A stretch of DNA of 64,000 bases from Ceratodon purpureus (taxonomy: Eukaryota; Streptophyta; Bryopsida; Pseudoditrichales; Ditrichaceae). The number at the start of each line of letters is the position of its first letter. Positions within the stretch are counted from its first letter, which is position 1. Shown piece by piece: positions 1 to 64,000 of the stretch. A model generated the notes under the pieces. The model made no database searches, was not told the DNA's origin, and saw only the letters and a list, made by a program, of their open reading frames with translations. The translations under genes were made by a program, and so were the position numbers. The stretch lies in contig CM026426.1 of assembly GCA_014871385.1 (NCBI GenBank), positions 24,517,437 to 24,581,436 of the forward strand, in the 5' to 3' direction.

Positions 1-538
1 TGTGGGTGGAGCCGGGAGAGAAAGTCGTTCCTCGTGATGGTATTTGGGTCTCTCCTAATCATAGATGAGAATGATGTGCTTAAGAATTCGTAAATGCAAT
101 ACTGGTGTATATGAGTAGTGATCTCTGAATATATTGAGCCTTTGAATTATATGTGCATTCGGGCTAATTACATGATTGCAATTCTTATCTATCGAAATCT
201 TTTAATGGATATATCATACTTCAAATCCAATACTAGAAAACCATTAACAGCTCAGTTTGGTCACAATTCAGTGTCTTCAAGATTTGAAAGATCGCTTGCA
301 TTTTCATGTATCCAGATTCCATACTGGATAACTATGAAAGAAATAACTGCTATGTAAAAACCTTTTTCGTTAGTCAAAAGGTTTAACAGTTACTGAAAAG
401 TTATCATATGTGATTGAAGTGGACGCTCATTGCAGAACATCTTTTGTCAACATTTGAAGAAATTAACTTCGAGCCTTTCATTTTTGAATCTCATAATCTA
501 TATTAGAAATCAATTAACTTTCATTTTTATTTTAAAGC
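1..538. other. A/T-rich leader region, no gene seen
   Basis: No reading frame here looks real. The stretch lies just upstream of the 343-aa gene and is probably internal to element B, because no terminal repeat of that element is found between position 1 and the B methyltransferase gene. This placement is inference. Confidence 0.4.
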
Positions 539-1570
539 ATGGAAAATCATAGACTTAAACACGTTTCTGCACTAATGTATATCTTAGTTTTGACAATTTT
601 CCGACAAGTACAGTCATTTGATGAGGAAATTATACAGAATGTATTGTCACCAGTTGAAATTACAAATAATATGCACAAGACGGTATGGCTAGATTGCTTC
701 GAAAAGCAATATGATCGTGGTGTGGCAATAAAGCAAAACGTCGTGTTTGATCAAATCAAAGCTCATGCATCTATCGAAGTTGGCCGCGCTCTTCTCGATT
801 TAAAAGATAATTTGTTTTGTGATTTTGAATACGAAATCCGCGAATGGAATTGTGCCATAAAATATGTGATAAATTACATGTGCATCTGGGAGCATCCACA
901 TGCTCGTCTTATGCGGCACGAAGATGCAAATTTCAACGATGACAATTGTCCAGTCTGTGAACAAGGTCCCAGCCCTGATACATATTTGTGTCGATGGAAT
1001 ATTGAACGAGATGGTCTGTATGTTTCTCAGTTCCATCCTTTTAGCGGTAGACATCAGTACAAGCTTTTTAAGCAATGGAAGGAGGACGAGGACCACCACG
1101 AATTTCTGAAAGAGTATAGAGTGTCAATTTTCAATGATCTCGATGATGAATTACTGCTTACATTTGGAGTTATGAATGCCCCAATGAATACTGTGAAAAT
1201 TCCAGGACGGCTTCGAGCACACATTTCCGAACGATTTTTTTACATATCCTTAAATCCACAAACCGACGAGCGTTTACTCAGTTCGCCTTGGATATGCAAG
1301 TTTAAAGACCTGGGGAGTATGGCATATCGTAGAGATGTTAAAATATGGAAACCTCCACTAGTGAACCACGTTTCAATGCCTATCGACTGTATAGATTGCG
1401 CATGGAAAGCAGATAATGAAGGGATATGGCTGGACCGAGTTGGATGCGGACAAACGGCATCAATTTGGGAAAAACGATTCGACTGGGTTCCAATACGAAA
1501 GCGGACAAGAGAACCTGACGATGACGATCAACCACCAAAGCGTCCAAAACTAGAGCACTTGGACCTTTAA
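539..1570 (+). CDS. 343-aa protein of unknown function with C-terminal nuclear signal
   Basis: I do not recognise this protein. It is a single open frame from ATG 539 to a TAA stop. The first 26 residues contain a hydrophobic stretch (around MYILVLTIF) that could pass for a signal peptide. The C-terminus, however, is strongly basic with a bipartite nuclear-signal look (RKRTREP, a run of Asp, then KRPKLE), which argues for the nucleus and against secretion. A Cys pair (CPVC) with a further Cys twelve residues on, near residue 140, could bind zinc. The protein is rich in Trp, His and Asp and has no catalytic motif I can name. The next gene is the RING gene on the same strand, and both would belong to element B if B's left end lies outside the window. 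A similar pairing of a basic nuclear tail with an acidic body is seen in the 150-aa proteins of elements A and B, but the sequences do not align. Confidence 0.6.
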   Translation: MENHRLKHVSALMYILVLTIFRQVQSFDEEIIQNVLSPVEITNNMHKTVWLDCFEKQYDRGVAIKQNVVFDQIKAHASIEVGRALLDLKDNLFCDFEYEIREWNCAIKYVINYMCIWEHPHARLMRHEDANFNDDNCPVCEQGPSPDTYLCRWNIERDGLYVSQFHPFSGRHQYKLFKQWKEDEDHHEFLKEYRVSIFNDLDDELLLTFGVMNAPMNTVKIPGRLRAHISERFFYISLNPQTDERLLSSPWICKFKDLGSMAYRRDVKIWKPPLVNHVSMPIDCIDCAWKADNEGIWLDRVGCGQTASIWEKRFDWVPIRKRTREPDDDDQPPKRPKLEHLDL

Positions 1571-2180
1571 ACTTTTGTGAAGAAAGAGGCATTTCTAATA
1601 TTTTAATTGAACTTATAAAAAACTGTGATTCATTCCTTATCCTTTTATATAATCTTATAATATAATTCTACTCGAACACTATTAGAACTAGTGTTCAGGC
1701 AGAAGCTATCAAATTTTTTGCTGAGCAACAAAGGAAACTTTAAGTTGATAACAACACGTTGGCTTCTCTGCAATGTATATTACTGCAAATTTTTTGTAAG
1801 TATTTCATAGATTCGACGATATGATTTACCATGTCTGAGCGATGATAATAAATACAGTGTAAACGATTTTTAGATGAAAGGATGCAGACAAGTGCTGTTT
1901 CAGTTAACGCTTTGAGGTTCACGGCTTAGGAGTGTTCACTTACTCATGATGGTGATTGTGACGTCTTAAGGGGCTTCAATGCGTTTTCTTAAGTGGGACA
2001 CACAGACCATGTGATGTCATAAATATCAAGTAACGGTTCTGTTCAAAACCATAACATACAAAGAGTTTACCAAACTTGGTCAGTGAGCAATGTTGGGAGT
2101 TGCCGTGTGTTTTAAGGATAACAGTAGCAGAGAGTAAGAAAGAGCGTAAGATTTGCTGTTTCTCTTGCCGTGTGTTATGT
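1571..2180. other. Intergenic stretch between the 343-aa gene and RING 1
   Basis: The first 150 bases are A/T-rich, as expected of a 3' untranslated and polyadenylation region. The frame of the next gene is open upstream of its ATG (2181) to about 2076, but only non-ATG codons begin it there. I see no repeat or RNA gene. Confidence 0.4.
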
Positions 2181-3653
2181 ATGACAGGGAAGAGAAGGAG
2201 AGGAGGTCGCTCGCATAGACCTAGAAATGCTGGTCCTTCTATGGTTATCAGTGATGCGCTTGATAGTGGTAGTGGGGAAGACAATGTAACAAACCAGGGT
2301 GATGTAGGACAGAGTGAGACACTCTACTCTGCAGAGGAGTTTGATCAGCCGTTTGACTTAGACGGACTAGAGGACACTTTGCGACAAAGGATGGTGCTGG
2401 CCGCCCCCATGCTAATGGGTCGATTTGCTGAATATGGTCGTGAGTTCTTCACAGTTGTCGTGGGGCTGTGCGATCAGGGTCCACTCATACGAGACGTCTC
2501 CAAAGTCTACGCTTTCATCAAGGACGAGGAAGTAACAGCGGTTTGGAAGGAGGGAGCATCGAAAGGACGATACGAATTGGGGAGGTGCGAAAATCTGGAG
2601 CAGCTGAAGGTGTTTAGGCATCACTTTTTCAAGGTGTATGGTAACAAACCTGATAACAACAAATTTCCTTTGAGATTCTTGAAGGCGTGTTTTGCAACCT
2701 TCGTTTATAGTAAGCCAGTGAATTGGTGTGAGGAGGCACTTGATCGACACAAGGCTCGGCTCAAGAACGCAAAGCGCAATCCTTCGAAGTTGGGACCAAT
2801 CGCAACCCGCTGCCAAGTTGAAGGCCTCTGCAAGATAATCGAAGAACTGTCAGTACAAAAAGAGGGTGCAAAAGGAGGGGATTCGGGTCTTGTGTCACTT
2901 TTAGCAGCGCAGGCAGAAGAGCAGGCTCGCAGAGAGGATGTTAGAGGAGCTACTCTGGAACTGAACGTTTCTAATGAGAAACTCGCCGAAGCTGTAAAGA
3001 AGATGGAAGATATGGATGCGGATGCAGAGGAAGATGCGCTTTGTGCTAAACTTAGTGCTTTGCAGAAAGAGAAACGGAGGACTCTTCTACAGGGAGCTGG
3101 AGCGCAAGGGTATAAGGACTTGACTAAAGAAATGGAGGTCATATCTTTGCAGTTGCAAAGCATTAGGGATGCTGACGCCGAGCTCCAGAGCGAAATTGTC
3201 AAACTTAATGCTGAGGTCCAGTTGAACTCAAACGCGCACGATGCAGCTTTGGCAGCTTTGAAGTTGGCCGAGGAAAGTGTTGAGAAGGCGAGAGGGAGCA
3301 TGCTAACATTAAAGACACCTCGAGTTTTCTCATACCCAGAGGCTTCTTCCATTCCACCTTTGGGATTTGCAAGTAAGGATACCTGTGCGTACTGCGAACT
3401 TGGTTTTATATGGAAAGCTGCAGTACTGTCCTCTTGCGGATGTTTTTTGCATCCTCCTTGTGCAGCCGAGTTAATTGCAGGAGGGAATTACAGATGTAGG
3501 GTGTGTAAGGATGAGCATCTAGCCATGTGTCCCATACATCTTACCGGTGAATGGGTTGCTCAATTCGGCGGAGAGCTTGACCGGCAGCAACTGAATGACT
3601 GCAGTGGTTTCTCTGATGTACTTAGGGGAGTTCGCGGGAAAGAGAAGCAGTAG
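2181..3653 (+). CDS. Coiled-coil/RING-finger protein 1 (intact, 490 aa)
   Basis: The start is ATG 2181, giving a basic N-terminus (MTGKRRRGGRSHRPR). Residues 30-90 are acidic. Residues 100-230 form a domain also found in two other genes of this window. Its mark is an aromatic-V-Y stretch, then a P/N turn, a helix with F and A, and a V-N/D-W ending (here VYGNKPDNNKFPLRF ... PVNW). Residues 250-400 are a long Ala/Glu/Lys coiled coil. A RING-like finger closes the protein: CxxC, 13 residues, CxCxxHxxC, 10 residues, CxxC (CAYC ... CGCFLHPPC ... CRVC). RING proteins are usually E3 ubiquitin ligases, and with the coiled coil for pairing this is the likeliest role (inference). The frame is unbroken and ends in TAG. 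It runs toward the 3' end of the B ParB-methyltransferase gene, 390 bp away, and sits where element A has a different small gene. Confidence 0.75.
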   Translation: MTGKRRRGGRSHRPRNAGPSMVISDALDSGSGEDNVTNQGDVGQSETLYSAEEFDQPFDLDGLEDTLRQRMVLAAPMLMGRFAEYGREFFTVVVGLCDQGPLIRDVSKVYAFIKDEEVTAVWKEGASKGRYELGRCENLEQLKVFRHHFFKVYGNKPDNNKFPLRFLKACFATFVYSKPVNWCEEALDRHKARLKNAKRNPSKLGPIATRCQVEGLCKIIEELSVQKEGAKGGDSGLVSLLAAQAEEQARREDVRGATLELNVSNEKLAEAVKKMEDMDADAEEDALCAKLSALQKEKRRTLLQGAGAQGYKDLTKEMEVISLQLQSIRDADAELQSEIVKLNAEVQLNSNAHDAALAALKLAEESVEKARGSMLTLKTPRVFSYPEASSIPPLGFASKDTCAYCELGFIWKAAVLSSCGCFLHPPCAAELIAGGNYRCRVCKDEHLAMCPIHLTGEWVAQFGGELDRQQLNDCSGFSDVLRGVRGKEKQ

Positions 3654-4043
3654 GGACATGTCATGAGAAGTTTAAATTCATTGTTTTGACAAACAATGGG
3701 ACTAGTAGAGGATTTTACGTAGCCTCATCTCATAATACCTTATTATTAAAGGTGTTTTTATAAGGTCAATCGGATGATAAGTTCAGAAGGGTAGGAAATA
3801 CCAATGTTTCGATAATGACATTTATTTAGTCATTCAATCATATGTAGTATGTGTAAGCCGCGGGAATATAAACAACTGAATTGAACTGAATCATTCATCA
3901 CAAGTCTGAAATGAGTTGAGAGTGCGTGTAGTTCAATGAGATGTTATGAATGATATAGCAAAGGTAATGGCCGCTGAAATGTAATAAAAAGTTAGAGGTA
4001 ATAGAAGCTGCTTCAAAGAATACGATTCCAATGTCAGAGATGT
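3654..4043. other. Convergent intergenic region with shared 3' ends
   Basis: RING 1 (plus strand) and the ParB-methyltransferase gene (minus strand) end toward each other here. The stretch is A/T-rich with AATAAA-like words on both strands. No reading frame or repeat stands out. Confidence 0.45.
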
Positions 4044-5652
4044 TCAAGGAATAAACTCGTCCTCACTTTCAACTGCACTGTGATCTATAAAACGACATCT
4101 TGTAGGATCGTATTTTGAACGAGGACTAGGAGATGCACTAGAACTATGCGATGAGTATTCAGCTAAGGCTTGAGCTTGGTCCTCGATGTAATATGGAAGT
4201 TGCATGTCTGATGAGGTAGGGGACCGATAATATCTCCAATCCTTTGTAATGGTCAGTCGTCGACTGCATAATAAATCAACTTGTTAAAAACTTAATTACC
4301 AGTTTTTGCATCAACTTACCATAAAAGTATCAAGACATACAAAGACATGCAGATAAAGAAATACAACTTACTCACATAGACTAATAGTTCCTTGTTCAGG
4401 TGGAAGATTATCGTCGTCGTCTGAAAGTTCTTGAGTCTGAGGCACATCCTTCCCCACTGCTGTCGATGACGACGCCATGAGCGGCTGAAGCACCTGTTTG
4501 AAGATTTCCTTGTCGCCTTCCAAGGCCAAGATGGCCCGATTATATGCCTGGGCTGCCAATATCGAAGCACCTGCGTACAATCATCTCATAATGTCAGTAG
4601 TGGAGATGAAAAAAAAGAATCTGTTTACAATAATATAACACAAAGAATACTCCTCTGGCCTGTACCAACTGTTAGATCAACAACGAGACCATCCACTGGA
4701 CTCAGGCCCCCTATGAAAAGCTTCATAAGCGACACTGCCTTTTCTTTTGGACCCCTCCAGTATATGTTTCCCTGTCGCTTGAGTGCCGTGTCCTCTGTAA
4801 GAATATTTGGAATGACATCGTCTCTGGCCAGGTTTATCTTCTTGAACTCTGGCGGAGTTGCAATGATGAAATCCCTGGGTTTGCGGTCCGTTGCCGTAGC
4901 ATACGAACGCACGAGTAGAAGGGCCTTGGACTTCAGAGTCGCACAAGAGCAATGAGATATAATTATCAGTTCTGAACAAGGGGTTTGAAGGCCTCGTAGG
5001 TTCCGCCGGTCCTCGGCTTGCCTATGATCGACATCCAATTAGAAGCTGAGAGGTTCTCCAAGGGGCATCGCCGGTACCGGCTATGCCCTTCATGCACCTT
5101 CTTTGTTATTGCAGTTGCTATTCGCAAGCACGAAGAAATTGCATGAAAGGCATCGCCGGTACCGGCGATGCCTTTGCTGCCTCGGCCTGGCCATAGCGCT
5201 GGTTGCCGAGGGGCTGCAGATCAACCACTGCCATGTCCAGGAAGGGGCAGTAAAGGCATCGCCGGTACCGGCGGTGCCTTTCAAGCACCATATCTCCAAG
5301 GGACATGCAGCCATGCTGCATTGGAGAATTAAGGGCTAGAAAAGCACCTCCGTAACCGGCGACGCCTCTGCGCCGCCTCGAGGCTTGGTGAACGGAGTTG
5401 GGCGAGCCTAGCTTCGCCACAAGCACATACCGTAGACTAAAGCAAACAATACGATCAATGACTAATGAAAAGTATGGTACCATCTTAGAGGCGTCCGATG
5501 GGTGGGTCATATGTAGCGAATTGTAGACGAGCCACTCGGTCTTCACTTGCAGATTGTTGTTGTTCAAAAAAGCAGAGACTTCCTTTCTGATCTTGCTGCA
5601 GTCAGGGTAGAAGAGAAGTAGGGCACCGTCATCATGTAGGTACTGACCGCAG
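4044..5652 (-). CDS. ParB-like/DNA methyltransferase gene of element B, 3' part
   Basis: This is the C-terminal third of the gene that starts at 25810; element A separates the two parts. Reading from 5652 downward, the frame continues the exon broken at 19865 (YLHDDGALLLFYP follows GFCGQ). Next come an intron (about 5488 to 4950) holding GGTACC palindromes, and the methyltransferase C-terminal motifs. A GPKEK motif (cofactor-side motif X) stands before the motif I loop VVDLTVGTG at about 4640. After an intron, ASILAAQAYNRAILALEGD matches the usual helix and acidic cofactor-binding strand. The last exon (about 4207-4044) encodes LPYYIEDQAQALAEY ... AVESEDEFIP and aligns with the last exon in element A. 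The family transfers a methyl group from S-adenosylmethionine to the exocyclic amine of adenine or cytosine in DNA. Motif I reads DLTVGTG, whereas the A copy has DWNAGTG. It is not known whether it is active. Confidence 0.75.
5060..5365. repeat. GGTACC palindrome cluster in a methyltransferase intron
   Basis: Three exact copies of GCCGGTACCGGC (near 5070, 5150 and 5255) and one degenerate copy (near 5345) lie 80-105 bp apart. The outer arms extend the palindrome to about 22 bp. The spacer between them is unique sequence. The same core recurs in two other introns of the same gene (21.1-22.7 and 24.2-24.6 kb). Confidence 0.85.
5644..5652 (+). repeat. Left target-site duplication of element A
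   Basis: TGACCGCAG here and again at 19856-19864 directly abut the two ends of element A. If the last G belonged to the element the duplication would be 8 bp, but right-flank and left-flank both fit 9. Confidence 0.88.
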
Positions 5653-5859
5653 GGACGTAGCTAGTACGTGAGCGGAGAGCGCAGAGCGGAGAGCGGTGAG
5701 CTCAGATTTGGAGAGCGGAGAGCACAGAATTGGGGACAGAACCTTAAAATAGCAATTTTTTTACTAAAAATAAATTATAAAATTAGAAGATTCGAATATT
5801 CTTAGTGTATTTTTAGAAAGTTACTAATATTAGTACTTTTATTGACCCTATAACCGTGG
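5653..5859 (+). repeat. Left terminal inverted repeat of element A
   Basis: It begins GGACGTAGCTAGTACG, followed by degenerate 7-bp AGCGGAG repeats, then an A/T-rich core with TTACTAAAAATAA-like words, and ends CCCTATAACCGTGG. It matches the right end of A (inverted) and the right end of B. The AGCGGAG run is a plausible transposase-binding array (inference). Confidence 0.85.
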
Positions 5860-6558
5860 ATTAATTACAGTATTTTCATTGAATTTGTAGTTCATTTTCT
5901 CTTTTCTTGGTGATTAATTTTTTAGTGTGCACCAATTACTATGCTCCAGCTCCTTCTAACTAGTTCAGGCATACATTAATTTCCCTTATCTCCTCAAATT
6001 TATATGCAAATTACTACTTAAAATGTATTCGTATTGAACCTCTTAAAAGGAATCAAGTAACATTTAATTTCCTAACATTTTCTTAACATTGCTAGAATTC
6101 ATCCGCCATAGTCTACATGCCTTACAACTTTTTATCTTTTATTTTTTATATCAACTTCCATTATTCTATCTATCTTGTTAAAGGGGTCAAAAGAGTCCTT
6201 TCCTTTAATTCTCTTTCATTTTATTTTCTCTTTTATTTTCTCAATCGCCTTCATATTTTTTTCAACCTTAATATTTATTTTTCCTTTTGTTTACTTTTCC
6301 TTTTCTAATTTCATTTTTTATAATTTTTTTTTTATTTTTTTTTTTTTTTTTAAAAATTTTAAATGCTAAATGACTTCTGCTCAACCCTCATCCTTTTTCA
6401 TTCATTTTAGGACGACAACTTTCGGATCAATGAAAAGCCGGTTTTCAAGGGCGCCAAGCATCATCTTCACGGATATTTAAGGTGGGATTATTGTATGTCT
6501 CTTCCTCTTTTCTGTTGGTGTTTTCTGAAGCTCTTTTCCGTAGTGCGGGACAGCAGTT
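5860..6558. other. T-rich subterminal region of element A
   Basis: This is strongly T-rich on the plus strand, with a nearly pure T run at about 6320-6360. The matching place in element B (30845-31697) is A-rich on the plus strand, hence T-rich in the same inward direction. It has no convincing gene. The 5' leader and promoter of the 150-aa gene must lie in its last few hundred bases. Confidence 0.6.
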
Positions 6559-7011
6559 ATGGAAGACGTTAGAGATATTGTTGTATCACTTGCTGACGGT
6601 GTTTGTCCATTTCAACCATATGTTGAGGTCGAGGACGAAGAAGAGGTGATGGCCAACAGCCAAGGGCGTCCTTTGACAACGGATGTTGACGTACAACCGG
6701 ATGTAAGAGCTGAATCTCCACGTTCAGAAAATTCGGATGATATCAGAGTGCTGGAGGAGAACGCAGATGTGCCTTTGCAAACTCATGCATACTCAAGGGT
6801 TGGAAAGATCCCAAGGGGAACCTATTCCAGGGAATCAGTGAATCGGAGGCGGGGAGGTGGGCCATTGCTGAAACGTTCATACCAAGGACACTTGCCAAAT
6901 GTTGGAACGAAAGTGAATGCAAATATAGTTTGTCCTGCAGTACAGTCAGAGGTTCGGAGCCCTGCTGATAGTGTAGTGGGCAACCCTAAACGTGTTAGGT
7001 TCGAAGATTAG
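6559..7011 (+). CDS. 150-aa element-borne protein, copy A (acidic body, basic nuclear tail)
   Basis: The ATG at 6559 opens a 150-aa frame ending in TAG. It is homologous to the 150-aa protein of element B at 30316-30768. Shared blocks are an early VSLADGVCPFQPYVEVE-like stretch (SLGDVLGPFHPYEEVE in B), a central HAYSRVGKIPRGTYSRE, LLKR, and a C-terminal NPKRVRFED tail (IPKRIKFKE in B) that resembles a nuclear signal. It has no enzyme motif. It sits nearest the element end in both copies and converges on the transposase 255 bp away. Conservation of length, place and orientation in two diverged elements says it is a true element gene. An accessory DNA-binding or regulatory role, as for the second gene of some MULEs, is possible but unproven. 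Confidence 0.8.
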   Translation: MEDVRDIVVSLADGVCPFQPYVEVEDEEEVMANSQGRPLTTDVDVQPDVRAESPRSENSDDIRVLEENADVPLQTHAYSRVGKIPRGTYSRESVNRRRGGGPLLKRSYQGHLPNVGTKVNANIVCPAVQSEVRSPADSVVGNPKRVRFED

Positions 7012-7265
7012 GACATCTAATAACAAGTATATGTTTGCTATAATAAAGGGTACATGTCAGAGGATACGAGGTATATAGTGCACTTGTTCAAGATAGAATG
7101 TATTGAAATAGAATGCAATCAATGTGAACGACAAAGCCTTTAATATAATGAAAAAGTCAATACAGCTTCTGAATAGCTGACTTAGTACATGGTATATTAC
7201 TAAAATCATTCACTACGTGACAAATGGCCATTGTGGAAACGGCAGTTCTAAAGTAGGAGGGCTAC
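7012..7265. other. Convergent gap between the 150-aa gene and the transposase
   Basis: This A/T-rich stretch holds the 3' ends of both genes. The same 250-260 bp convergent gap is kept in element B (30057-30315). Confidence 0.5.
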
Positions 7266-10200
7266 CTACTTCTTCGCCAAGGGGTGACGCAAGATTCCAC
7301 TCTCTAGGAGAAGCTTGACCTCGTTGAAGCTAAAGGTAGGCGCATGGATGAAAAGCTCGGCCTCGGGATCACGATTGCAGACCTTCAAGAGTATGTAGTA
7401 AAGGTGCTTACAATACGTGAACTGAGTCCTGCCTTTGAACGTAGTCATCGTCTTCTTGAATGCTGGGCAAGTGCAACCAGGGTAAGAACTGATGGTAATC
7501 TGGTAACGTGTGATGTGTGGAGCGACGCCCGAATCCAGCCCAATGATGCAACCGTGGCCCGGCTCAGGTATCATGGTGACGGAACGGAGGCGCGCTTTGA
7601 GAGACTCGGAGGAGCCCATGGATAGTCGCTGCGCCGGATTGGGACGAGTGGCAGTGCGCTTCACCATCTTGCTGTCTCTCTTGCCTGGGTAGCGGTCAGC
7701 GTCTGCAGGGACTGGCACCGAGTTGAGATTTGCAGGGGGCGAGGCAAAGGAGAAGAGGCGTCTTGGGGAGACCGGCTTCTTCGGCGGAAGTTGAAAGCCT
7801 GCTGCTTCGAGGGCAAGAATCTCAGTCAGTTTTAGGTTAGTACCTAGTTTCACTGGCCAGACGTCAGGAATGGAGGGGAATTCCTGGTCCTTTGAGTAGT
7901 GCGCTACCCACTTGCGCTTAGAGCCTTTCACGCAGCGCTCAATATTGTCGGAGCAGAAGAAGAACTCAGTCTTCTCGACTGTGTTCCTGCGATAGTTAGT
8001 CCACAGCCCAGTGTAGGTCGGTGCAGCTGTGCAAAGGGGCCCCCTGACGATTCTCTCAGTGCACTTCTTCTTCGTTTCAGCTCTTTGGGCCCAGCAGCAC
8101 TTCGCAGAAAGTTTGTGAAGTCTGGAAATGTGCCATTCCTTGACGTCAACCTTGGTTTCTTCAACCGCGTTGACATGGCGAATGCCGCCCTTGTTCACAG
8201 GTGAAGGTAAAGGGGAATCAACTTCCTGGGCAGGAGGTTGGGTACATTGTACCTCGGTGTCGTGTTCGGAGTCGTCTTCCACAATGACTGGCATCTACAT
8301 AGGGCGAGCCCTGACGGCACGTCTTGGGCCTCTTGGGCGTGAGAAGTTTGTCTTGTCCGGGCGATGAGACTCCTCGTCAGCTCCGATGGGGACGTCGGCT
8401 TTTCGCTTCTGTGAACCGAAGACTTCCGCTCCAGGCATGATAGGCTGACGGGTGCAGAACTCATCCGCGCCTGGCATATCGAGCATGGGCTTATCAAGCA
8501 GTGTAGGATTTCCCCATTTCTTCGCGTTGCGTTCAGCCATCCGGAGCCTGAGTTCCTTCTTGGACGGTCCTGTTCCGCCGACGTCACCTTTGAGGAACTG
8601 GTAGTAGTTAACAACCTGAAGAAAAGCCCGAACGAAATCGTCCACGGTAGCAACGTACAGGTCGTTCCCGTTGTTTCCAGAAGCTTGAAGCCACTTGTTG
8701 TGAACTGTTTCGGCGAGGTTACAGGTGGGCATCTCTGTGAGTTCTTCTTTCGTGAATTTCTGCAGATTTGACAGTAGGTGCCGTTAGATTCACGGATTAG
8801 AGTTTTGTAGATTTGGGATAGAAAAACCAGTATGAAAAACATCAAAACAGAGTGCAGAGATCGTACCTCGGTCATGAATCCCCCCCACTGGCGGAAGCGG
8901 TGGTGCCAGAATGACAGCCACTGATCGAGTTTGATGAGCCCGCTCTCGCCAACGACCCCGGTGGATGCCCACCATGCTCGCAACGCGTGGTACAGAGTTT
9001 CCGCCTCTGCCATGCTGGTCGCATTCTTGTACTGAGTGCACATCTTCTTGTGCTGTTCCCAGAGTTCTTCGGGGAAGTGCTTCTGCGTATACGCCACCAT
9101 CTTCTGAGTCCAGTGGAACAAGCACGACCTCTCCCGGTCCTCCATTGGGTCCTCTTTGTTGCCATTGCCGTAAAGGATTCGCACTGTATTCCAATTCGCC
9201 TGTGCGTTATCCGCCATGAACCCCTTGAAGTTCGGCGCTGCAACGCCATTGATCTCCATGACCAGGTTCAGGTTTTTCCAGAAGACGAGCTGGGCGTCCG
9301 TGTCCTCGGACTGCATGTCGCAAGTGGCGATTGTCATCACGCGGCAGTAGGTGGCGTCGTACACATGGCACGCCATGGTCGACCAGTCTTTGACGCGTTT
9401 TACATGGTCGAACATGATCCATGCGTTCTCCAAGTCGCCACCAGCTTGCATTCGGCTGACCAAGTCGACACCACTTCCCGGCCCGACCTCCGACATCTTG
9501 AAGAGGAAGACTTTGTCACGCATAGATCCCTGACCAGGAAACCTATTCTCCTGGACATACGCCCAGAGACTGTTACCACGGAGCTTGGTGATACCGTCCA
9601 TGATTCCGTACCTTTTGAATTTTTTGAAGGTGGCGACTTTGTTGCGGATGTTGGGCGACGCCATATCTTTGCATCGATCCAGAACAGGAACCAGCTCCTC
9701 CATCGTCAGCTTCCTCGGTGGTGCATCCTCGGGCTGTAGAAGGTAGCTTCCGATGAGGAGTTTGCTCGCCTCCAAGACAACGGCGCTCTTTGTTGCTTTG
9801 TTGTTCATCTCTACCTGCTCTTCTATTAAGCTACTAATCTCTGCTTTAGAGTCTCTGTAGTCTCCTACTTTCACTGGATGATGATGTGTTCCTATGTGAA
9901 TACAAGCTCTAGTCTGATTTGGTTTGCCCACAACGTAATAAATCTTAGCCTCGCATGTAGCTACACATGATGGAGGTTCTTTACATACCTTGCACAATAG
10001 CGTCGAGTCAGATGGAGGAGGCTGATCCATGACAAAAGCTTGCAGGGTACAGCCTTCGAACTCAGTCTCGTTAACCTCGAAGATCTTGGGAACACGCTTC
10101 AGGAAGTCACACTCCTCGTTCGTGCAACGCAGCCATCCGACGCAGGTGGAACTTCGAAAAGAGAGTCCGAAGTCGTTTTTGATGTTTGTTGTGATGGTCT

Positions 10201-11005
10201 TGGTCCACAAGTGTCCGTCGTATCGTTTGTCCATTCCCTGCATTGACTTGGCGGCGAGCTTAGAGGACCCTACAGTAGCTGGTGGCAACTCAAAAAGAAC
10301 CGGACCATCAAACTTCGCAGGCAAGTACTCTACTCTCTTGTGTCTAAGAGTGGAATAGTCTATCTTCTTCAAAATGTTTTTGGACCCACGCGTCTTAGCA
10401 ATCTCTTTAAGGAGCGGAACAATGCTAACTGTGACCTGGGACAATGGAGGAGACACAATGGAAGGAGGAGCATCAGCGTGGACCTTAGGCACGAACTTGA
10501 CGGGACTGACTTCGTCATCAGAAGAGAGAGATATGACGGTCGGAGGAGGTTTCTCTATATCTGAAGTCTCGGTACCAGGCTCGACTTTGACCTTGACATC
10601 ACGAGGTAAGGGAGTCTGAATTGTGCAAGTAGAAGAGCGACGGGGGGTGAGGATCTCAGTGGATGCAGCCATAAGAGAATCAGTAAGACCATAGACTCTA
10701 TAGGATCCAGGGAGGAGTCTCCACTGCAACATATTGTTCTCATCTCTCGTGGAAAGTTGCCCGAGGGTGTGGGTAACCTCTGCAGTAACGTCATCAAAGA
10801 TTTCCTCTTCTATACTGATGGTATCCTCACGGAAATGGAATCTGAGACTCAGGCGAAGAGAGGAAACTGTAGCTAGACCATCGTCATCTACGCGAAACCT
10901 AAGAGGGATGCCCATGCCTTGGGCGTACAGACAGACCATCCCCATGTTCGCAGGCAACTCAGTGATACGAGTGGAAGAAGGGAGGAGAGTGAGTGCATCA
11001 GCCAA
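7266..11005 (-). CDS. MULE-type transposase of element A
   Basis: Two exons. Exon 1 runs from about 11005 to 8867. The intron goes from 8866 to about 8762, and exon 2 ends at TAG 7266. The frame upstream opens only with TTG, and the first in-frame ATG is near 10945. The protein has an N-terminal domain shared with B (RLSLRFHFRE), an acidic linker, a zinc region resembling GCM/WRKY fingers (CTNEECDF ... CKVCKEPP ... ACIHIGTHHHPV), and the MULE DDE core (VYDATYC, then FMADNAQANW, then a CLFHW block). After the intron come ETVHNKWL, a His/Cys block (CCWAQ ... FFFCSDNIERC), and a SWIM finger (CTCPAF ... YCKHLYYI). The enzyme would cut and rejoin the terminal repeats. One in-frame TAG (8295-8297) lies where B has CAG (Gln). 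The gene is about 80% alike to B by eye, with the same intron place. Confidence 0.88.
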
Positions 11006-11579
11006 GCGCTATCGCGAGAGCAAAGTGAGAGGAATGATGCATCGTTGATGATCATTTTATTCAGGTTGGAATGTCCATGTGAATAGTTGGGGAATGATGC
11101 TGTCTGTTAGGTAACGGATGTATGATTTAAGAGAGACGGCGCTAACTAATTACAGTGCCACTTTTTGCAGGTCTAAGTATATGAGGTAAGGTTTATTGAA
11201 CTCTACTTTAACATTTGAATCGTAGAGCGGATTCTATTTGACATGATGTATTATAAGATTAGAATGAGCCGTCATTTTAATTCTACATTTAAAACAATGA
11301 TTATAAAAAGGATCATGATTAAAGTGCTTGATTCAAATCTTTCAATTTATAGTGCACTTAAATATATTCCTTATAATTAAAGGTTGATATTTTAAATCTA
11401 GCTTAAATAATAGAATTGTTAATGATATTCTTAATATAAAGTGGGCAGACAATGTCAGTTGTTGAGATTGTATATCAACTTAGGGTTGTAGGAGAATAGT
11501 TGTACGTGAGAGGTATTTAAGCAGGGAGAAGTTTTCATGAAAGTCTTTTTGTGAGAGAGTCCTTCCTTTGGTTAGACAC
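10946..11579. promoter_or_regulatory. Bidirectional promoter of transposase and ParB-methyltransferase, element A
   Basis: The two genes are head to head with about 560 bp between them. A TATA-like TATTTAA (11514-11520) stands 60 bp before the methyltransferase ATG at 11580. For the transposase an AATAAAA-like word on the minus strand near 11054-11060 could serve. The middle is A/T-rich. The same divergent layout is kept in B and D. Confidence 0.5.
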
Positions 11580-14500
11580 ATGAAGCAGAGTGGAGGGCCA
11601 TCTCCCTCCACTTATGTTACTCCTAAACAGAGAAGGAAACCTGGCCGCACTGATTTTACAAATAGAAGAGCTAGAAAGAGGAGAGCATCACGAAAGCAGG
11701 TAGATTTGAAAAGTGACCACTTGAGTGCACCCGTGAAACGGAGAGGAGGAGATCTGCCTGTAGCTTTGAAGTTTTGTAGTCTTCGCAAACTCATTCTCGA
11801 CTCTATTGTAGAGGAGAAAGAGGAATTATTAGAGAAGACGGACGTCGAGAATCACGAGCAGGAACAGGTTGTACATTTAAGTAGAGGAGCACGTGAGCCC
11901 ATGACGGAAGAATTAGTCTTTAATTGTAGTCAGAAACTAGAGTCTCCGCAACCATCGATTTCATTCAATGAGTTCTCGACAGGGGAGCCTGATTCTCAAT
12001 CAGATTTTTATTTAAACCCCGAGAAGGTAAGTATTTATATTCTCTCTAGTACGACGGTGATGTGAATTATTTGTGTAATCTAGTGTTTTTGTAAAACGTT
12101 AGTAATTGAAATGTTTAAATAAAAAATGTGAGGTTCGTTTTAAGTCTACTTGAGTGGGGCCGCGGCAATTTACACATTCGAATCATCAGTCTCATTGAGA
12201 GGGCCGCGTCACTTGACACACAGGAATCTTGAATTTAAATGTATGCTATTTTTACACAGAGCCCCGAGAGGATGAGAGGGGTCGGGGATCTATCTGGTGG
12301 CTCCGCAGTTGGAGATTGCATCGAGTTCGAGCACCTGCGTTTCGAAGCGAGAAGAGCGAGGCAAGGTATTCTCGACGCAGGAGAGGGAGGGAGAGCAATG
12401 GCTGCGCAGCCTGTGGAGATTGTGGGCGGCCGCGGCCAAGGTGATCTCGTGGAGGTCGATGGAGGCGTGGAGCTCGAGGAGCAGGTCGGAGTGCAGCACG
12501 GGGACCAGGTCGAGGGCGACCTCGAGGACCACCTCGACAACGATGACGACGACGAGGTAAGTTTCTTCAGGTGTCGGTGACACCATGTTGGATGATATGG
12601 AATGGTTGGTTGTTGGGTGGTCGGGTTTGTTGGGTGCTGTTCGAGAATATTGGGGGATTTGATAGAATTGTTGGGGATGGAATGATGTCGTTGTTTGGTT
12701 GTAAGGTATGATGTTTTAGTTGTTGGGTATATTTCCCGGATTTGATGAATGCCGCGGCCCCTATTGCAAACCTGTGGGCCTCTAATTTTTAATTGAAATC
12801 GCTTCGCTTCAGCGGCATTGCAAGCAGCCCCGGCTGAGGAGGCGGATGCCTCCGAGGACGCCGCGGGCTCTTTTTTTTTTAATTGAATTCGCTTTGCTGC
12901 AGACGGCCTGGTGTCTGCATTCGGAGCAGACACCAGTGTCGCGGCATTGCAAGCAGCCCCGGCTGAGGAGGCGGATGCCTCTGAGGACGCCGCGGGCTCT
13001 TTTTTTTTGATTGCATTCGCTTCGCTCCAGCCGGCCTGGTGTCTGCTTTCGGAGCAGACACCAGTGTCGCGGCATCGCAAGCAGCCCCGGCTGAGGAGGC
13101 GGATGCCTCCGAGGACGCCGCGGGCTCTTTTTTTTAAAATGCATTCGCTTCGCTCCAGCCGGCCTGGTGTCTGCTTTCGGAGCAGACACCAGTGTCGCGG
13201 CATCGCAAGCAGCCCTGGCTGAGGAGGCGGATGCCTCCGAGGACGCCGCGAGCTTTATTATGAATAATGATATCCACTTTTATATATTGCGATTAGTCTA
13301 GTCTCCAGAGGTTCTTGTCATTGTATTATTTTTTGAATATGTACCAATTTCCATGCATGGAATTTCTCTATGCATGTGAGAGAATTATTATAGTACGTAT
13401 CATGAGAGAGAAAATGTTTCTAATAATTGACCTTCGTGAAATTATTATGTATTACAGGATACTTCACAGCAAAACACGGGGACCGAGAGTGAAAGCAAGG
13501 GGCCTGAGGAGACTAAGGTATACTTATTGATGTCATAATGTATCTCGTACACCCTATCTTATTATCCTAAATAATTCAGGTTAATGATAATTCAAGTTTA
13601 ATAATTTGTAAAATCTAATTTTCTCATATGCCTTGTACTTGCAGGTAGGCTCTGATGCTCCCGACATGTCTGTCAATTCTCCAATCTCTGTGATCAACCT
13701 TTCAGACCTGTCAGACCCAGAGGATGAGCGTCTTTGTACCTGTGATTTAGCCATTCCTTTAGGTGTAGAGACTGGACCTTTTGAGGTCCAGTCACCCCAG
13801 TACATGCCTACTTCGCCTGTTTACGAGCCCACCTCCCCAGTGTACATGCCCACCTCTCCAGTGTACATGCCCACCTCGCCACGTCTAGGCACACCGCCAT
13901 CTTCGCCAAATCCCCCAGCTTCACCTTTGGTTTTGAGGAGGCCAGCCCATGTAGTGTTTGCCCTTCCGGCAATACTGCCCAGCGCTTGCCGTCAAACGAG
14001 GCGATTTTGGAGGAGGCGCCATCACTGGAATAGTAGAGAGGCTAGACAGTACTATGGAAGGGCTCCTCGTAGAGTGGCACGGCCTTGATGCTTGGTGCCA
14101 TAGATGAAATTTGGGATGTTTTTTTCTTACTCTTTCTTTTATGAGAAATTCTCTAAGTGATTGGTAAATTCCATTTCTCAGAATCTGCATTGTTGAGTTT
14201 GATTGTTCATTTCTATGGCATATGGCAGGTACCCGAGTTGACGCAAACACAGGACCTGTTGCCATCATCATCAAAGCCTCTGGACTTGAAAGACGCTGTT
14301 GAAGAGGAATTGCTTCATCAAACTCAACATAAAGTTGATTCGATCAAAGTCATCAATGCAGTTCGTATTCAGCCCTTGAGGAAGTCTCGCCTGCTTGTCC
14401 CATTGTGTAGAATGGTTGCAATGGCAAAAGTGAGACCGGTTGGCGAAATGGGCGTGCAGCATCTGGAGAGGGAGTTCGTGAAGGGTTACAGAGATGGGGA

Positions 14501-17500
14501 CCGCGTGATGTATATTTCCATGTACAACACTGAAGAGATGTCAAAGGATGTCACGGAGGAAGTGAAGGCAAAGTGGAGCCCGTGCTGGCGCAAGGCTAAC
14601 GAAGCCTTCGAAGCCGACCTCCAAGGAGACGATGACCTCAATCAATTCAGTGGCAAAATGTTTTTTGTATGGGAAGGTAACCATCGTCTTTCAGCTTGGT
14701 TACGACACATCAACAAGCATCATGCCGATGACCCAGCTTGGCACATCTCCGTGCATTGCATCATATTGGACCCCCGCGGCCAAGTGGGCAATCTTCTCCA
14801 TGCGATGCATGACATCAACTGGTAAGAATTTTGGTTGAACAATTCCTTAAATTTGATTTCGGATCATCCTTCTAGTGGGAAGTGTTTTCTAAACAGTTTT
14901 TTTTTTTCACAGGTCTACTGAGAATGACCATGTGAAGAGTAATCTTCCAGCGAAGTTATTCCGCATTCGCTCTTTCGGTGTCATGAAGTTAGAAGAATTC
15001 AAAGATCTTCTTAGCCCAGAGGAATTTGAAATCTGTGTGCAGAACAAACACGCAAAGGACCGGTGGTTCACCTTGACAACGAAGGTTTTCATTGCGTTCC
15101 TTTACCGAGTAAGAATTTATACCATGACTCATCAAGTACATTCCTTCTGATCCATACTTTAAGTACTGCATTTCAAGTAGTTTGTTCATTGATTTTAATA
15201 TATTGTATCTCCATGTACAGAGAGAGATTGCAGTCGCCTCGGATCAGGCCGCAAGAGCCTACAAGGAGAACACGCCAATACAGGATCAATCTGGATCTGG
15301 AGTTTGGGATGCGATGACGACAGCGTCAAACAACTACATCGATGCCGTGAAGAAGAAGGACTTCACCAAGTACTTGGCAATTGCGAATCCCAAGAATGGT
15401 GATGACTTCCTTGCCGAGGTATATCCTTAATCACTTAATCTTAAGCTATTTTCTTTTCATCTCCTGTGTTATCTTGATTTCATTAAGATATCTGTTCTAT
15501 TCTAATTGCAGATTAACCGCCATTTCAGCAATGTCAACAAACCTGAGATGACATTGGACAAGCTGCAGAAGATTGTGCCGGCGGCAGTGGAACCCAAGTA
15601 CAAAGCTCGTTGGTTGAGGTGGTGGAACTCCTCTCCGACTTCAAGGCAATCTTATAGGTTCCCACCACAAGAGTTCAAGGAAGCTGACCTCGACCGTTGG
15701 CTAAACAGGGCTTCATTCTGGGCAGGGGTATGCTCTCTTATTTCCAGAACTGATAATGTCTTTGTCATTCTATCACTTTGATTGTCGTAGACTAATTTTG
15801 CTGACTGTCTCTTGTAGTTGGAAGAAGCGGTCATCCATGAGTTCGAGGACCTGTGTAAGGCGGAGGAGCTCGACATCAATTGGAATGCCTTCCCTGATGT
15901 TCAGCGACCAGGCGATTACGTGAAGAGCTGGCGTATTCTGCTTTGGGACAGAGCATTCCCGGCATTCCTTGGATCCAAGGCGAAGAAGACTTTTGATAAG
16001 AAGTCGATTTTCACAAAATTCCCTGGAACGGCCGATGTTGTCAAGCGAGTCATCTACCGGTATGAATCTTTACTCAAACATGTGTGCATTTTGAATCCTG
16101 CATTTCGTCTCTCCCACATACTAATAATTTTAAATTGGCCCACATTAGGTACTTCAAGAGAGAGCTTCTTCCCAAAGGAGCCGTCACTGTCCACCAACTC
16201 CCGAAGTACTTTCCTTTATGGATCCAGAGAGGCTCGGACGAGTGTATCTACTCTGCTCAGCAATTGAAGAGGTACAAAGCTCCCCACTTGGAGGAAGGAT
16301 GTTGGTATCTAGATTGCCTCCGTGGTTTTACAGTCGATTCTGAGGCCGATGTCAAATCATCACTTGATCTTCGAGCGCCAGTAGTCTAAGACTCCAACGA
16401 CGGTTCTGAAGAAGACGAAGAACATCAAAGTCAATCATCTGCACCTCAACCGAAGAAAGGGAGAGCTCGGCGACTGCGAACACTGGGTTCGAAGTCACAG
16501 ACCTCACAAGATACTGGGGCTGAGTCTTCCTCACCAGGGAAGGAGACGGGCAACGCTTCTCCAACTGTAGACGTCCCAATGCCAACGTCGACCACAGCGA
16601 ATGCGCCTTCATCCATTGGTGCTTCTGCGATCACGCAAAGTCTCATTGAGCAGAGGAAGGCCAAACTATATCCTCAACCAACTTCTTCCGCTGGAGCTTC
16701 GATTTCCACACATGTTTCCGTCTTCAACTCATCTGTGGATTCCATGTTACGGCGAAATAGGAGACAGGAGAGAAAAGGTGGCGACCCGGATTGGATCAAG
16801 ACTTAAGACTTCATTTGCAAGGTTTGTTCCTATATTTCGACATTTAATGGATTCTGCCACCTCTACTCGCTATGTAGTTACTAACTCTCCTTTCTTGTTT
16901 GCTCAAGTTTGGAGCAGGCCGCGAAAACGAAGTTCCGGACCGGTGCAAACAAGAGAACCATCTAGGAGTCGACTTGATCATCGCCGACATCCCTGAGAAT
17001 CTTCCCGTCCCATCCGTTTACGTTCCCCCCACGAGTATTCCGCCTTGGAACTCTCGCTACAAGGATTATGTGTACGATATCTTCCGTTATGCAGATGATT
17101 TCCTGCAGAAAGATGGTGCCATCTGCCTCATCTACAACATTGATCAGAAGCTGGCTAAGGATATCGACGAAGAAGCTGCTGGTGGTGACTACGTGCTCTT
17201 CAAGAACTGGTGGGGCGTCAATGTTCTCGGCCTCACTTCTCCTACGAACCCCGAGAACTTGGTACTTTTCCTAAACATACCCTTCTTTTTACTTACTGAT
17301 AACCCTTCCGCTTAATTTTACTCACTAGTTCTGCTTGACTGCAGACTATGCGGTTCTGGATTCGCGTCTACGTTCGTAGTGGCAGTACTTTCTCCTTCCA
17401 GACGAAGAAGGAAGACCTAATACATGGGCTCCTCAACATTACCAAGAGTGATGCCATTTTCAACTTCACCGATGCCGAATCTCAGCTCATGAATGGGGAG

Positions 17501-18224
17501 GTGCCGTGGAGAGGCCCAAGGGAGAAATCCCCTGAGATGATGCAGAGCATCATTGAGGAGCTGTCCAAGCCCGGCGACATAGTCCTTGACTGGAATGCTG
17601 GGACAGGTAACTCTTCTTACATATCTCTGCTTCAATTTTCCTCTCGTTTTTTCCAAAGTTTCTCATTTCTTTGTTTCTCTTCGAGTTTCAGAGGCCTCCA
17701 TTAAGGCCGCCCAGGCTGTTGGTCGTCACATTCTCGCTTTTGAGGAGGACGAAGCCATATTCAACGCCCTTCTCAAACCATCAGCCATGGGTCCTCCTAA
17801 ACATCCAAGGCCGGCAGCAGCAGGCGAAGCGCCTCCTAAGAGAGCAAGACCTGACAAGTGGTGTAAGTCTTCTATTCTTTGTTCAAATTATCCAATCATT
17901 ACTTCTCTTTCGAGCTCTACATACTCTATCTAACCACAATCGGTTCTCTATTGCAGAGTAGTTTCAGCAACATCGCCACGTGGGCCAAGAGCAGTGTCCA
18001 CTCCATCGTGGCGTCTTCATTCCAGCCCGATTCAGCCTTTCATCCTTCCGGACTACGCAGAGGACTTAGCACAGGCGTTTCAATCTGGAGCCCTAACATA
18101 TGTTCCTAGTCGGCCAACTACTTTTGATCCCAGAGCCCTTCTATTCGTCGATGACGAGGCGGTAGAAGGAGATTCAGAGTCATCTAGTTCTGAGAGTGGA
18201 AGTAGCGATGGTAGCATTTTCTGA
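11580..18224 (+). CDS. ParB-like domain/N4-N6 DNA methyltransferase fusion, element A
   Basis: About 14 exons with clean GT-AG ends: 11580-12026, 12260-12555, about 13457-13517, 13646 onward, 14229-14821, 14913-15108, 15221-15418, 15512-15727, 15818-16059, 16149-16821, 16908-17261, 17345-17606, 17692-17862, 17957-18224. The N-terminus is basic (RRARKRRASRK), then acidic, then has polymerase-II-like heptads. Exon 14229-14821 holds a ParB/sulfiredoxin-like domain with VPLCRM and GKMFFVWEGNHRLSAW. Middle exons are helical and Trp-rich. The methyltransferase has motif IV-like VDLIIADIPE, an odd form of DPPY, then RGPREK and motif I VLDWNAGTG at the C-terminal side, the order typical of the beta class. 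ParB-methyltransferase fusions are known in phages and bacteria, and a MULE-borne eukaryotic form is unusual. Two TAA codons (16387, 16804) interrupt the frame. The last exon is acidic. The likely site of action is DNA in the nucleus. Confidence 0.82.
12812..13255. repeat. 128-bp tandem repeat with perfect hairpin, intron of methyltransferase A
   Basis: Units begin at 12812, 12941, 13069 and 13197, a period of 128-129 bp, 3.5 copies. Most units carry GGTGTCTGC-TTTCGG-AGCAGACACC-type hairpins (10-bp arms, short loop), a GAGGACGCCGCGGGCTC block and a T run. The first unit is partial. It lies between the acidic exon and the short exon at 13457. It leaves long open frames on both strands that are artefacts of the period. 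Confidence 0.9.
13646..14088 (+). other. Exon with RNA polymerase II CTD-like heptads
   Basis: The exon opens after a CAG acceptor at 13645. It encodes Ser/Pro-rich sequence and, at 13801-13884, four perfect-phase heptads YMPTSPV, YEPTSPV, YMPTSPV, YMPTSPR. Against the consensus YSPTSPS, Tyr1, Pro3, Thr4, Ser5 and Pro6 are kept in all four, Ser2 is Met or Glu, and Ser7 is Val or Arg. More SP motifs and an Arg-rich tail follow, and the frame stops at TGA 14086-14088. No clear donor leads on to the ParB exon at 14229, so this may be an alternative end of the transcript or be spliced at a weak donor. Elements B and D show no such heptads in the parts I can read. Confidence 0.65.
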
Positions 18225-18712
18225 GTTTGAAGGAGGCTTCGGTCTTTCATTGTTTTCATTGGATTTGATTTGATTTAATTGGAGTTCATTGCGTAATCCT
18301 TCGTCTACTCTACTACCCTGAATCTATACTTGTTACGATTCTCATTTCCAAATCGTCTCCTCCTATGTAGAGGATGAATTGTCACAACCGTAATGCTCAA
18401 AATATAATATGAAGAATGAAATGTTACAAAAGAAATGCTCAAAATTTAAATTGCGCTGTAACTTATATTTTAACCATTCAAAATCCCACATTTCCTAACC
18501 ATGTTACCTATTCTTGACTTGGTGTACATCTTGGTTTTTGCTACTCCAGTACTGTACACGAACTCTGAAATATTCCACGAAATTTTAAGATCTCTTATTT
18601 CTAGAATCATCTATATTATCTAAAACCATCATGCTGGAATACTTGTATCTAGATCCAATAAAAGACCAAATCTTAAGGATTGTATTCGAACACCCCGCTA
18701 GACTTCACAGTA
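18225..18712. other. 3' region between methyltransferase A and the 123-aa gene
   Basis: This A/T-rich convergent gap has no gene or repeat that I can see. Confidence 0.45.
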
Positions 18713-19084
18713 CTAATCCTTTGGAGGATATACAGTCCAACTCTTGTCCATATCAAACCAGCAAGTTTCGCCATCCGATATGATCACTTCGGGCAGCTGA
18801 ACAACTGGATTCTCATCGACGTTCGAAAGCAAGGGATACGGGATTAGGGACAACTCCATAATACGGAGAAGCTCATTGGTACAAAGCACTGTCCAACGCC
18901 ATTCACCTTCACCAACATGGAGGCTTCCGATGTGCCTAAACGGTGGCAGGTCTATGCCTCGTTCCCTGGCGTGCTCCACCTCCAGCAGCCACGGCTGCAG
19001 CTCCTCATAACTCGCCGGTGCCTTTGGGGGCAAACCTACAGCCGCTCTCGTCCTCCTGGATCTCGCATTACACACCTTCGGCAT
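18713..19084 (-). CDS. 123-aa unknown protein near the right end of element A
   Basis: ATG 19084 gives MPKVCNARSRRTRAAVG, a basic start followed by a block with PWLLEVEHARERG and a Trp/Asp-rich C-terminus (CWFDMDKSWTVYPPKD). An open frame continues upstream to 19312 without ATG, so an earlier exon is possible. I recognise no family. It occupies the place that RING 1 holds in element B, convergent with the methyltransferase gene, yet shares no visible sequence with it. Confidence 0.45.
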   Translation of the reverse strand: MPKVCNARSRRTRAAVGLPPKAPASYEELQPWLLEVEHARERGIDLPPFRHIGSLHVGEGEWRWTVLCTNELLRIMELSLIPYPLLSNVDENPVVQLPEVIISDGETCWFDMDKSWTVYPPKD

Positions 19085-19312
19085 TGCGGAACACACTGAA
19101 TTCTTGTAGTCTTCAAACGTTACAGTCAAGCTTGTAGATTGACATCCCCGAACTCCTACGCTACCTTCGCCTACAGCACAGCATACCAAGGACTGTGTCA
19201 CTATCCTAATACGCCACCTACAGACAAGCTCAAGAAACCAAGAGTGACCTCCTTCTGTGGAACCCAGCTTACCAAGTGCTGTTTCATGATGAGAATCTCT
19301 TACTTGTATCAC

Positions 19313-19736
19313 TCAAATGAAGAAGCTTCGGTGCCTAGGGAGAGAGAGTAATCATCGATGAAGACAAGGACTCTAACAAGGTATATCTTGGTATCAGCAG
19401 TTCAGATATTATACACGAATTTCGAAATACTCTAGGAAGTTTTCAAACCTTGCCTCCTTTATGTTCTGTGAAATTTGTTTCTTTCCTTTTGCATTTACAT
19501 AAACCTATGAAAGAATTAATTGTTTGATCTAGAACTTAACGCCTGATCATTATATCTTGCCAAAATCCATGAGAAATCTAACAAAATATATGCATGCCGT
19601 CATCATGACATCAGCCCTAATTTGTATCTTAGAGAACAAAGGTAATAAATTCTTACCAGAGATAATCCTGATTTCCACGGTAATATACTCTTTTCCTAAA
19701 AAAAGAGTCAAAATCAAGCCTTAATTTAGTAATTTT
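19313..19736. other. A/T-rich subterminal region, right end of element A
   Basis: No gene. It mirrors the A/T-rich subterminal stretch at the left end. Confidence 0.5.
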
Positions 19737-19855
19737 CCACGGTTATAGGGTCTACTTTGCTTTTGAAAATTTTCCTAATTGTCAATTCTGTGCTCTCCAT
19801 TCTGTGCTCTCCGGTCTCCGCTCTACGCTCTCCGCTCACATACGAACTTTCCCCC
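19737..19855 (-). repeat. Right terminal inverted repeat of element A
   Basis: Read on the minus strand it begins GGGGGAAAGTTCGTATG, then AGCGGAG-type repeats, and ends CCCTATAACCGTGG. It is shorter than the left repeat (119 against 207 bp) because part of the A/T-rich core is missing. Confidence 0.85.
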
Positions 19856-19864
19856 TGACCGCAG
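19856..19864 (+). repeat. Right target-site duplication of element A
   Basis: Second copy of TGACCGCAG, immediately outside the CCCCC that ends element A. It lies in the same codon phase of the B methyltransferase exon as the left copy. Confidence 0.88.
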
Positions 19865-22800
19865 AAGCCAATCACACACTTCAAGAAGTCTGGAACCTTA
19901 CTGTTCCAATTGGGGACTCCTCCAGGGCGGGGTGAAACACCCGGAACAACTAAACCGTCGGGGTAATCAGCGATGACCAGGTCCACAGCTGGCTTCTCCT
20001 TCAGCTTTCTAGCAAAGTAAAACTTCCCACTTGATCTAACCTGAAATTACAAGAATATCATTAAGAAGATAAATAATAACAGAAAACATATTTGAAATAC
20101 AGAGATGATTCAAATGATGTCTCACCCTCTTGAGGAAAGACACCATGGCTTCGAATGAGGGAGGAAACTGGCCGGTCTTGTCTCTCACTTGAACCATGGA
20201 ATGAAACGATTCGTCAAGAATCAGGACTTGAGAATTTGGCACTGCTGCGGTGACAGCCTGGCTTGCTGACATTGCTTTAACTGATGGAGGTGTCAACTCC
20301 TCAGAGTCATCCTTTGAAGATGGGCCGAGCAGCAATTTCTTCCTTGGTCTGTCGGGGGTGCCTGCACTCGGATGTGACTCTGCTGGTCCAGTCTCGACCT
20401 TCTTGTTGGCTGCAGCTGTAGTGGCTGGAATGTCCTCCTCCTCTTCGGCTTGGTCCTTTACCTCATCCTCGGCCTTCCTCTTACGATTCCTTCTTGCTTT
20501 CGCTCCGCCCTTTCCCCTTGAAGATCCAACTGCCGGAGGAGTAGGAGAAGCCTGAGAAGCAGCAACTGGAGGTGCCTGTGGTATCTTGGCAAGTTCGGGC
20601 TGAATGGAGTGCCTCAGTGCAATGTCAAAAGCCGGACATTTCTTCGGAGGGCAATCCAAGTACCAGCCACATCTTTCGTAATGTTGTGGTTCCCATGCCT
20701 TCAGAATCGCAGCTGTATACATGCATTCGGCGCTGTCAACATCTAAGTAATTCGGGAAGAAGGGGGGTACCTTCGAGATCGCCTTTCTAGGCAGAAGAAT
20801 GTACTTGAAGTACCGATACAAGATTCTTCGAACCGCGGGTTGAAAATTCGGCTGCTGGTCTGACTTCTTGTTCTTATGGACAAGGTCTCCATTCAACTCT
20901 CTAAAAAACGCAGTATCCCAGAGCTGACATCTCATTGCCTCAACGTAGTCAAAGATGTTGTCGATTGGGTCACCATTATCCGGTGCGTAGTCGACCTGAA
21001 CCCCGAGATCCGTTATCACTCCCTTGAAAAGCTCCTCAGCCTCAATCGCCAACTGCAACACATGTACCACCTCTTCCATGTCAACAAACCATGCCAAATT
21101 TAATGCCGGTACCGGCGGTGCTTGTGTGCACCTTTATAGTGACACAGAGGTCTGTCAAATTAGGCAGCTCCAAAAGAGCCCGCTCGTACGGGTGATGCCC
21201 AACGAGTACCCGGGAGTACCCGGCGAAGCCTTCAGAGTACCCGGCATTTTCCTAAGAAGATCAATTCGTCGACTAAAATGGAGCCCTGAAAGCATGGCCG
21301 GTACCGGCAAAGCCTTTGTAGACCCTTCTAGTCGATAAGAGGGCAAAGTGCAGTGCCTTCTATTTGACTGTAAGGGTCCTTCGAAGGCACCGCCGATGCC
21401 GGCATTGCTATCAGACCACCCGATACTCAACGAGTTAGTCTTCGAAGCAACCTAGTTGTTGACTTTCGGGTGCTCTGAGAGCAACGCCGGTACCGGCGGT
21501 GCATCCGAAGCACCTCCACAGTCTCAGAGTAGGCTTATTATACATCCTTCTCAATGACTATGTGGGTGCTTCGAAGGCACCGCCGGTACCGGCGGTGCTT
21601 TCAGAGCACCCCGGCAGTCAACGAGCAGGTAAAAAAACAGCCTGCTCGTTGACTGCTCGAATGCTCTGATAGCATCGCCGGTACCGGCGGTGCCTTCGAA
21701 GCACCTCCACAGTCTCAGAGGAGGCTTATTATACATCCTTCTCAATGACTATGTGGGTGCTTCGAAGGCACCGCCGGTACCGGCGGTGCTTTCAGAGCAC
21801 CCCGGCAGTCAACGAGCAGGTAAAAAAACAGCCTGCTCGTTGACTGCTCGAATGCTCTGATAGCATCGCCGGTACCGGTGGTGCCTTCGAAGCACCTCCA
21901 CAGTCTTAGAGTAGGCTTATTAGACATCCTTCTCAATGACTATGTGGGTGCTTCGAAGGCACCGCCGGTACCGGCGGTGCTTTCAGAGCATCCCGGCAGT
22001 CAACGAGCAGGTAAAAAAACAGCGTGCTCGTTGACTGCTCGAATGCTCTGATAGCTTCGCCGGTACCGGCGGTGCCTTCGAAGCACCTCCAAAGTCTCAG
22101 AGTAGGCTTATTAGACATCCTTCTCAATGACTATGTGGGTGCTTCGAAGGCACCGCCGGTACCGGCGGTGCTTTCAGAGCATCCCGGCAGTCAACGAGCA
22201 GGTAAAAAAACAGCCTGCTCGTTGACTGCTCGAATGCTCTGATAGCATCGCCGGTACCGGCGGTGCCTTCGAAGCACCTCCACAGTCTCAGAGTAGGCTT
22301 ATTAGACATCCTTCTCAATGACTATGTGGGTGCTTCAAAGGCACCGCCGGTACCGGCGGTGCTTTCAGAGCATCCCGGCAGTCAACGAGCAGGTAAAAAA
22401 ACAGCATGCTCGTTGACTGCTCGAATGCTCTGATAGCTTCGCCGGTACCGGCGGTGCCTTCGAAGCACCTCCAAAGTCTCAGAGTAGGCTTATTAGATAT
22501 CCTTCTCAATGACTAAGTGGGTGCTTTGAAGGCACCGCCGGTACCGGCGGTGCTTTCAGAGCACCCCGGCAGTCAACGAGAAGGTCGTCGGAGCAACCTG
22601 CTCCTTGACAGCTTGGGTGCTCTTACTGCACCGCCGGTACCGGCGGTGTATTCGAAGCTCCTTAACAGCAGTCACGTAGATGGAAAAAACAAGATATATA
22701 CCAACAGAAAACATAAGAAAAGGCGTAGAGATACTCACTTGAGCCCACCAGGTAGCCTTATGTAGCCAAGGCAGGAAAACCGCATCCGAGAATCCAATTT

Positions 22801-25800
22801 TCGGAAACTTGTGGGCAACCCTGATTGCCTCCGAGGAGTTCCATCGCTGGAGCCACTTGACCATCATGCTTGCTGGCATGGCAGAGGTCGCCAACATCCA
22901 GAGCTTCTCCTGCTGCATCTCCGGCTTATCATCTGCCTTCTCATAATGGAGTTTGATTTCTTCAAGAAATTTGGAGGAGTGCTTCGGGTCAGCGATTGGC
23001 AACATTTTCCTCAATTCCCCGGCTAGTTTATCCTCCACCCTCTGGACCGCCTTTGTGACCCATTCATCTGCTGAGCGTTCGGTCCATTGGCTCGGGTTGG
23101 GATTAGCCAACTGATAACGCTGTTGGGCAGCGTGAGCTGCCTCCCTGATCTCGTGCTGCAGGCAAGATTATAACAAAAAATAAAATCAAGTTTTAAGTCA
23201 TAATAAGAGCGTGGATTTAAACTAGGTAAGAAAACAGGGTGAATCTTCGCACCTGATGCAAGACCGCATTCAGGGCTTCTACAGACAGCGTATACCAGGT
23301 CCGATTCTTTTTAGACTGCTTTTTCTTTGCAGCATCGATGACGGACCGAGAAACAAGCCCTTCGAAATACTCCACAGGCTGAGGAGCGATGTTTTGTAAC
23401 CGATAAAGCCTGTGCACAAGGTTGGTAGAGACATGCGATTTCTGATTTCTCCTGCATGTTCAAATCAAACAAAGTCATAAAACTGTGTACTAAATTGCGA
23501 CAAATTGTGTACTAATACTTGAAGAAAAAATCAGATCGCTCCTTACCAGTTCACTTCGTGAAGGGCTGTGAGCACCGATGGAATTTCACCCTTCGGGTCG
23601 AGGACAACGCTCTCAACTCGGTAATGCCAATTAATGTCACCAGCATGAAATTGCTCAATAATCGGCAACCAAGCCTGCAACCTGTGGTTTCCATCCCATA
23701 CCATAAACATCTTCTTTGAAAAGACCTTGAGATCATCGTCTGCAAGCAGGGTCGCTTCGAAATCTTCATTCACCTCTCTCCATTCTTTCGACCAAGATTC
23801 TTCAATAGCAGGTGTGACCTCCGATGTGTGTCCGTGGTTATCCTCCAGTGCCACGTAAAAATACCCGTTTCCCTCCATGTAACCATCTCTTACGAAATGA
23901 ACCTGCAGAGTCGATACATCATTCTTCAAGTACGGCCTTACCATCGGCAACGAAATCATACGGCACAGAGGAATGAAGAGGCGGCCTTTGTTCTTTGGTT
24001 GCCATCGCAATCTCTCCAACCTCGACACGGTGTTGACTGTCTGGCTCGCAACTAACTCATGCAGAACCTGGTTCACCTCGCGCTCGGTCAATGGTACTGC
24101 ACAAGGTAAGAATTAGTGTTAGTGCCGAGCAATCTTAAAATGACCATGTGCACCATCGTAAACCCAACCTAACATCGATCTAAACATCTGAAAAAAAACA
24201 GTTAGGCATCAGCCCGAGACCAGGGAGACTGACGCAGTTGACTGCCCAAAAGCGACGCCGGTACCGGCGTCAGGATCTTAGGGCCCCTCCGGCAAGGAGA
24301 ATGTGCCCGGAATGGTGCCGCCGGTACCGCCATCGCATTCGGGTCTCAAACTGATCCTTGCCCTGATCCCCGCCGGTACCGGCGACACCCTTGAGGACAC
24401 ACCGAGAGGTGATGCCGATATCGGCACCGCCATAGAAGGCGGAACCAATTTGGGCACGAAAGCCGATGCCGGTACCGGCGTCGCATTTTAGGGTTCAGGC
24501 GCGAGGGAACCCTGAAAGGCGACGCCGGTACCGGCATCGTTATTCGGGCTCAAATGGTGCAGCCTACCAAGGCGGTGTGAGCAAAAACTATAACGAAGAG
24601 GGTGACAGAAAAACGAACCTTCGGGTGTTGTATCCTCCTTCTCACCCTCCTCGGCTTCATCGTCTTCGCCGTCTCCATCCCCTTTGAGTTCCTCCATCTC
24701 AACCTCGTCGTCGTCCTGATGGTTGCGGTAGATAGCTCCACCACTTCCCGACTGAGGCTCCTTGGAACCGCGGCTCGCATCATCTTCTTCTTCCATAACC
24801 TGCGACGTTGGAGTCCTCTGTCCAGACTGGGTCTCCATCTCCTGCATCGTCAATAGAAATGATTAGGACTTAATCGAATAACTTAAAAGAACTCTACATA
24901 AAACCTAAATGACCCGCAGAGAGTACTCCTTGACTGTAGGTCACCTTACTGTCCGCAGAAGAGAAAGAGCGATACACGAGGAGAGAAGAAGGACAAGGAG
25001 ACCGCACATGGAGAAGATGTCGAAGAACACCGCGAGGGCAGAAGGAGTAGAAGAAAACCGCGAGGGGAGAAGAAGAAGAAGAACACCGCGAGGGCAGAAG
25101 GAGTAGAAGAAAACCGCGAGGGGAGAAGAAGTAGAAGAAACCCGCGAGGGGAGACGAAGAACTTGAAGACCGCGAAGGGAGAAAAACAGGGAGACGGCAA
25201 GAAGAGAAGAAGAACGAGTTAGGTTAACTAAGAGATAGGCGATGGCTGGGCTAGAGCTTTGGATAGAGTAGCCTTGTCGTGGCGGCTTTGGTACTGATTA
25301 TAATCAAACCATTGCGCAACACAAGCAATCATACAAACGTAAAACGTCAAATCAACTGATAGGACATCTCTGCCAAGAACTCATTGACTTATCATTTTAG
25401 GCTTCGCCCGAATCACCAACTTCATGAGTCTTTGGGCGATTGTTAAGAGTTTCGTAAAATTGTTCAAATAAATACTGGAATCGAAAGAGATTGAACTGCA
25501 ATCTCGTAACAAAGAAATTAAAATTTCAATAACATACCTTTGGCGAGTCCTTCTGGGTTTCTTGAACAGCAGTTGTCTTCTTCGCGTGTTTTCCAGCACC
25601 CCTCTTGTACTGCTTGGTAATATCCTCTGGTACAACAACTAAAGGTGTCTTTGCAGCAGACGAGTAATCTAAAACCTTTGCCAGTCCTGCAATTTTTAAA
25701 GTCTCGGTTCTCTTCTTCTTCTCTCTCGCCATCTGACTAGCCATTAATGCTCTTTTCGTACTAAAGTGACTACCTCTTCTTCGTTTCTTGGCCTTCGCTG

Positions 25801-25810
25801 GGGCCTGCAT
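19865..25810 (-). CDS. ParB-like/DNA methyltransferase gene of element B, 5' part
   Basis: The start is ATG 25810 (MQAPAKAKKRRRGSH, strongly basic). A second exon near 24842-24627 is very acidic and replaces the heptad exons of A. The ParB/sulfiredoxin-like exon (24091-23549) has FIPLCRMISL and KKMFMVWDGNHRLQAW, a better match to the DGNHR form of the ParB motif than in A. Exons near 23453-23254, 23156-22741 and 21054-20133 follow; the last has a basic stretch (KARRNRKRKAED) and the block ILYRYFKYILLP shared with A and D. The exon from 20040 holds motif IV-like VDLVIADYPDG and ends at 19865, where element A is inserted. The remainder lies at 4044-5652. Three introns carry GGTACC palindromes. 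Intron places agree with A except that the ILYRYFK block is uninterrupted here and in D. I see no stop in the exons of this copy. Confidence 0.8.
21100..21480. repeat. Scattered GGTACC palindromes and degenerate relatives
   Basis: Exact GCCGGTACCGGC cores lie near 21103 and 21295 and a decayed form near 21387. The stretch leads into the regular array that begins near 21480. It sits in the same intron. Confidence 0.8.
21480..22660. repeat. 191-bp tandem array, each unit a large palindrome with two GGTACC cores
   Basis: About six units with a 191-bp period. Each holds two GCCGGTACCGGC cores about 95 bp apart. The units are themselves inverted repeats around a short A run: CAGTCAACGAGCAGG on one side faces CCTGCTCGTTGACTG on the other, and the outer arms with TTCGAAG and the cores also pair, so about 160 bp could fold into one hairpin or cruciform. 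Copies are nearly identical, which points to recent expansion or conversion. Thirteen of the 14 cores are exact; the one near 21863 has one change. The 64-aa frames seen in each unit are by-products of the period. Confidence 0.93.
24240..24560. repeat. GGTACC palindrome cluster in the 5' intron of methyltransferase B
   Basis: Exact GCCGGTACCGGC cores lie near 24252, 24370, 24463 and 24521, with decayed forms near 24316 and 24412 (one centred on GATATC). Spacing is about 50-60 bp. Unlike the array at 21.5-22.7 kb the spacers differ, so the core itself seems to be the kept part. Confidence 0.87.
24960..25200. repeat. Purine-rich minisatellite (CCGCGAGGG / AGAAGAAG)
   Basis: Repeats of about 33 and 66 bp with CCGCGAGGGGAGAAGAAG-like units, five or more copies, lie in the first intron of methyltransferase B. 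The long purine strand explains the Arg/Lys-rich and Phe/Ser-rich open frames on the two strands, which I do not count as genes. Confidence 0.85.
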
Positions 25811-26343
25811 ATCAAGAACCTCTATACGAAAGCATCCTACTATCCTAACACAACAAGGGCTCACATGTCTTGATACAATCGCTTACTTCTTCCTGAGACG
25901 AGGAAGATGTCTACGCCACTGCACTATAGTAGTAGTAGGGCCCATGCCAATTCAATGCAGTATTGATCGTGTAGATCGTGGGCAGAGGTAGCATAAGTCT
26001 AATTCTATTTGTAAAACAAAAAAACAAAGGAGAGTACTAGAACTAGATTTTAGTAATCTCCTTGACGGCCCGTTTCTTAAAATAAAACAGTCTTTATTAA
26101 ATAGGATGTCCTCCATGAATTATAATGACTCATTAAAGATCAGTTAGCATCTGGCAGCTTCATATCTGTTTACAGCTAAAATTGGTCTTGCTTTACATCT
26201 ATGAATGTGAAATTAGCGTCGTTTAGATGTAACGAATGGTTAGAGACTCCTAGATAAATAGAGCTACAACAATGAACTATTCCTCTCAAGTTATACATCT
26301 CCCTCTAGTGGCCTTCTTGTAACATCAACACGTTCTGCAAAGA
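25811..26343. promoter_or_regulatory. Bidirectional promoter of ParB-methyltransferase and transposase, element B
   Basis: There are 533 bp between the divergent ATGs. A TATA-like ATAAATA near 26254 stands about 90 bp before the transposase ATG. On the methyltransferase side I see no clear TATA word. The region is A/T-rich and has no frame of note. Confidence 0.5.
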
Positions 26344-29300
26344 ATGGCTTGTCTCCCTGCAGACAGAGTGTTAGGCATGGCCGTGCTCAGAGCACAGGGT
26401 GTTGGTATTCCACTTACTGTACGTGTAGATGAGGATGGCTTGGCCCTTGTGACGGCCCAACGCCTTAGCCTTAGATTTCACTTCAGAGAGGAGACTATAT
26501 GTTTAGAGGAAGAGATTTATGATGATGAGACAAATGAGATTACACATACGCTAGATCAGGTTTCTGAGAAAGATGATGATGATAATAGGTTCTGGAAACT
26601 TTATCCTGGTAGATACAGAGTTTATGGTCTTACAGAGTCCCAGATGCAGGCGTCTACTGAGATTCTAACTCCACGTAGATCATCTACTGTTTAGACTCCT
26701 CTGCCTCGTGATGTGAAGGTCAAGTTAGAGCCTGGCTTGGACACTCCTGATGTAACACCAGTCATCTCCCTCTCCTCAGATGAGGAGAGTAGTCCACTGA
26801 AAGCATCACCTGCTTTGCCTAGAGAGACTGTAGTTTGTAGCACGCCACATACACTACCAGACAAATGTGCCAGTACCTCCGAGACATCAAAGGAGGAGAC
26901 TGTCAATGTCCTGCCACTCATTAGGATACTTGCAGAGAGATCTGGGAGGAAAAATATACTGAAGAGAATAGATTTCTCCTTAGTTAGACAAGAGAAGGTG
27001 GAGTACTTACCTGCAGTCTTCAACAACAATGTCATCTTCGAGCTCCCCCCAGTTGGTGACGGGGCTTCCAAGACGCAAGCGAAGGCTATGAAGGGGATGG
27101 ACAAGCGTTACGACGGCCACATCTGGACGAAGACAATCACTACCAACATCACAAATGAGTTCGGCCTGTCGTTCCGCTACTCCAGCTGCGTTGGTTGGCT
27201 GCGCTGCGTCAACAAAGAATGTGAATTTCTCAACCGTCGACCTCGAATCGTTGAGGTAAACGAGACTGAGTTTGAGGGTAGTACCCTCCAAGCTTTTACA
27301 GTGAATCAGCCACCCCCAGCGGATGCAACACTTGTCTGCAAGGTATGTAAAGAACCTCCTGCATGCATCGCTACATGCGGAGCCAAGATTTATTATGTTC
27401 TAGGTAAATCCAACCAGACTAGGGCATGTATCCATCAGGGAACACATAATCATCCAGTGAAGGTTAGAGACTATAGAAACACTAAGGAGGAGATCAATAG
27501 CTTGATTGAAGAACAGGTGGAGAATACTCTCCGGGCTACGAAGAGCGCCGTTGTCTTCGAGGCCAGCAAGGTCCTGATTGGCAACTACCTCCTACAGCCT
27601 GAGGACGCTCCACCGAAGAAGCTCAGCATGGAGGAGCTCATTCCTGTACTTGACCGGTGCAAGGACATGGCTTCCCCAAATATCCGCAACAAGGTGATGA
27701 CGTTCAAGCGAATTGGAAGGTACGGAGTGATGGACGCCATCACCAAACTCCGTGGGATCAGTTTGTGGGCCTTCGTCCAGGAGAACAAGTTCCCGGGCCA
27801 AGGAGCTGACAGAGAGAAGGTCTTCGTCTTCAAGATGTCAGAAGTTGGGCCGGGTTGTGGTGTCGACTTAGTCACGAGAATGCAACCTGGTGGGGATCTT
27901 GACAATGCTTGGATTATGTTCGACCACGTGAAGCGTGTACGGGATTGGTCCACGATGGCTTGCCATGTATATGACGCCACCTACTGCCGCGTCATGACGA
28001 TTGCAAGTTGCGACATGCAATCCGAGGACACCGAGGCTCAGCTGGTCTTCTGGAAGAACCTAAACAGCGTTATGGAGAGGAATGGCGTTGCAGCGCCAAA
28101 CTTCAAAGGATTCATGGCGGACAAGGCACAAGCAAATTGGAATGCGGTGCGTATTCTCTACGGAAACGGCAACAAAGAAGACAAAATGGAGGATCTGGAA
28201 AGGTCATGCTTGTTCCACTGGACCCAGAACATGGTCCAGTACACTGACAAGTACTTCCCCGAAGAGCTCCGGGAACAGTACAAGAAGATGTGCAACCAGT
28301 ATAGGCCAGCAACGACTTTGACAGAGGCGGACACTCTTTATCATGCGTTGCAGGCTTGGTGGATATCTACTGGGGTCCTGGGAGAGAAGGCCCTAACCAA
28401 TCTGGGGACTTGGCTCGCATTCTGGTACCACCGCTATCGTCAATGGGGTGGATTCATGTCTGCAATATGATGCTACTTAACCCTGCTGCTGTACTTGTTT
28501 TCTGTTGAGGTAAATCTAATCGACATCACTTCTATAATTGATCCTAACTATTGTAATTGCTCAAACTGCAGAAATTTACTGAAGAAGAACTCACAGAGAT
28601 GCCGACCTGTAACCTCGCCGAAACAGTTCACAATAAGTGGTTACAAGCATCAAACAACAACGGCAACGACCTCTATGTTGCGACTGTGGACGATTACGTT
28701 CAGGGCTTTTTGCAGGTTGTAAACTACTACCAGTTCCTGAAAGGAGATGTAGGCGGAACTGGACTTTCGAAGAAGGAACTCAAGCTTCGAATGGCAGAAC
28801 GCTTGGCGAAGAAAACAGGAAATCCTAAAGTCCTTAAAGATCCCATGCTAAATATGCCGGGTGCAGATGAGTTCTGCACGCGTGAGCCTGTCCTGGCCGG
28901 AGCAGAGGTGTTTGGATCACAGAAGCGTAAGGCGGACGTTCCCATCGGAGCTGACGAGGAGTCACACCGACCAGACAAGGTTAACTTCTCACGTCCTAGA
29001 GGTGTTGGACGCAACGTTCGAGCTCGCACTGTCCAGCTGCCCATCATCGTCGAGGACGATTCTGAAGAAGAAGAGGCCGAAGAATCTCCCGCCCAAGAAG
29101 CTTACTCGCCCCCAACGTCTCCTGTGAATGAGGTCGGCGTTCGCCATGTCAACGCTGTTGAAGAAACAAAGGTTGATGTGAAGGAGTGGCACATTGCAAG
29201 ACTTCACAAAGCTTCTGCAAAGTGCTGCTGGGCCCAAAGAGCTGGTACAAAAAAGAAGTGCACTGAGAGAATTGTCAGGGGCCCAAACTTCACTGCTGCA

Positions 29301-30056
29301 CCGACCTACACCGGAGTTTGGACAAACTATCGCAGGAATACGGTTGAGAGGACAGAGTTTTTCTTCTGCTCCGATGATATTGAGCGCTGCGTGAAAGGCA
29401 CAAGGCGCAAGTGGGTTGCACACTACTCCAAGGACCTCGAAGTGCCGCCGATTCCAGAGGTGTGGCCCGTAAAACTAGGTACTAATCTGAAGCTCAATGA
29501 GATCCTCGCCCTTGAAGCCGCAGGGTTCCAACTCCCGCCAAAGAAGCCAGTCTCTCCAAGACGTCTCTTCTCGTCTGCTCCGCCTCCTGCAAACCTTGCC
29601 TCGTTGCCGATTCCGGCAGAGGCTGACCGCTACCCTGGTAAGCGAGATGGGAAGATGGTCAAACGCACAGCAACTCGACCTAACCCGGCGCAGCGACTCT
29701 CCATGGGCTCCTCTCAGTCCCTCAAGGCTCGCCTCCGCTCCATCACCATGATACCTCATCCAGGCCATGGTTGCATCATCGGGCTGGATTCGGGCGTTGC
29801 TCCAAACATCACACAGTACAACATCACCATCACCTCTTACCCGAGTTGCACTTGTCCAGCATTCAAGCAGACGATGGCTAAGTTTCGAGGTAAGATACAG
29901 TTTTCATACTGTAAACATATTTATTACATCCTTTTAAAGGTCTGCAACCGTAATCCGGAGGCCGAGCTTTTCATCCATGCGCCTACCTTTAGTTTCAACG
30001 AAGTCAAGCTAGTCCTAGAGAGCGGAATCTTGACACACCCCTTGGCCAAAAAATAG
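26344..30056 (+). CDS. MULE-type transposase of element B
   Basis: The ATG at 26344 gives MACLPADRVLGM. The order is as in A: N-terminal domain (RLSLRFHFREE), acidic linker, GCM/WRKY-like zinc region (CVNKECEF ... CKVCKEPP ... CIHQGTHNHPV), DDE core with VYDATYC, FMADKAQANW and CLFHW, an intron (about 28505-28570, acceptor CTGCAG), then ETVHNKWL, a Cys/His block and the SWIM finger (CTCPAF ... YCKHIYYI). The conserved Asp of the second DDE block is present (FMAD), but the next residue is Lys where A and D have Asn and Ser. Departures from A: an in-frame TAG at 26692-26694 where A has CAG, and extra sequence with a TGA before the intron, whose original donor is changed. Ends at TAG 30056, the same residue as A (HPLAKK). 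Confidence 0.87.
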
Positions 30057-30315
30057 GAGGCACTATACTATTATGGTCTCAAGTATGCATACTGGACAGT
30101 GGTTCATGCGGATACTTAGGCCGAGGTGATTGAATTTTTCCTTGTACTGAGTCAGCAATACAAATCTCGTATTGCCTATTTCAATATAAAGGTTTTGTCG
30201 TTCACATTTATTACATTGTGTTACAATAGCATTCATTTCAACAAGTGGCATTTGTTATATATATCAACGCACAATTGGACTGTACTCACTCCATGAATAC
30301 CTTTAAATATAGATT

Positions 30316-30768
30316 TTATTCCTTGAACTTAATGCGTTTAGGTATCCCCTTCGCATTTTCAGCACAATCACGAACTACCTCCTGCACTACATGACAAGCT
30401 ACATTGACATTCATTGTTCGTTCCCCAATTGCCACTTGTCGTAGGCGGGGACGTTTCAACAATGGAATAGCTTCACTCTTTCCACGTAATGCCTCCTTAG
30501 AATAAGTCCCCGGTGGAATCTTCCCGACCTTGGAGTATGCATGAGGTGCCAAAGGGACAATCGGTTCCTCCTGGGGAACTACGAGAACGCGTGGCTCTTC
30601 TACAGCCACTATGTCTCCTATCACATCTATTTTTGCTTCCACGCCATCATTTTCAGAATGCCCTTCATTGCACCCATTCAACTCCTGTTCCCCCTCGACC
30701 TCCTCATACGGATGAAATGGGCCAAGGACATCACCAAGTGAGATAGTGATTTCCCCGGCAACTTCCAT
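30316..30768 (-). CDS. 150-aa element-borne protein, copy B
   Basis: ATG 30768 (MEVAGEITISLGDVLGPF) to TAA 30316, exactly the length of the copy in A. Shared blocks are SLGDVLGPFHPYEEVEGE, HAYSKVGKIPPGTYSKE, LLKR and IPKRIKFKE. The N-terminal half is acidic and the C-terminus basic. The frame is intact. It converges on the transposase, 260 bp away, and is the gene nearest the element end. A role in transposition or its control is inferred only from conserved place and form. Confidence 0.8.
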   Translation of the reverse strand: MEVAGEITISLGDVLGPFHPYEEVEGEQELNGCNEGHSENDGVEAKIDVIGDIVAVEEPRVLVVPQEEPIVPLAPHAYSKVGKIPPGTYSKEALRGKSEAIPLLKRPRLRQVAIGERTMNVNVACHVVQEVVRDCAENAKGIPKRIKFKE

Positions 30769-30844
30769 ATCACAACACGCTCTTCTTGGAACTTGATTCA
30801 AGAAGAGCACGAACAAAGAGGATGAGAGCTTCTACTGCCACTAT

Positions 30845-31697
30845 TTAAATATTGAGGAGGTAGAAGCTCGGCGCCCTTGAATAGTGGGATATATACGAAG
30901 GTTTAAATATTATAACACTCCATGGCATGAGTAGGTTTGTCATCAGTGTTTTGATTAATTTGTAGACAAAATACCCTAAACCATCAATTGAGAGTGAAGT
31001 CGAAGCTCTTTCAAAAGATAAAAGATAAAAGATGAAAAGGTAAAGACTTAGAAGATAGTAAATTAGAGGACAAATGAAAAAAAAAAAATGATTAAAAAAA
31101 TTGGAAATCAAAAAAGATAAAAAAGATTACATATATATATATAATGATAATACAAAATAAAAACAATGAAAAGATAAAAGGTATGAAAGTTGAAAATAAT
31201 TAAAAAACGATTAAAGATAAAAAGAATAAATAATAAGATAGAGTTAAAAGATAAAATGTTTAAAAAAATAAAAAAATAATAAATATATGATAATAAATGC
31301 AACTTCTAGATTATGCATTAATACGAACCGTAAATAGTATTTAAAAATAAAACCGATAAGGGAATAACACAAATGAAAAATCAATAAAATTAATATATAC
31401 ATTAGAAAAAATTGAACACCAAAAAATGGAAGATTAAGTGCCGATTAGCATCAACACTGTAACACATTTACTAGAGATTATAAAACGACAGTTAGTATTG
31501 GAATTGAAAAGATGGATAGAATTGATGAATGTCGGAAGAGTAGTTGATTCAAATAATTAAACAAAGAATTGAAGTAGAAATGTAGTAATGTGAAGAAAAT
31601 GACCTAGGATTTGAAATACAGTTATTCGATCATTTTAACATTAAAGAAAGGGACAGAAGACCTGGATTGAAAATTATCAGAAATAGTGAATTCCAGT
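30845..31697. other. A-rich subterminal region of element B
   Basis: Very A-rich on the plus strand (AAAAGATAAA-like words, a TATATATATA run near 31131). It corresponds to the T-rich stretch inside the left end of element A. No gene. Confidence 0.6.
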
Positions 31698-31915
31698 CCA
31701 CGGTTATAGGGTCATAATTATTACCAAAAATAGTAACATTCTCAGAATATTCTAAAAATATTCTGAGAATATTCGAATTTGCTAATAATAGTTTTTATTT
31801 TTAGTAATAATATTACTGTTTTTAGACTTAGACCTCTATTTTCTGCTCGTCGCTCACCAAATCTCCGCTCGCCGCTCTCCGCTCGCCGCTCGCCGCTACC
31901 ATACAAGCTACCCCC
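31698..31915 (-). repeat. Right terminal inverted repeat of element B
   Basis: On the minus strand it reads GGGGGTAGCTTGTATGG, AGCGGCGAGCGG repeats, an A/T-rich core with a 14-bp internal palindrome (ATATTCTNAGAATAT type, doubled), and CCCTATAACCGTGG. It is about 218 bp long. It marks the boundary with the interrupted RING 2 gene. The presumed target duplication copy is ATGTAGCAC at 31916-31924. Confidence 0.85.
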
Positions 31916-34051
31916 ATGTAGCACTTGGTAGAAGAAATTCCTCCTTCCCTCCAATTCCTCCTCCGTCCCGCCCTTGATGAGTTCGTGGCAGATCCGTACA
32001 ATCTCCGCAGGTTTCTGGTCCCACCTCCACTGATCGCTCATTTGTTTAATATAGGACTAGTGCATTCCCATAAGCCAATTCCAAATCAAGTCTTCACCCC
32101 ACTTGTCCGGAAAGTCAGGAGTATTTTCCTTATTTTGCTCCCAATGCGGTGGCATCCAATTCACTAGGCCGAATTGCTCATAAAAACGCTTGTGTAAGGG
32201 GGCCTTACATACTGCACACCGCCGACGTATCAAGGCATGGGAAATCAAGCATTGTGGATGATACATGCATTGACAGGATCCCAATTGCTAGCCCCCCTCT
32301 GGCCCAAATAGATTGCAACAAACTGGACACTCGGTTCCATCCAACACATACTTCGCTGGATTGGGCCAGAGCAGGCTTGGCTTTGTATTTTTAGGGATCT
32401 TCTCATTGGATATGGCGGTCTTGTACTCCCACTCCAACTGCGTCCAATCTATTGCTTTACCAATCATCGGTAGGCTGTCAGGGAACATTTCATCTGGATC
32501 TGCCCACGAGGTAAGTCCGAAATCTCTCTTGGAGTTAAGCTGGACGTAGTCGCGGTCAATCCTCTTGAACTCATCAAGCATCTGTCTGAAACGGTCGACG
32601 TTCATGATGCATGCAATCTTCCATTGGTAGTACTGTCTGTTCATCTCGATCAGATACTTTCTGAGCATCCCATTGGTAGCTTGCAATTCGGAGACAGTGG
32701 GTACCGATGGCTGTTGAAATCCCAAAGAGTCCTCCGTCTCTTGAGAATCCACGAACATGATTTGCCGCTGGGGGGGGTGCGTCACTTGACTTGATGACGC
32801 GAATGGAATGATTGGCTTACGGGGAACTCGGACCGGGGTATCCTCCAGGAGACCGTGCGTGGCCGATTCAATGATGGCATTCACGTCTTCCTCGTTCATT
32901 CCAGGGCTACCAGGGATTGGAGCTTGGCTTGCCTCATGTACGTAAGTCGGAGTCTTCGCAGATCTAAGTTGCGAAATCTCTTCATTCTGCTTCCGTATAA
33001 TCTCATTCATCCTATCAGCTTCTTCGTACAAGTTCTGGATAGTCTTCTCCATCTCAGAAATTATTGCATTTTTTCCTTCCAGCTCCTTCTGCAGTGCATC
33101 GCCTTGCGGGCCCTGGGCATCAGCGGCGGCTATTGTAGCCTCCAACTCATCTGCAAACCCAGTGTCATCATCTTCCATTACATTGCTCGGGCCCGCAATC
33201 TGTGGATTCAGTACATGAGGAGCTACATCAACATTGCTCGGGCCCGCAATCTGTGGAACTAATATAGGAGGAGCAACATCAACATTGCTCGGGCCCCTGA
33301 CGATTGCTGGAGGAGCCTGATGAGGAATACCCGGTCCAGTAGGATTTGCAGGCGGTGCACGATTCCTCGTCGACAAACAGGCAGCTAGCACAGGATCCTT
33401 CTTTTTTAACCGTGTGATTCTAGCACTAGTCGCTGCTCTTGTCTGTGACTGAGGGGGACGGTCTACCATACCATCAGAATCATTATCCTCCCCTGAGTCA
33501 CTCCATTCAACAGGCGCTTGATCCTCAGGATCATCCAAGTATGCCCAATCCACACCTGGAAATCTTAGGACCCCTGTAGGTATCGCCATGTCATGTGGAC
33601 GCCGCTGGACGCTAGGAGTCAACCGTATGGTCCTCCAATCCACCTGCCTATGAAGCACTACCTCGGCATATACCATTCTACAAATAAAGAGCGGAACCTC
33701 ATTTCTCTCGTTCATCGCCTGGTTGTATAGGACCTGCCACACCTCCAAACACCGCCTCCCGAACTGACGGTTCTTGCAATATTTCATGTTCGCCTTGTTT
33801 GATTGACGATTGTTATTATGACGGTGCAACGGGAATAACTTCCCAATGTGGCACCATTCAATGAATTGTTCACACGTTGGTAGAGTCCACGGTTGCGATG
33901 CAGCTTCCCACCCTCTGAATGCCAGCTTTGCTGGATTCAATAAGACGTGGACCCTCTTATGTTGGAGGTTTCCATGCCTAGCCCGTTCCGCATCCTTTTG
34001 CTTTTTCCTCTGCTCTGCCGCCGTGGGCTGATTTGGTTGTTGCCGTTCCAT
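31916..34051 (-). CDS. Coiled-coil/RING-finger protein 2, cut by element B
   Basis: ATG 34051 (MERQQPNQPTAAEQRKK). It shows the same plan as RING 1: a basic start, a domain with VLYNQAMNERNEVPLFICRMVYAE ending VDW (about residues 100-150), a disordered Pro/Asp-rich middle with an 18-residue unit repeated about 2.5 times (GPSNVDVAP ... PQIA), a coiled coil (about 320-370), a second helical region, and a C-terminal finger CPVC ... CQCMYHPQC ... CAVC. Two in-frame TAG codons occur: 32288-32290 between the first Cys pair and the rest of the finger, followed by CAATTG, which is close to a known leaky stop context, and 32057-32059 after the finger. Past the second, an open frame runs on to 31916, where element B starts, so the insertion is near the 3' end. 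RING E3 ligase activity is the best guess. Confidence 0.7.
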
Positions 34052-34250
34052 ATCTGCTCTAGGTAGATCGTTCTTCGAAGTCTTCCAAAAGTGAAAAATT
34101 AAAAGCCTACGACTACCCCAGAACCTCAATCACATTTCCAAATTATAAACATTTACAAAATTCTCAAATGTAATACACAGACACCATAGAGTTCTGGAGA
34201 ACAAAAACAAAGACACGTGTCAGAGTGCTGGGACCCACCTGAGTACCTCG

Positions 34251-34346
34251 CAATCAGCTACCCGGGGGCTGTTGAAGGCAAGGTGCTCAAAGGAGGGTGG
34301 AGTGCAAAATGAGGTGGGAAATCGCCCTTTTATACTCACGGGCGCC
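34251..34346 (-). promoter_or_regulatory. Promoter block upstream of RING 2, duplicated at 35248-35340
   Basis: About 95 bp that match 35248-35340 (shared: CAATCAGCTACCC, GGGCTGTTGAAGGCAA, ATACTCACGGG). On the minus strand it contains TATAAAAG (34327-34334). The RING 2 start codon lies about 275 bp downstream. Both copies sit directly downstream of a GGGCGCG array. Confidence 0.6.
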
Positions 34347-34690
34347 AGGGAACGGGCGCGAACAACCTGCTACGGGCGCGAGCGGAAACCCGACGGGCGC
34401 GCGCGGGCACCAACGGCAAGGTTTCGGCCGTGTATCTGTCCGCGCCCGCGCGGATATCAACGGGCGCGAGCGGTTCAGTGGCGGGTTTTACTGCGCGCGA
34501 GCGGGTAGCGACCCGGTCTTCGTCGGGCGCGCGCGGGCGTCGTCCGGGTACCAAAGGGGCGCGCGCGCGGACGTCGATGCGGGCGCGCAGATATTATTCG
34601 GGCGCGATCCGAATTGCACGGGCGCGACCGTCGGGCGCCAACGCTGGATGGACGAGCGCGTGCACTGGACCAGGACGGGCGCCACCACAA
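34338..34690. repeat. GGGCGCG array upstream of RING 2
   Basis: About 12 GGGCGC words (mostly GGGCGCGA or GGGCGCGCG) in 350 bp, spaced irregularly at 12-40 bp. It is a small CpG-rich island just upstream of the TATA word. Open frames across it on both strands follow from the lack of A/T and are not genes. Confidence 0.8.
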
Positions 34691-34798
34691 ACTAGAACAC
34701 TGTTAAAAATCAGAGTAACCAAAGAGAACTTGCAAATTCAGAGTTAAAAAAAAATACTTTATTTATTTTGAAAATGTATCACTTCATTGTAATGTCGA

Positions 34799-35203
34799 TT
34801 ACAGTGCGATGCACTCTAGGTACTGGTCCTCTAGGTCTTTCAAGTGCGTCTCAAAATGGTTCGTTTGAGCACTAGAGACAATATTGGGGACACAAAGTAT
34901 TGCCATCTCCTTCTTCAGTTCTTTGATGAGATCGCCAATCTCACAGTCAAGTTCTTCGACAGTCGCTTGGGTTGCCAACTGCTCTTCAGTGGTTGGAGGC
35001 AGAGGGCGTCCATTCTCTGCGTAGGCCACCAATTTGTCACGGCGAGAGATCCAATCCTCGAAGAACTCAATCGATTGACGGAGTCGCTCCAGCTTTGACC
35101 AATTAACTGTGTCCGTTCGCTGTGCAGTGCCCGGTGGAGTGGCACCATTTGTTAAACTCATAATGGACTTAATTTGTTGGCAATTGCAGGCGTTGGAATT
35201 CAT
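34799..35203 (-). CDS. 134-aa coiled-coil protein of unknown function
   Basis: ATG 35203 to TAA 34799. A short polar start (MNSNACNCQQIKS), then NWSKLERLRQSIEFFEDWISRR and a Glu/Lys/Leu-rich helix (EELDCEIGDLIKELKKEM) suggest an all-helical protein, likely a coiled coil. I find no known family. It is tandem to RING 2 on the same strand and has a copy of the same promoter block and of the GGGCGCG array, so the two genes are probably expressed together. It could be a partner of the RING coiled coil (inference). Confidence 0.55.
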   Translation of the reverse strand: MNSNACNCQQIKSIMSLTNGATPPGTAQRTDTVNWSKLERLRQSIEFFEDWISRRDKLVAYAENGRPLPPTTEEQLATQATVEELDCEIGDLIKELKKEMAILCVPNIVSSAQTNHFETHLKDLEDQYLECIAL

Positions 35204-35247
35204 GTTGGACGGTACACCGAATGTTGAGAACTCACCGTTGCACTAAG

Positions 35248-35340
35248 CAATCAGCTACCCTTGGGCTGTTGAAGGCAAAATGCACAAAGTGGGGGGGTGC
35301 GAAATCAGTGGAGGAGGGTGGCAATTTATACTCACGGGGC
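35248..35340 (-). promoter_or_regulatory. Promoter block of the 134-aa gene, duplicate of 34251-34346
   Basis: The minus strand contains TATAAAT (35323-35330), about 120 bp before the ATG at 35203. See the other copy for the shared words. Confidence 0.6.
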
Positions 35341-35660
35341 CGACAGTGTGGGCGCGAGCAGGTTGGGCGCGCGGAGGCTGCTACGGGCGCGAGCACGTTA
35401 TTCCTAAGATACGGGCGCGCGCGACCGTGATCGGGCGAGGGTAATCGGGCGCGATCACTGTGCGCGCGCGAGATAGGCGACGGGCGCGATCACAGCGAGC
35501 GCGCGACGGGCGCGGGCGACCCTGATCGGGCGAGGGTGATCGGGCGCGATCACCGCGCGCGCGCGAGACTAACGACGGGCGCGAACAACCACATATGACC
35601 GGCGCGAACAGGCGCAAAGACGCGCGCGGACACGACGACGGGCGCCACCCATGGTAAACA
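35336..35660. repeat. GGGCGCG array upstream of the 134-aa gene
   Basis: About 10 GGGCGC words in 325 bp, some in a longer unit (CGATCGGGCGAGG ... CGGGCGCGATCAC) that occurs twice. Same arrangement relative to the TATA word as the array upstream of RING 2. Confidence 0.8.
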
Positions 35661-35739
35661 GTAGTAAACTGTGAGGACAGTAATTTTGCTCGCGGTCGGG
35701 AGCCCGTCTGATAAGCGTCCGTCCGATAACCGTCCGTCA

Positions 35740-38700
35740 CGTTCGTCACGTGACTACACGACAATTTTTTGGCCCGTCCGTCCATTATGACAACTCTAGA
35801 GTCGTGTGCAATGGGATCGCAGACGCATGGAAGGAACTGAAGTTTGGTATTAAGAGGGACAAGATGTTGGCTTGTAAAGTCATTGAGGGCGCAGTAATTT
35901 TGATAAGGGACCAAAGGCCTGGGCGAGCAGCCGCTGACTGCATCGGAATGAACAGGAGGACGATCAGAAGAGCTTTGAGTTGCCGGCGATTGTTGCATAG
36001 TCGAGAACACGGTGTTGTGTGGGCAAAGGGGGACCGCGCAAGGAGGAAATATGCGTTGACGCAGGCGGTTCTTGATTGTGTCGTTGCGTGGTGGACGGAG
36101 GAAACACGCGTAAGCCCATAGAAGAAGGACGATCGGCGTAAGCGAGTTGGTGTCAACAAGTTCATTACCCGTGCAGGGCATTGGTTAGAAGAATCCCAGG
36201 TAAGGATTCGTCGTTGCTCCGACCTTTAGCTCTGTTTTTTTTTTCTTATAAAATTGAATATCGTCTCCGTGGTCTTGTTCCCACGCATAAAGAAATGTCA
36301 ATTCATCTAAGGGATTAGGGATCATTGTCCAATTCTGAGTTCTGCTTAGGGTTGCGCCGTTCCTGAACTGGATGGTCTGTTCCTGCACTGGAGATTTTTC
36401 AGACTGGTTTTGTTAAGACTGGTTTTGGGCTTGCGTGACTGGATACGAAGCCGAGCTTCTACCGAAAGGATTTATCAAGTTCCTACTCCGGTTTTGTTGT
36501 CTTGCATGTTTGGAGCCTGAGTCCGGTAAGGAGACAGAGGGTCCCCTCGGGAGACGAAGGAGCGCTTGTGTTCCCACTCAAGGAACGCGGGTCTACACAC
36601 ATGGCTGAGACTGTTCCTGCTCAAGAAAGAGTTGACAGCCAAGGAGCACTCCTGTTTCTGCTCCGGAGACGCAAGTCCATGAAGGAATAGGTCCTTCCTT
36701 GGAAAATGGTCATGTTCCACCTCAATGACGTTCTCCTGTTTATTTAGTAACATATAATTGTTCCTGCTCATGCTGTAACATGTTCCTTCTCACGGATAGT
36801 CTTTCTTGTTCACTGATCAGAGTTTTCATGGTCTTTCCTGTTTCTGAGTGAGTGGTGGACTTCCTGTTCCGGCTCAAGGTTTTTCTTGATCCTGTTCTTC
36901 CCATTCCTGTTCCTAAGACTTTGGTTCCTGAAGTGCTTGTCGGATCACTGATGAATGGTAGCTTAAGTATAAGCTTCAGATTTCTAATTTTCATGTGCAT
37001 GTTGTGTGTCAATTCAGTTGGATTTCTGTACGAGCTTTAAGGCCTCGCATGATCAAGTCAAGGTGTCTTTCATTTGCTTTTGGAGACTACGCCCTTTCTT
37101 CATAAGACGGCTGCGGGATTTCAAATCCTGCTGTTGCAAGTGCCACATGGAAATGGCCGAGATTGTCGTTGGATTCAATAACATGAGGAGTCCTAGATTT
37201 CATTTTCCGTCGACGCCCGAGTCCTGCAGTTGCAAGGCAGTGTGCTGTGATACAGGTGACAAAGCTGTGCAAGAGGGGGCTGTCAAGTGCCAAGCCCCAG
37301 TACATGTATATAAGAGGACGTTAGAGCTATGGGAACAGAGCCTCTGCCTCCGGCCGAATGGAAGCGACTGGCATGCCCTCAAATGTGTAACTGGACAATG
37401 TGGCAGATGTGGGTTTCATTTAATCCTGCTCTGTGACATGGAGTTCGACAGAGGTAACCAGACTCAGTTACAGTAGAGGCGGTTTGAGATGGTTACTGTG
37501 GGTGCGAACAAGGAGGGCGACCCTAAAAGGGTGGTGCGGTTGGAATATAAACACACGAAGGCGAGGGATTTTCTGGACTACCCAGCTTTGAAGATGCCCG
37601 CTTTTGTCTTGCATCAGCATACCGCAAAGTGGCAGGACAGAGAGTTCAAGAAGTGCTTGGAGACACTACGAGCTGGGGAGGTGATGTCCTAGTTGATTAT
37701 GCTGAGAATTATTCATTCAAGGCTCAGAATGAGATACAGTCTGAACACTGGTTTAATTTTCAAATCACTATTCTTGTACACATCATGTACATTGTAAATC
37801 CTGATTTCGACCTTCATGACCCTAAGTCCAAGCGATTAAAAACTATGTATTTTTATTATGTCTCTGACGATCGGAAACATGATAGCTTGATCGTTCAGCA
37901 TTGCCTGCTCTTGCACTGGAGAGAATTGAAGGCAGCAGGGATTCTTCCTTCACGTCATGTCATTTGGAGCGACGGGTGTGCCGTTCAATTCAAGGGCTCT
38001 ACTGCTTGGTTTTTCGTTGCTAGGTATGACTCTGTCTCTTGTTAATAAGGCCTCATTGCGTTCTTTTGCAACGATGATAATCCTTCTCTGCTTTTGAGGA
38101 TGATGATTTATTCATAGGATATATTTTCACTAGTTGCAGCGTTCAGGGTGCTTAGTTTCTCAATTCTGCGTGATCTGGATATTTGCTGCTTTGCTACTGT
38201 TTGTTGTGTTGTTTCTGTTATATTATTATAGTTTCATTTCGTTCTTTTTAATTTTTTTCAATGTCACACTACTGAGTTCAAGAGCGTCGGAGTTTGTTTC
38301 GAAACTTGTATAACTTTGAGCTGTTGGAATAACCAGCGCCTTCTTTTTTAATAGAACAGAAATGCTCGTATATGATCCTGTGAGTGGGAGGGCATTGAAA
38401 GGGCTCCTCTTTGTCTTCGTTGGCATCAATGGTTTGTTGAATGCTGATTTCGCTGTTTGCAAGAATTCCAAGAAATGCCAGCGAATTATTTTGGGCCGTC
38501 ATTCAGCTGGAGAAACGGTGATTTTTGTGATTTTAACGAACTGCTTTGGCTTTGGGAAATATTCGAGCCCGTGTAATAACTACTCCTGCTTGATTACTGC
38601 ACTAACATGCTCTCGCCTTGTTTGGTTTTGATATTCATTTGTTAAGTTCCTAGTTCGCACTTTTAATTAGACTGTTCATTTGTTCTTTTGGATTTGACCT

Positions 38701-39830
38701 ACTGCTTCGGCTTCATTTGATTTTTTGCGCATGTATTTTACGCACTGCATTCTCTCATGATTTTTTTACTTACGTTACAGGTATCCGTCGCTCACTGTTT
38801 GCGAGGAGCTTCCTAATGGCTATGCCTTAGATTGGCACTTCTGGGGGACTTGGCACGGCAAAGGCCCCCACGACAGTGCGGGGGCGTGTCTCAAGCAGAA
38901 TATCAGGAAAGAACAGCTTCGTCCAAACAGCCAACGGTTACAAGACGCTGCCGATGTTGTCAACTATCTGAAGTCGTCAATGGATTGTCCTAATGCTGCG
39001 TACGCTGGTGCAAAAAGGCATGTAGACCGCCGTTTTATATCTAATTGGAAAGACAAAGGTAAGTAGAAAGTAGTCTATGTCTTCCAAAACTGTTGATGGG
39101 AGTAGGTCCATGCACTCTGTGCAAAGTGCTGGACCTGCAAACAATGTGCTGCTTCAGGTTTGGAACTACTCATGCTTCTGTATGGTATGCGTATGAGACG
39201 TAGTTGGAGTGTGTCAAAGCGTTGGATATGCAGCACCATGGAGAGTGGTCACGTTAGAGCCCACACAAGCCCTTGATGCTGTGCAAGAGGACGAGGATCT
39301 CGAACAGGATTGGCTTGTGGACCCAGACTGCAACGACCTCGCCATGCAGCTAGAGATTGGAGATCACTCTGCAATAATGGCCATCGTGAGCATCCAAGAT
39401 CTGAGGGTGCTGAGTTCTTAGTGCTCATTTGCACAAAGAAACTATATGTGGTTGAGGAACAATGAGGCGCTGATGGTTGGAGAGGGACTGTTGAGGGAGG
39501 CAATGAGGTTGTGGAGGGTCTCTATTACGACCAACGGGGTGCAAAACAAAATTCATATGTTCTTTTGGATGGACCAGGGCCGACAAGAATCCTCTCGCAC
39601 TTGGTGTGTGCGATTCACTTTTGCATGAAGCTACAGAAGCATAGACAGAAGGGGGGAACTTCCGTATACAAATTGAGCGACGAAGCCCTGGCAAAGATTG
39701 AGGCAGTGATACGTATCCGGCTACTGTCGAAGACTTGGAGCATGAGGACTCTGAAGCAAAAGACCTAGACACAGATCATAAAGACCCGGATGCAGAGTTT
39801 GACGAAGAGAGTGATTCAGAGACTGGATAG
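35740..39830 (+). pseudogene. Decayed DDE-type transposase-like gene
   Basis: Pieces in order: a helix-turn-helix-like start (GRAAADCIGMNRRTIRRAL, about 35925-35985), RVSP/KKDDRRKRVG with a TAG between, then after a 0.8-kb gap a Cys-rich block (CCCKCHME ... CKAVCC ... CGRCGF, 37120-37440). Next come LVDYAENYSFKAQNEIQSEHW (37690-37760), VIWSDGCAVQFKGSTAWFF (37960-38020) and DWHFWGTWHGKGPHDSAG (38833-38886). The D, D and HGKG blocks are those of an animal/plant repeat-encoded family I remember but cannot name with confidence. A TAG after QTQLQ (37474), a frame change before VDYAENY and further frame changes show it is dead. The last part (39200-39830) has open acidic stretches that may be its C-terminus. 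Ends of the element are not identified. Confidence 0.55.
36360..36960. repeat. Degenerate repeats rich in GTTCCTGCTC / ACTCCTGTTC words
   Basis: At least ten words of the TTCCTG(C/T)TC type occur in this gap between two blocks of the transposase-like gene. The complement, GGAACAGGA, recurs at 47480-47640. It may be an intron or a separate small insertion. No ends found. Confidence 0.4.
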
Positions 39831-40618
39831 GATAGTTACTCCTGTAGTTCCAAGATTGTAAAGACTGATGCTTCAATGCATGCCAGTTTCCTTCTTCGTG
39901 TCCCTTATTTGCCTTTTGTGTGAATTGAAGGTCATTTGTTCTTGACAAACTTTACCAATTTGTGTGTGGGTCTTGTTTTTTCCAATTCAGTCTTTGCATG
40001 AGTTTTGCATGAGAGTACGTGGATTCTGCTGGGTGCTTCGTGATGTCTTGTGCTGCAGAATTCAGTAACCCGTAGACGAAGACCCTGGGGGCTGGTTGAA
40101 GATTTCAACAAGGTGCGAAATTCTGCCTCACTGTCTGACTTATTGTGTGAATTGTGCATGCATTTTTGTTGTTCTCTGCTTCTGTTTTTACAGTTTACTT
40201 TTTTTTCTCTTTTCAGTTTTGCTTTTGTTTTGTACAGAGCCTACGTCATATTCTGTTCAAAATTAGAATCTTATTGTTAACACTTACGTGGGATATTTCA
40301 GAGTCGAATTCACAGCGTGAAGATTTGTGTTGCTTTGTTACAGTGCACTCTCTGTTGGAGTCCTTTTCGAATCTGCATAACTACAAATTTGACAGATTGT
40401 TTTGAGTGATGTGTATGACATCCAAGGTTAGGACGAATTTAATTTGCGAGTTCATTAATTGGCGGCAGCTGCGCCCTTGCGAACTAATTACCGGCTCTTA
40501 TACTTAACCTGCAGCTCTGATCTCCTTCTCATGGGGCTACTTTGATTGCCAAGTTGTGATCCTCTCCTTATCAATACCTCTGTCACCTTCCCCTGGTAGC
40601 TGCTTCTCATTCCTGATT
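39831..40618. other. Intergenic stretch, no gene seen
   Basis: T-rich and without a convincing frame. It separates the transposase-like gene from the B3 gene. Confidence 0.4.
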
Positions 40619-41614
40619 ATGGAAGACCTATAGAGGACAGTCGTGGAAGAGCTCGAGGATGTGAAAGCCGTGTACTTCACCGTGCGGATGTCGACCAATT
40701 CGCAGCGCAAGTGCTTGGTACGTGCTCCCTTTCAGTGAGTGCGGTTATGTATACCTTGAGCACTGTAGCAAGTCGTTGCATGCGCTACTTCAAGAGTTGC
40801 ATGTCGTGGAGAACTGTAGCATCTCGGTGCATGGCATCTCACTCGTTTTTTTGATTTCTTGTAGGAAATCCCACCTGCTTTCACAAAGAAGACCGGGTGG
40901 CCAGGGAATGAGTCTTGCGCCCTGGTTACGTCATTGTCCTCGAAGGAGTGGCCCGTAGAATTTGAAATTGCTGATGGAGGCTCCGGTAACCACACAGCGA
41001 CATCTGTCGGCCATGGGTGGTCAACCTTCCTCGTGGACTAAGATGTCAGGAATGGAAGTCTACTTGTTTTAGAATTTGTCGACGAGAGGTGCTTAGTGGT
41101 GACTTTGTATCATCCCGAGAGCGCGAGGAAGCCCGAAGATGAGGGAGGAGAACGAATGGAGCGACGCATGGCTGATGGTCCAGTCTTCACCAAGATTTTG
41201 CGAGCCACCCATCTAGGCCATGGCAACCCAGCAAGACTAGTGAGCTCTTTCTAAACCCTTTTCCTCTTTACCCATTTCATAGTACTAAATAAAATTATCA
41301 GCTTTTCATTTGTTGGGTCATTTTCAGCTTTTCAGAGTTTGCGTGATTCTCCAACTAGCTCTCTTTCAAAGGACTTCCCGACATCATTCTGGCGTGAGTT
41401 TGGAGCGGACCACTTCAAGGATACTTAGTTCACTCTGGCTGGGCCTTTGTCAGGAGTTCGTGTCAAGAGCACCCTCCATGTCAACCCCCGGCAAACTTTC
41501 TGCTACCTCAGCAAGGGCTGGCCGGAGTTTGTGGCACTTAACGACCTGAAGCTCGGTGATACGCTCACGTTTGCCGCAGTGGGCTTGCAGGAGTTCAACG
41601 TGGATCGCACCTGA
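40619..41614 (+). pseudogene. Two-domain B3 (REM-like) plant transcription factor, decayed
   Basis: ATG 40619 (MEDL), a short exon to 40718 with the start of a B3 domain (VKAVYFTVRMST), an intron to 40865, then IPPAFTKKTGWPG ... WPVEFEIADG ... HGWSTFLVD and VRNGSLLVLEF ... LVVTLYHP, the classic order of a B3 fold. After a second intron (about 41240-41336) comes a second B3: DFPTSFWREFGADHF ... VNPRQTFCYLSKGWPEFVALNDLKLGDTLTFAAV, stop TGA 41612. B3 proteins bind DNA as plant transcription regulators; two tandem B3 domains recall the REM group. Three in-frame stops (two TAG, one TAA) break it, otherwise it is well kept. This is the main evidence that the host is a streptophyte. Confidence 0.7.
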
Positions 41615-42057
41615 TAGAGATGTTGCGCTCGTGACATAGGTTGTGTTTTGAAGCTGGATGTTTTAGTACTTCGTAGTAATTGTTAGTACAGTGGTTCTTT
41701 TCATCACCTTTTGACAAACCCCAAGACGAGGAAAGTGATTGTATGTTGAATCAATTACAGCCTACTACACGCAACCAGAAGTATATGTATGTGTTTGTAA
41801 AAAAGCGTTCCATCTCCGAATAGTAATCATAGTATCTTAGAATTCAAAGAATGCTTTGAAGTTTAGCGGTTCATTGTAATGACCAATTGACTGAGGCTAC
41901 TGCTTTCAATGTATTGGAGATCATTTCTTATAAGTGTGCTTTTATTGTGCTCAAGTCTGTTTGAAAGCTATGGCGAATGTGGTACAAATGACATAGTTTC
42001 TATGTTATGGCAAATATGATTCGTTGTAAAATCACCATGTAACTGCATTCCAGAATG

Positions 42058-42328
42058 GCTGAATAGGTGAAGGGCCAATGGAAAGCTTCCCACGACATAT
42101 CCCATATTGTTTGCCAAAGTCTACTTGGTTTGGTATGAATACAACAACACACTTACCTTCTTCCAGTTAAAGCCTTGGTGGCTTGGTGATCGGAGGCTTG
42201 GGTTTGAGGCTGCCGTGGCAACCTCCGGGTGCTTGTGCCGGGCCTCAAACCACGCTCTGACATCCACCCCACCACGCTTTCCGATAGCGCAGTTCCAACG
42301 TGCAAACTTTTTTTATTTTTTTGTGCCT
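42058..42328 (+). repeat. 270-bp interspersed repeat, copy 1
   Basis: Begins GCTGAATAGGTGAAGGGC and ends in a T-rich tail. The inside holds a hairpin (GGTTTGAGGC pairing with GCCTCAAACC) and a TGGCTTGGTG word, recalling a tRNA A box. A SINE is possible but the boxes are weak. About 95% like copy 2. Confidence 0.75.
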
Positions 42329-42708
42329 AAGGTCCAATTTCAAGGAACGTGAATCACAGGATACCTTTAAATTCAAGAACATGAACTACAGACTCCGAAC
42401 AATTTCTTAGAACAAGGCAAATGATTATATGTTATCCAGATCAAGCCAAGGATTCGACCAGTTTTGACATTCCCATGTGTCAGTTATGAGTTTCTCACTT
42501 GAAATGCATATCTACGATTTTCAAACGATTCAAACAATCAGGTCAACAAGGATCATATGCAACGAAGGCCCAAAGCCAAGGTCAATTTTTATGCAAACTC
42601 TGGTGGTGGTTAGGAATCAGATAATGTGAAGCATCGGAGGTCACATTACGTTCTTTGTTCCAGAATATGGATAGAACAGAACAGCAGCAACGTCATGTGA
42701 CCAAAATT

Positions 42709-42977
42709 GCTGAACAGGTGAAGGGCAAATGGAAAGCTTCCCACGACATATCCCATATTGTTTGCCAAAGTCTACTTGGTTTGGTATAAATACAACAACA
42801 CACATACCTTCTTCCAGTTAAAGCTTTGTTGGCTTGGTGATCGGAGGCTTGGGTTTGAGGCTGCCGTGGCAACCTCCGGGTGCTTGTGCCGGGCCTCAAA
42901 CCACCCTCCGACACCCACCCCACCACGCTTTCTAATAGCGCAATTGAATGGTGCAACTTTTTTTATTTTTTTTGCGA
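42709..42977 (+). repeat. 270-bp interspersed repeat, copy 2
   Basis: Direct repeat of 42058-42328, starting GCTGAACAGGTGAAGGGC and ending in the same T-rich tail. The 380 bp between copies are unrelated, so these look like two insertions rather than a tandem pair. Confidence 0.75.
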
Positions 42978-43820
42978 AGTTGAATGGTTCCTAATCTTTT
43001 ATCACCTCTGTGACTTAATTTCTCTGATCAGGCTACTCTCTACCACTTGAACTGGAGTGAATGCCAGTTTTTTAGAGGATTGACTTACCCCTTTTTCATG
43101 TCACCTTGCAATGTGCAGTTCAAGACACTAAAATCCTCTAGCAGAATGTTAACAAAAGTTCTCTACACAAATAGTCGTATCATACACTAGAACTGGCATG
43201 TGTGCTCTAAATTTAGTCACATACATAAGAAAGAACCACTGAGTAAGATTGGATGCAGACTGTAAGAGAAGCCTTGAACGGATTCACATGCTGGCGCACC
43301 CTCACACCTCCCACCTGCTTGACAAAAAACAGAAAACATTACCCTTCACGACCTTTGTACTCTCTTCTCAAGCCCACTAAGTACCATCCCCATACTCAGA
43401 GAAGTTGAAACACCAAAGTACATAAAATCGGGGTTCACTCTTTACTTCCTGCACAATCTAGACTATTAGCACAGAAGCCCCTATCACAACATAGCTACAC
43501 CATAGCCACACCATAATAGAACAAACGAAGCCACAACTTAGGAAAACATAGCCAATCACACACACACACAAATTCCCTCCCAATTCACAATCACGGCAAA
43601 ACATTACCACTCACTGTCTACCGTCTTGACCTTCACACTCGAAATTCAAAAACTCAAAATTTATTAGAATAGTATAAAATCCTTTCAATTGCGCAACTTA
43701 ACAGTTTTCCCAACCTGGTTCTCAAAAACATTACAAAAAAAATCAAAAATTTGCTCAATGAGTCTAGAACTGAACAGCTTCAAAACAAAACTATCTTAAC
43801 TTAGCCGGGATCACTATGGC
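42978..43820. other. A/T-rich stretch, no gene seen
   Basis: No convincing frame, repeat or RNA gene. A short (CA)n run lies near 43558-43570. Confidence 0.4.
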
Positions 43821-46257
43821 AGAGATGCGTCAAATATAACGCCGTTTAACGCGGTTTTTAACGCGGTTTAACGTGGATTTTTTGACCAGTCCAAAGTGAC
43901 GCGCCCTGTCACATAGGTCTTTTGATTATGACGCGGCGCGTCATGGCACGTTAAAACGTTTTAACGTGAGTACGTCATCTCTGTTAAACCACGTTACTCG
44001 GAATTGCCGGAAGTTACCTGGGGTCAGTAAATTGAGGGAGTTACTTTTTGCCACGTGAGCATTTCCCGCTGTTTTTCATTCCACGTTGGAGTTTACGTGG
44101 ATATTTCCCTCCATTGTCCATTCCACGTCATATATTGCGTGGCAATTGACGTGGCACTTGATTTCAACGGCTGAGATGGTGACACGTGTCATGATCACGG
44201 ATCATAGAATATTCCCGGATGCGTTTACGGTGTCGGGTTTTGTATGTTTACAAAAACGGTTTATGTTGACAGTTTTTGTGTGTTTACGTAAACGTAGTGT
44301 GACATGTTTTGTATGTTTACATAAACGCAGTATGGACGTTCATTATAACATGTTTGGACGTTGATAAACGCATGTGTCACGTATTTGAATGCGTTTTGAA
44401 AAACGCATTTAGACGGAAGTTGACGTTTGCAGCGTCACTTTTTGTAACATTAAAGTGGATTTTGGATGTTCATTGAAACGCAATTTAATGTTTATCCGAA
44501 CGCATAGCTCATGATCATTATGACACATACAAACACTATTGAACGTAAGCAATAACGTTCTGTAACACAAGAGAACGTCATTCAAAACGCAAACGAAGCG
44601 TCAATTAAAACACAATTAAACACGCTGTAACTTTTTTTTTACAATGTTCTGTCATTCAAATACAAAATACATAAAGTCTACCTCTACATTGCGATAGCAT
44701 ACAACTTTCTACCAAAATGAGCTCGTCCACTTCTTGGAGGTGCGATTGGCATGTAGAGGACGCAAACGGTGCGTACATCCCAGGAGGCTCACGCTAGATT
44801 CTTCTTAATCTACACAGCCCAGGTGATCAAGCCATTGGTGAGGTCACAGCAACAAATCAGCCAAACAATCCCATCTGAAGGTTTAGTATCAAGAAGCTCT
44901 TACCCGTTTAAAGGTTTTCACCGCCACTGTTGCATTCTGTCCCAGCAATTTCTCCAAACCCCCAACTTCTTCCTGTATACACAATTGCGTCATCATTAGG
45001 ATAGAGGAAAGTAATGGCCTCATGAAAGTAATATTCAACTTCTACACTTTCACACACTCACACACATTCCTAGCTCCACACTCAGACACACATTCCTAGC
45101 TCCACACTCACACTCACATTCACACTCCTAGCTTCATACTCACACACACTCCTTGCTCCATACTCACATACACACACACTCCTAGCTCCAGCTGAAACAC
45201 CTAGATAGAGAGAAAAAGAGTCAATCCTCACTCCAAAACCCCCTCAAAAACCTAGCCGCCAAACCCTAGCCATCAAACCCTAGCCGTCAAACCCTAGCCG
45301 CCAAACCCTAGCCGCCAACCCTAGCTGCCTTCATTTTTTGTAATACATTTGAACGCACTTTATGTTACAAGAAACGCACTTTCCGCTACAAGAAACGCAC
45401 TTTCTGACCCAAGAAACGTGTGCGTCACTATTGACAGCCTCCTAGACTCCCAAATAAAATATTGCAGGTCAAATCTTACATTCCATGTCACCAAATTCCT
45501 CCACGCACATGTTCCACATCTGCGCACGCATTCCACGTCAAATAGGTTTGTCATGTTTTTTGTAACACATCTGAACGCACTTCTTGTTACAAGAAACGCG
45601 CACGTCAATGTTGACAGCCCTTCAGGCTCCCAAGCATTGCTTGACCAGTCCAACCCTAAACCTTCCACGTCAGCCTATCACCCTACAACGCATTCCACGT
45701 CAGCACAGTCATTCCACGTCAGACTTCTCGGTACGTTTTTTTTAACACACTTGAACGTGGCGCATGTTACCTGTAACGCCTCAATGTTATAAGAAACACG
45801 CTGCTCTGGATACTACTATGGTCAACCATAGTCAAAACTACCTTCCACGTCAGCCATTGAGTCTTCAAGCATTCCACGTCAGCGCACTCATTCCACGTCA
45901 GTCAATGTGTTACGTTTTTTTTAACACATTTTAACGTAGCACTTGTTAAGATAAACGTCCTCCGTGTCATAAGAAACGTGCTTACGTGGAGACTTACTAC
46001 ATTTAGTCATATCTAAAGTTCCTTGAGGTAAAAAAGTAGGTGAAAAAATTACTATTCAACAGGAACGTGTCCGTTTAATTTAACGTGATGCCGTTATTTT
46101 GAACGTATAAATTTTATTCGCGTTTCACCCATATCCCCTTTGACGCAGTGACTTTATTGGTGACTTTTTCACGTTAAAACGCTTGACGCGCGCCACGTTT
46201 AATTGGATATTTTTTCCACACTAATTCAGGATAGTGTGGATTTACGTCAAGTTTGAC
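43821..46257. mobile_element. Non-autonomous inverted-repeat element dense in AACG/CCACGTCA motifs
   Basis: The left end reads CAGAGATGCGTCAAATATAACG and the right end, on the minus strand, CAGAGATGCGTCAAACTTGACG. These are 15 identical bp and partial similarity beyond. CAGAG is the typical start of hAT elements, but I find no clear 8-bp duplication (CACTATGG left, GCATGGTG right), so the family is open. Both subterminal regions are full of TTTAACG and AACGC words, as expected of transposase-binding sites. The middle has repeated TTCCACGTCA and TGTTACAAGAAACGC units, and a block at 45236-45335 like a plant gene leader. The open frame at 45349-45792 is made of these repeats and is not a gene. 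The right end truncates the reading frame of the zinc-finger/AT-hook gene. Confidence 0.75.
45236..45335. repeat. CAAACCCTAGCC tandem repeats (telo-box-like leader sequence)
   Basis: Six AAACCCTAGCC-type units of 13 bp follow a run of CACACTC-rich short repeats (45040-45200). In plants AAACCCTA is common in leaders and promoters of translation-related genes. Here it lies inside the inverted-repeat element and may be captured host sequence. Confidence 0.7.
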
Positions 46258-47385
46258 GCATCTCTGGCATGGTGGATTATCTCTTTCAGGTCACGCTTTC
46301 TTCCTGCAGCACGTAGTGCATGTCCTGTTCGTGCTATAGATGTATCCTTCGACACGGACGAAGCTCGAGTTCCAGTGTTCTTCTTCGACCCAGCCTTGCC
46401 CCGAGGACGTCCCACGGCTCTTTTCTTCGGGATCTCTTGACAATCCTGCAAGGCCTTCTTAGCATGACAGGGTACTGGAGAAGAGAGACGACGTTTAGGA
46501 GTAGATGCTAAAGTCTCGGCAGCCACAAGGTCCTTCACAGCCGCAAACTGCTTCAGTGACTTATTCATTGAAGGCATCCCTACTTGCCCTGGACGGGTTT
46601 CCACTTCATCCTCAACTTCGACTTCACTCTGGCTCTGATTGCGTTCTTCTCCAATCTCGGCACTGAGCTCCTCGCCGAGTTCAGCAACGGCATCCTCCTG
46701 AGATCGCGCCCCCCCCCCCCCCCTGCAAGAACACGTCAGTGCTACACCAGGTTCGATGTGTGTACTCCTCACTATCACTACTACCGTAATCAGCTTCTTC
46801 TTGCCCCGCATCTTGCTCCTTAGCTTCATCTGCAACCAGCGACTTCAAACCCTCGCCTTTCGTTGATGTGCGAGTAGGAAGTACGTTAGAGGAAGCATTC
46901 TGTGAATTTCCACCTCCAGGAAGAAACAAGTTTTTTGTGCTCTTCTTGTTTATTTTTCCCCAGCCAACTACCTTCACACGGCAAATTGGGCAATATAGCA
47001 ATCCCTGTGTGCACCCAAAGCCGAATACATTGTCGCCGCAGGGCTGCATAGAAAGGAGATAGAACACGTCAAAAAAAATTAAAACGCCAAGTATTCAGGT
47101 ACTACAAATCCGTTTCATGACAGGGATGCAGGTTCAATGGCGATGTCAACAACAAAAAACATGCGGTCATCCACAAGTTCATTGTGTTACCTTAATAAAG
47201 ACGGCCGCCACTTTCATTCGACACACGGTGCATCCCAGACTTGGCGCGTTGTCTTCAGAAGTGGCTCCTTCGTAGGTCTGCAATTCTTCGCTGCTCTTGG
47301 TTCTCAATAGAGATTTCGCTGTCGCCAGTTTCTGGCTGGATTCTTGGGACGCGTGAATGGGTGCCTCCATCTCCCACGAGGACAT
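46258..47385 (-). pseudogene. RING-like zinc-finger/AT-hook gene cut at its 3' end
   Basis: An exon from about 47385 (MSSWEMEAPIHASQE) ends at 47192 with LGCTVCRMKVAAVFIK. The next exon starts at 47043 with PCGDNVFGFGCTQGLLYCPICRVKV, so the intron splits a zinc finger (CxxC ... C ... C ... CxxC). An acidic Ser-rich stretch and a Glu-rich part follow, then KKRAVGRPRGKAGSKK, a good AT-hook (GRPRG core), which binds A/T-rich DNA in the minor groove. A run of about 16 C at 46708-46724 falls in the coding part and the frame changes there, either by slippage or because the run lies in a small intron. The inverted-repeat element is inserted after EIIHHA, removing the C-terminus. A nuclear, DNA-binding role is likely. 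No promoter recognised. Confidence 0.55.
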
Positions 47386-48109
47386 TGGTTCGTATCCGGA
47401 TCCTGCTACTGACCACACACAAGAAATCAGAAATCCGCAACAAACAAAAACTCGCCAGAAATAAAATGTGTACTCCTCCTTTGACACCCCGGAACAGGAA
47501 CCCTCAACCCGGAACAGGAATAGAATCTCGCAGGGAAGCAGCCTATCCGAAACCGCGCCAGAGACTTTCTGTCCCCGGAATCGATATACCTCTCCGGACC
47601 TCTCCAAAACACTACACACACGATAATCTCCGGAACAGGAGCCAAGGAACCACAAGCAGGACTTGGATCAAAGCAGGACTTGTGATGAACTAAGGTGCGA
47701 TCAAAGTAGGACTCGGATCAAAGCAGGACTCCTGGTCGAAGCCAAGGAAAATGACTAGGACATTTCAACTTAGTGGCACAATTGCCGCTCTCTACATGAC
47801 AGGATTCCAAGGGGTTTCTTTCAAATCCGGAAAACTAAAACTTAGAAAGGAATCACATTCGACCATACTACGGAACAAGAAGATTGAGATTAAGAACTGC
47901 ATTTCCACTGTCCGGCAAGGTCATTGTACTTCGGTGTCAGGACAGAAATGAGGTTGCATCTGTGAGCGTCCGACTCTGCACTTGCAGCTCATATCAGTGA
48001 TCGTGCTAAACCCTAAACCACTGTACCTCCACTTAAAATGAAACCTAAACTCAACCCTCGATACCAATAGCAACAAGAACAATCTCACCAACTAACCCTA
48101 AGCACTTAA
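47386..48109. other. Region with GGAACAGGA and GATCAAAGCAGGACT short repeats
   Basis: GGAACAGGA-type words at 47490-47640 and four GATCAAAG(C/T)AGGACT copies at 47668-47730. Otherwise no gene is evident. Confidence 0.45.
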
Positions 48110-49620
48110 GCGCGAACCGTGAAACACTTCAACTTCAGCTACCTGCAAATAAGGGAAGACGAAATATAGGAAAGACGGCTTATAAGATTTTGGAGCGGTA
48201 CCTGAATGAGGCGTCTTGTTGCTAGATGCCGTTCTGGGTTTCTCCATCGTCCGTGTCGAAGCTGCTTTAACTGCAGCCGGACGGATCCCGATTGCCCGCA
48301 GACTCTCCGTTGCAAATGGTTGCTGGCACACGGCAACGGCGTAGGTGGTGGCTCTTTGCGCATGCTCATATAAGCAATAAGGATGGTAAGTATGGCCACA
48401 ACTCAGACTGGAAAAATTGTAGCATAAATACCACAGGGAACAAACTGGGCATGCGTTTAACGTTGAGTAGGAGCCATGGGCGTCTGCGGGCAACCCTCAA
48501 GTGGCAAAGGAAAGAAGGCCGCTCCATCGCCAACCCGCATGCGGCACAGCTGCTCCTCCATAGCCGACATGATCATCTTCAGCGACGAAACCCTACTCTC
48601 TGCCTCTATGTGCTTTGTAGACATGTTCAACTTCGACGCTTCCATCTCAGCCACTATGTCCTCACAGCCAGCTATGGCCTCCACATACATGCAAATGGCG
48701 CTATCTTCTAAGCCCTTTTTGAAGCAAATAGACTCAATCTCAGCGTTCACTCTAAAGACCTCAGCAGCAACCACCTTGACTTCTTCACCTCGCATGGGGT
48801 CATTGAATAATTCCAACTCCCTAAGACGTGTTGCTTTCTCTTCTAAACTACTTCTTTGCGTTCTCTCTTGCTCACTAAGACGTACTAAGTGAGCCTTAGT
48901 GTCGCTCAGCATTGCTACACGATCACTACATAAAAGCAAACTTCTACGCAGCCTGTCCTCAATGGACACAAGCTCTAATTGACCTTGCTCCATGCTGACC
49001 GTAGCCTCTTGCAGCAGCATGTTTGTACTCAAAATGACCTAGGCTAGACCGTCTACCTCCTTTGACCCCCAACTTGGAGCCACGCCATGCCGACCAGCCC
49101 TACTAGGGTTCTTCTTAACCATGGCCGCTCCTTCCAGTGCTAACTCCGACTTTGGTGTCAAGAACCCCGTCTCTAGGAAGCCAAACTGTGGGCAACCAGC
49201 AGACAACCGTTTCTTTCCTAGCACTGTAGGAGACTCCTCATCGCCATTCTTACTCTCCCTCATTCTCTTCTCCTTTCTCTCCTCTGCTTTCTTTCTCAAC
49301 CCTTCCTTCACCTTCCTTCTCTCCTCTGAAAACTATGCCTAGTTCACTTTGCGACCTAGGTTCATGGAGATTAAACCCCTCGCAAAGGCAAGTGTTATCT
49401 CCCTATTAGGAGGCTCTGGGCAGTCATAAACTTGGTGGTATAGGTCCTTGATTGCTCTCTGCTCTGGTAGGGTAGTGTGGCAACGATAGTCCCAACCACT
49501 CTTACTGGATTTTTTTCCGAAGTAGCTACATAGTAAGGATTCAGGAACCTCGTCACGGATATCGCTCACTATCAGCTCCCGCGTGGGAAGGCCGTCACAG
49601 ATGAATCGTGAAGCCTCCAT
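48110..49620 (-). pseudogene. Coiled-coil/RING-finger gene 3, decayed
   Basis: ATG 49620 (MEASRFICDGLPTREL). The domain shared with RING 1 and 2 is visible: DLYHQVYDCPEPPNREITLAFAR ending KVN, where the expected Trp is a TAG (49339). A basic Glu/Lys helix, NLS-like GKKRLS, a long coiled coil (49032-48560) and a finger ACPVC ... CGHTYHPYC ... VCQQPF follow. The second last Cys of the finger appears lost (ATTYAVAVC). In-frame TAG codons at 49339, 49333 and 49039 and a splice near 48203 complete the picture. The frame shift between the two coil parts may be an intron. The domain order and finger spacing match the other two genes, so this is a third family member and not a chance RING. Confidence 0.65.
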
Positions 49621-49866
49621 CGTCCCAGCGTGCATGCAAAGGACTTTGGCGCAATAACTACAGCAAGCAAGAACTGACAGGTTTCAAGTCACAAACTCAA
49701 GTGGCAACAGTGAGAAATCTGCGAGACGATGAGAGGACGTCGCAAAAGGCGGGAGAAACCTCCTACAGCTGCCAACGTACCTCATGAGCTTCGCCCCACA
49801 AGAAGCCAATCAGTATCCAAGAAGCCTCATGTACAGTTTTCAAATCTGCCGCTCTAGGAAAGAGTC

Positions 49867-49992
49867 CGGTCCAGGAAAGTTGCCTATGTGGCAGAGCTGT
49901 ACAATTGCTCAAGCATGGCGAGAGTGATCTGGTCCAGGAAAGTTGCCTATGTGGCAGAGCTGTACAATTGCTCAAGCATGGCAAGAGTGATC
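49867..49992 (+). repeat. 63-bp tandem duplication
   Basis: Two near-identical copies in direct order (GGTCCAGGAAAGTTGCCTAT repeats at 49867 and 49930). Confidence 0.9.
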
Positions 49993-50300
49993 CGTTCCCG
50001 TCCAGGTCCGGGTCTATTGGGGGATACCCCAAGCGGACCACCACTCGTCTCTATTTTCAATTGTAAGCTACGTACATCGAGAATCCAGATCGCCGCCACT
50101 CTCTAACCCTAATCGATCAGTATGATATTTCGAAGTCACATACCTGCTCAGATCTCAATGGCTGGATTTGCAGCGGCGCAACTTCCTTGACCTCTTCCAT
50201 CTCGAACATGGACAGCCTCAGTGCGGAGCAGTCCTCCTTGACAGCTTGATGGTACCCAGGACGTTGCTCCCCTGCTCTCCAGAGTCAAGTGAGAGAGGAA

Positions 50301-52852
50301 ATGGCATTTCTAGCCCGATACGCTAGGCTTCCAGTCGTGCAAGGCCGAGTGGTGGATCGGACTGTCCAAAGCGAGGTAAGCATACTAACCGCAACACATG
50401 CCATTGTCCATTATAGGATAACCTAGCATGCTTTGCATATTTACTAAGGATCCTGACCACGTCAATGACTACATAGCTAATGCACATGTGAGGGTTTTGA
50501 ATTCATCATGAACATGTTATGAACTGCATGCAAATGAATTTATACTTGGCAGAGTGTTTTACCATGACCTTGTACGAGTTTGATGCATCCCTTTAGCAGC
50601 ATGACTTTGTACGAGTTTGATGCATCCCTTTAGCAGCATCCCTTCTGCAAGCTAACCTTTCACATGATTTGTCCCCTGTGTTTTTATTGCAGCGACCTGG
50701 ACAGTCAGTAAACAACAGCCGTCCTCAAATTATAGCCCCCCCTCAGTACGGTGCATAGTCATCAAACCCTCCACTTTACCCCTCTCAGAACAATTCCCTT
50801 CCAGTCCAAGGGCACTGGAGCAAAGATTCGAGAGGCTGCAACTCTAGCATTCCTCGTAACGAAGCCCAGCACACCAGAGTCGCCCCGTCAAGTTCTGGTC
50901 CAAGCATCCGGCCTCCTACTCATCTAGGCTCCGAGGAACGCAGTCAGGAATGGCGTCCACCACAGGATATGGCTCTAGAGGAACTTCACCACGAGCAAAA
51001 CCGGGAACGAACGGCAAATCGCGACTTCCAGCGCCCATACATGAAGGAAATGGCAGCTGCGCATGGGGAGAACCCTGCCCGTCATCCAAATACCTGTCTC
51101 CAGATCAGGCACCGTCCTCGGTCTCAAAAGTCCATGGCATAGGGTTGCACGATTGTATGCTCGTCAAACTTTAAACTATAAAGTTAGGAGCTATAAAGCC
51201 AAACGGAAGTACTGGATGTTGCAGGTTCAAAACATTACTGAAAAGCTTGAACAGCGGTTTTCATACTCAAGTCCATTAGACATCAATTATCTAGGAAGGT
51301 TTTTGAAAAACACAGTGAAAAATGATAGGAAAAGTTGGAAAAAGTACTTCATTAAAAGCGGCGGGTTGAGACACCATCGCTGCCCAGAGGAAGCCTTCAC
51401 AGAGTGGCGCAAATATTGGTTGAGTGCAGAGGGGAAAGATGAATCCATACAGATGACTGAGATGAGGAAAGGGAAGAACAAAGCCCCGCGCAGAGAAGAA
51501 TTTTCCGGGGAACATGCGAGCTTGTTTCAGTCTCCATTCTAGGTAAGTTCCACATTTTTCATACCTGATTTTTGGCCTTTCAGTCTTTATTCCCGAGGTC
51601 CACCATGCTTGGCATCCTTCTCTCCACATTTGCTCAGTCAATTAATACTTTCCATGTGTCACCGGTTCACCCATCGCAACCGTTACCGGATCTCTCTTCT
51701 CGCATGCATCTCACTTCCACTTACCAAAGTGACTCATCTGCTAGTCACAGAACCGAATTTCAGCAGAGTACGCCAACCGCTAGTTTCCATCATGTAACGA
51801 CTTGCACATCAATAGGTGGACCACAATATGATGGACCACGATATGAAGACAGCACTCCAAATTTCCCACAAGGAATAGGCATATAGTCTCACCTGCTGTT
51901 TTTTCAATTCTCCGCGCACATTTGACTTTCTATCACTAGAACTGAAAATCGTGCTCTGCATAATGTGCCTATGATTTATGCAGAGGCCAACCACACCTCC
52001 CTACGTGTTACGAGAGTCCACACGGATACATGCACTGGAAGTCACTATTAAACGCATGGCATCGGATTTATCAACAAGCAAAGTCCAACTCAAGGAGGTG
52101 AAAGAATTATTACTACGCTTGATCAATCCGAATTCAATGCCCACAGCGCTCATGACGAACAAGAGGGCAATCCACACCAACAGTCACTCTAGTAGCGGCC
52201 CCGTTCAACCCAACAAACTCCTCCACAGGTGTGAGCCCGCTTCGTCTTCACATATCCACTCCGGCACTCAGAAATCTAACTCCGACCTCCCTCAGCATCA
52301 CGTGCCTCCAGCACGCGATACGCCACCGAGAAATGCAGCTATTGCAGACACGAGCCAAGTCCACACAGCCGTGACGCTATCACCATCATGCGCCAGCGGA
52401 GATACGATACCCCTCACTTCCAACACTCTTCTATAGAATTTTACTAACTCCATACCGATTGGTCACATGTAGTTTCCACAGACGTGTCCTTGTTGGCCGG
52501 CACTACGTCGATTGAATTATCCCCTCGCACCCGCAACATGCGAACTCCCTCATCTCAGCAGCAAGACCTCGCTCATCAAGCATTGGCGGAAGTTAGACAG
52601 TCAAACACGAACGCCCAAGACGGCGTTGCCACAAGGGGTATGTCGATTATGGTTGGTCCGGCACCCAGCAGAAGAGGACCTCGCCAGAAATTCGAACTGA
52701 CGCTCCTCCCACGATTCACCAACAAAGGTCTGATTGCCGCAAATACGCTCTGCTTCATCCTCCATCCAGAGCATCGAAACTCGATCGTGGCTGAAGGGAG
52801 AACAGGAGGATCATGGAAGTCACCCTCTGGAAAATTCGAAACATTATATTGA
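50301..52852 (+). pseudogene. Decayed multi-exon gene, plant-transposon-like basic domain
   Basis: The first exon 50301-50375 (MAFLARYARLPVVQ) has a good GTAAGC donor. The next exon opens at 50693 after TTGCAG and is Ser/Pro/Gln-rich with a TAG (50756). A frame change near 51130 leads into RSYKAKRKYWMLQVQ ... YLGRFLKNTVKNDRKSWKKYFIKSGG and HRCPEEAFTEWRKYWLS (51175-51430), which recalls the Lys/Trp-rich region of plant Ptta/En/Spm-annotated proteins. A short coil (STSKVQLKEVKELLLRL) and low-complexity sequence follow to 52852. I am unsure whether it is a transposon gene or a host gene; multiple breaks make it non-functional. Confidence 0.4.
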
Positions 52853-53620
52853 GAGGGCGAACAAATGGTCCAGATCCACAGTATACACAAACCAGCAGCC
52901 CTAATTTCAAATATTTGAAAACTGCATCAGAGATTGGACAGTATATAAAGCTCCTATTTTAAATACAGACCAAATCAAGATCATCATGGACCAATGCCAT
53001 TACTCCGAAAAGACCCAAAACACATAAAACCTAATTTCAGGAATTTGACATTGCACCACAGATTGGACAATACATTAATCTCCATTCCAAAAGTCAGACC
53101 ATATTAAGCGCAAGATGTCACAAATTTTGAACCCTAAAAGGTCCCATCAAATCCCTAATTTTCAAGCGCTTGAAAAACCAAATCCCTAATTCCCAAAACT
53201 TCTTCATAACCCCTAATTGTGCTACACTAAACCCTAACTTCAATCTCAAATCTTTAAATACAAAATGACTCGCCAAACCCCTAAATCCCTCCCAGTACCC
53301 GGAGTGAGGTACTCGACCGAAGCAGCTACCCGTATTCTCATCAATGCAGTAGTATCAACCATACTAGGGTATGCACAGGAGCATAGGATCTCTCGTGGTG
53401 GATACCCTTCTCGTCTGATATCAATAATAGTACCCGAGGGATACTTCCTTTTTCGAAACATGCTTGATATCTCACGGCTGAAATATCAACCAAGGAAAGC
53501 ATCGGATACCAGTAAACTTCGAAGGTGAATCAAAAATATTCACTGGCCTGAACCAACGAACCAAACATTGGATGTGAGACCCCATCATCCATCGAGCAGA
53601 CTCAGTAGGTAATTACGCCT
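52853..53620. other. Intergenic region with direct-repeat-like phrases
   Basis: The phrases ATTTCA(A/G)(A/G)(A/T)ATTTGA followed by a CAGAGATTGGACA(G/A)TA(T/C)AT word recur at 52890-52950 and 53034-53080, and AAACCCTAA words are frequent (53170-53240). The 87-aa frame at 53265-53528 has no known relative. Confidence 0.35.
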
Positions 53621-53684
53621 CACAAATTCACCACAGGGAAGTGTGTCCCAGGTGGTAAGAGGAAATCTCAATTTGGAACGTTGA

Positions 53685-53895
53685 GAAGGGAGAGGGCGGG
53701 CAGCCTCCGCGCTCCCCCATTTCTGTCCCGCCCATAGTGGCGAGGACTGGCGATGGTCGGGCTGGCTGCGGGGTCGGGCGACTCAAGGCTGCGGGGAAGG
53801 GGAGCTGTGGCGGATCGGGGGAGGCTGCGGGCAGGGAGAGGGCGGGGCAGCCTCCGCGCTCCCCCGTTTCTGTCCCGCCCATAGTGGCGAGGCTA
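53685..53895. repeat. GC-rich direct repeat pair
   Basis: About 56 bp (GGGAGAGGGCGGGCAGCCTC ... GCCCATAGTGGCGAGG) occur at about 53688 and again at about 53838, separated by 90 bp. Confidence 0.85.
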
Positions 53896-53936
53896 GGGGA
53901 CCACCAAGCAGACTCCTTCAAAGCAGATCGACTGAC

Positions 53937-54480
53937 AAGGGTTCGAGTCTATACCGTGTCCAATTACACCGAACCTGGAAAGTTGAACACCAATGTGTTG
54001 ATGCCAGAAATAATCAAAAAACTGGTGTAGTTTTCAGTGTACATCAGGAAGTCTCCCCAGTAAAATTTTATATAAGTTCAATATTAAATTGACTCAAAAA
54101 TAATCAATGTAAACTTTACATTATTTTACTGTTTTTTGGTGGTTATTGTTACAAAACAATTATGTAAAAAATTAAATATGAAAATTATATTAACTTTCCG
54201 GCATGCATTTTATATCAAATTTATAACATGTGTAAAATACTATTAATATCATAATTAAAATTTAGGATTTAAATTTTTTGTTAAAAAAATCCATATCATA
54301 TTTATAATGATAAAATAATTATTGTTAATTCTATGCAAAATTAATATAAAATACATGATAATTAACTAATGTGATCTTAACATTGGCATGATATGAATTC
54401 TATATCCGAATATCCGACATGAATACGAGCAGTTTTGCCACTGCTTTGATCTGTGACGTAATAGGAATAAAAATGTCACC
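53937..54480. other. A/T-rich stretch left of transposase D
   Basis: Very A/T-rich from 54060 to 54420. It is in the right place for the subterminal region of element D, but I find neither the 150-aa gene nor a terminal repeat like those of A and B here. Confidence 0.4.
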
Positions 54481-54539
54481 GAGTTCGAACCGAGCGCCCT
54501 AGGATGAAGGCAGGGGAAAAAGACACATCAAAAGCAAAC

Positions 54540-57500
54540 CTAGACATTGATAAGCGAAAGAAGGCCACTCTGAAAAATAGCCTTGACCTCGTTAAAGCTG
54601 AGGCTTGGAGCATGGATGTAGGAGTCCTGGTGAATATCAAGGTTGCATATAGCATTGAAGATGTAATAGAGATGCTTGCAAGGCACCCAGGGAGGTCGTT
54701 TTCCCAGCGACTTGATGGACATTTCCTTGAAGTTGGGGCAGGTGCAGGCGGGCTCCGGGCCAATTGTTATTTTGTAGACGTTAGACTCCGATACGGTCTC
54801 GGAGACAACGCTGATGATGCACCCGAAACCTGGGTTAGGTATGAGTGTGACTGATTGGATTCGAATGGTGAGCAGAGTAGATGAGGCCCAGTTGTTCTCG
54901 TGCTCTGTTCGTGGCACCCGGTTACAGCGCCGAATCTTGAATCCTCCTCACACCGTGGGATATATTCCTGGAGCTGGGGGTACACTCCACTGCGAGAGGT
55001 CAAACCGTGGCCGCTGTGGGAGAGATGCACCGTCGTGGAAAACTTGGTGAGAGGGTAATTTTTGGCGTTGAGGGAGTCTGAAACCGGCTGCCTCGAGGTC
55101 AAGTATCTCCCTCTTTAAAAGGCGAGAGCCACGCTTGACAGGCTAGATAAGCGGGGGAGGGGCCATGCTGGAGACCCAGTTCCGCTTAGTACCCATGACG
55201 CATCTCTGGATGTCGTCGTTACAGAAGCAGAACTTCATCCATTTCTACTGATCCTTCCTAACGCCGGTGAAGATGCCCCAGTCGCATGGCACAATTGTAG
55301 CCTTCTATCCTTGTATGAGCCTCGCCATGCACTTCTTATTAGTCCTCGCCTGTTGAGCAAAACACGTCTTCGCCGATCCCTTTGGAAGCTTGACAAGGTG
55401 CCACATACTCTGGTCCACATCCGTCTCCTCCACAGCGGTTACATGATGACGACTCCTGTTCTCGTCCGGGCTTGAGACTGGCGATGGGGGTGCCGCTTGG
55501 ACCCTCGATGGAGGTGAATCCTCTGGTTCAGGATCAGGCTCCTTGCGTGCTCGCGTAATCCTAGTGCTCAGACGAGGTTGAGAAAAATTTACCTTGTCCG
55601 GCCTGTGGGAGTCATATTCGGATCCGATCGGTTGATTCAGCTTCTGTTTCGTGGACCCAAAGAGCTCCTCGCCTTCGCGATGTGGCTCACGGGAGAGCAA
55701 CTGTGGAGCGTCATGAAAGTGTTCAGTGGCATCGGCAAGGCGCTTGGGAATCCCTGATTTTTGAGCTCGCCGTAAACGGATTTCGGCTTTGCAAGGTCCC
55801 TTACCTGGGGTCTCACCTCGCAGGTAGGCGCTATAGTTAGTGCATTGCATGAAGCCCCTGACATAATCGTCCACCGTGGCAAAGTAGATGTTGTCGCCAC
55901 GATTGCCCGACATCTGAAGCCATATATTGTGCACAGTCTCCGAGAGGTTGCAAGAGGGCATCTCGTCCTTCTCGGCGTCCGTAAGGTCCTGCAATCAAAG
56001 AAATTGCTGATTCAATCAATTCTTTGTCAAATAAGTGTATTAAGTGACTGGATAAAAAAAGAGATGTTGTACTCACCAATTGCATGAAGCCTCCCCACTG
56101 CCGATATCTAAAGTGCCAAAATACAAGCCAAAGTTCGAGGTCACAAAGACCGGAGGCAGTAGTAGCGCCTGAGGAGGTCCACCATGCTCGGATCGCGTGG
56201 AAACGATTGTCGGCTTCTTCCATGTTCTTTGCATCACGATACTGCTTGCAAAGCAGGTAATGCTGCCTCTGCAAATCTGATCCGATGATGTGAGCCTCAG
56301 TGTGCTTCCTAAGTGAGGTTGCCCAATGAAACTGGCACGTACGCTCACGATCTGGCATTGGAACCGTCGCGTCGCCACTTCCATAGATCTTCCGCACACA
56401 GTTCCAGTTGGCCTGGGCGCTGTCCGCCATGAAGCCCTTGAAGTTGACTTCGTCATAGCCGTGTTTTGCCATAATTCCGTTCAGGTACTGCCAGATCACG
56501 GTCTGGGCCTTCACGTCTTCTGATTGCATATCACAAATGGCGATAGTCATGACCCGGCAATACTGAGAGTCATAGACATGACATGCCATGGTTGTCCAAT
56601 CCTTTGTGCGCTTGACGTGATCAAACATAAGAGATCCCCGCCAAGTTGCATTCGCTTTACAAGGTCCACTCCCGACCCGAGATCTTTCTCGGACATCTTA
56701 AAGATAAAAACCTTGTCCCCTTTGGAACCCTGCCCGGGAAATTTATTGTCGTAAATAAACTCCCACTTGCTGCAGCCCCGCAAGGCAGCGATGCCGTCTA
56801 TAATGCCCAGGTTACCGATCCCCCTGAAGGTCGTCACGGCGTTCTTAAGCCCGGGCTTGCTGAGTGTATAATACTTCTTGAACACCTCATCCAACTCTTC
56901 GTCCGAAAGAATGGTTCGCTTCTCCCGGGTGCTGTTAGGAGGTACTCACTCAGAAAATCCTTACTCGCCTCTAGAGCTATGGCCGATGTCTTGGCAAACG
57001 GATTGTTCTGCATATGCAACTCGAGTAGGTCGAGAACCTTCTGCTTGGTCTCCCTGCACTCAACGTATCCAACAGGGTGGTTATGTGTACCGATATGGAT
57101 ACACGCATGTGACATCGCAGGATTCCCGAGCACGTAGTACATCCTTGCAGGGCACGTGGCGATGCATTCCGGGGGATATCTGCAGATTTTGCATACAAGT
57201 GTGGACTTCGGAGGAGGATCACAACCAACGACAAACAGGGTAAGCGTGACACCGTCCCACTCAGACTCGTTCACCTCCATCTTGCGTTTGTCTCCTCGAA
57301 GCAAGAAGTCGCACTTCTTGTTCTGGCATTTCAGATGACCTGCACATGCAGAATATCTGAAAGTCAGTCCTTGGTCGTTTGTGATGTTGGTCGTCATGGT
57401 CTTGCACCATGGATGTGCGTCGTACTTCTTATCCATCCCTGCCATCGACTTTGCGCTCGCTGTAGTGCCGCGATCAGGGATTGGTGGAAGCTCAAAGAGC

Positions 57501-58147
57501 ACGTCCCCGTTAAACTCGGTCGGCAGAAATGGCACCCGATCCCTTTGAAGTGCTCTAAAGTCCAACCTTGACAATGCATTCCTCGCTCCAGGTCTAGAAA
57601 AAAGACGCATAAGGCCGGGGATGACACTGAAGCTACCCGATACTGGTTTCTGCAAAGAACTAGGCTGGGCTTGGGACGGCGTAACGAAATCATCCTTATC
57701 TGACTCACTTAGCACATGAATGCGTTGAACTACGGGTTGTTTTACAGGAGGATTTGGCTCGGTTCCAACATCGACAGTCGATGTAGTGGATCGGCCTGGT
57801 GTTAATATTTCAGTGGATGCAGCCCAACGATCCGCAGTAAGTCCCCTCACGACATATCTTCTGGCCTCAAGAAGCCACTCCCTACCATCCTTAGTTCTAA
57901 TCGGCATCTAATATACAGTTTGAATCAGTTCGCCGTCGTCGTTGACAATTTCTTCCTCAAGATGGACGGACTCAAGAACAAGGTTGTATCTCACGCTCAA
58001 CAAGCTAGCGGTAATCGACCCTACACCCTCCGAATTACATGGGACAAAGAATGGAACATCGTGACCTTCAGCACGTATACGAGCCATCTCTACGGGTATG
58101 ATGTGCACAGAGTGGAAGAGCGGAAGTGAAGCAGGAGGCTGTTGCAT
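54540..58147 (-). pseudogene. MULE-type transposase of element D, decayed
   Basis: ATG 58147 (MQQPPASLPLFHSVH). Homology to A and B runs to the end: N-terminal domain, STEILTPGRSTTST, zinc region (CQNKKCDF ... CKICRYPPECIATC ... CIHIGTHNHPV), DDE core (VYDSQYC ... FMADSAQANW ... CQFHW), intron at the shared place (about 56070-55994), ETVHNIWLQ, CNDDIQRC, and SWIM finger CTCPNF ... PCKHLYYIF. There are four in-frame TAG codons (57908, 55305 and two within the next 170 bases) and frame changes near 56890, 56630 and 54920. The TAG at 57908 falls where A has CAA and B has CAG. The catalytic Asp of FMAD is still there, but the gene cannot make a full protein. By eye it is roughly half identical to A and B, so D split off much earlier. 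Confidence 0.8.
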
Positions 58148-58528
58148 TGGGTGGTTTAAGAGTTTTGTAACCAAGTAGGTGATAGTTCACCATTGCAGCG
58201 TGGTTCAAGACGAGTATTATGTCCCAGAATATTGTTGAACAGCTTTTATTTTGGGCACACAATCAGCATTAATGACTGACAGATTCAAAAATAAATCGTC
58301 TATGAGAAGAAACTGTCATGGCAAAGCCTATGACGCCCTATGGAACCTCAATTAATAGGCGAACTCAGAGCTCGGTGGGGTACATTTAGCCTTAGTGCAT
58401 CACACATTGGCCTTAGTCATTTTCATCGTAGCACGGTTGAGGTTCATTTCTCTCTCAATGCATCAAGGATCTGATAAGACTATGAGCTGGTTTTGTCTTC
58501 AATATAAGTTTTACGTTCACCGTCACAG
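58148..58528. promoter_or_regulatory. Bidirectional promoter of element D gene pair
   Basis: There are 381 bp between the divergent ATGs. TATAAG at 58503-58508 is close to the methyltransferase ATG (58529), so either the leader is very short or the real TATA word is elsewhere. Confidence 0.4.
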
Positions 58529-61500
58529 ATGCCCAAGTCACATTGGAGTGGGGGGTTAGGCTCCCCCAATGAAGAAACCCAGAAGAGATCAGGGAAGAAG
58601 CGCCGAAAGAGTAAGACCGGGTTGCGCTTGACGGACAGGAAGTATCAGAGTCAGAGCAAGAGTCAAAGCAAGGTTGTTCGTTCAGTAAGCTCGATTCTCA
58701 GAGACTCGAGATCCAAGATTGAAGGGTGTCCGAGCGTCAACACTGGAGGATCGGCCACGAAAGTTAGCAGCAATCACTTCGTCGACGGGCAAATGACGGT
58801 GGCCGTCTCAAGGAGGGTGTTCAGCGATCTACACGCCAGTTCCATTCTTCAGCGGCGACATTCTGATGTAAGCTTGTCAGCACAATGTCTTGGTACGTTC
58901 TAGACGCAGCTGTAGCATCATGATTGATCAGCGAGATTTGCGCTAGCCAGTGCGAGGTCGGGATCAAGTACTCGTAGGACTAGTTTGCGGCTTCAGAATA
59001 GTGAGTGGTGTGATCGTCATGATAAATGTTTATGGTTAAATAGTTTGCCGTCGCAATTTTCATGGTACGCTGGGCGTAGAGGAGGGTTGAAGCCGGCCGC
59101 GGTGTGTACTAATGGCTTATGAGGGTTTTAAAAGTTTGTAGGTTCTTGGCATGCATCACAGTCATTGTCATACTTAACTTTGAGTAGGAAGTTGGTGCGG
59201 TCATCACTGTAGTTAGCTGTAGGAATTGATGGTTGTCGCGGTTAGGGTAGAGTGGGGGCCGCCGCGAGCAGGAAGTGTGGCTTAGAAGCTAATCGTGGAA
59301 AGGGTGTGAGCAAGAAGTGTGACTTAGAAGCCACTCGAGGCAAGGGAGTGAGCACGCATAAATTGACAGACGGGGAGCCTTCCTCTTCAGTTTCCTAAGG
59401 GTTGTGGAGTTGGAGGTCAGAGATGCATGGAGGGGGTTTGGAGTGAGGTTCTTTGGTAGGTTGAGGGTATGCTGAAATGGTGTAAGTATAGGTTTTGAGA
59501 GGGTCTGAGAGGGGCGGCTTCAGAGCACATCTCCATTTGGTTTGCCGTTGCAAGGTTTAGGTGGATAGTGCGAGGTTTGAATTATTGTGGCCGAGAAGGG
59601 TTTGTGGGTGTAAAGTGCGGCGTTTGTTCAAGGCTTTAATCACTGGGAGTGCACAACAACTAGTGACGGATTGCCGTATAATACGCATTACATCTGTAAG
59701 TGTTGCTTAGGGTTTTCGTGACTTTTTAGGGTTTATGATGTTATGCTTCGCATTTGGGTGTATTTGTTGTGCTCTGAAATGCGGCCTTCTATTGACTTGC
59801 ATGTAACATGCCTCTTCCTTGCAGGGCGCAATGAGCACTTCCCACGATATGGTGGACGTGGCCACAGAGGCAGTGAAGAGCGTGATAGACAATATTCCGA
59901 GAGGTCACTTCATGGACAAGGATATGGGTAGTTCGCAACCTCCCATCCATAATGGCAGGGCCCCTTCAAAAGTAAACATTATGGGCTCCTTGCTCGAAGG
60001 AGATGATGAAGTGGGCAAGGCGGGGTTCTCGAGCGAGCTGCAGGAGGAGGGCTCGCGTGAACAGCAGGAGGACGGCTCGCGTGAGCAGCAGGAGGATGGC
60101 TCGCGTGAGCAGCCGGAGGAGGACTGGTTTCAGTAAGAACCTAGCAAGGACAAGGACAGCAAGGAGGATGACGATCAGACCAAGGATCAGACCCAAGTTG
60201 GTGATGGCGAAGCCAGCGCTGATACTCTTTTGAGCCTTGGTGGGCAGGTGCAAGAGATTGAACCTCCTCGAAAGCCTGTGAATGTTCGGCAAGCATTCCG
60301 TCAATTTAGGGAGGAGTTGAAACCGGACCCATACGCTGCTTTACTCAAGATGCGCCGCAGACCTCACCAATATTCAATGATCAAGATTCCCTTATGCCGG
60401 TTAATCCCATGTGATTTCGTGTGTCCAGCAATGCAGAGTGATGTACAGAAGTTGCAAGCTGAGTTCTTCAACGGCATAAGACCCGGGTCTGGGGCATTTT
60501 ATGTTGCAGATACATCGCACATGGGGGACGTCGCAAGTGTCACCGAGGAGATGAAGTCAGGATGGTGTAACGCTTGGAAGGTGTTGAACGCTGCGTTCGA
60601 GGATGAGATCAGGCAGCACAAGGAGACAAAAGATCTTACAGGGAAGATGTTTTATGTCTTTGATGGTAACCACCGCACAAGGGCATGGCGGGAGTTCATC
60701 GAAGTAGAATACCCAGATGATCTTGAATGGGCTAAAGCAAACGGAAGGCCGGACTGTATTCTGCTCGATGTGAAGGGAAGCCGTGAAGCTCTAGTGACAG
60801 CAATGCATGCCATCAACAAGTGAGTCATAACTGTGCAAGAGTATTGTCTTTTCTCTGGATGTTGATGCTGGATTAAATGACATAGAAATTTAGAATCTTT
60901 GATTTTAAAAAAGTGTGTGTTGTATTCGACACAGGGCCAATGAGGATGCTTACGTCAAAGAAAGGCTGCCGCACACTCTACACAAGATACAGACGTACGG
61001 GCAAATGTCTGTGGAGGAGCTGGAAAGGAGTGGAATTCTAACGCCGGATCTTCTGGCGCGCACGAAGAGTTCAACTAAGAAGTCGTGGCACTCGATGCCT
61101 CAAGAAGTATTTGTGACGTTTTTACACAGCGTAAGTATTATAAGAAATCAGTGTTGTCAATTTGTAATTGGATGATTCAAGTCCCGAGATGTTAATGGCA
61201 CGTGGACTGAAATAGGCAACATTGGCCCAAGTCGCAGAGGAGGCTTCTCAAATTTGGATCAACGAGCACCCTGGTGATGACTCAAGGCACGAGATGAGGG
61301 CGGAGGTGGACAAGGCTGTGAAGGAAGCCAAGGATAGGCTGCAAACAAAGTTCAACAGGGAGCAGGCCGTTGCGAATCCAATCCATGGCAAAGGGTTTCA
61401 ACACGAGGTAAATACTTTGGAATTGATCAATCGGGTTATACTTTGAATATAGGACGTTAAAATTTGAGGTGATGAGCGGAAATTGCTCTCAAAAATGGTC

Positions 61501-64000
61501 TGTCGGGTTTTTCTATAAATCTTAGGACGATTAATTTCCGAGGGGGTGTGCCAACATTGCTCGCGGAATTGGTCAGTCGGATTATGATGAGAGATATTGG
61601 ACATTCAATTTCCGAAAGGAGGTGCCAAAATTGCACTCGGAAATGGTCTGTCGAGAATTTCTCTGAATCTTAGGACGTTCAATTTCCGAGGGGATGTGCC
61701 AATATTGCACTCGGAAATGGTCTGTCGGATTTTTTTCTGATTCTTAGGACGTTTAATTTCCGAGAGGATGTGCCAAAATTGCTCGCGGAATTGATCTGTT
61801 GGATTATGATAAGAGATTTCGGACGTTCAATTTCCGAAAGGATGTGCCAAAATTGCACTCGGAAATGGACTGTCGGGAATTCTTCTGAATCTTAGGACGT
61901 TCAATTTCCGAGGGGATGTGCCAATATTTCTCGCGGAAATGATCTGTCGGATTTTTATGGTAAATTTTGGACGTTCAATTTCCGAGGGGATGTGCCCATT
62001 GAGCTCGCGAAAATGATCTGTCGGATTTTTATGAGAAATTTCGGACGTTCATTCTCCGAGGGGATGTGCCCATTCAGTTCGCAGAAATCATCTGTCGGTT
62101 TTTTATGAGAAATTTAGGACGTTCATTTTCCGAGGGGATGTGCTTATTGAGCTCGCTGAAATGATTTGTCGGATTTTTATGAGAAACTTCGGACGTTCAA
62201 ATTCCGAGGGGATGTGCCCATTGAGCTCGCGGAAATTTTCAGAAAAATCCGGTAGATCGGTTTATAACACTCCAAGTAGCAAGGTACCTCAGAGATTTTA
62301 CATACATTTTGATGATTTGGATCAAGAATTTGCTCTTTAATGTGTTTTTTGGATAATTTAAAGGAAAATGTGCCTCAGAATGCGTAACATACCTAAGTAC
62401 CTTGGAATGTTTGAGTCGAGAAATCATCTTTAGAATCTGACTGATGGTTTCGCCGTGTCCATTTACCTAGGTACTCTGGGAAACTAGTCACAAGAAATTA
62501 TCTTTGAAATCCGACAGATGATTTTCGTGTTTCAATTATCTCAAGGTACCTTGTCAAGTTGGTGATAGCAAACCAGTTTAGAAATCCGACAGATGATTAT
62601 ATTGTGTCCATTTACCTGGGTACCCTAGGAAGTTTGTCAGCAGAAAAAAACTCTGAAATGCGACAGATGATTTTAATGTGTCGATTTCCGCAGGGTACTC
62701 TGTCAAGTTGGAGAATTTAGATTAGCTCTGAAATCCGACAGATGGTTTTGATTGTGTCAAATTACCTTGGTACTTTGGAAAGTGAGACAGTGGAAGTAAT
62801 CTCTGAAATTAGACAGTTGATTTCTATGTGGCTATATCATCAAGGTACGTCGGGAAATTAGATATCGTAAACAATCTAAAAAATCCGACAGATGGTTTTT
62901 TTGTTTTAATCTACCTAGATACCTTGGAAAGTTAGACACATGAAATGATCTCAGAAATCCAACAGACAATTTTGATGTGTCGACTTCCGCAAGGTACCTT
63001 GTCAAGTTGGCGATCTAAAATCATCTCTGAAATCCGACAGAGAATTATTTTGTGTTCACCTACCTAGGTATTGTGGACTATAAGACACAAGAAATATTCT
63101 CTGAAATCCAAGAGATGATTTCTATATGTCGATTACCGCAAGGTACCTCGGAAACTTGGCATTGAGAAATCATCCGTCATATCTGATAGATGAAATCTAT
63201 ACTGTATTCTTTACATGGTACTGTGTTGCATTCTTATAACAGATCAGCTGTTGGACCCTTTAGCGGTTATCAAACACACTTTCTATCGAAGAAATTGATG
63301 ATTTTACATAGATAGTTAATGCATTGTTATGAGGAAGTATTCGATGCAATGATGTCTCTCGGATTCTAATCTTCACTAGTCTGATTACTTGGGATGCTGT
63401 TGATTTTCAGATCAAAAGACATTATGATCGGCACCAAACCAAGGTTGAGATGACCATCGACAAGCTCCAAGCAATTGCAACATCTGAGGTGACGGCCAAA
63501 ACGAAAGCGAAATGGCTGAGGTGGTGGAATGGGTCGGCGAGTTCAAGGAAAACATTGAAGTTTCCACCATCACCTTGCTCAATTGAAGTGCTTAACCCCT
63601 GGATTACAAAAGCTGCATTTTGGGCAAACGTAAGTGTATTTCGTTATCTCTAGAACTCTGGGTTGTTACACATATTCGAGGTTATAGCCAATGGCGTCCT
63701 TTTTAGTTATTTTTGTCTCACTCTTAAGTTGATGGTTTTGTATCAGTTGGAAGACGAAGTCGAGAAAGAGTGCCTCAACTGGTTGGCAACCAGTTCCGAT
63801 GCAGAGGACGACATTAACTCGAAGCGCACTCCTATGGCCGAGTACATCGAGAAGTGGCGTGTGCTTCTATGGAAGAAGGCATACTTGTCGTTCTTCACTG
63901 GAACTAATGTGTATTCGAAGTCGCAACCATTCAATTCCCAACCGGGGACTGACATGGCTTGGAAGCGATGTCTGTATCGGTACTTTAAGCGGAAGCTCAT
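58529..64000 (+). CDS. ParB-like/DNA methyltransferase fusion gene of element D (3' end outside)
   Basis: ATG 58529 (MPKSHWSGGLGSPNEE), basic start with KRSGKKRRKSK, donor near 58867. The second exon (from 59825) has an 8-residue acidic repeat (EDGSREQQ, 24-bp DNA unit, 3.5 copies, 60038-60122). At 60133 the sequence CAGTAAGAA can be read as Gln plus TAA or as a splice donor. The ParB/sulfiredoxin-like domain (60330-60822) has IKIPLCRLIP and GKMFYVFDGNHRTRAW, the best DGNHR of the three copies. Then exons 60934-61130, 61216-61407, 63411-63630 and 63747 onward match the helical middle of A and B (RWWNGSASSRKTLKFPP ... CLYRYFKRKL). The methyltransferase half must lie beyond the window. The intron before 63411 is 2 kb long and made of tandem repeats. 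The product is expected in the nucleus, acting on DNA. Confidence 0.8.
58868..59824. other. First intron of ParB-methyltransferase D
   Basis: It holds a short direct repeat (GAAGTGTGRCTTAGAAGC twice near 59270-59330) and TTAGGG words near 59705-59735. No gene. Confidence 0.4.
61450..62240. repeat. 74-bp tandem array, forward orientation, intron of methyltransferase D
   Basis: About 11 units, each with GGACGTTCAATTTCCGAGG, TGTGCCAATATTGC and TCGCGGAAATGRTCTGTCGG. In many units TTTCCGAG pairs with CTCGCGGAAA across 20 bp, so each can form a hairpin. Units differ by 10-25%, older than the array in B. Confidence 0.9.
62270..63180. repeat. 74-bp tandem array, inverted relative to the previous one, GGTACC-rich
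   Basis: About 12 units with AAATCCGACAGATGATTT and a GGTACC-like centre. Exact palindromes CAAGGTACCTTG (62550, 62987) or GGGTACCC (62618) alternate with decayed forms. ATCCGACAGA is the reverse complement of TCTGTCGGAT in the first array, so the two arrays face each other around 62250. Confidence 0.85.

Follow-up and report, generated by a model that had tools for sequence, protein, structure and literature searches.

Mutator-like transposons of Ceratodon purpureus carry an amino-methyltransferase-like gene with element-specific repeats in its introns

We found that a family of Mutator-like DNA transposons in Ceratodon purpureus carries a bacterial-type amino-methyltransferase gene, as an earlier note on this DNA had proposed. 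The finding is based on a nested insertion with its target site duplication, three head-to-head pairs of the gene with a transposase, and solid homology of the methyltransferase domain. The protein contains further domains conserved between copies, and the introns of its gene hold repeats specific to each element. We tentatively suggest, at somewhat less than an even chance, that the protein is a convergent, VANC-like self-recognition factor, which would bind the repeats of its own introns and keep its own element unsilenced. The window, by which we mean the whole analysed stretch, comprises 64,000 nucleotides of contig CM026426.1.

Nested elements and their transposases

Element A was flanked by CTGACCGCAG, a duplication identical in 10/10 bp, and its ends were inverted. 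A 17-mer, GACCCTATAACCGTGGA, was detected inside both ends of A and also in the outer end of element B. The insertion site of A is the methyltransferase gene of B. Element B is therefore non-contiguous, and the part missing behind the insertion was located at 5642-4040. When the flanks of B were rejoined across A, we obtained an in-frame protein containing VIGFCGQYLHDDGALLLFYPD, co-linear with the protein of A. The far end of B was sought and not found; B is represented by one end only, and the ends of the third element, D, were sought in the window and not found.

5653..19854, + strand: element A, Mutator-like DNA transposon of 14,202 bp with 10-bp duplication and inverted ends
5643..5652, unstranded: target site duplication of A, left
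19855..19864, unstranded: target site duplication of A, right
5653..5875, + strand: left terminal inverted repeat of A, a region containing GAGCGGA repeats
19709..19854, - strand: right terminal inverted repeat region of A
31681..31915, - strand: outer inverted terminal region of B
7266..11008, - strand: transposase of A (Mutator-like), several ORFs
26323..30056, + strand: transposase of B
54540..57907, - strand: transposase of D, several ORFs
6544..7011, + strand: small gene of A (homologue in B at 30831-30316, 38% identity)
30316..30831, - strand: small gene of B, homologue of that of A
18713..19312, - strand: tail ORF of A, 199 codons

Each element, A, B and D, had a related transposase head to head with the gene described below (3/3). 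The pairing with a MULE transposase, claimed in the earlier note, thus held in its arrangement; the Pfam MULE domain itself was absent from the matches of the transposase ORFs scanned in the three elements. Residues D23, D72, C101 and H104 were invariant in all three copies, and NLAE or NLSE was present in transposase ORFs. Mutator-like elements make target duplications of 8-11 bp. We assigned the Mutator label from the 10-bp duplication, the inverted ends, the putative D...D...CxxH...E residues of Mutator-like transposases, and a SWIM finger that matched only weakly, short of the cut-off (E 0.12 and 0.07).

No relation of the tail ORF of A to other ORFs emerged when 13 sequences of the window and 8 domain pieces were compared, and Rfam and ARAGORN gave 0 matches in the window. 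The observed/expected CpG ratio was 0.81 overall, 0.70 to 1.13 in 16 segments and 0.93-1.10 in the repeat arrays, values which decide nothing.

Structure and conservation of the GNHR-methyltransferase gene

We named the gene after a short G-x-x-R motif, GNHR, which follows a strand and is invariant in all three copies. The single spliced gene drawn in the earlier note was borne out in A, where 10 of the 11 predicted introns were GT-AG; the exception was the linker junction, and the linker contained two in-frame TAA codons. The first exons of A were 11580-12026, 12260-12556, 13458-13517, 14229-14821, 14913-15108 and 15221-15418, followed by 15512-15727, 15818-16059, 16149 to about 16822 (uncertain), 16908-17261, 17345-17606 and 17692-17862 and on. 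The 5' exons of B were 24847-24619, 24096-23547, 23451-23253, 23155-22739, about 21079-20127 and 20040-19865. Copies A and B both appear damaged.

11580..18224 (end approximate), + strand: GNHR-methyltransferase gene of A, spliced
14364..14821, + strand: GNHR domain of A, ParB-like in motif only, conserved in A, B and D
14913..16335, + strand: middle region of A, no family assigned, conserved in A, B and D
16908..17862, + strand: amino-methyltransferase domain of A, with ADIPE as motif IV and a splice within motif I (DWNAGTE)
19865..24847, - strand: gene of B, 5' part
4040..5642, - strand: gene of B, 3' part, severed by the insertion of A, motif I DLTVGTG
58508..64000, + strand: GNHR gene of D, with the GNHR domain and the middle region, running off the window

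The GNHR domain and the middle region were common to A, B and D (pairwise E 8.6e-32 to 1.8e-52), as were several intron positions. To this extent the three copies described earlier are real. The gene of D leaves the window ahead of any methyltransferase part, so just two methyltransferase domains, those of A and B, are visible.

The homology of this domain to beta-class (permuted) amino-methyltransferases is solid. In A it matched Pfam N6_N4_Mtase (E 2.1e-8, 34.8 bits against a cut-off of 26.7, residues 176-231) and a PHROG DNA methyltransferase (E 2.2e-9), and in profile-profile comparison the joint profile of A and B matched phage methyltransferases with E 1.7e-9 and 7.6e-9. The two pieces of B alone gave no Pfam or NCBIfam match at E up to 1 and one insignificant PHROG match (0.13). 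The motifs follow the permuted order IV, X, I, and an alignment of the A and B profile to phage fusions spanned 194 columns, from IV to I. Against DpnA and CcrM the order is likewise kept, though motif IV taken by itself scores just 0.4-3 bits there. The domain is interrupted by introns, and in our judgement no uninterrupted piece of the window holds all of it. With PADLOC this part of A matched models of type II, type III and orphan methyltransferases and no others, and the remainder matched none. A tblastn search of phages with the A domain returned 166 weak records, none covering 80%, and pattern searches with the methyltransferase alignment gave 50 matches in viral contigs and 201 in genome contigs, with 0 confirmed relatives in the former and 0 relatives in the latter.

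Motif IV is unusual, as had been noted before. In alignment with DPPY, A has ADIPE and B has ADYPD, a non-canonical D-x-P-[E/D] in which the Asp and the second Pro are retained and the aromatic residue is replaced by Glu or Asp. Motif I, which in such enzymes binds the cofactor (D...G-x-G), keeps D...GTG in B (DLTVGTG), and in A it is DWNAGTE, spanning a splice junction. Catalysis is doubtful, since motif IV is not DPPY, as the earlier note had warned, and motif I of A ends in GTE. We therefore describe the domain as a methyltransferase-fold homologue and at most a candidate enzyme.

The earlier note had further assigned a ParB/sulfiredoxin-like domain to the N-terminal part. Here the same HMM search that placed the methyltransferase of A above its cut-off brought no significant ParB match. 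Two profile comparisons put GNHR onto the ParB GHxR motif, with a profile-profile probability below 1%. ParB profiles of Pfam, NCBIfam and PHROGs did not match the GNHR domain significantly (best PHROG ParB score E 0.17, copy D). Two AlphaFold models of the GNHR exon reached a mean pLDDT of 50.5 and 49.8, and Foldseek with the first of these low-confidence models (pLDDT about 50) found no match with E below 0.001. The GNHR domain of A had no tblastn match in phages at E up to 1, and 159 pattern matches of the GNHR alignment in viral contigs included 0 confirmed relatives. Of 14 phage loci collected, L003 (short ORF) and L012 (stops in its coordinates) were unused, and L014 was also excluded from the ParB alignment. 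By these HMM, profile and fold searches, ParB identity beyond the GNHR motif is not supported. The protein resembles the ParB-methyltransferase fusions of phages and archaeal viruses in having a G-x-x-R-type N-terminal domain before a beta-class methyltransferase in a single protein, but the N-terminal parts do not match significantly. Phage methyltransferases that have no ParB domain match equally well, so descent from a ParB fusion is not shown.

Comparison of A with B indicates that the gene has been maintained through selection on the protein. We observed pN 0.41 vs pS 0.81 in the GNHR exon, 0.45 vs 0.81 in the middle region and 0.29-0.50 vs 0.80-0.88 in the methyltransferase. Identity between A and B was 72-83% in the transposase and 34-42% in the GNHR-methyltransferase gene. 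The pS of the C-terminal part of the transposase was about 0.53; along the transposase a gradient ran from 0.79 to 0.63. Silent sites of the GNHR gene are thus also more diverged than those of this C-terminal part, and at least some of the excess divergence therefore comes from a mosaic history and not all of it from rapid change of the protein.

Repeats within the introns

The exact palindrome GCCGGTACCGGC occurred 21 times in the window, and all 21 copies lay in or beside long introns of the B gene; there was none in A, in D or elsewhere in the 64 kb.

21105..22644, unstranded: palindromic array of B at the 1.66-kb intron, inside it or on its border, with 14 of the 21 exact copies, most of them within 191-bp units
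24257..24535, unstranded: palindromes in intron 1 of B, 4 exact copies
5070..5272, unstranded: palindromes in the methyltransferase intron of B, 3 exact copies
12812..13254, unstranded: tandem array of A, 128 bp, 3.5 copies, with inverted repeats, in intron 2 of its gene
61450..63148, unstranded: two tandem arrays of D, one of 74 bp and one of 75/149 bp, within a single 2.0-kb intron of its gene

Ten sites lying apart from the main array showed 90-100% conservation in every one of the 12 core columns, against 30-80% in 47 of 48 flanking columns; as the sites were picked mainly by their core, this count is circular, and a mismatch-tolerant count served as a second look. With 0, 1, 2 and 3 mismatches the B gene regions contained 21, 2, 2 and 3 sites, A 0, 0, 0 and 4, the transposase side of B 0, 0, 1 and 2, and positions 31916-64000 0, 0, 0 and 5. 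The arrays of A and D were unlike that of B and occupied different introns of the gene. The two different arrays of D shared AATCCGACA, in 4 and 5 copies. Among 9-mers of the A array, 29/205 recurred in the rest of A and 32/205 in B (19865-31915), so they were not enriched elsewhere in A. The repeats are specific to their element and lie in or beside introns of the GNHR gene. What is new here is the set of GCCGGTACCGGC palindromes specific to the B gene, whose core is almost invariant amid flanks that have diverged, together with the different arrays of A and D.

Possible roles of the protein

VANDALs are Mutator-like elements (MULEs). In Arabidopsis, VANC binds element-specific tandem repeats and the VANDAL escapes silencing (PMC5735166, PMC10398659). 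PMC5735166 reports that VANC targets occur as tandem repeats, both within introns of VANC and VANB and upstream of VANA, and that VANC diverges more than the transposase VANA. The moss elements are likewise multi-gene Mutator-like elements with a conserved transposase, a far more diverged second protein and copy-specific tandem repeats in the introns of the second gene. By analogy with VANC, the GNHR-methyltransferase protein would bind the element-specific repeats, palindromic in B, that lie within introns of its gene, and this binding would shield the element from silencing; the methyltransferase part would catalyse, or merely bind cofactor or DNA. Both repeat binding and anti-silencing are what we infer from this layout, which lends indirect support to escape from silencing as the possible purpose.

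The likeness is a functional analogy only. No DUF1985 or DUF287 was found among Pfam matches at E up to 1. Unlike VANC, a DUF1985/DUF287 protein with no methyltransferase seen in the portions of PMC5735166 and PMC10398659 available, the protein described here combines a GNHR domain with an amino-methyltransferase fold. Several further points count against the VANC-like reading: silent sites of the gene are themselves strongly diverged, the small gene is equally diverged in protein (38%), the protein is at most a candidate DNA binder, introns also accumulate neutral satellites, the 9-mers of the A array are not enriched elsewhere in A, and A and B both look damaged.

It is unlikely that the captured gene is merely decaying, with the methyltransferase a functionless relic and the intronic repeats ordinary satellites or selfish palindromes. 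The two stops in the linker of A, the splitting of B by A, an unclear acceptor at the 1.66-kb intron of B, the degenerate methyltransferase motifs and the mutual dissimilarity of the intronic arrays in all three elements are consistent with decay. However, the protein is conserved across A, B and D though silent sites are near saturation, and the 12-bp core is near-invariant amid diverged flanks. The stops of A fall in the variable linker, where putative in-phase GT donors could splice them out.

We consider it rather unlikely that an active amino-methyltransferase, guided by the N-terminal and middle regions, marks its own element with 6mA or 4mC, as the earlier note had envisaged. The beta-class order of motif IV before motif I, the retained Asp and second Pro, the intact motif I of B and purifying selection on the domain would fit such an enzyme. 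A captured bacterial N4CMT of bdelloid rotifers acts on transposons and tandem repeats, according to PMC8885841, which lists DPPY, SPPY, NPPY and DPPW among the catalytic forms of motif IV. The same source reports that Ala in place of the Ser and Tyr of SPPY abolished N4CMT activity. The writing of 6mA or 4mC is weakened by a motif IV that has no aromatic residue in A and B, together with the degenerate motif I of A. N4CMT too is a eukaryotic protein with a permuted N6_N4 methyltransferase of bacterial type, but it is described there as a host gene with a chromodomain and SPPY that silences transposons, whereas the present gene is transposon-borne with D-x-P-[E/D]. In summary, the observations of the earlier note were partly confirmed and its interpretation is partly supported.

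MuDR's second gene and VANDAL's VANB are analogues of an accessory transposition protein, which would bind the internal repeats and control excision, copy number or cis-preference rather than silencing; the head-to-head arrangement in 3/3 elements and the internal position of the repeats agree with such a role, but we hold it improbable, as the arrays lie away from the ends, where a transposase would act, and the ends bear another repeat, GAGCGGA. Least probable is an elaboration in which each lineage would possess a matched pair of protein and private intronic address, a palindromic or tandem repeat, with 6mA or 4mC written or read there only, in a sequence-specific self/non-self system like restriction-modification.

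Retrotransposons of dinoflagellates and of the charophyte Klebsormidium carry cytosine methyltransferases, as reported in PMC5890265, and are thus also selfish elements with a DNA methyltransferase domain. Those are C5-cytosine enzymes in retrotransposons, in contrast to a permuted bacterial-type amino-methyltransferase in a DNA transposon. Among the literature matches listed, no Mutator-like element was described with a ParB-like or amino-methyltransferase gene.

If the VANC-like reading is true, a eukaryotic DNA transposon would carry an amino-methyltransferase-like gene, and repeat-addressed anti-silencing by element-encoded proteins would have arisen independently in another Mutator-like lineage, built here on a bacterial methyltransferase fold. 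The long-standing question of how transposons evade host silencing could then be tested with one protein and one 12-bp site.

Element A and its insertion into element B

We observed that the spliced gene under study, which joins an N-terminal domain with a GNHR motif (GNHR domain) to a methyltransferase, lies inside an exactly delimitable transposon, element A (5653 to 19854). A perfect 10-bp duplication, CTGACCGCAG, is present on both sides of A (5643-5652 and 19855-19864). The ends of A are inverted, and the 17-mer GACCCTATAACCGTGGA was found within both of them and within the outer end of element B, which lies on the opposite strand. The relevant genes are:

6544-7011, plus strand, small gene of A
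7266-11008, minus strand, transposase of A
11580 to about 18224, plus strand, GNHR-methyltransferase gene of A
18713-19312, minus strand, unknown ORF of A
24847 down to 19865 (ending at the duplication of A), then 5642 down to about 4040, minus strand, GNHR-methyltransferase gene of B

When the flanks of B were joined with one copy of the duplication, the frame was open (...DFLKCVIGFCGQYLHDDGALLLFYPD...) and the joined protein aligned with that of A without gaps at the junction. Therefore A was inserted by transposition into the methyltransferase gene of B. The second end of B and both ends of element D, the third one, were sought in the window and not found.

The gene and transposase of D occupy 54.5-64 kb and extend beyond the window end. 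The earlier note paired each copy with a MULE transposase. The pairing held, as the gene and a related transposase are arranged head to head in 3/3 elements; the Pfam MULE domain was not among the matches of the transposase ORFs scanned, and the basis for the Mutator label is the length of the duplication together with inverted ends and conserved residues. Transposase identity was 72% and 83% between A and B (two parts), and 41-54% between D and either of them (ORF pieces compared). That the gene product is an accessory factor of transposition remains an alternative.

Elsewhere in the window, six copies of AAACCCTAGCCGCC were present at 45247-45329, containing AAACCCTA, which is plant telomere-like and hints at a host of plant type. 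Two ORFs, 48101-48496 (minus strand) and 2055-3653 (plus strand), bear cysteine-rich, RING-like segments; weak RING matches, all below cut-off, were obtained for the former and not for the latter.

Divergence between elements A and B

We compared nonsynonymous/synonymous differences per site between A and B. These were 0.41/0.81 in the GNHR exon, 0.45/0.81 in the conserved middle region that follows it and 0.29-0.50/0.80-0.88 in the methyltransferase. Nonsynonymous values were lower in all three parts: the protein was retained while silent sites approached saturation. The C-terminal part of the transposase was far closer (pS about 0.53, dN about 0.1), and the small gene gave pS 0.51, dN 0.47 and dS 0.87. 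Along the transposase (7266-11008 in A, 26323-30056 in B) pS rose from 0.53 to 0.79, from the outer end toward the gene under study, with a climb from 0.63 to 0.79 toward the shared intergenic region; this points to elements having recombined or undergone gene conversion with one another. As silent-site divergence differs between parts and climbs along the transposase, the element is a mosaic, and the low protein identity of the gene under study (34-42%, A to B) does not by itself prove an arms race.

The small gene is common to A (6544-7011, plus strand) and B (30831-30316, minus strand), with 38% protein identity and the motif HAYS[RK]VGKIPxGTYS. Its A copy matched no Pfam family, and D's part of the window yielded no relative.

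Domains and gene structure

The earlier description of three diverged copies with common exon structure agreed with our comparisons. Pairwise matches among A, B and D were significant for the GNHR domain (E 2.6e-51, 8.6e-32, 5.8e-33) and the middle region (E 1.8e-52, 8.5e-44, 4.8e-32), and the methyltransferase domain is common to A and B (E 6.8e-35). Introns recur in all three directly after the GNHR domain and at (F/W)WA(G/Q/N); the position (A/H)E|I is present in A and D and absent in B. The variable linker of A contains in-frame TAA codons, which splicing could remove, since in-phase GT donors lie upstream. The gene of B is disrupted by A, and its 1.66-kb intron has no clear acceptor in the sequence; that of D is truncated by the window end. 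A captured gene in decay remains an alternative reading. A candidate alternative exon of A's gene (13800-13881, plus strand, ORF 13612-14088) encodes four heptads, YMPTSPV/YEPTSPV/YMPTSPV/YMPTSPR, and then a stop; these resemble the RNA polymerase II CTD repeat.

The methyltransferase part of A matched Pfam N6_N4_Mtase above cut-off (E 2.1e-8), as expected from the proposed beta-class amino-methyltransferase, and also PHROG DNA methyltransferases (E 2.2e-9) and PADLOC type II methyltransferases (E 4.1e-8). A profile of A and B matched solved DpnA (E 2.4e-5), phage methyltransferases (E 1.7e-9) and phage or archaeal-virus ParB fusions (194 aligned columns, E 7.6e-9), the last placing ADIPE opposite TDPPY. 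The B pieces alone gave no significant match in Pfam, PHROGs or NCBIfam. Most of the match strength came from the segment that runs from motif X through motif I; motif IV alone scored weakly against DpnA and CcrM. The permuted amino-methyltransferase fold is therefore real. As the earlier note warned, motif IV is unusual (D-x-P-[E/D] in both A and B). Motif I reads DLTVGTG in B; in A it reads DWNAGTE, because the splice falls at that place. Catalysis is doubtful, because rotifer N4CMT is reported to lose activity when Ser and Tyr of motif IV are changed to Ala (PMC8885841). An active enzyme that marks its own element remains an alternative.

The ParB/sulfiredoxin-like identity proposed for the GNHR domain was not borne out. 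None of the three domains gave a significant match in Pfam, PHROGs or NCBIfam, the best ParB hint being E 0.17 for D (PHROGs). Against nine phage ParB domains the GNHR profile reached a probability below 1%; the best local match of this insignificant comparison set GNHR opposite GHxR. Two AlphaFold models of the GNHR exon had a mean pLDDT of about 50, and Foldseek with the first of these low-confidence models returned no significant match. As no family, profile or fold match was significant, ParB should not be used as an established name. The GNHR profile (14229-14822, 23549-24094, 60260-60820) also matched ribosomal protein eL24 (9ygm, E 0.0016) around VTEEVKxKWSxxWRKxNxxFE, probably by chance.

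Intronic repeats and a putative self-recognition factor

GCCGGTACCGGC occurs 21 times as an exact match in the window, each time within B's gene and never in A, D or the rest:

5070-5261, 3 copies
21105-22633, 14 copies
24257-24524, 4 copies

They lie inside the long introns of B, the one at 21105 at an intron edge; the remaining drawn introns are about 90 bp. The gene regions of B held 21, 2, 2 and 3 sites with 0, 1, 2 and 3 mismatches, compared with zero at 0-1 mismatches and one in total at 2 in the other four window stretches. Among ten sites outside the 191-bp array, core columns were 90-100% conserved and 47/48 flanking columns 30-80%. A carries a 128-bp array in an intron different from B's, and D two arrays in yet another intron, with AATCCGACA common to both.

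Other repeats were also noted. In D (62280-63150), CAAGGTAC occurs eight times over both strands and CAAGGTACCTTG at two places; they share a GGTACC centre with the B palindrome, with different flanks. A CT/GA-rich 28-bp repeat (24977-25183, about 7 copies) lies directly upstream of B's gene.

The layout closely parallels that of Arabidopsis VANDAL elements, whose anti-silencing VANC proteins are described as binding short motifs, which recur in tandem within VANC and VANB introns and upstream of VANA; the repeats vary between related elements, and VANC is more diverged than the transposase (PMC5735166). No VANC domains were found among the Pfam matches, so kinship with VANC at the protein level is unsupported. 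Anti-silencing elements are already known from Arabidopsis, and methyltransferases of C5 type have been described in retrotransposons (PMC5890265); among the matches listed, we did not meet the present combination in open-licence literature.

In summary, the protein is most likely a self-recognition factor, which would find its target through repeats inside the gene that encodes it and would act against silencing.
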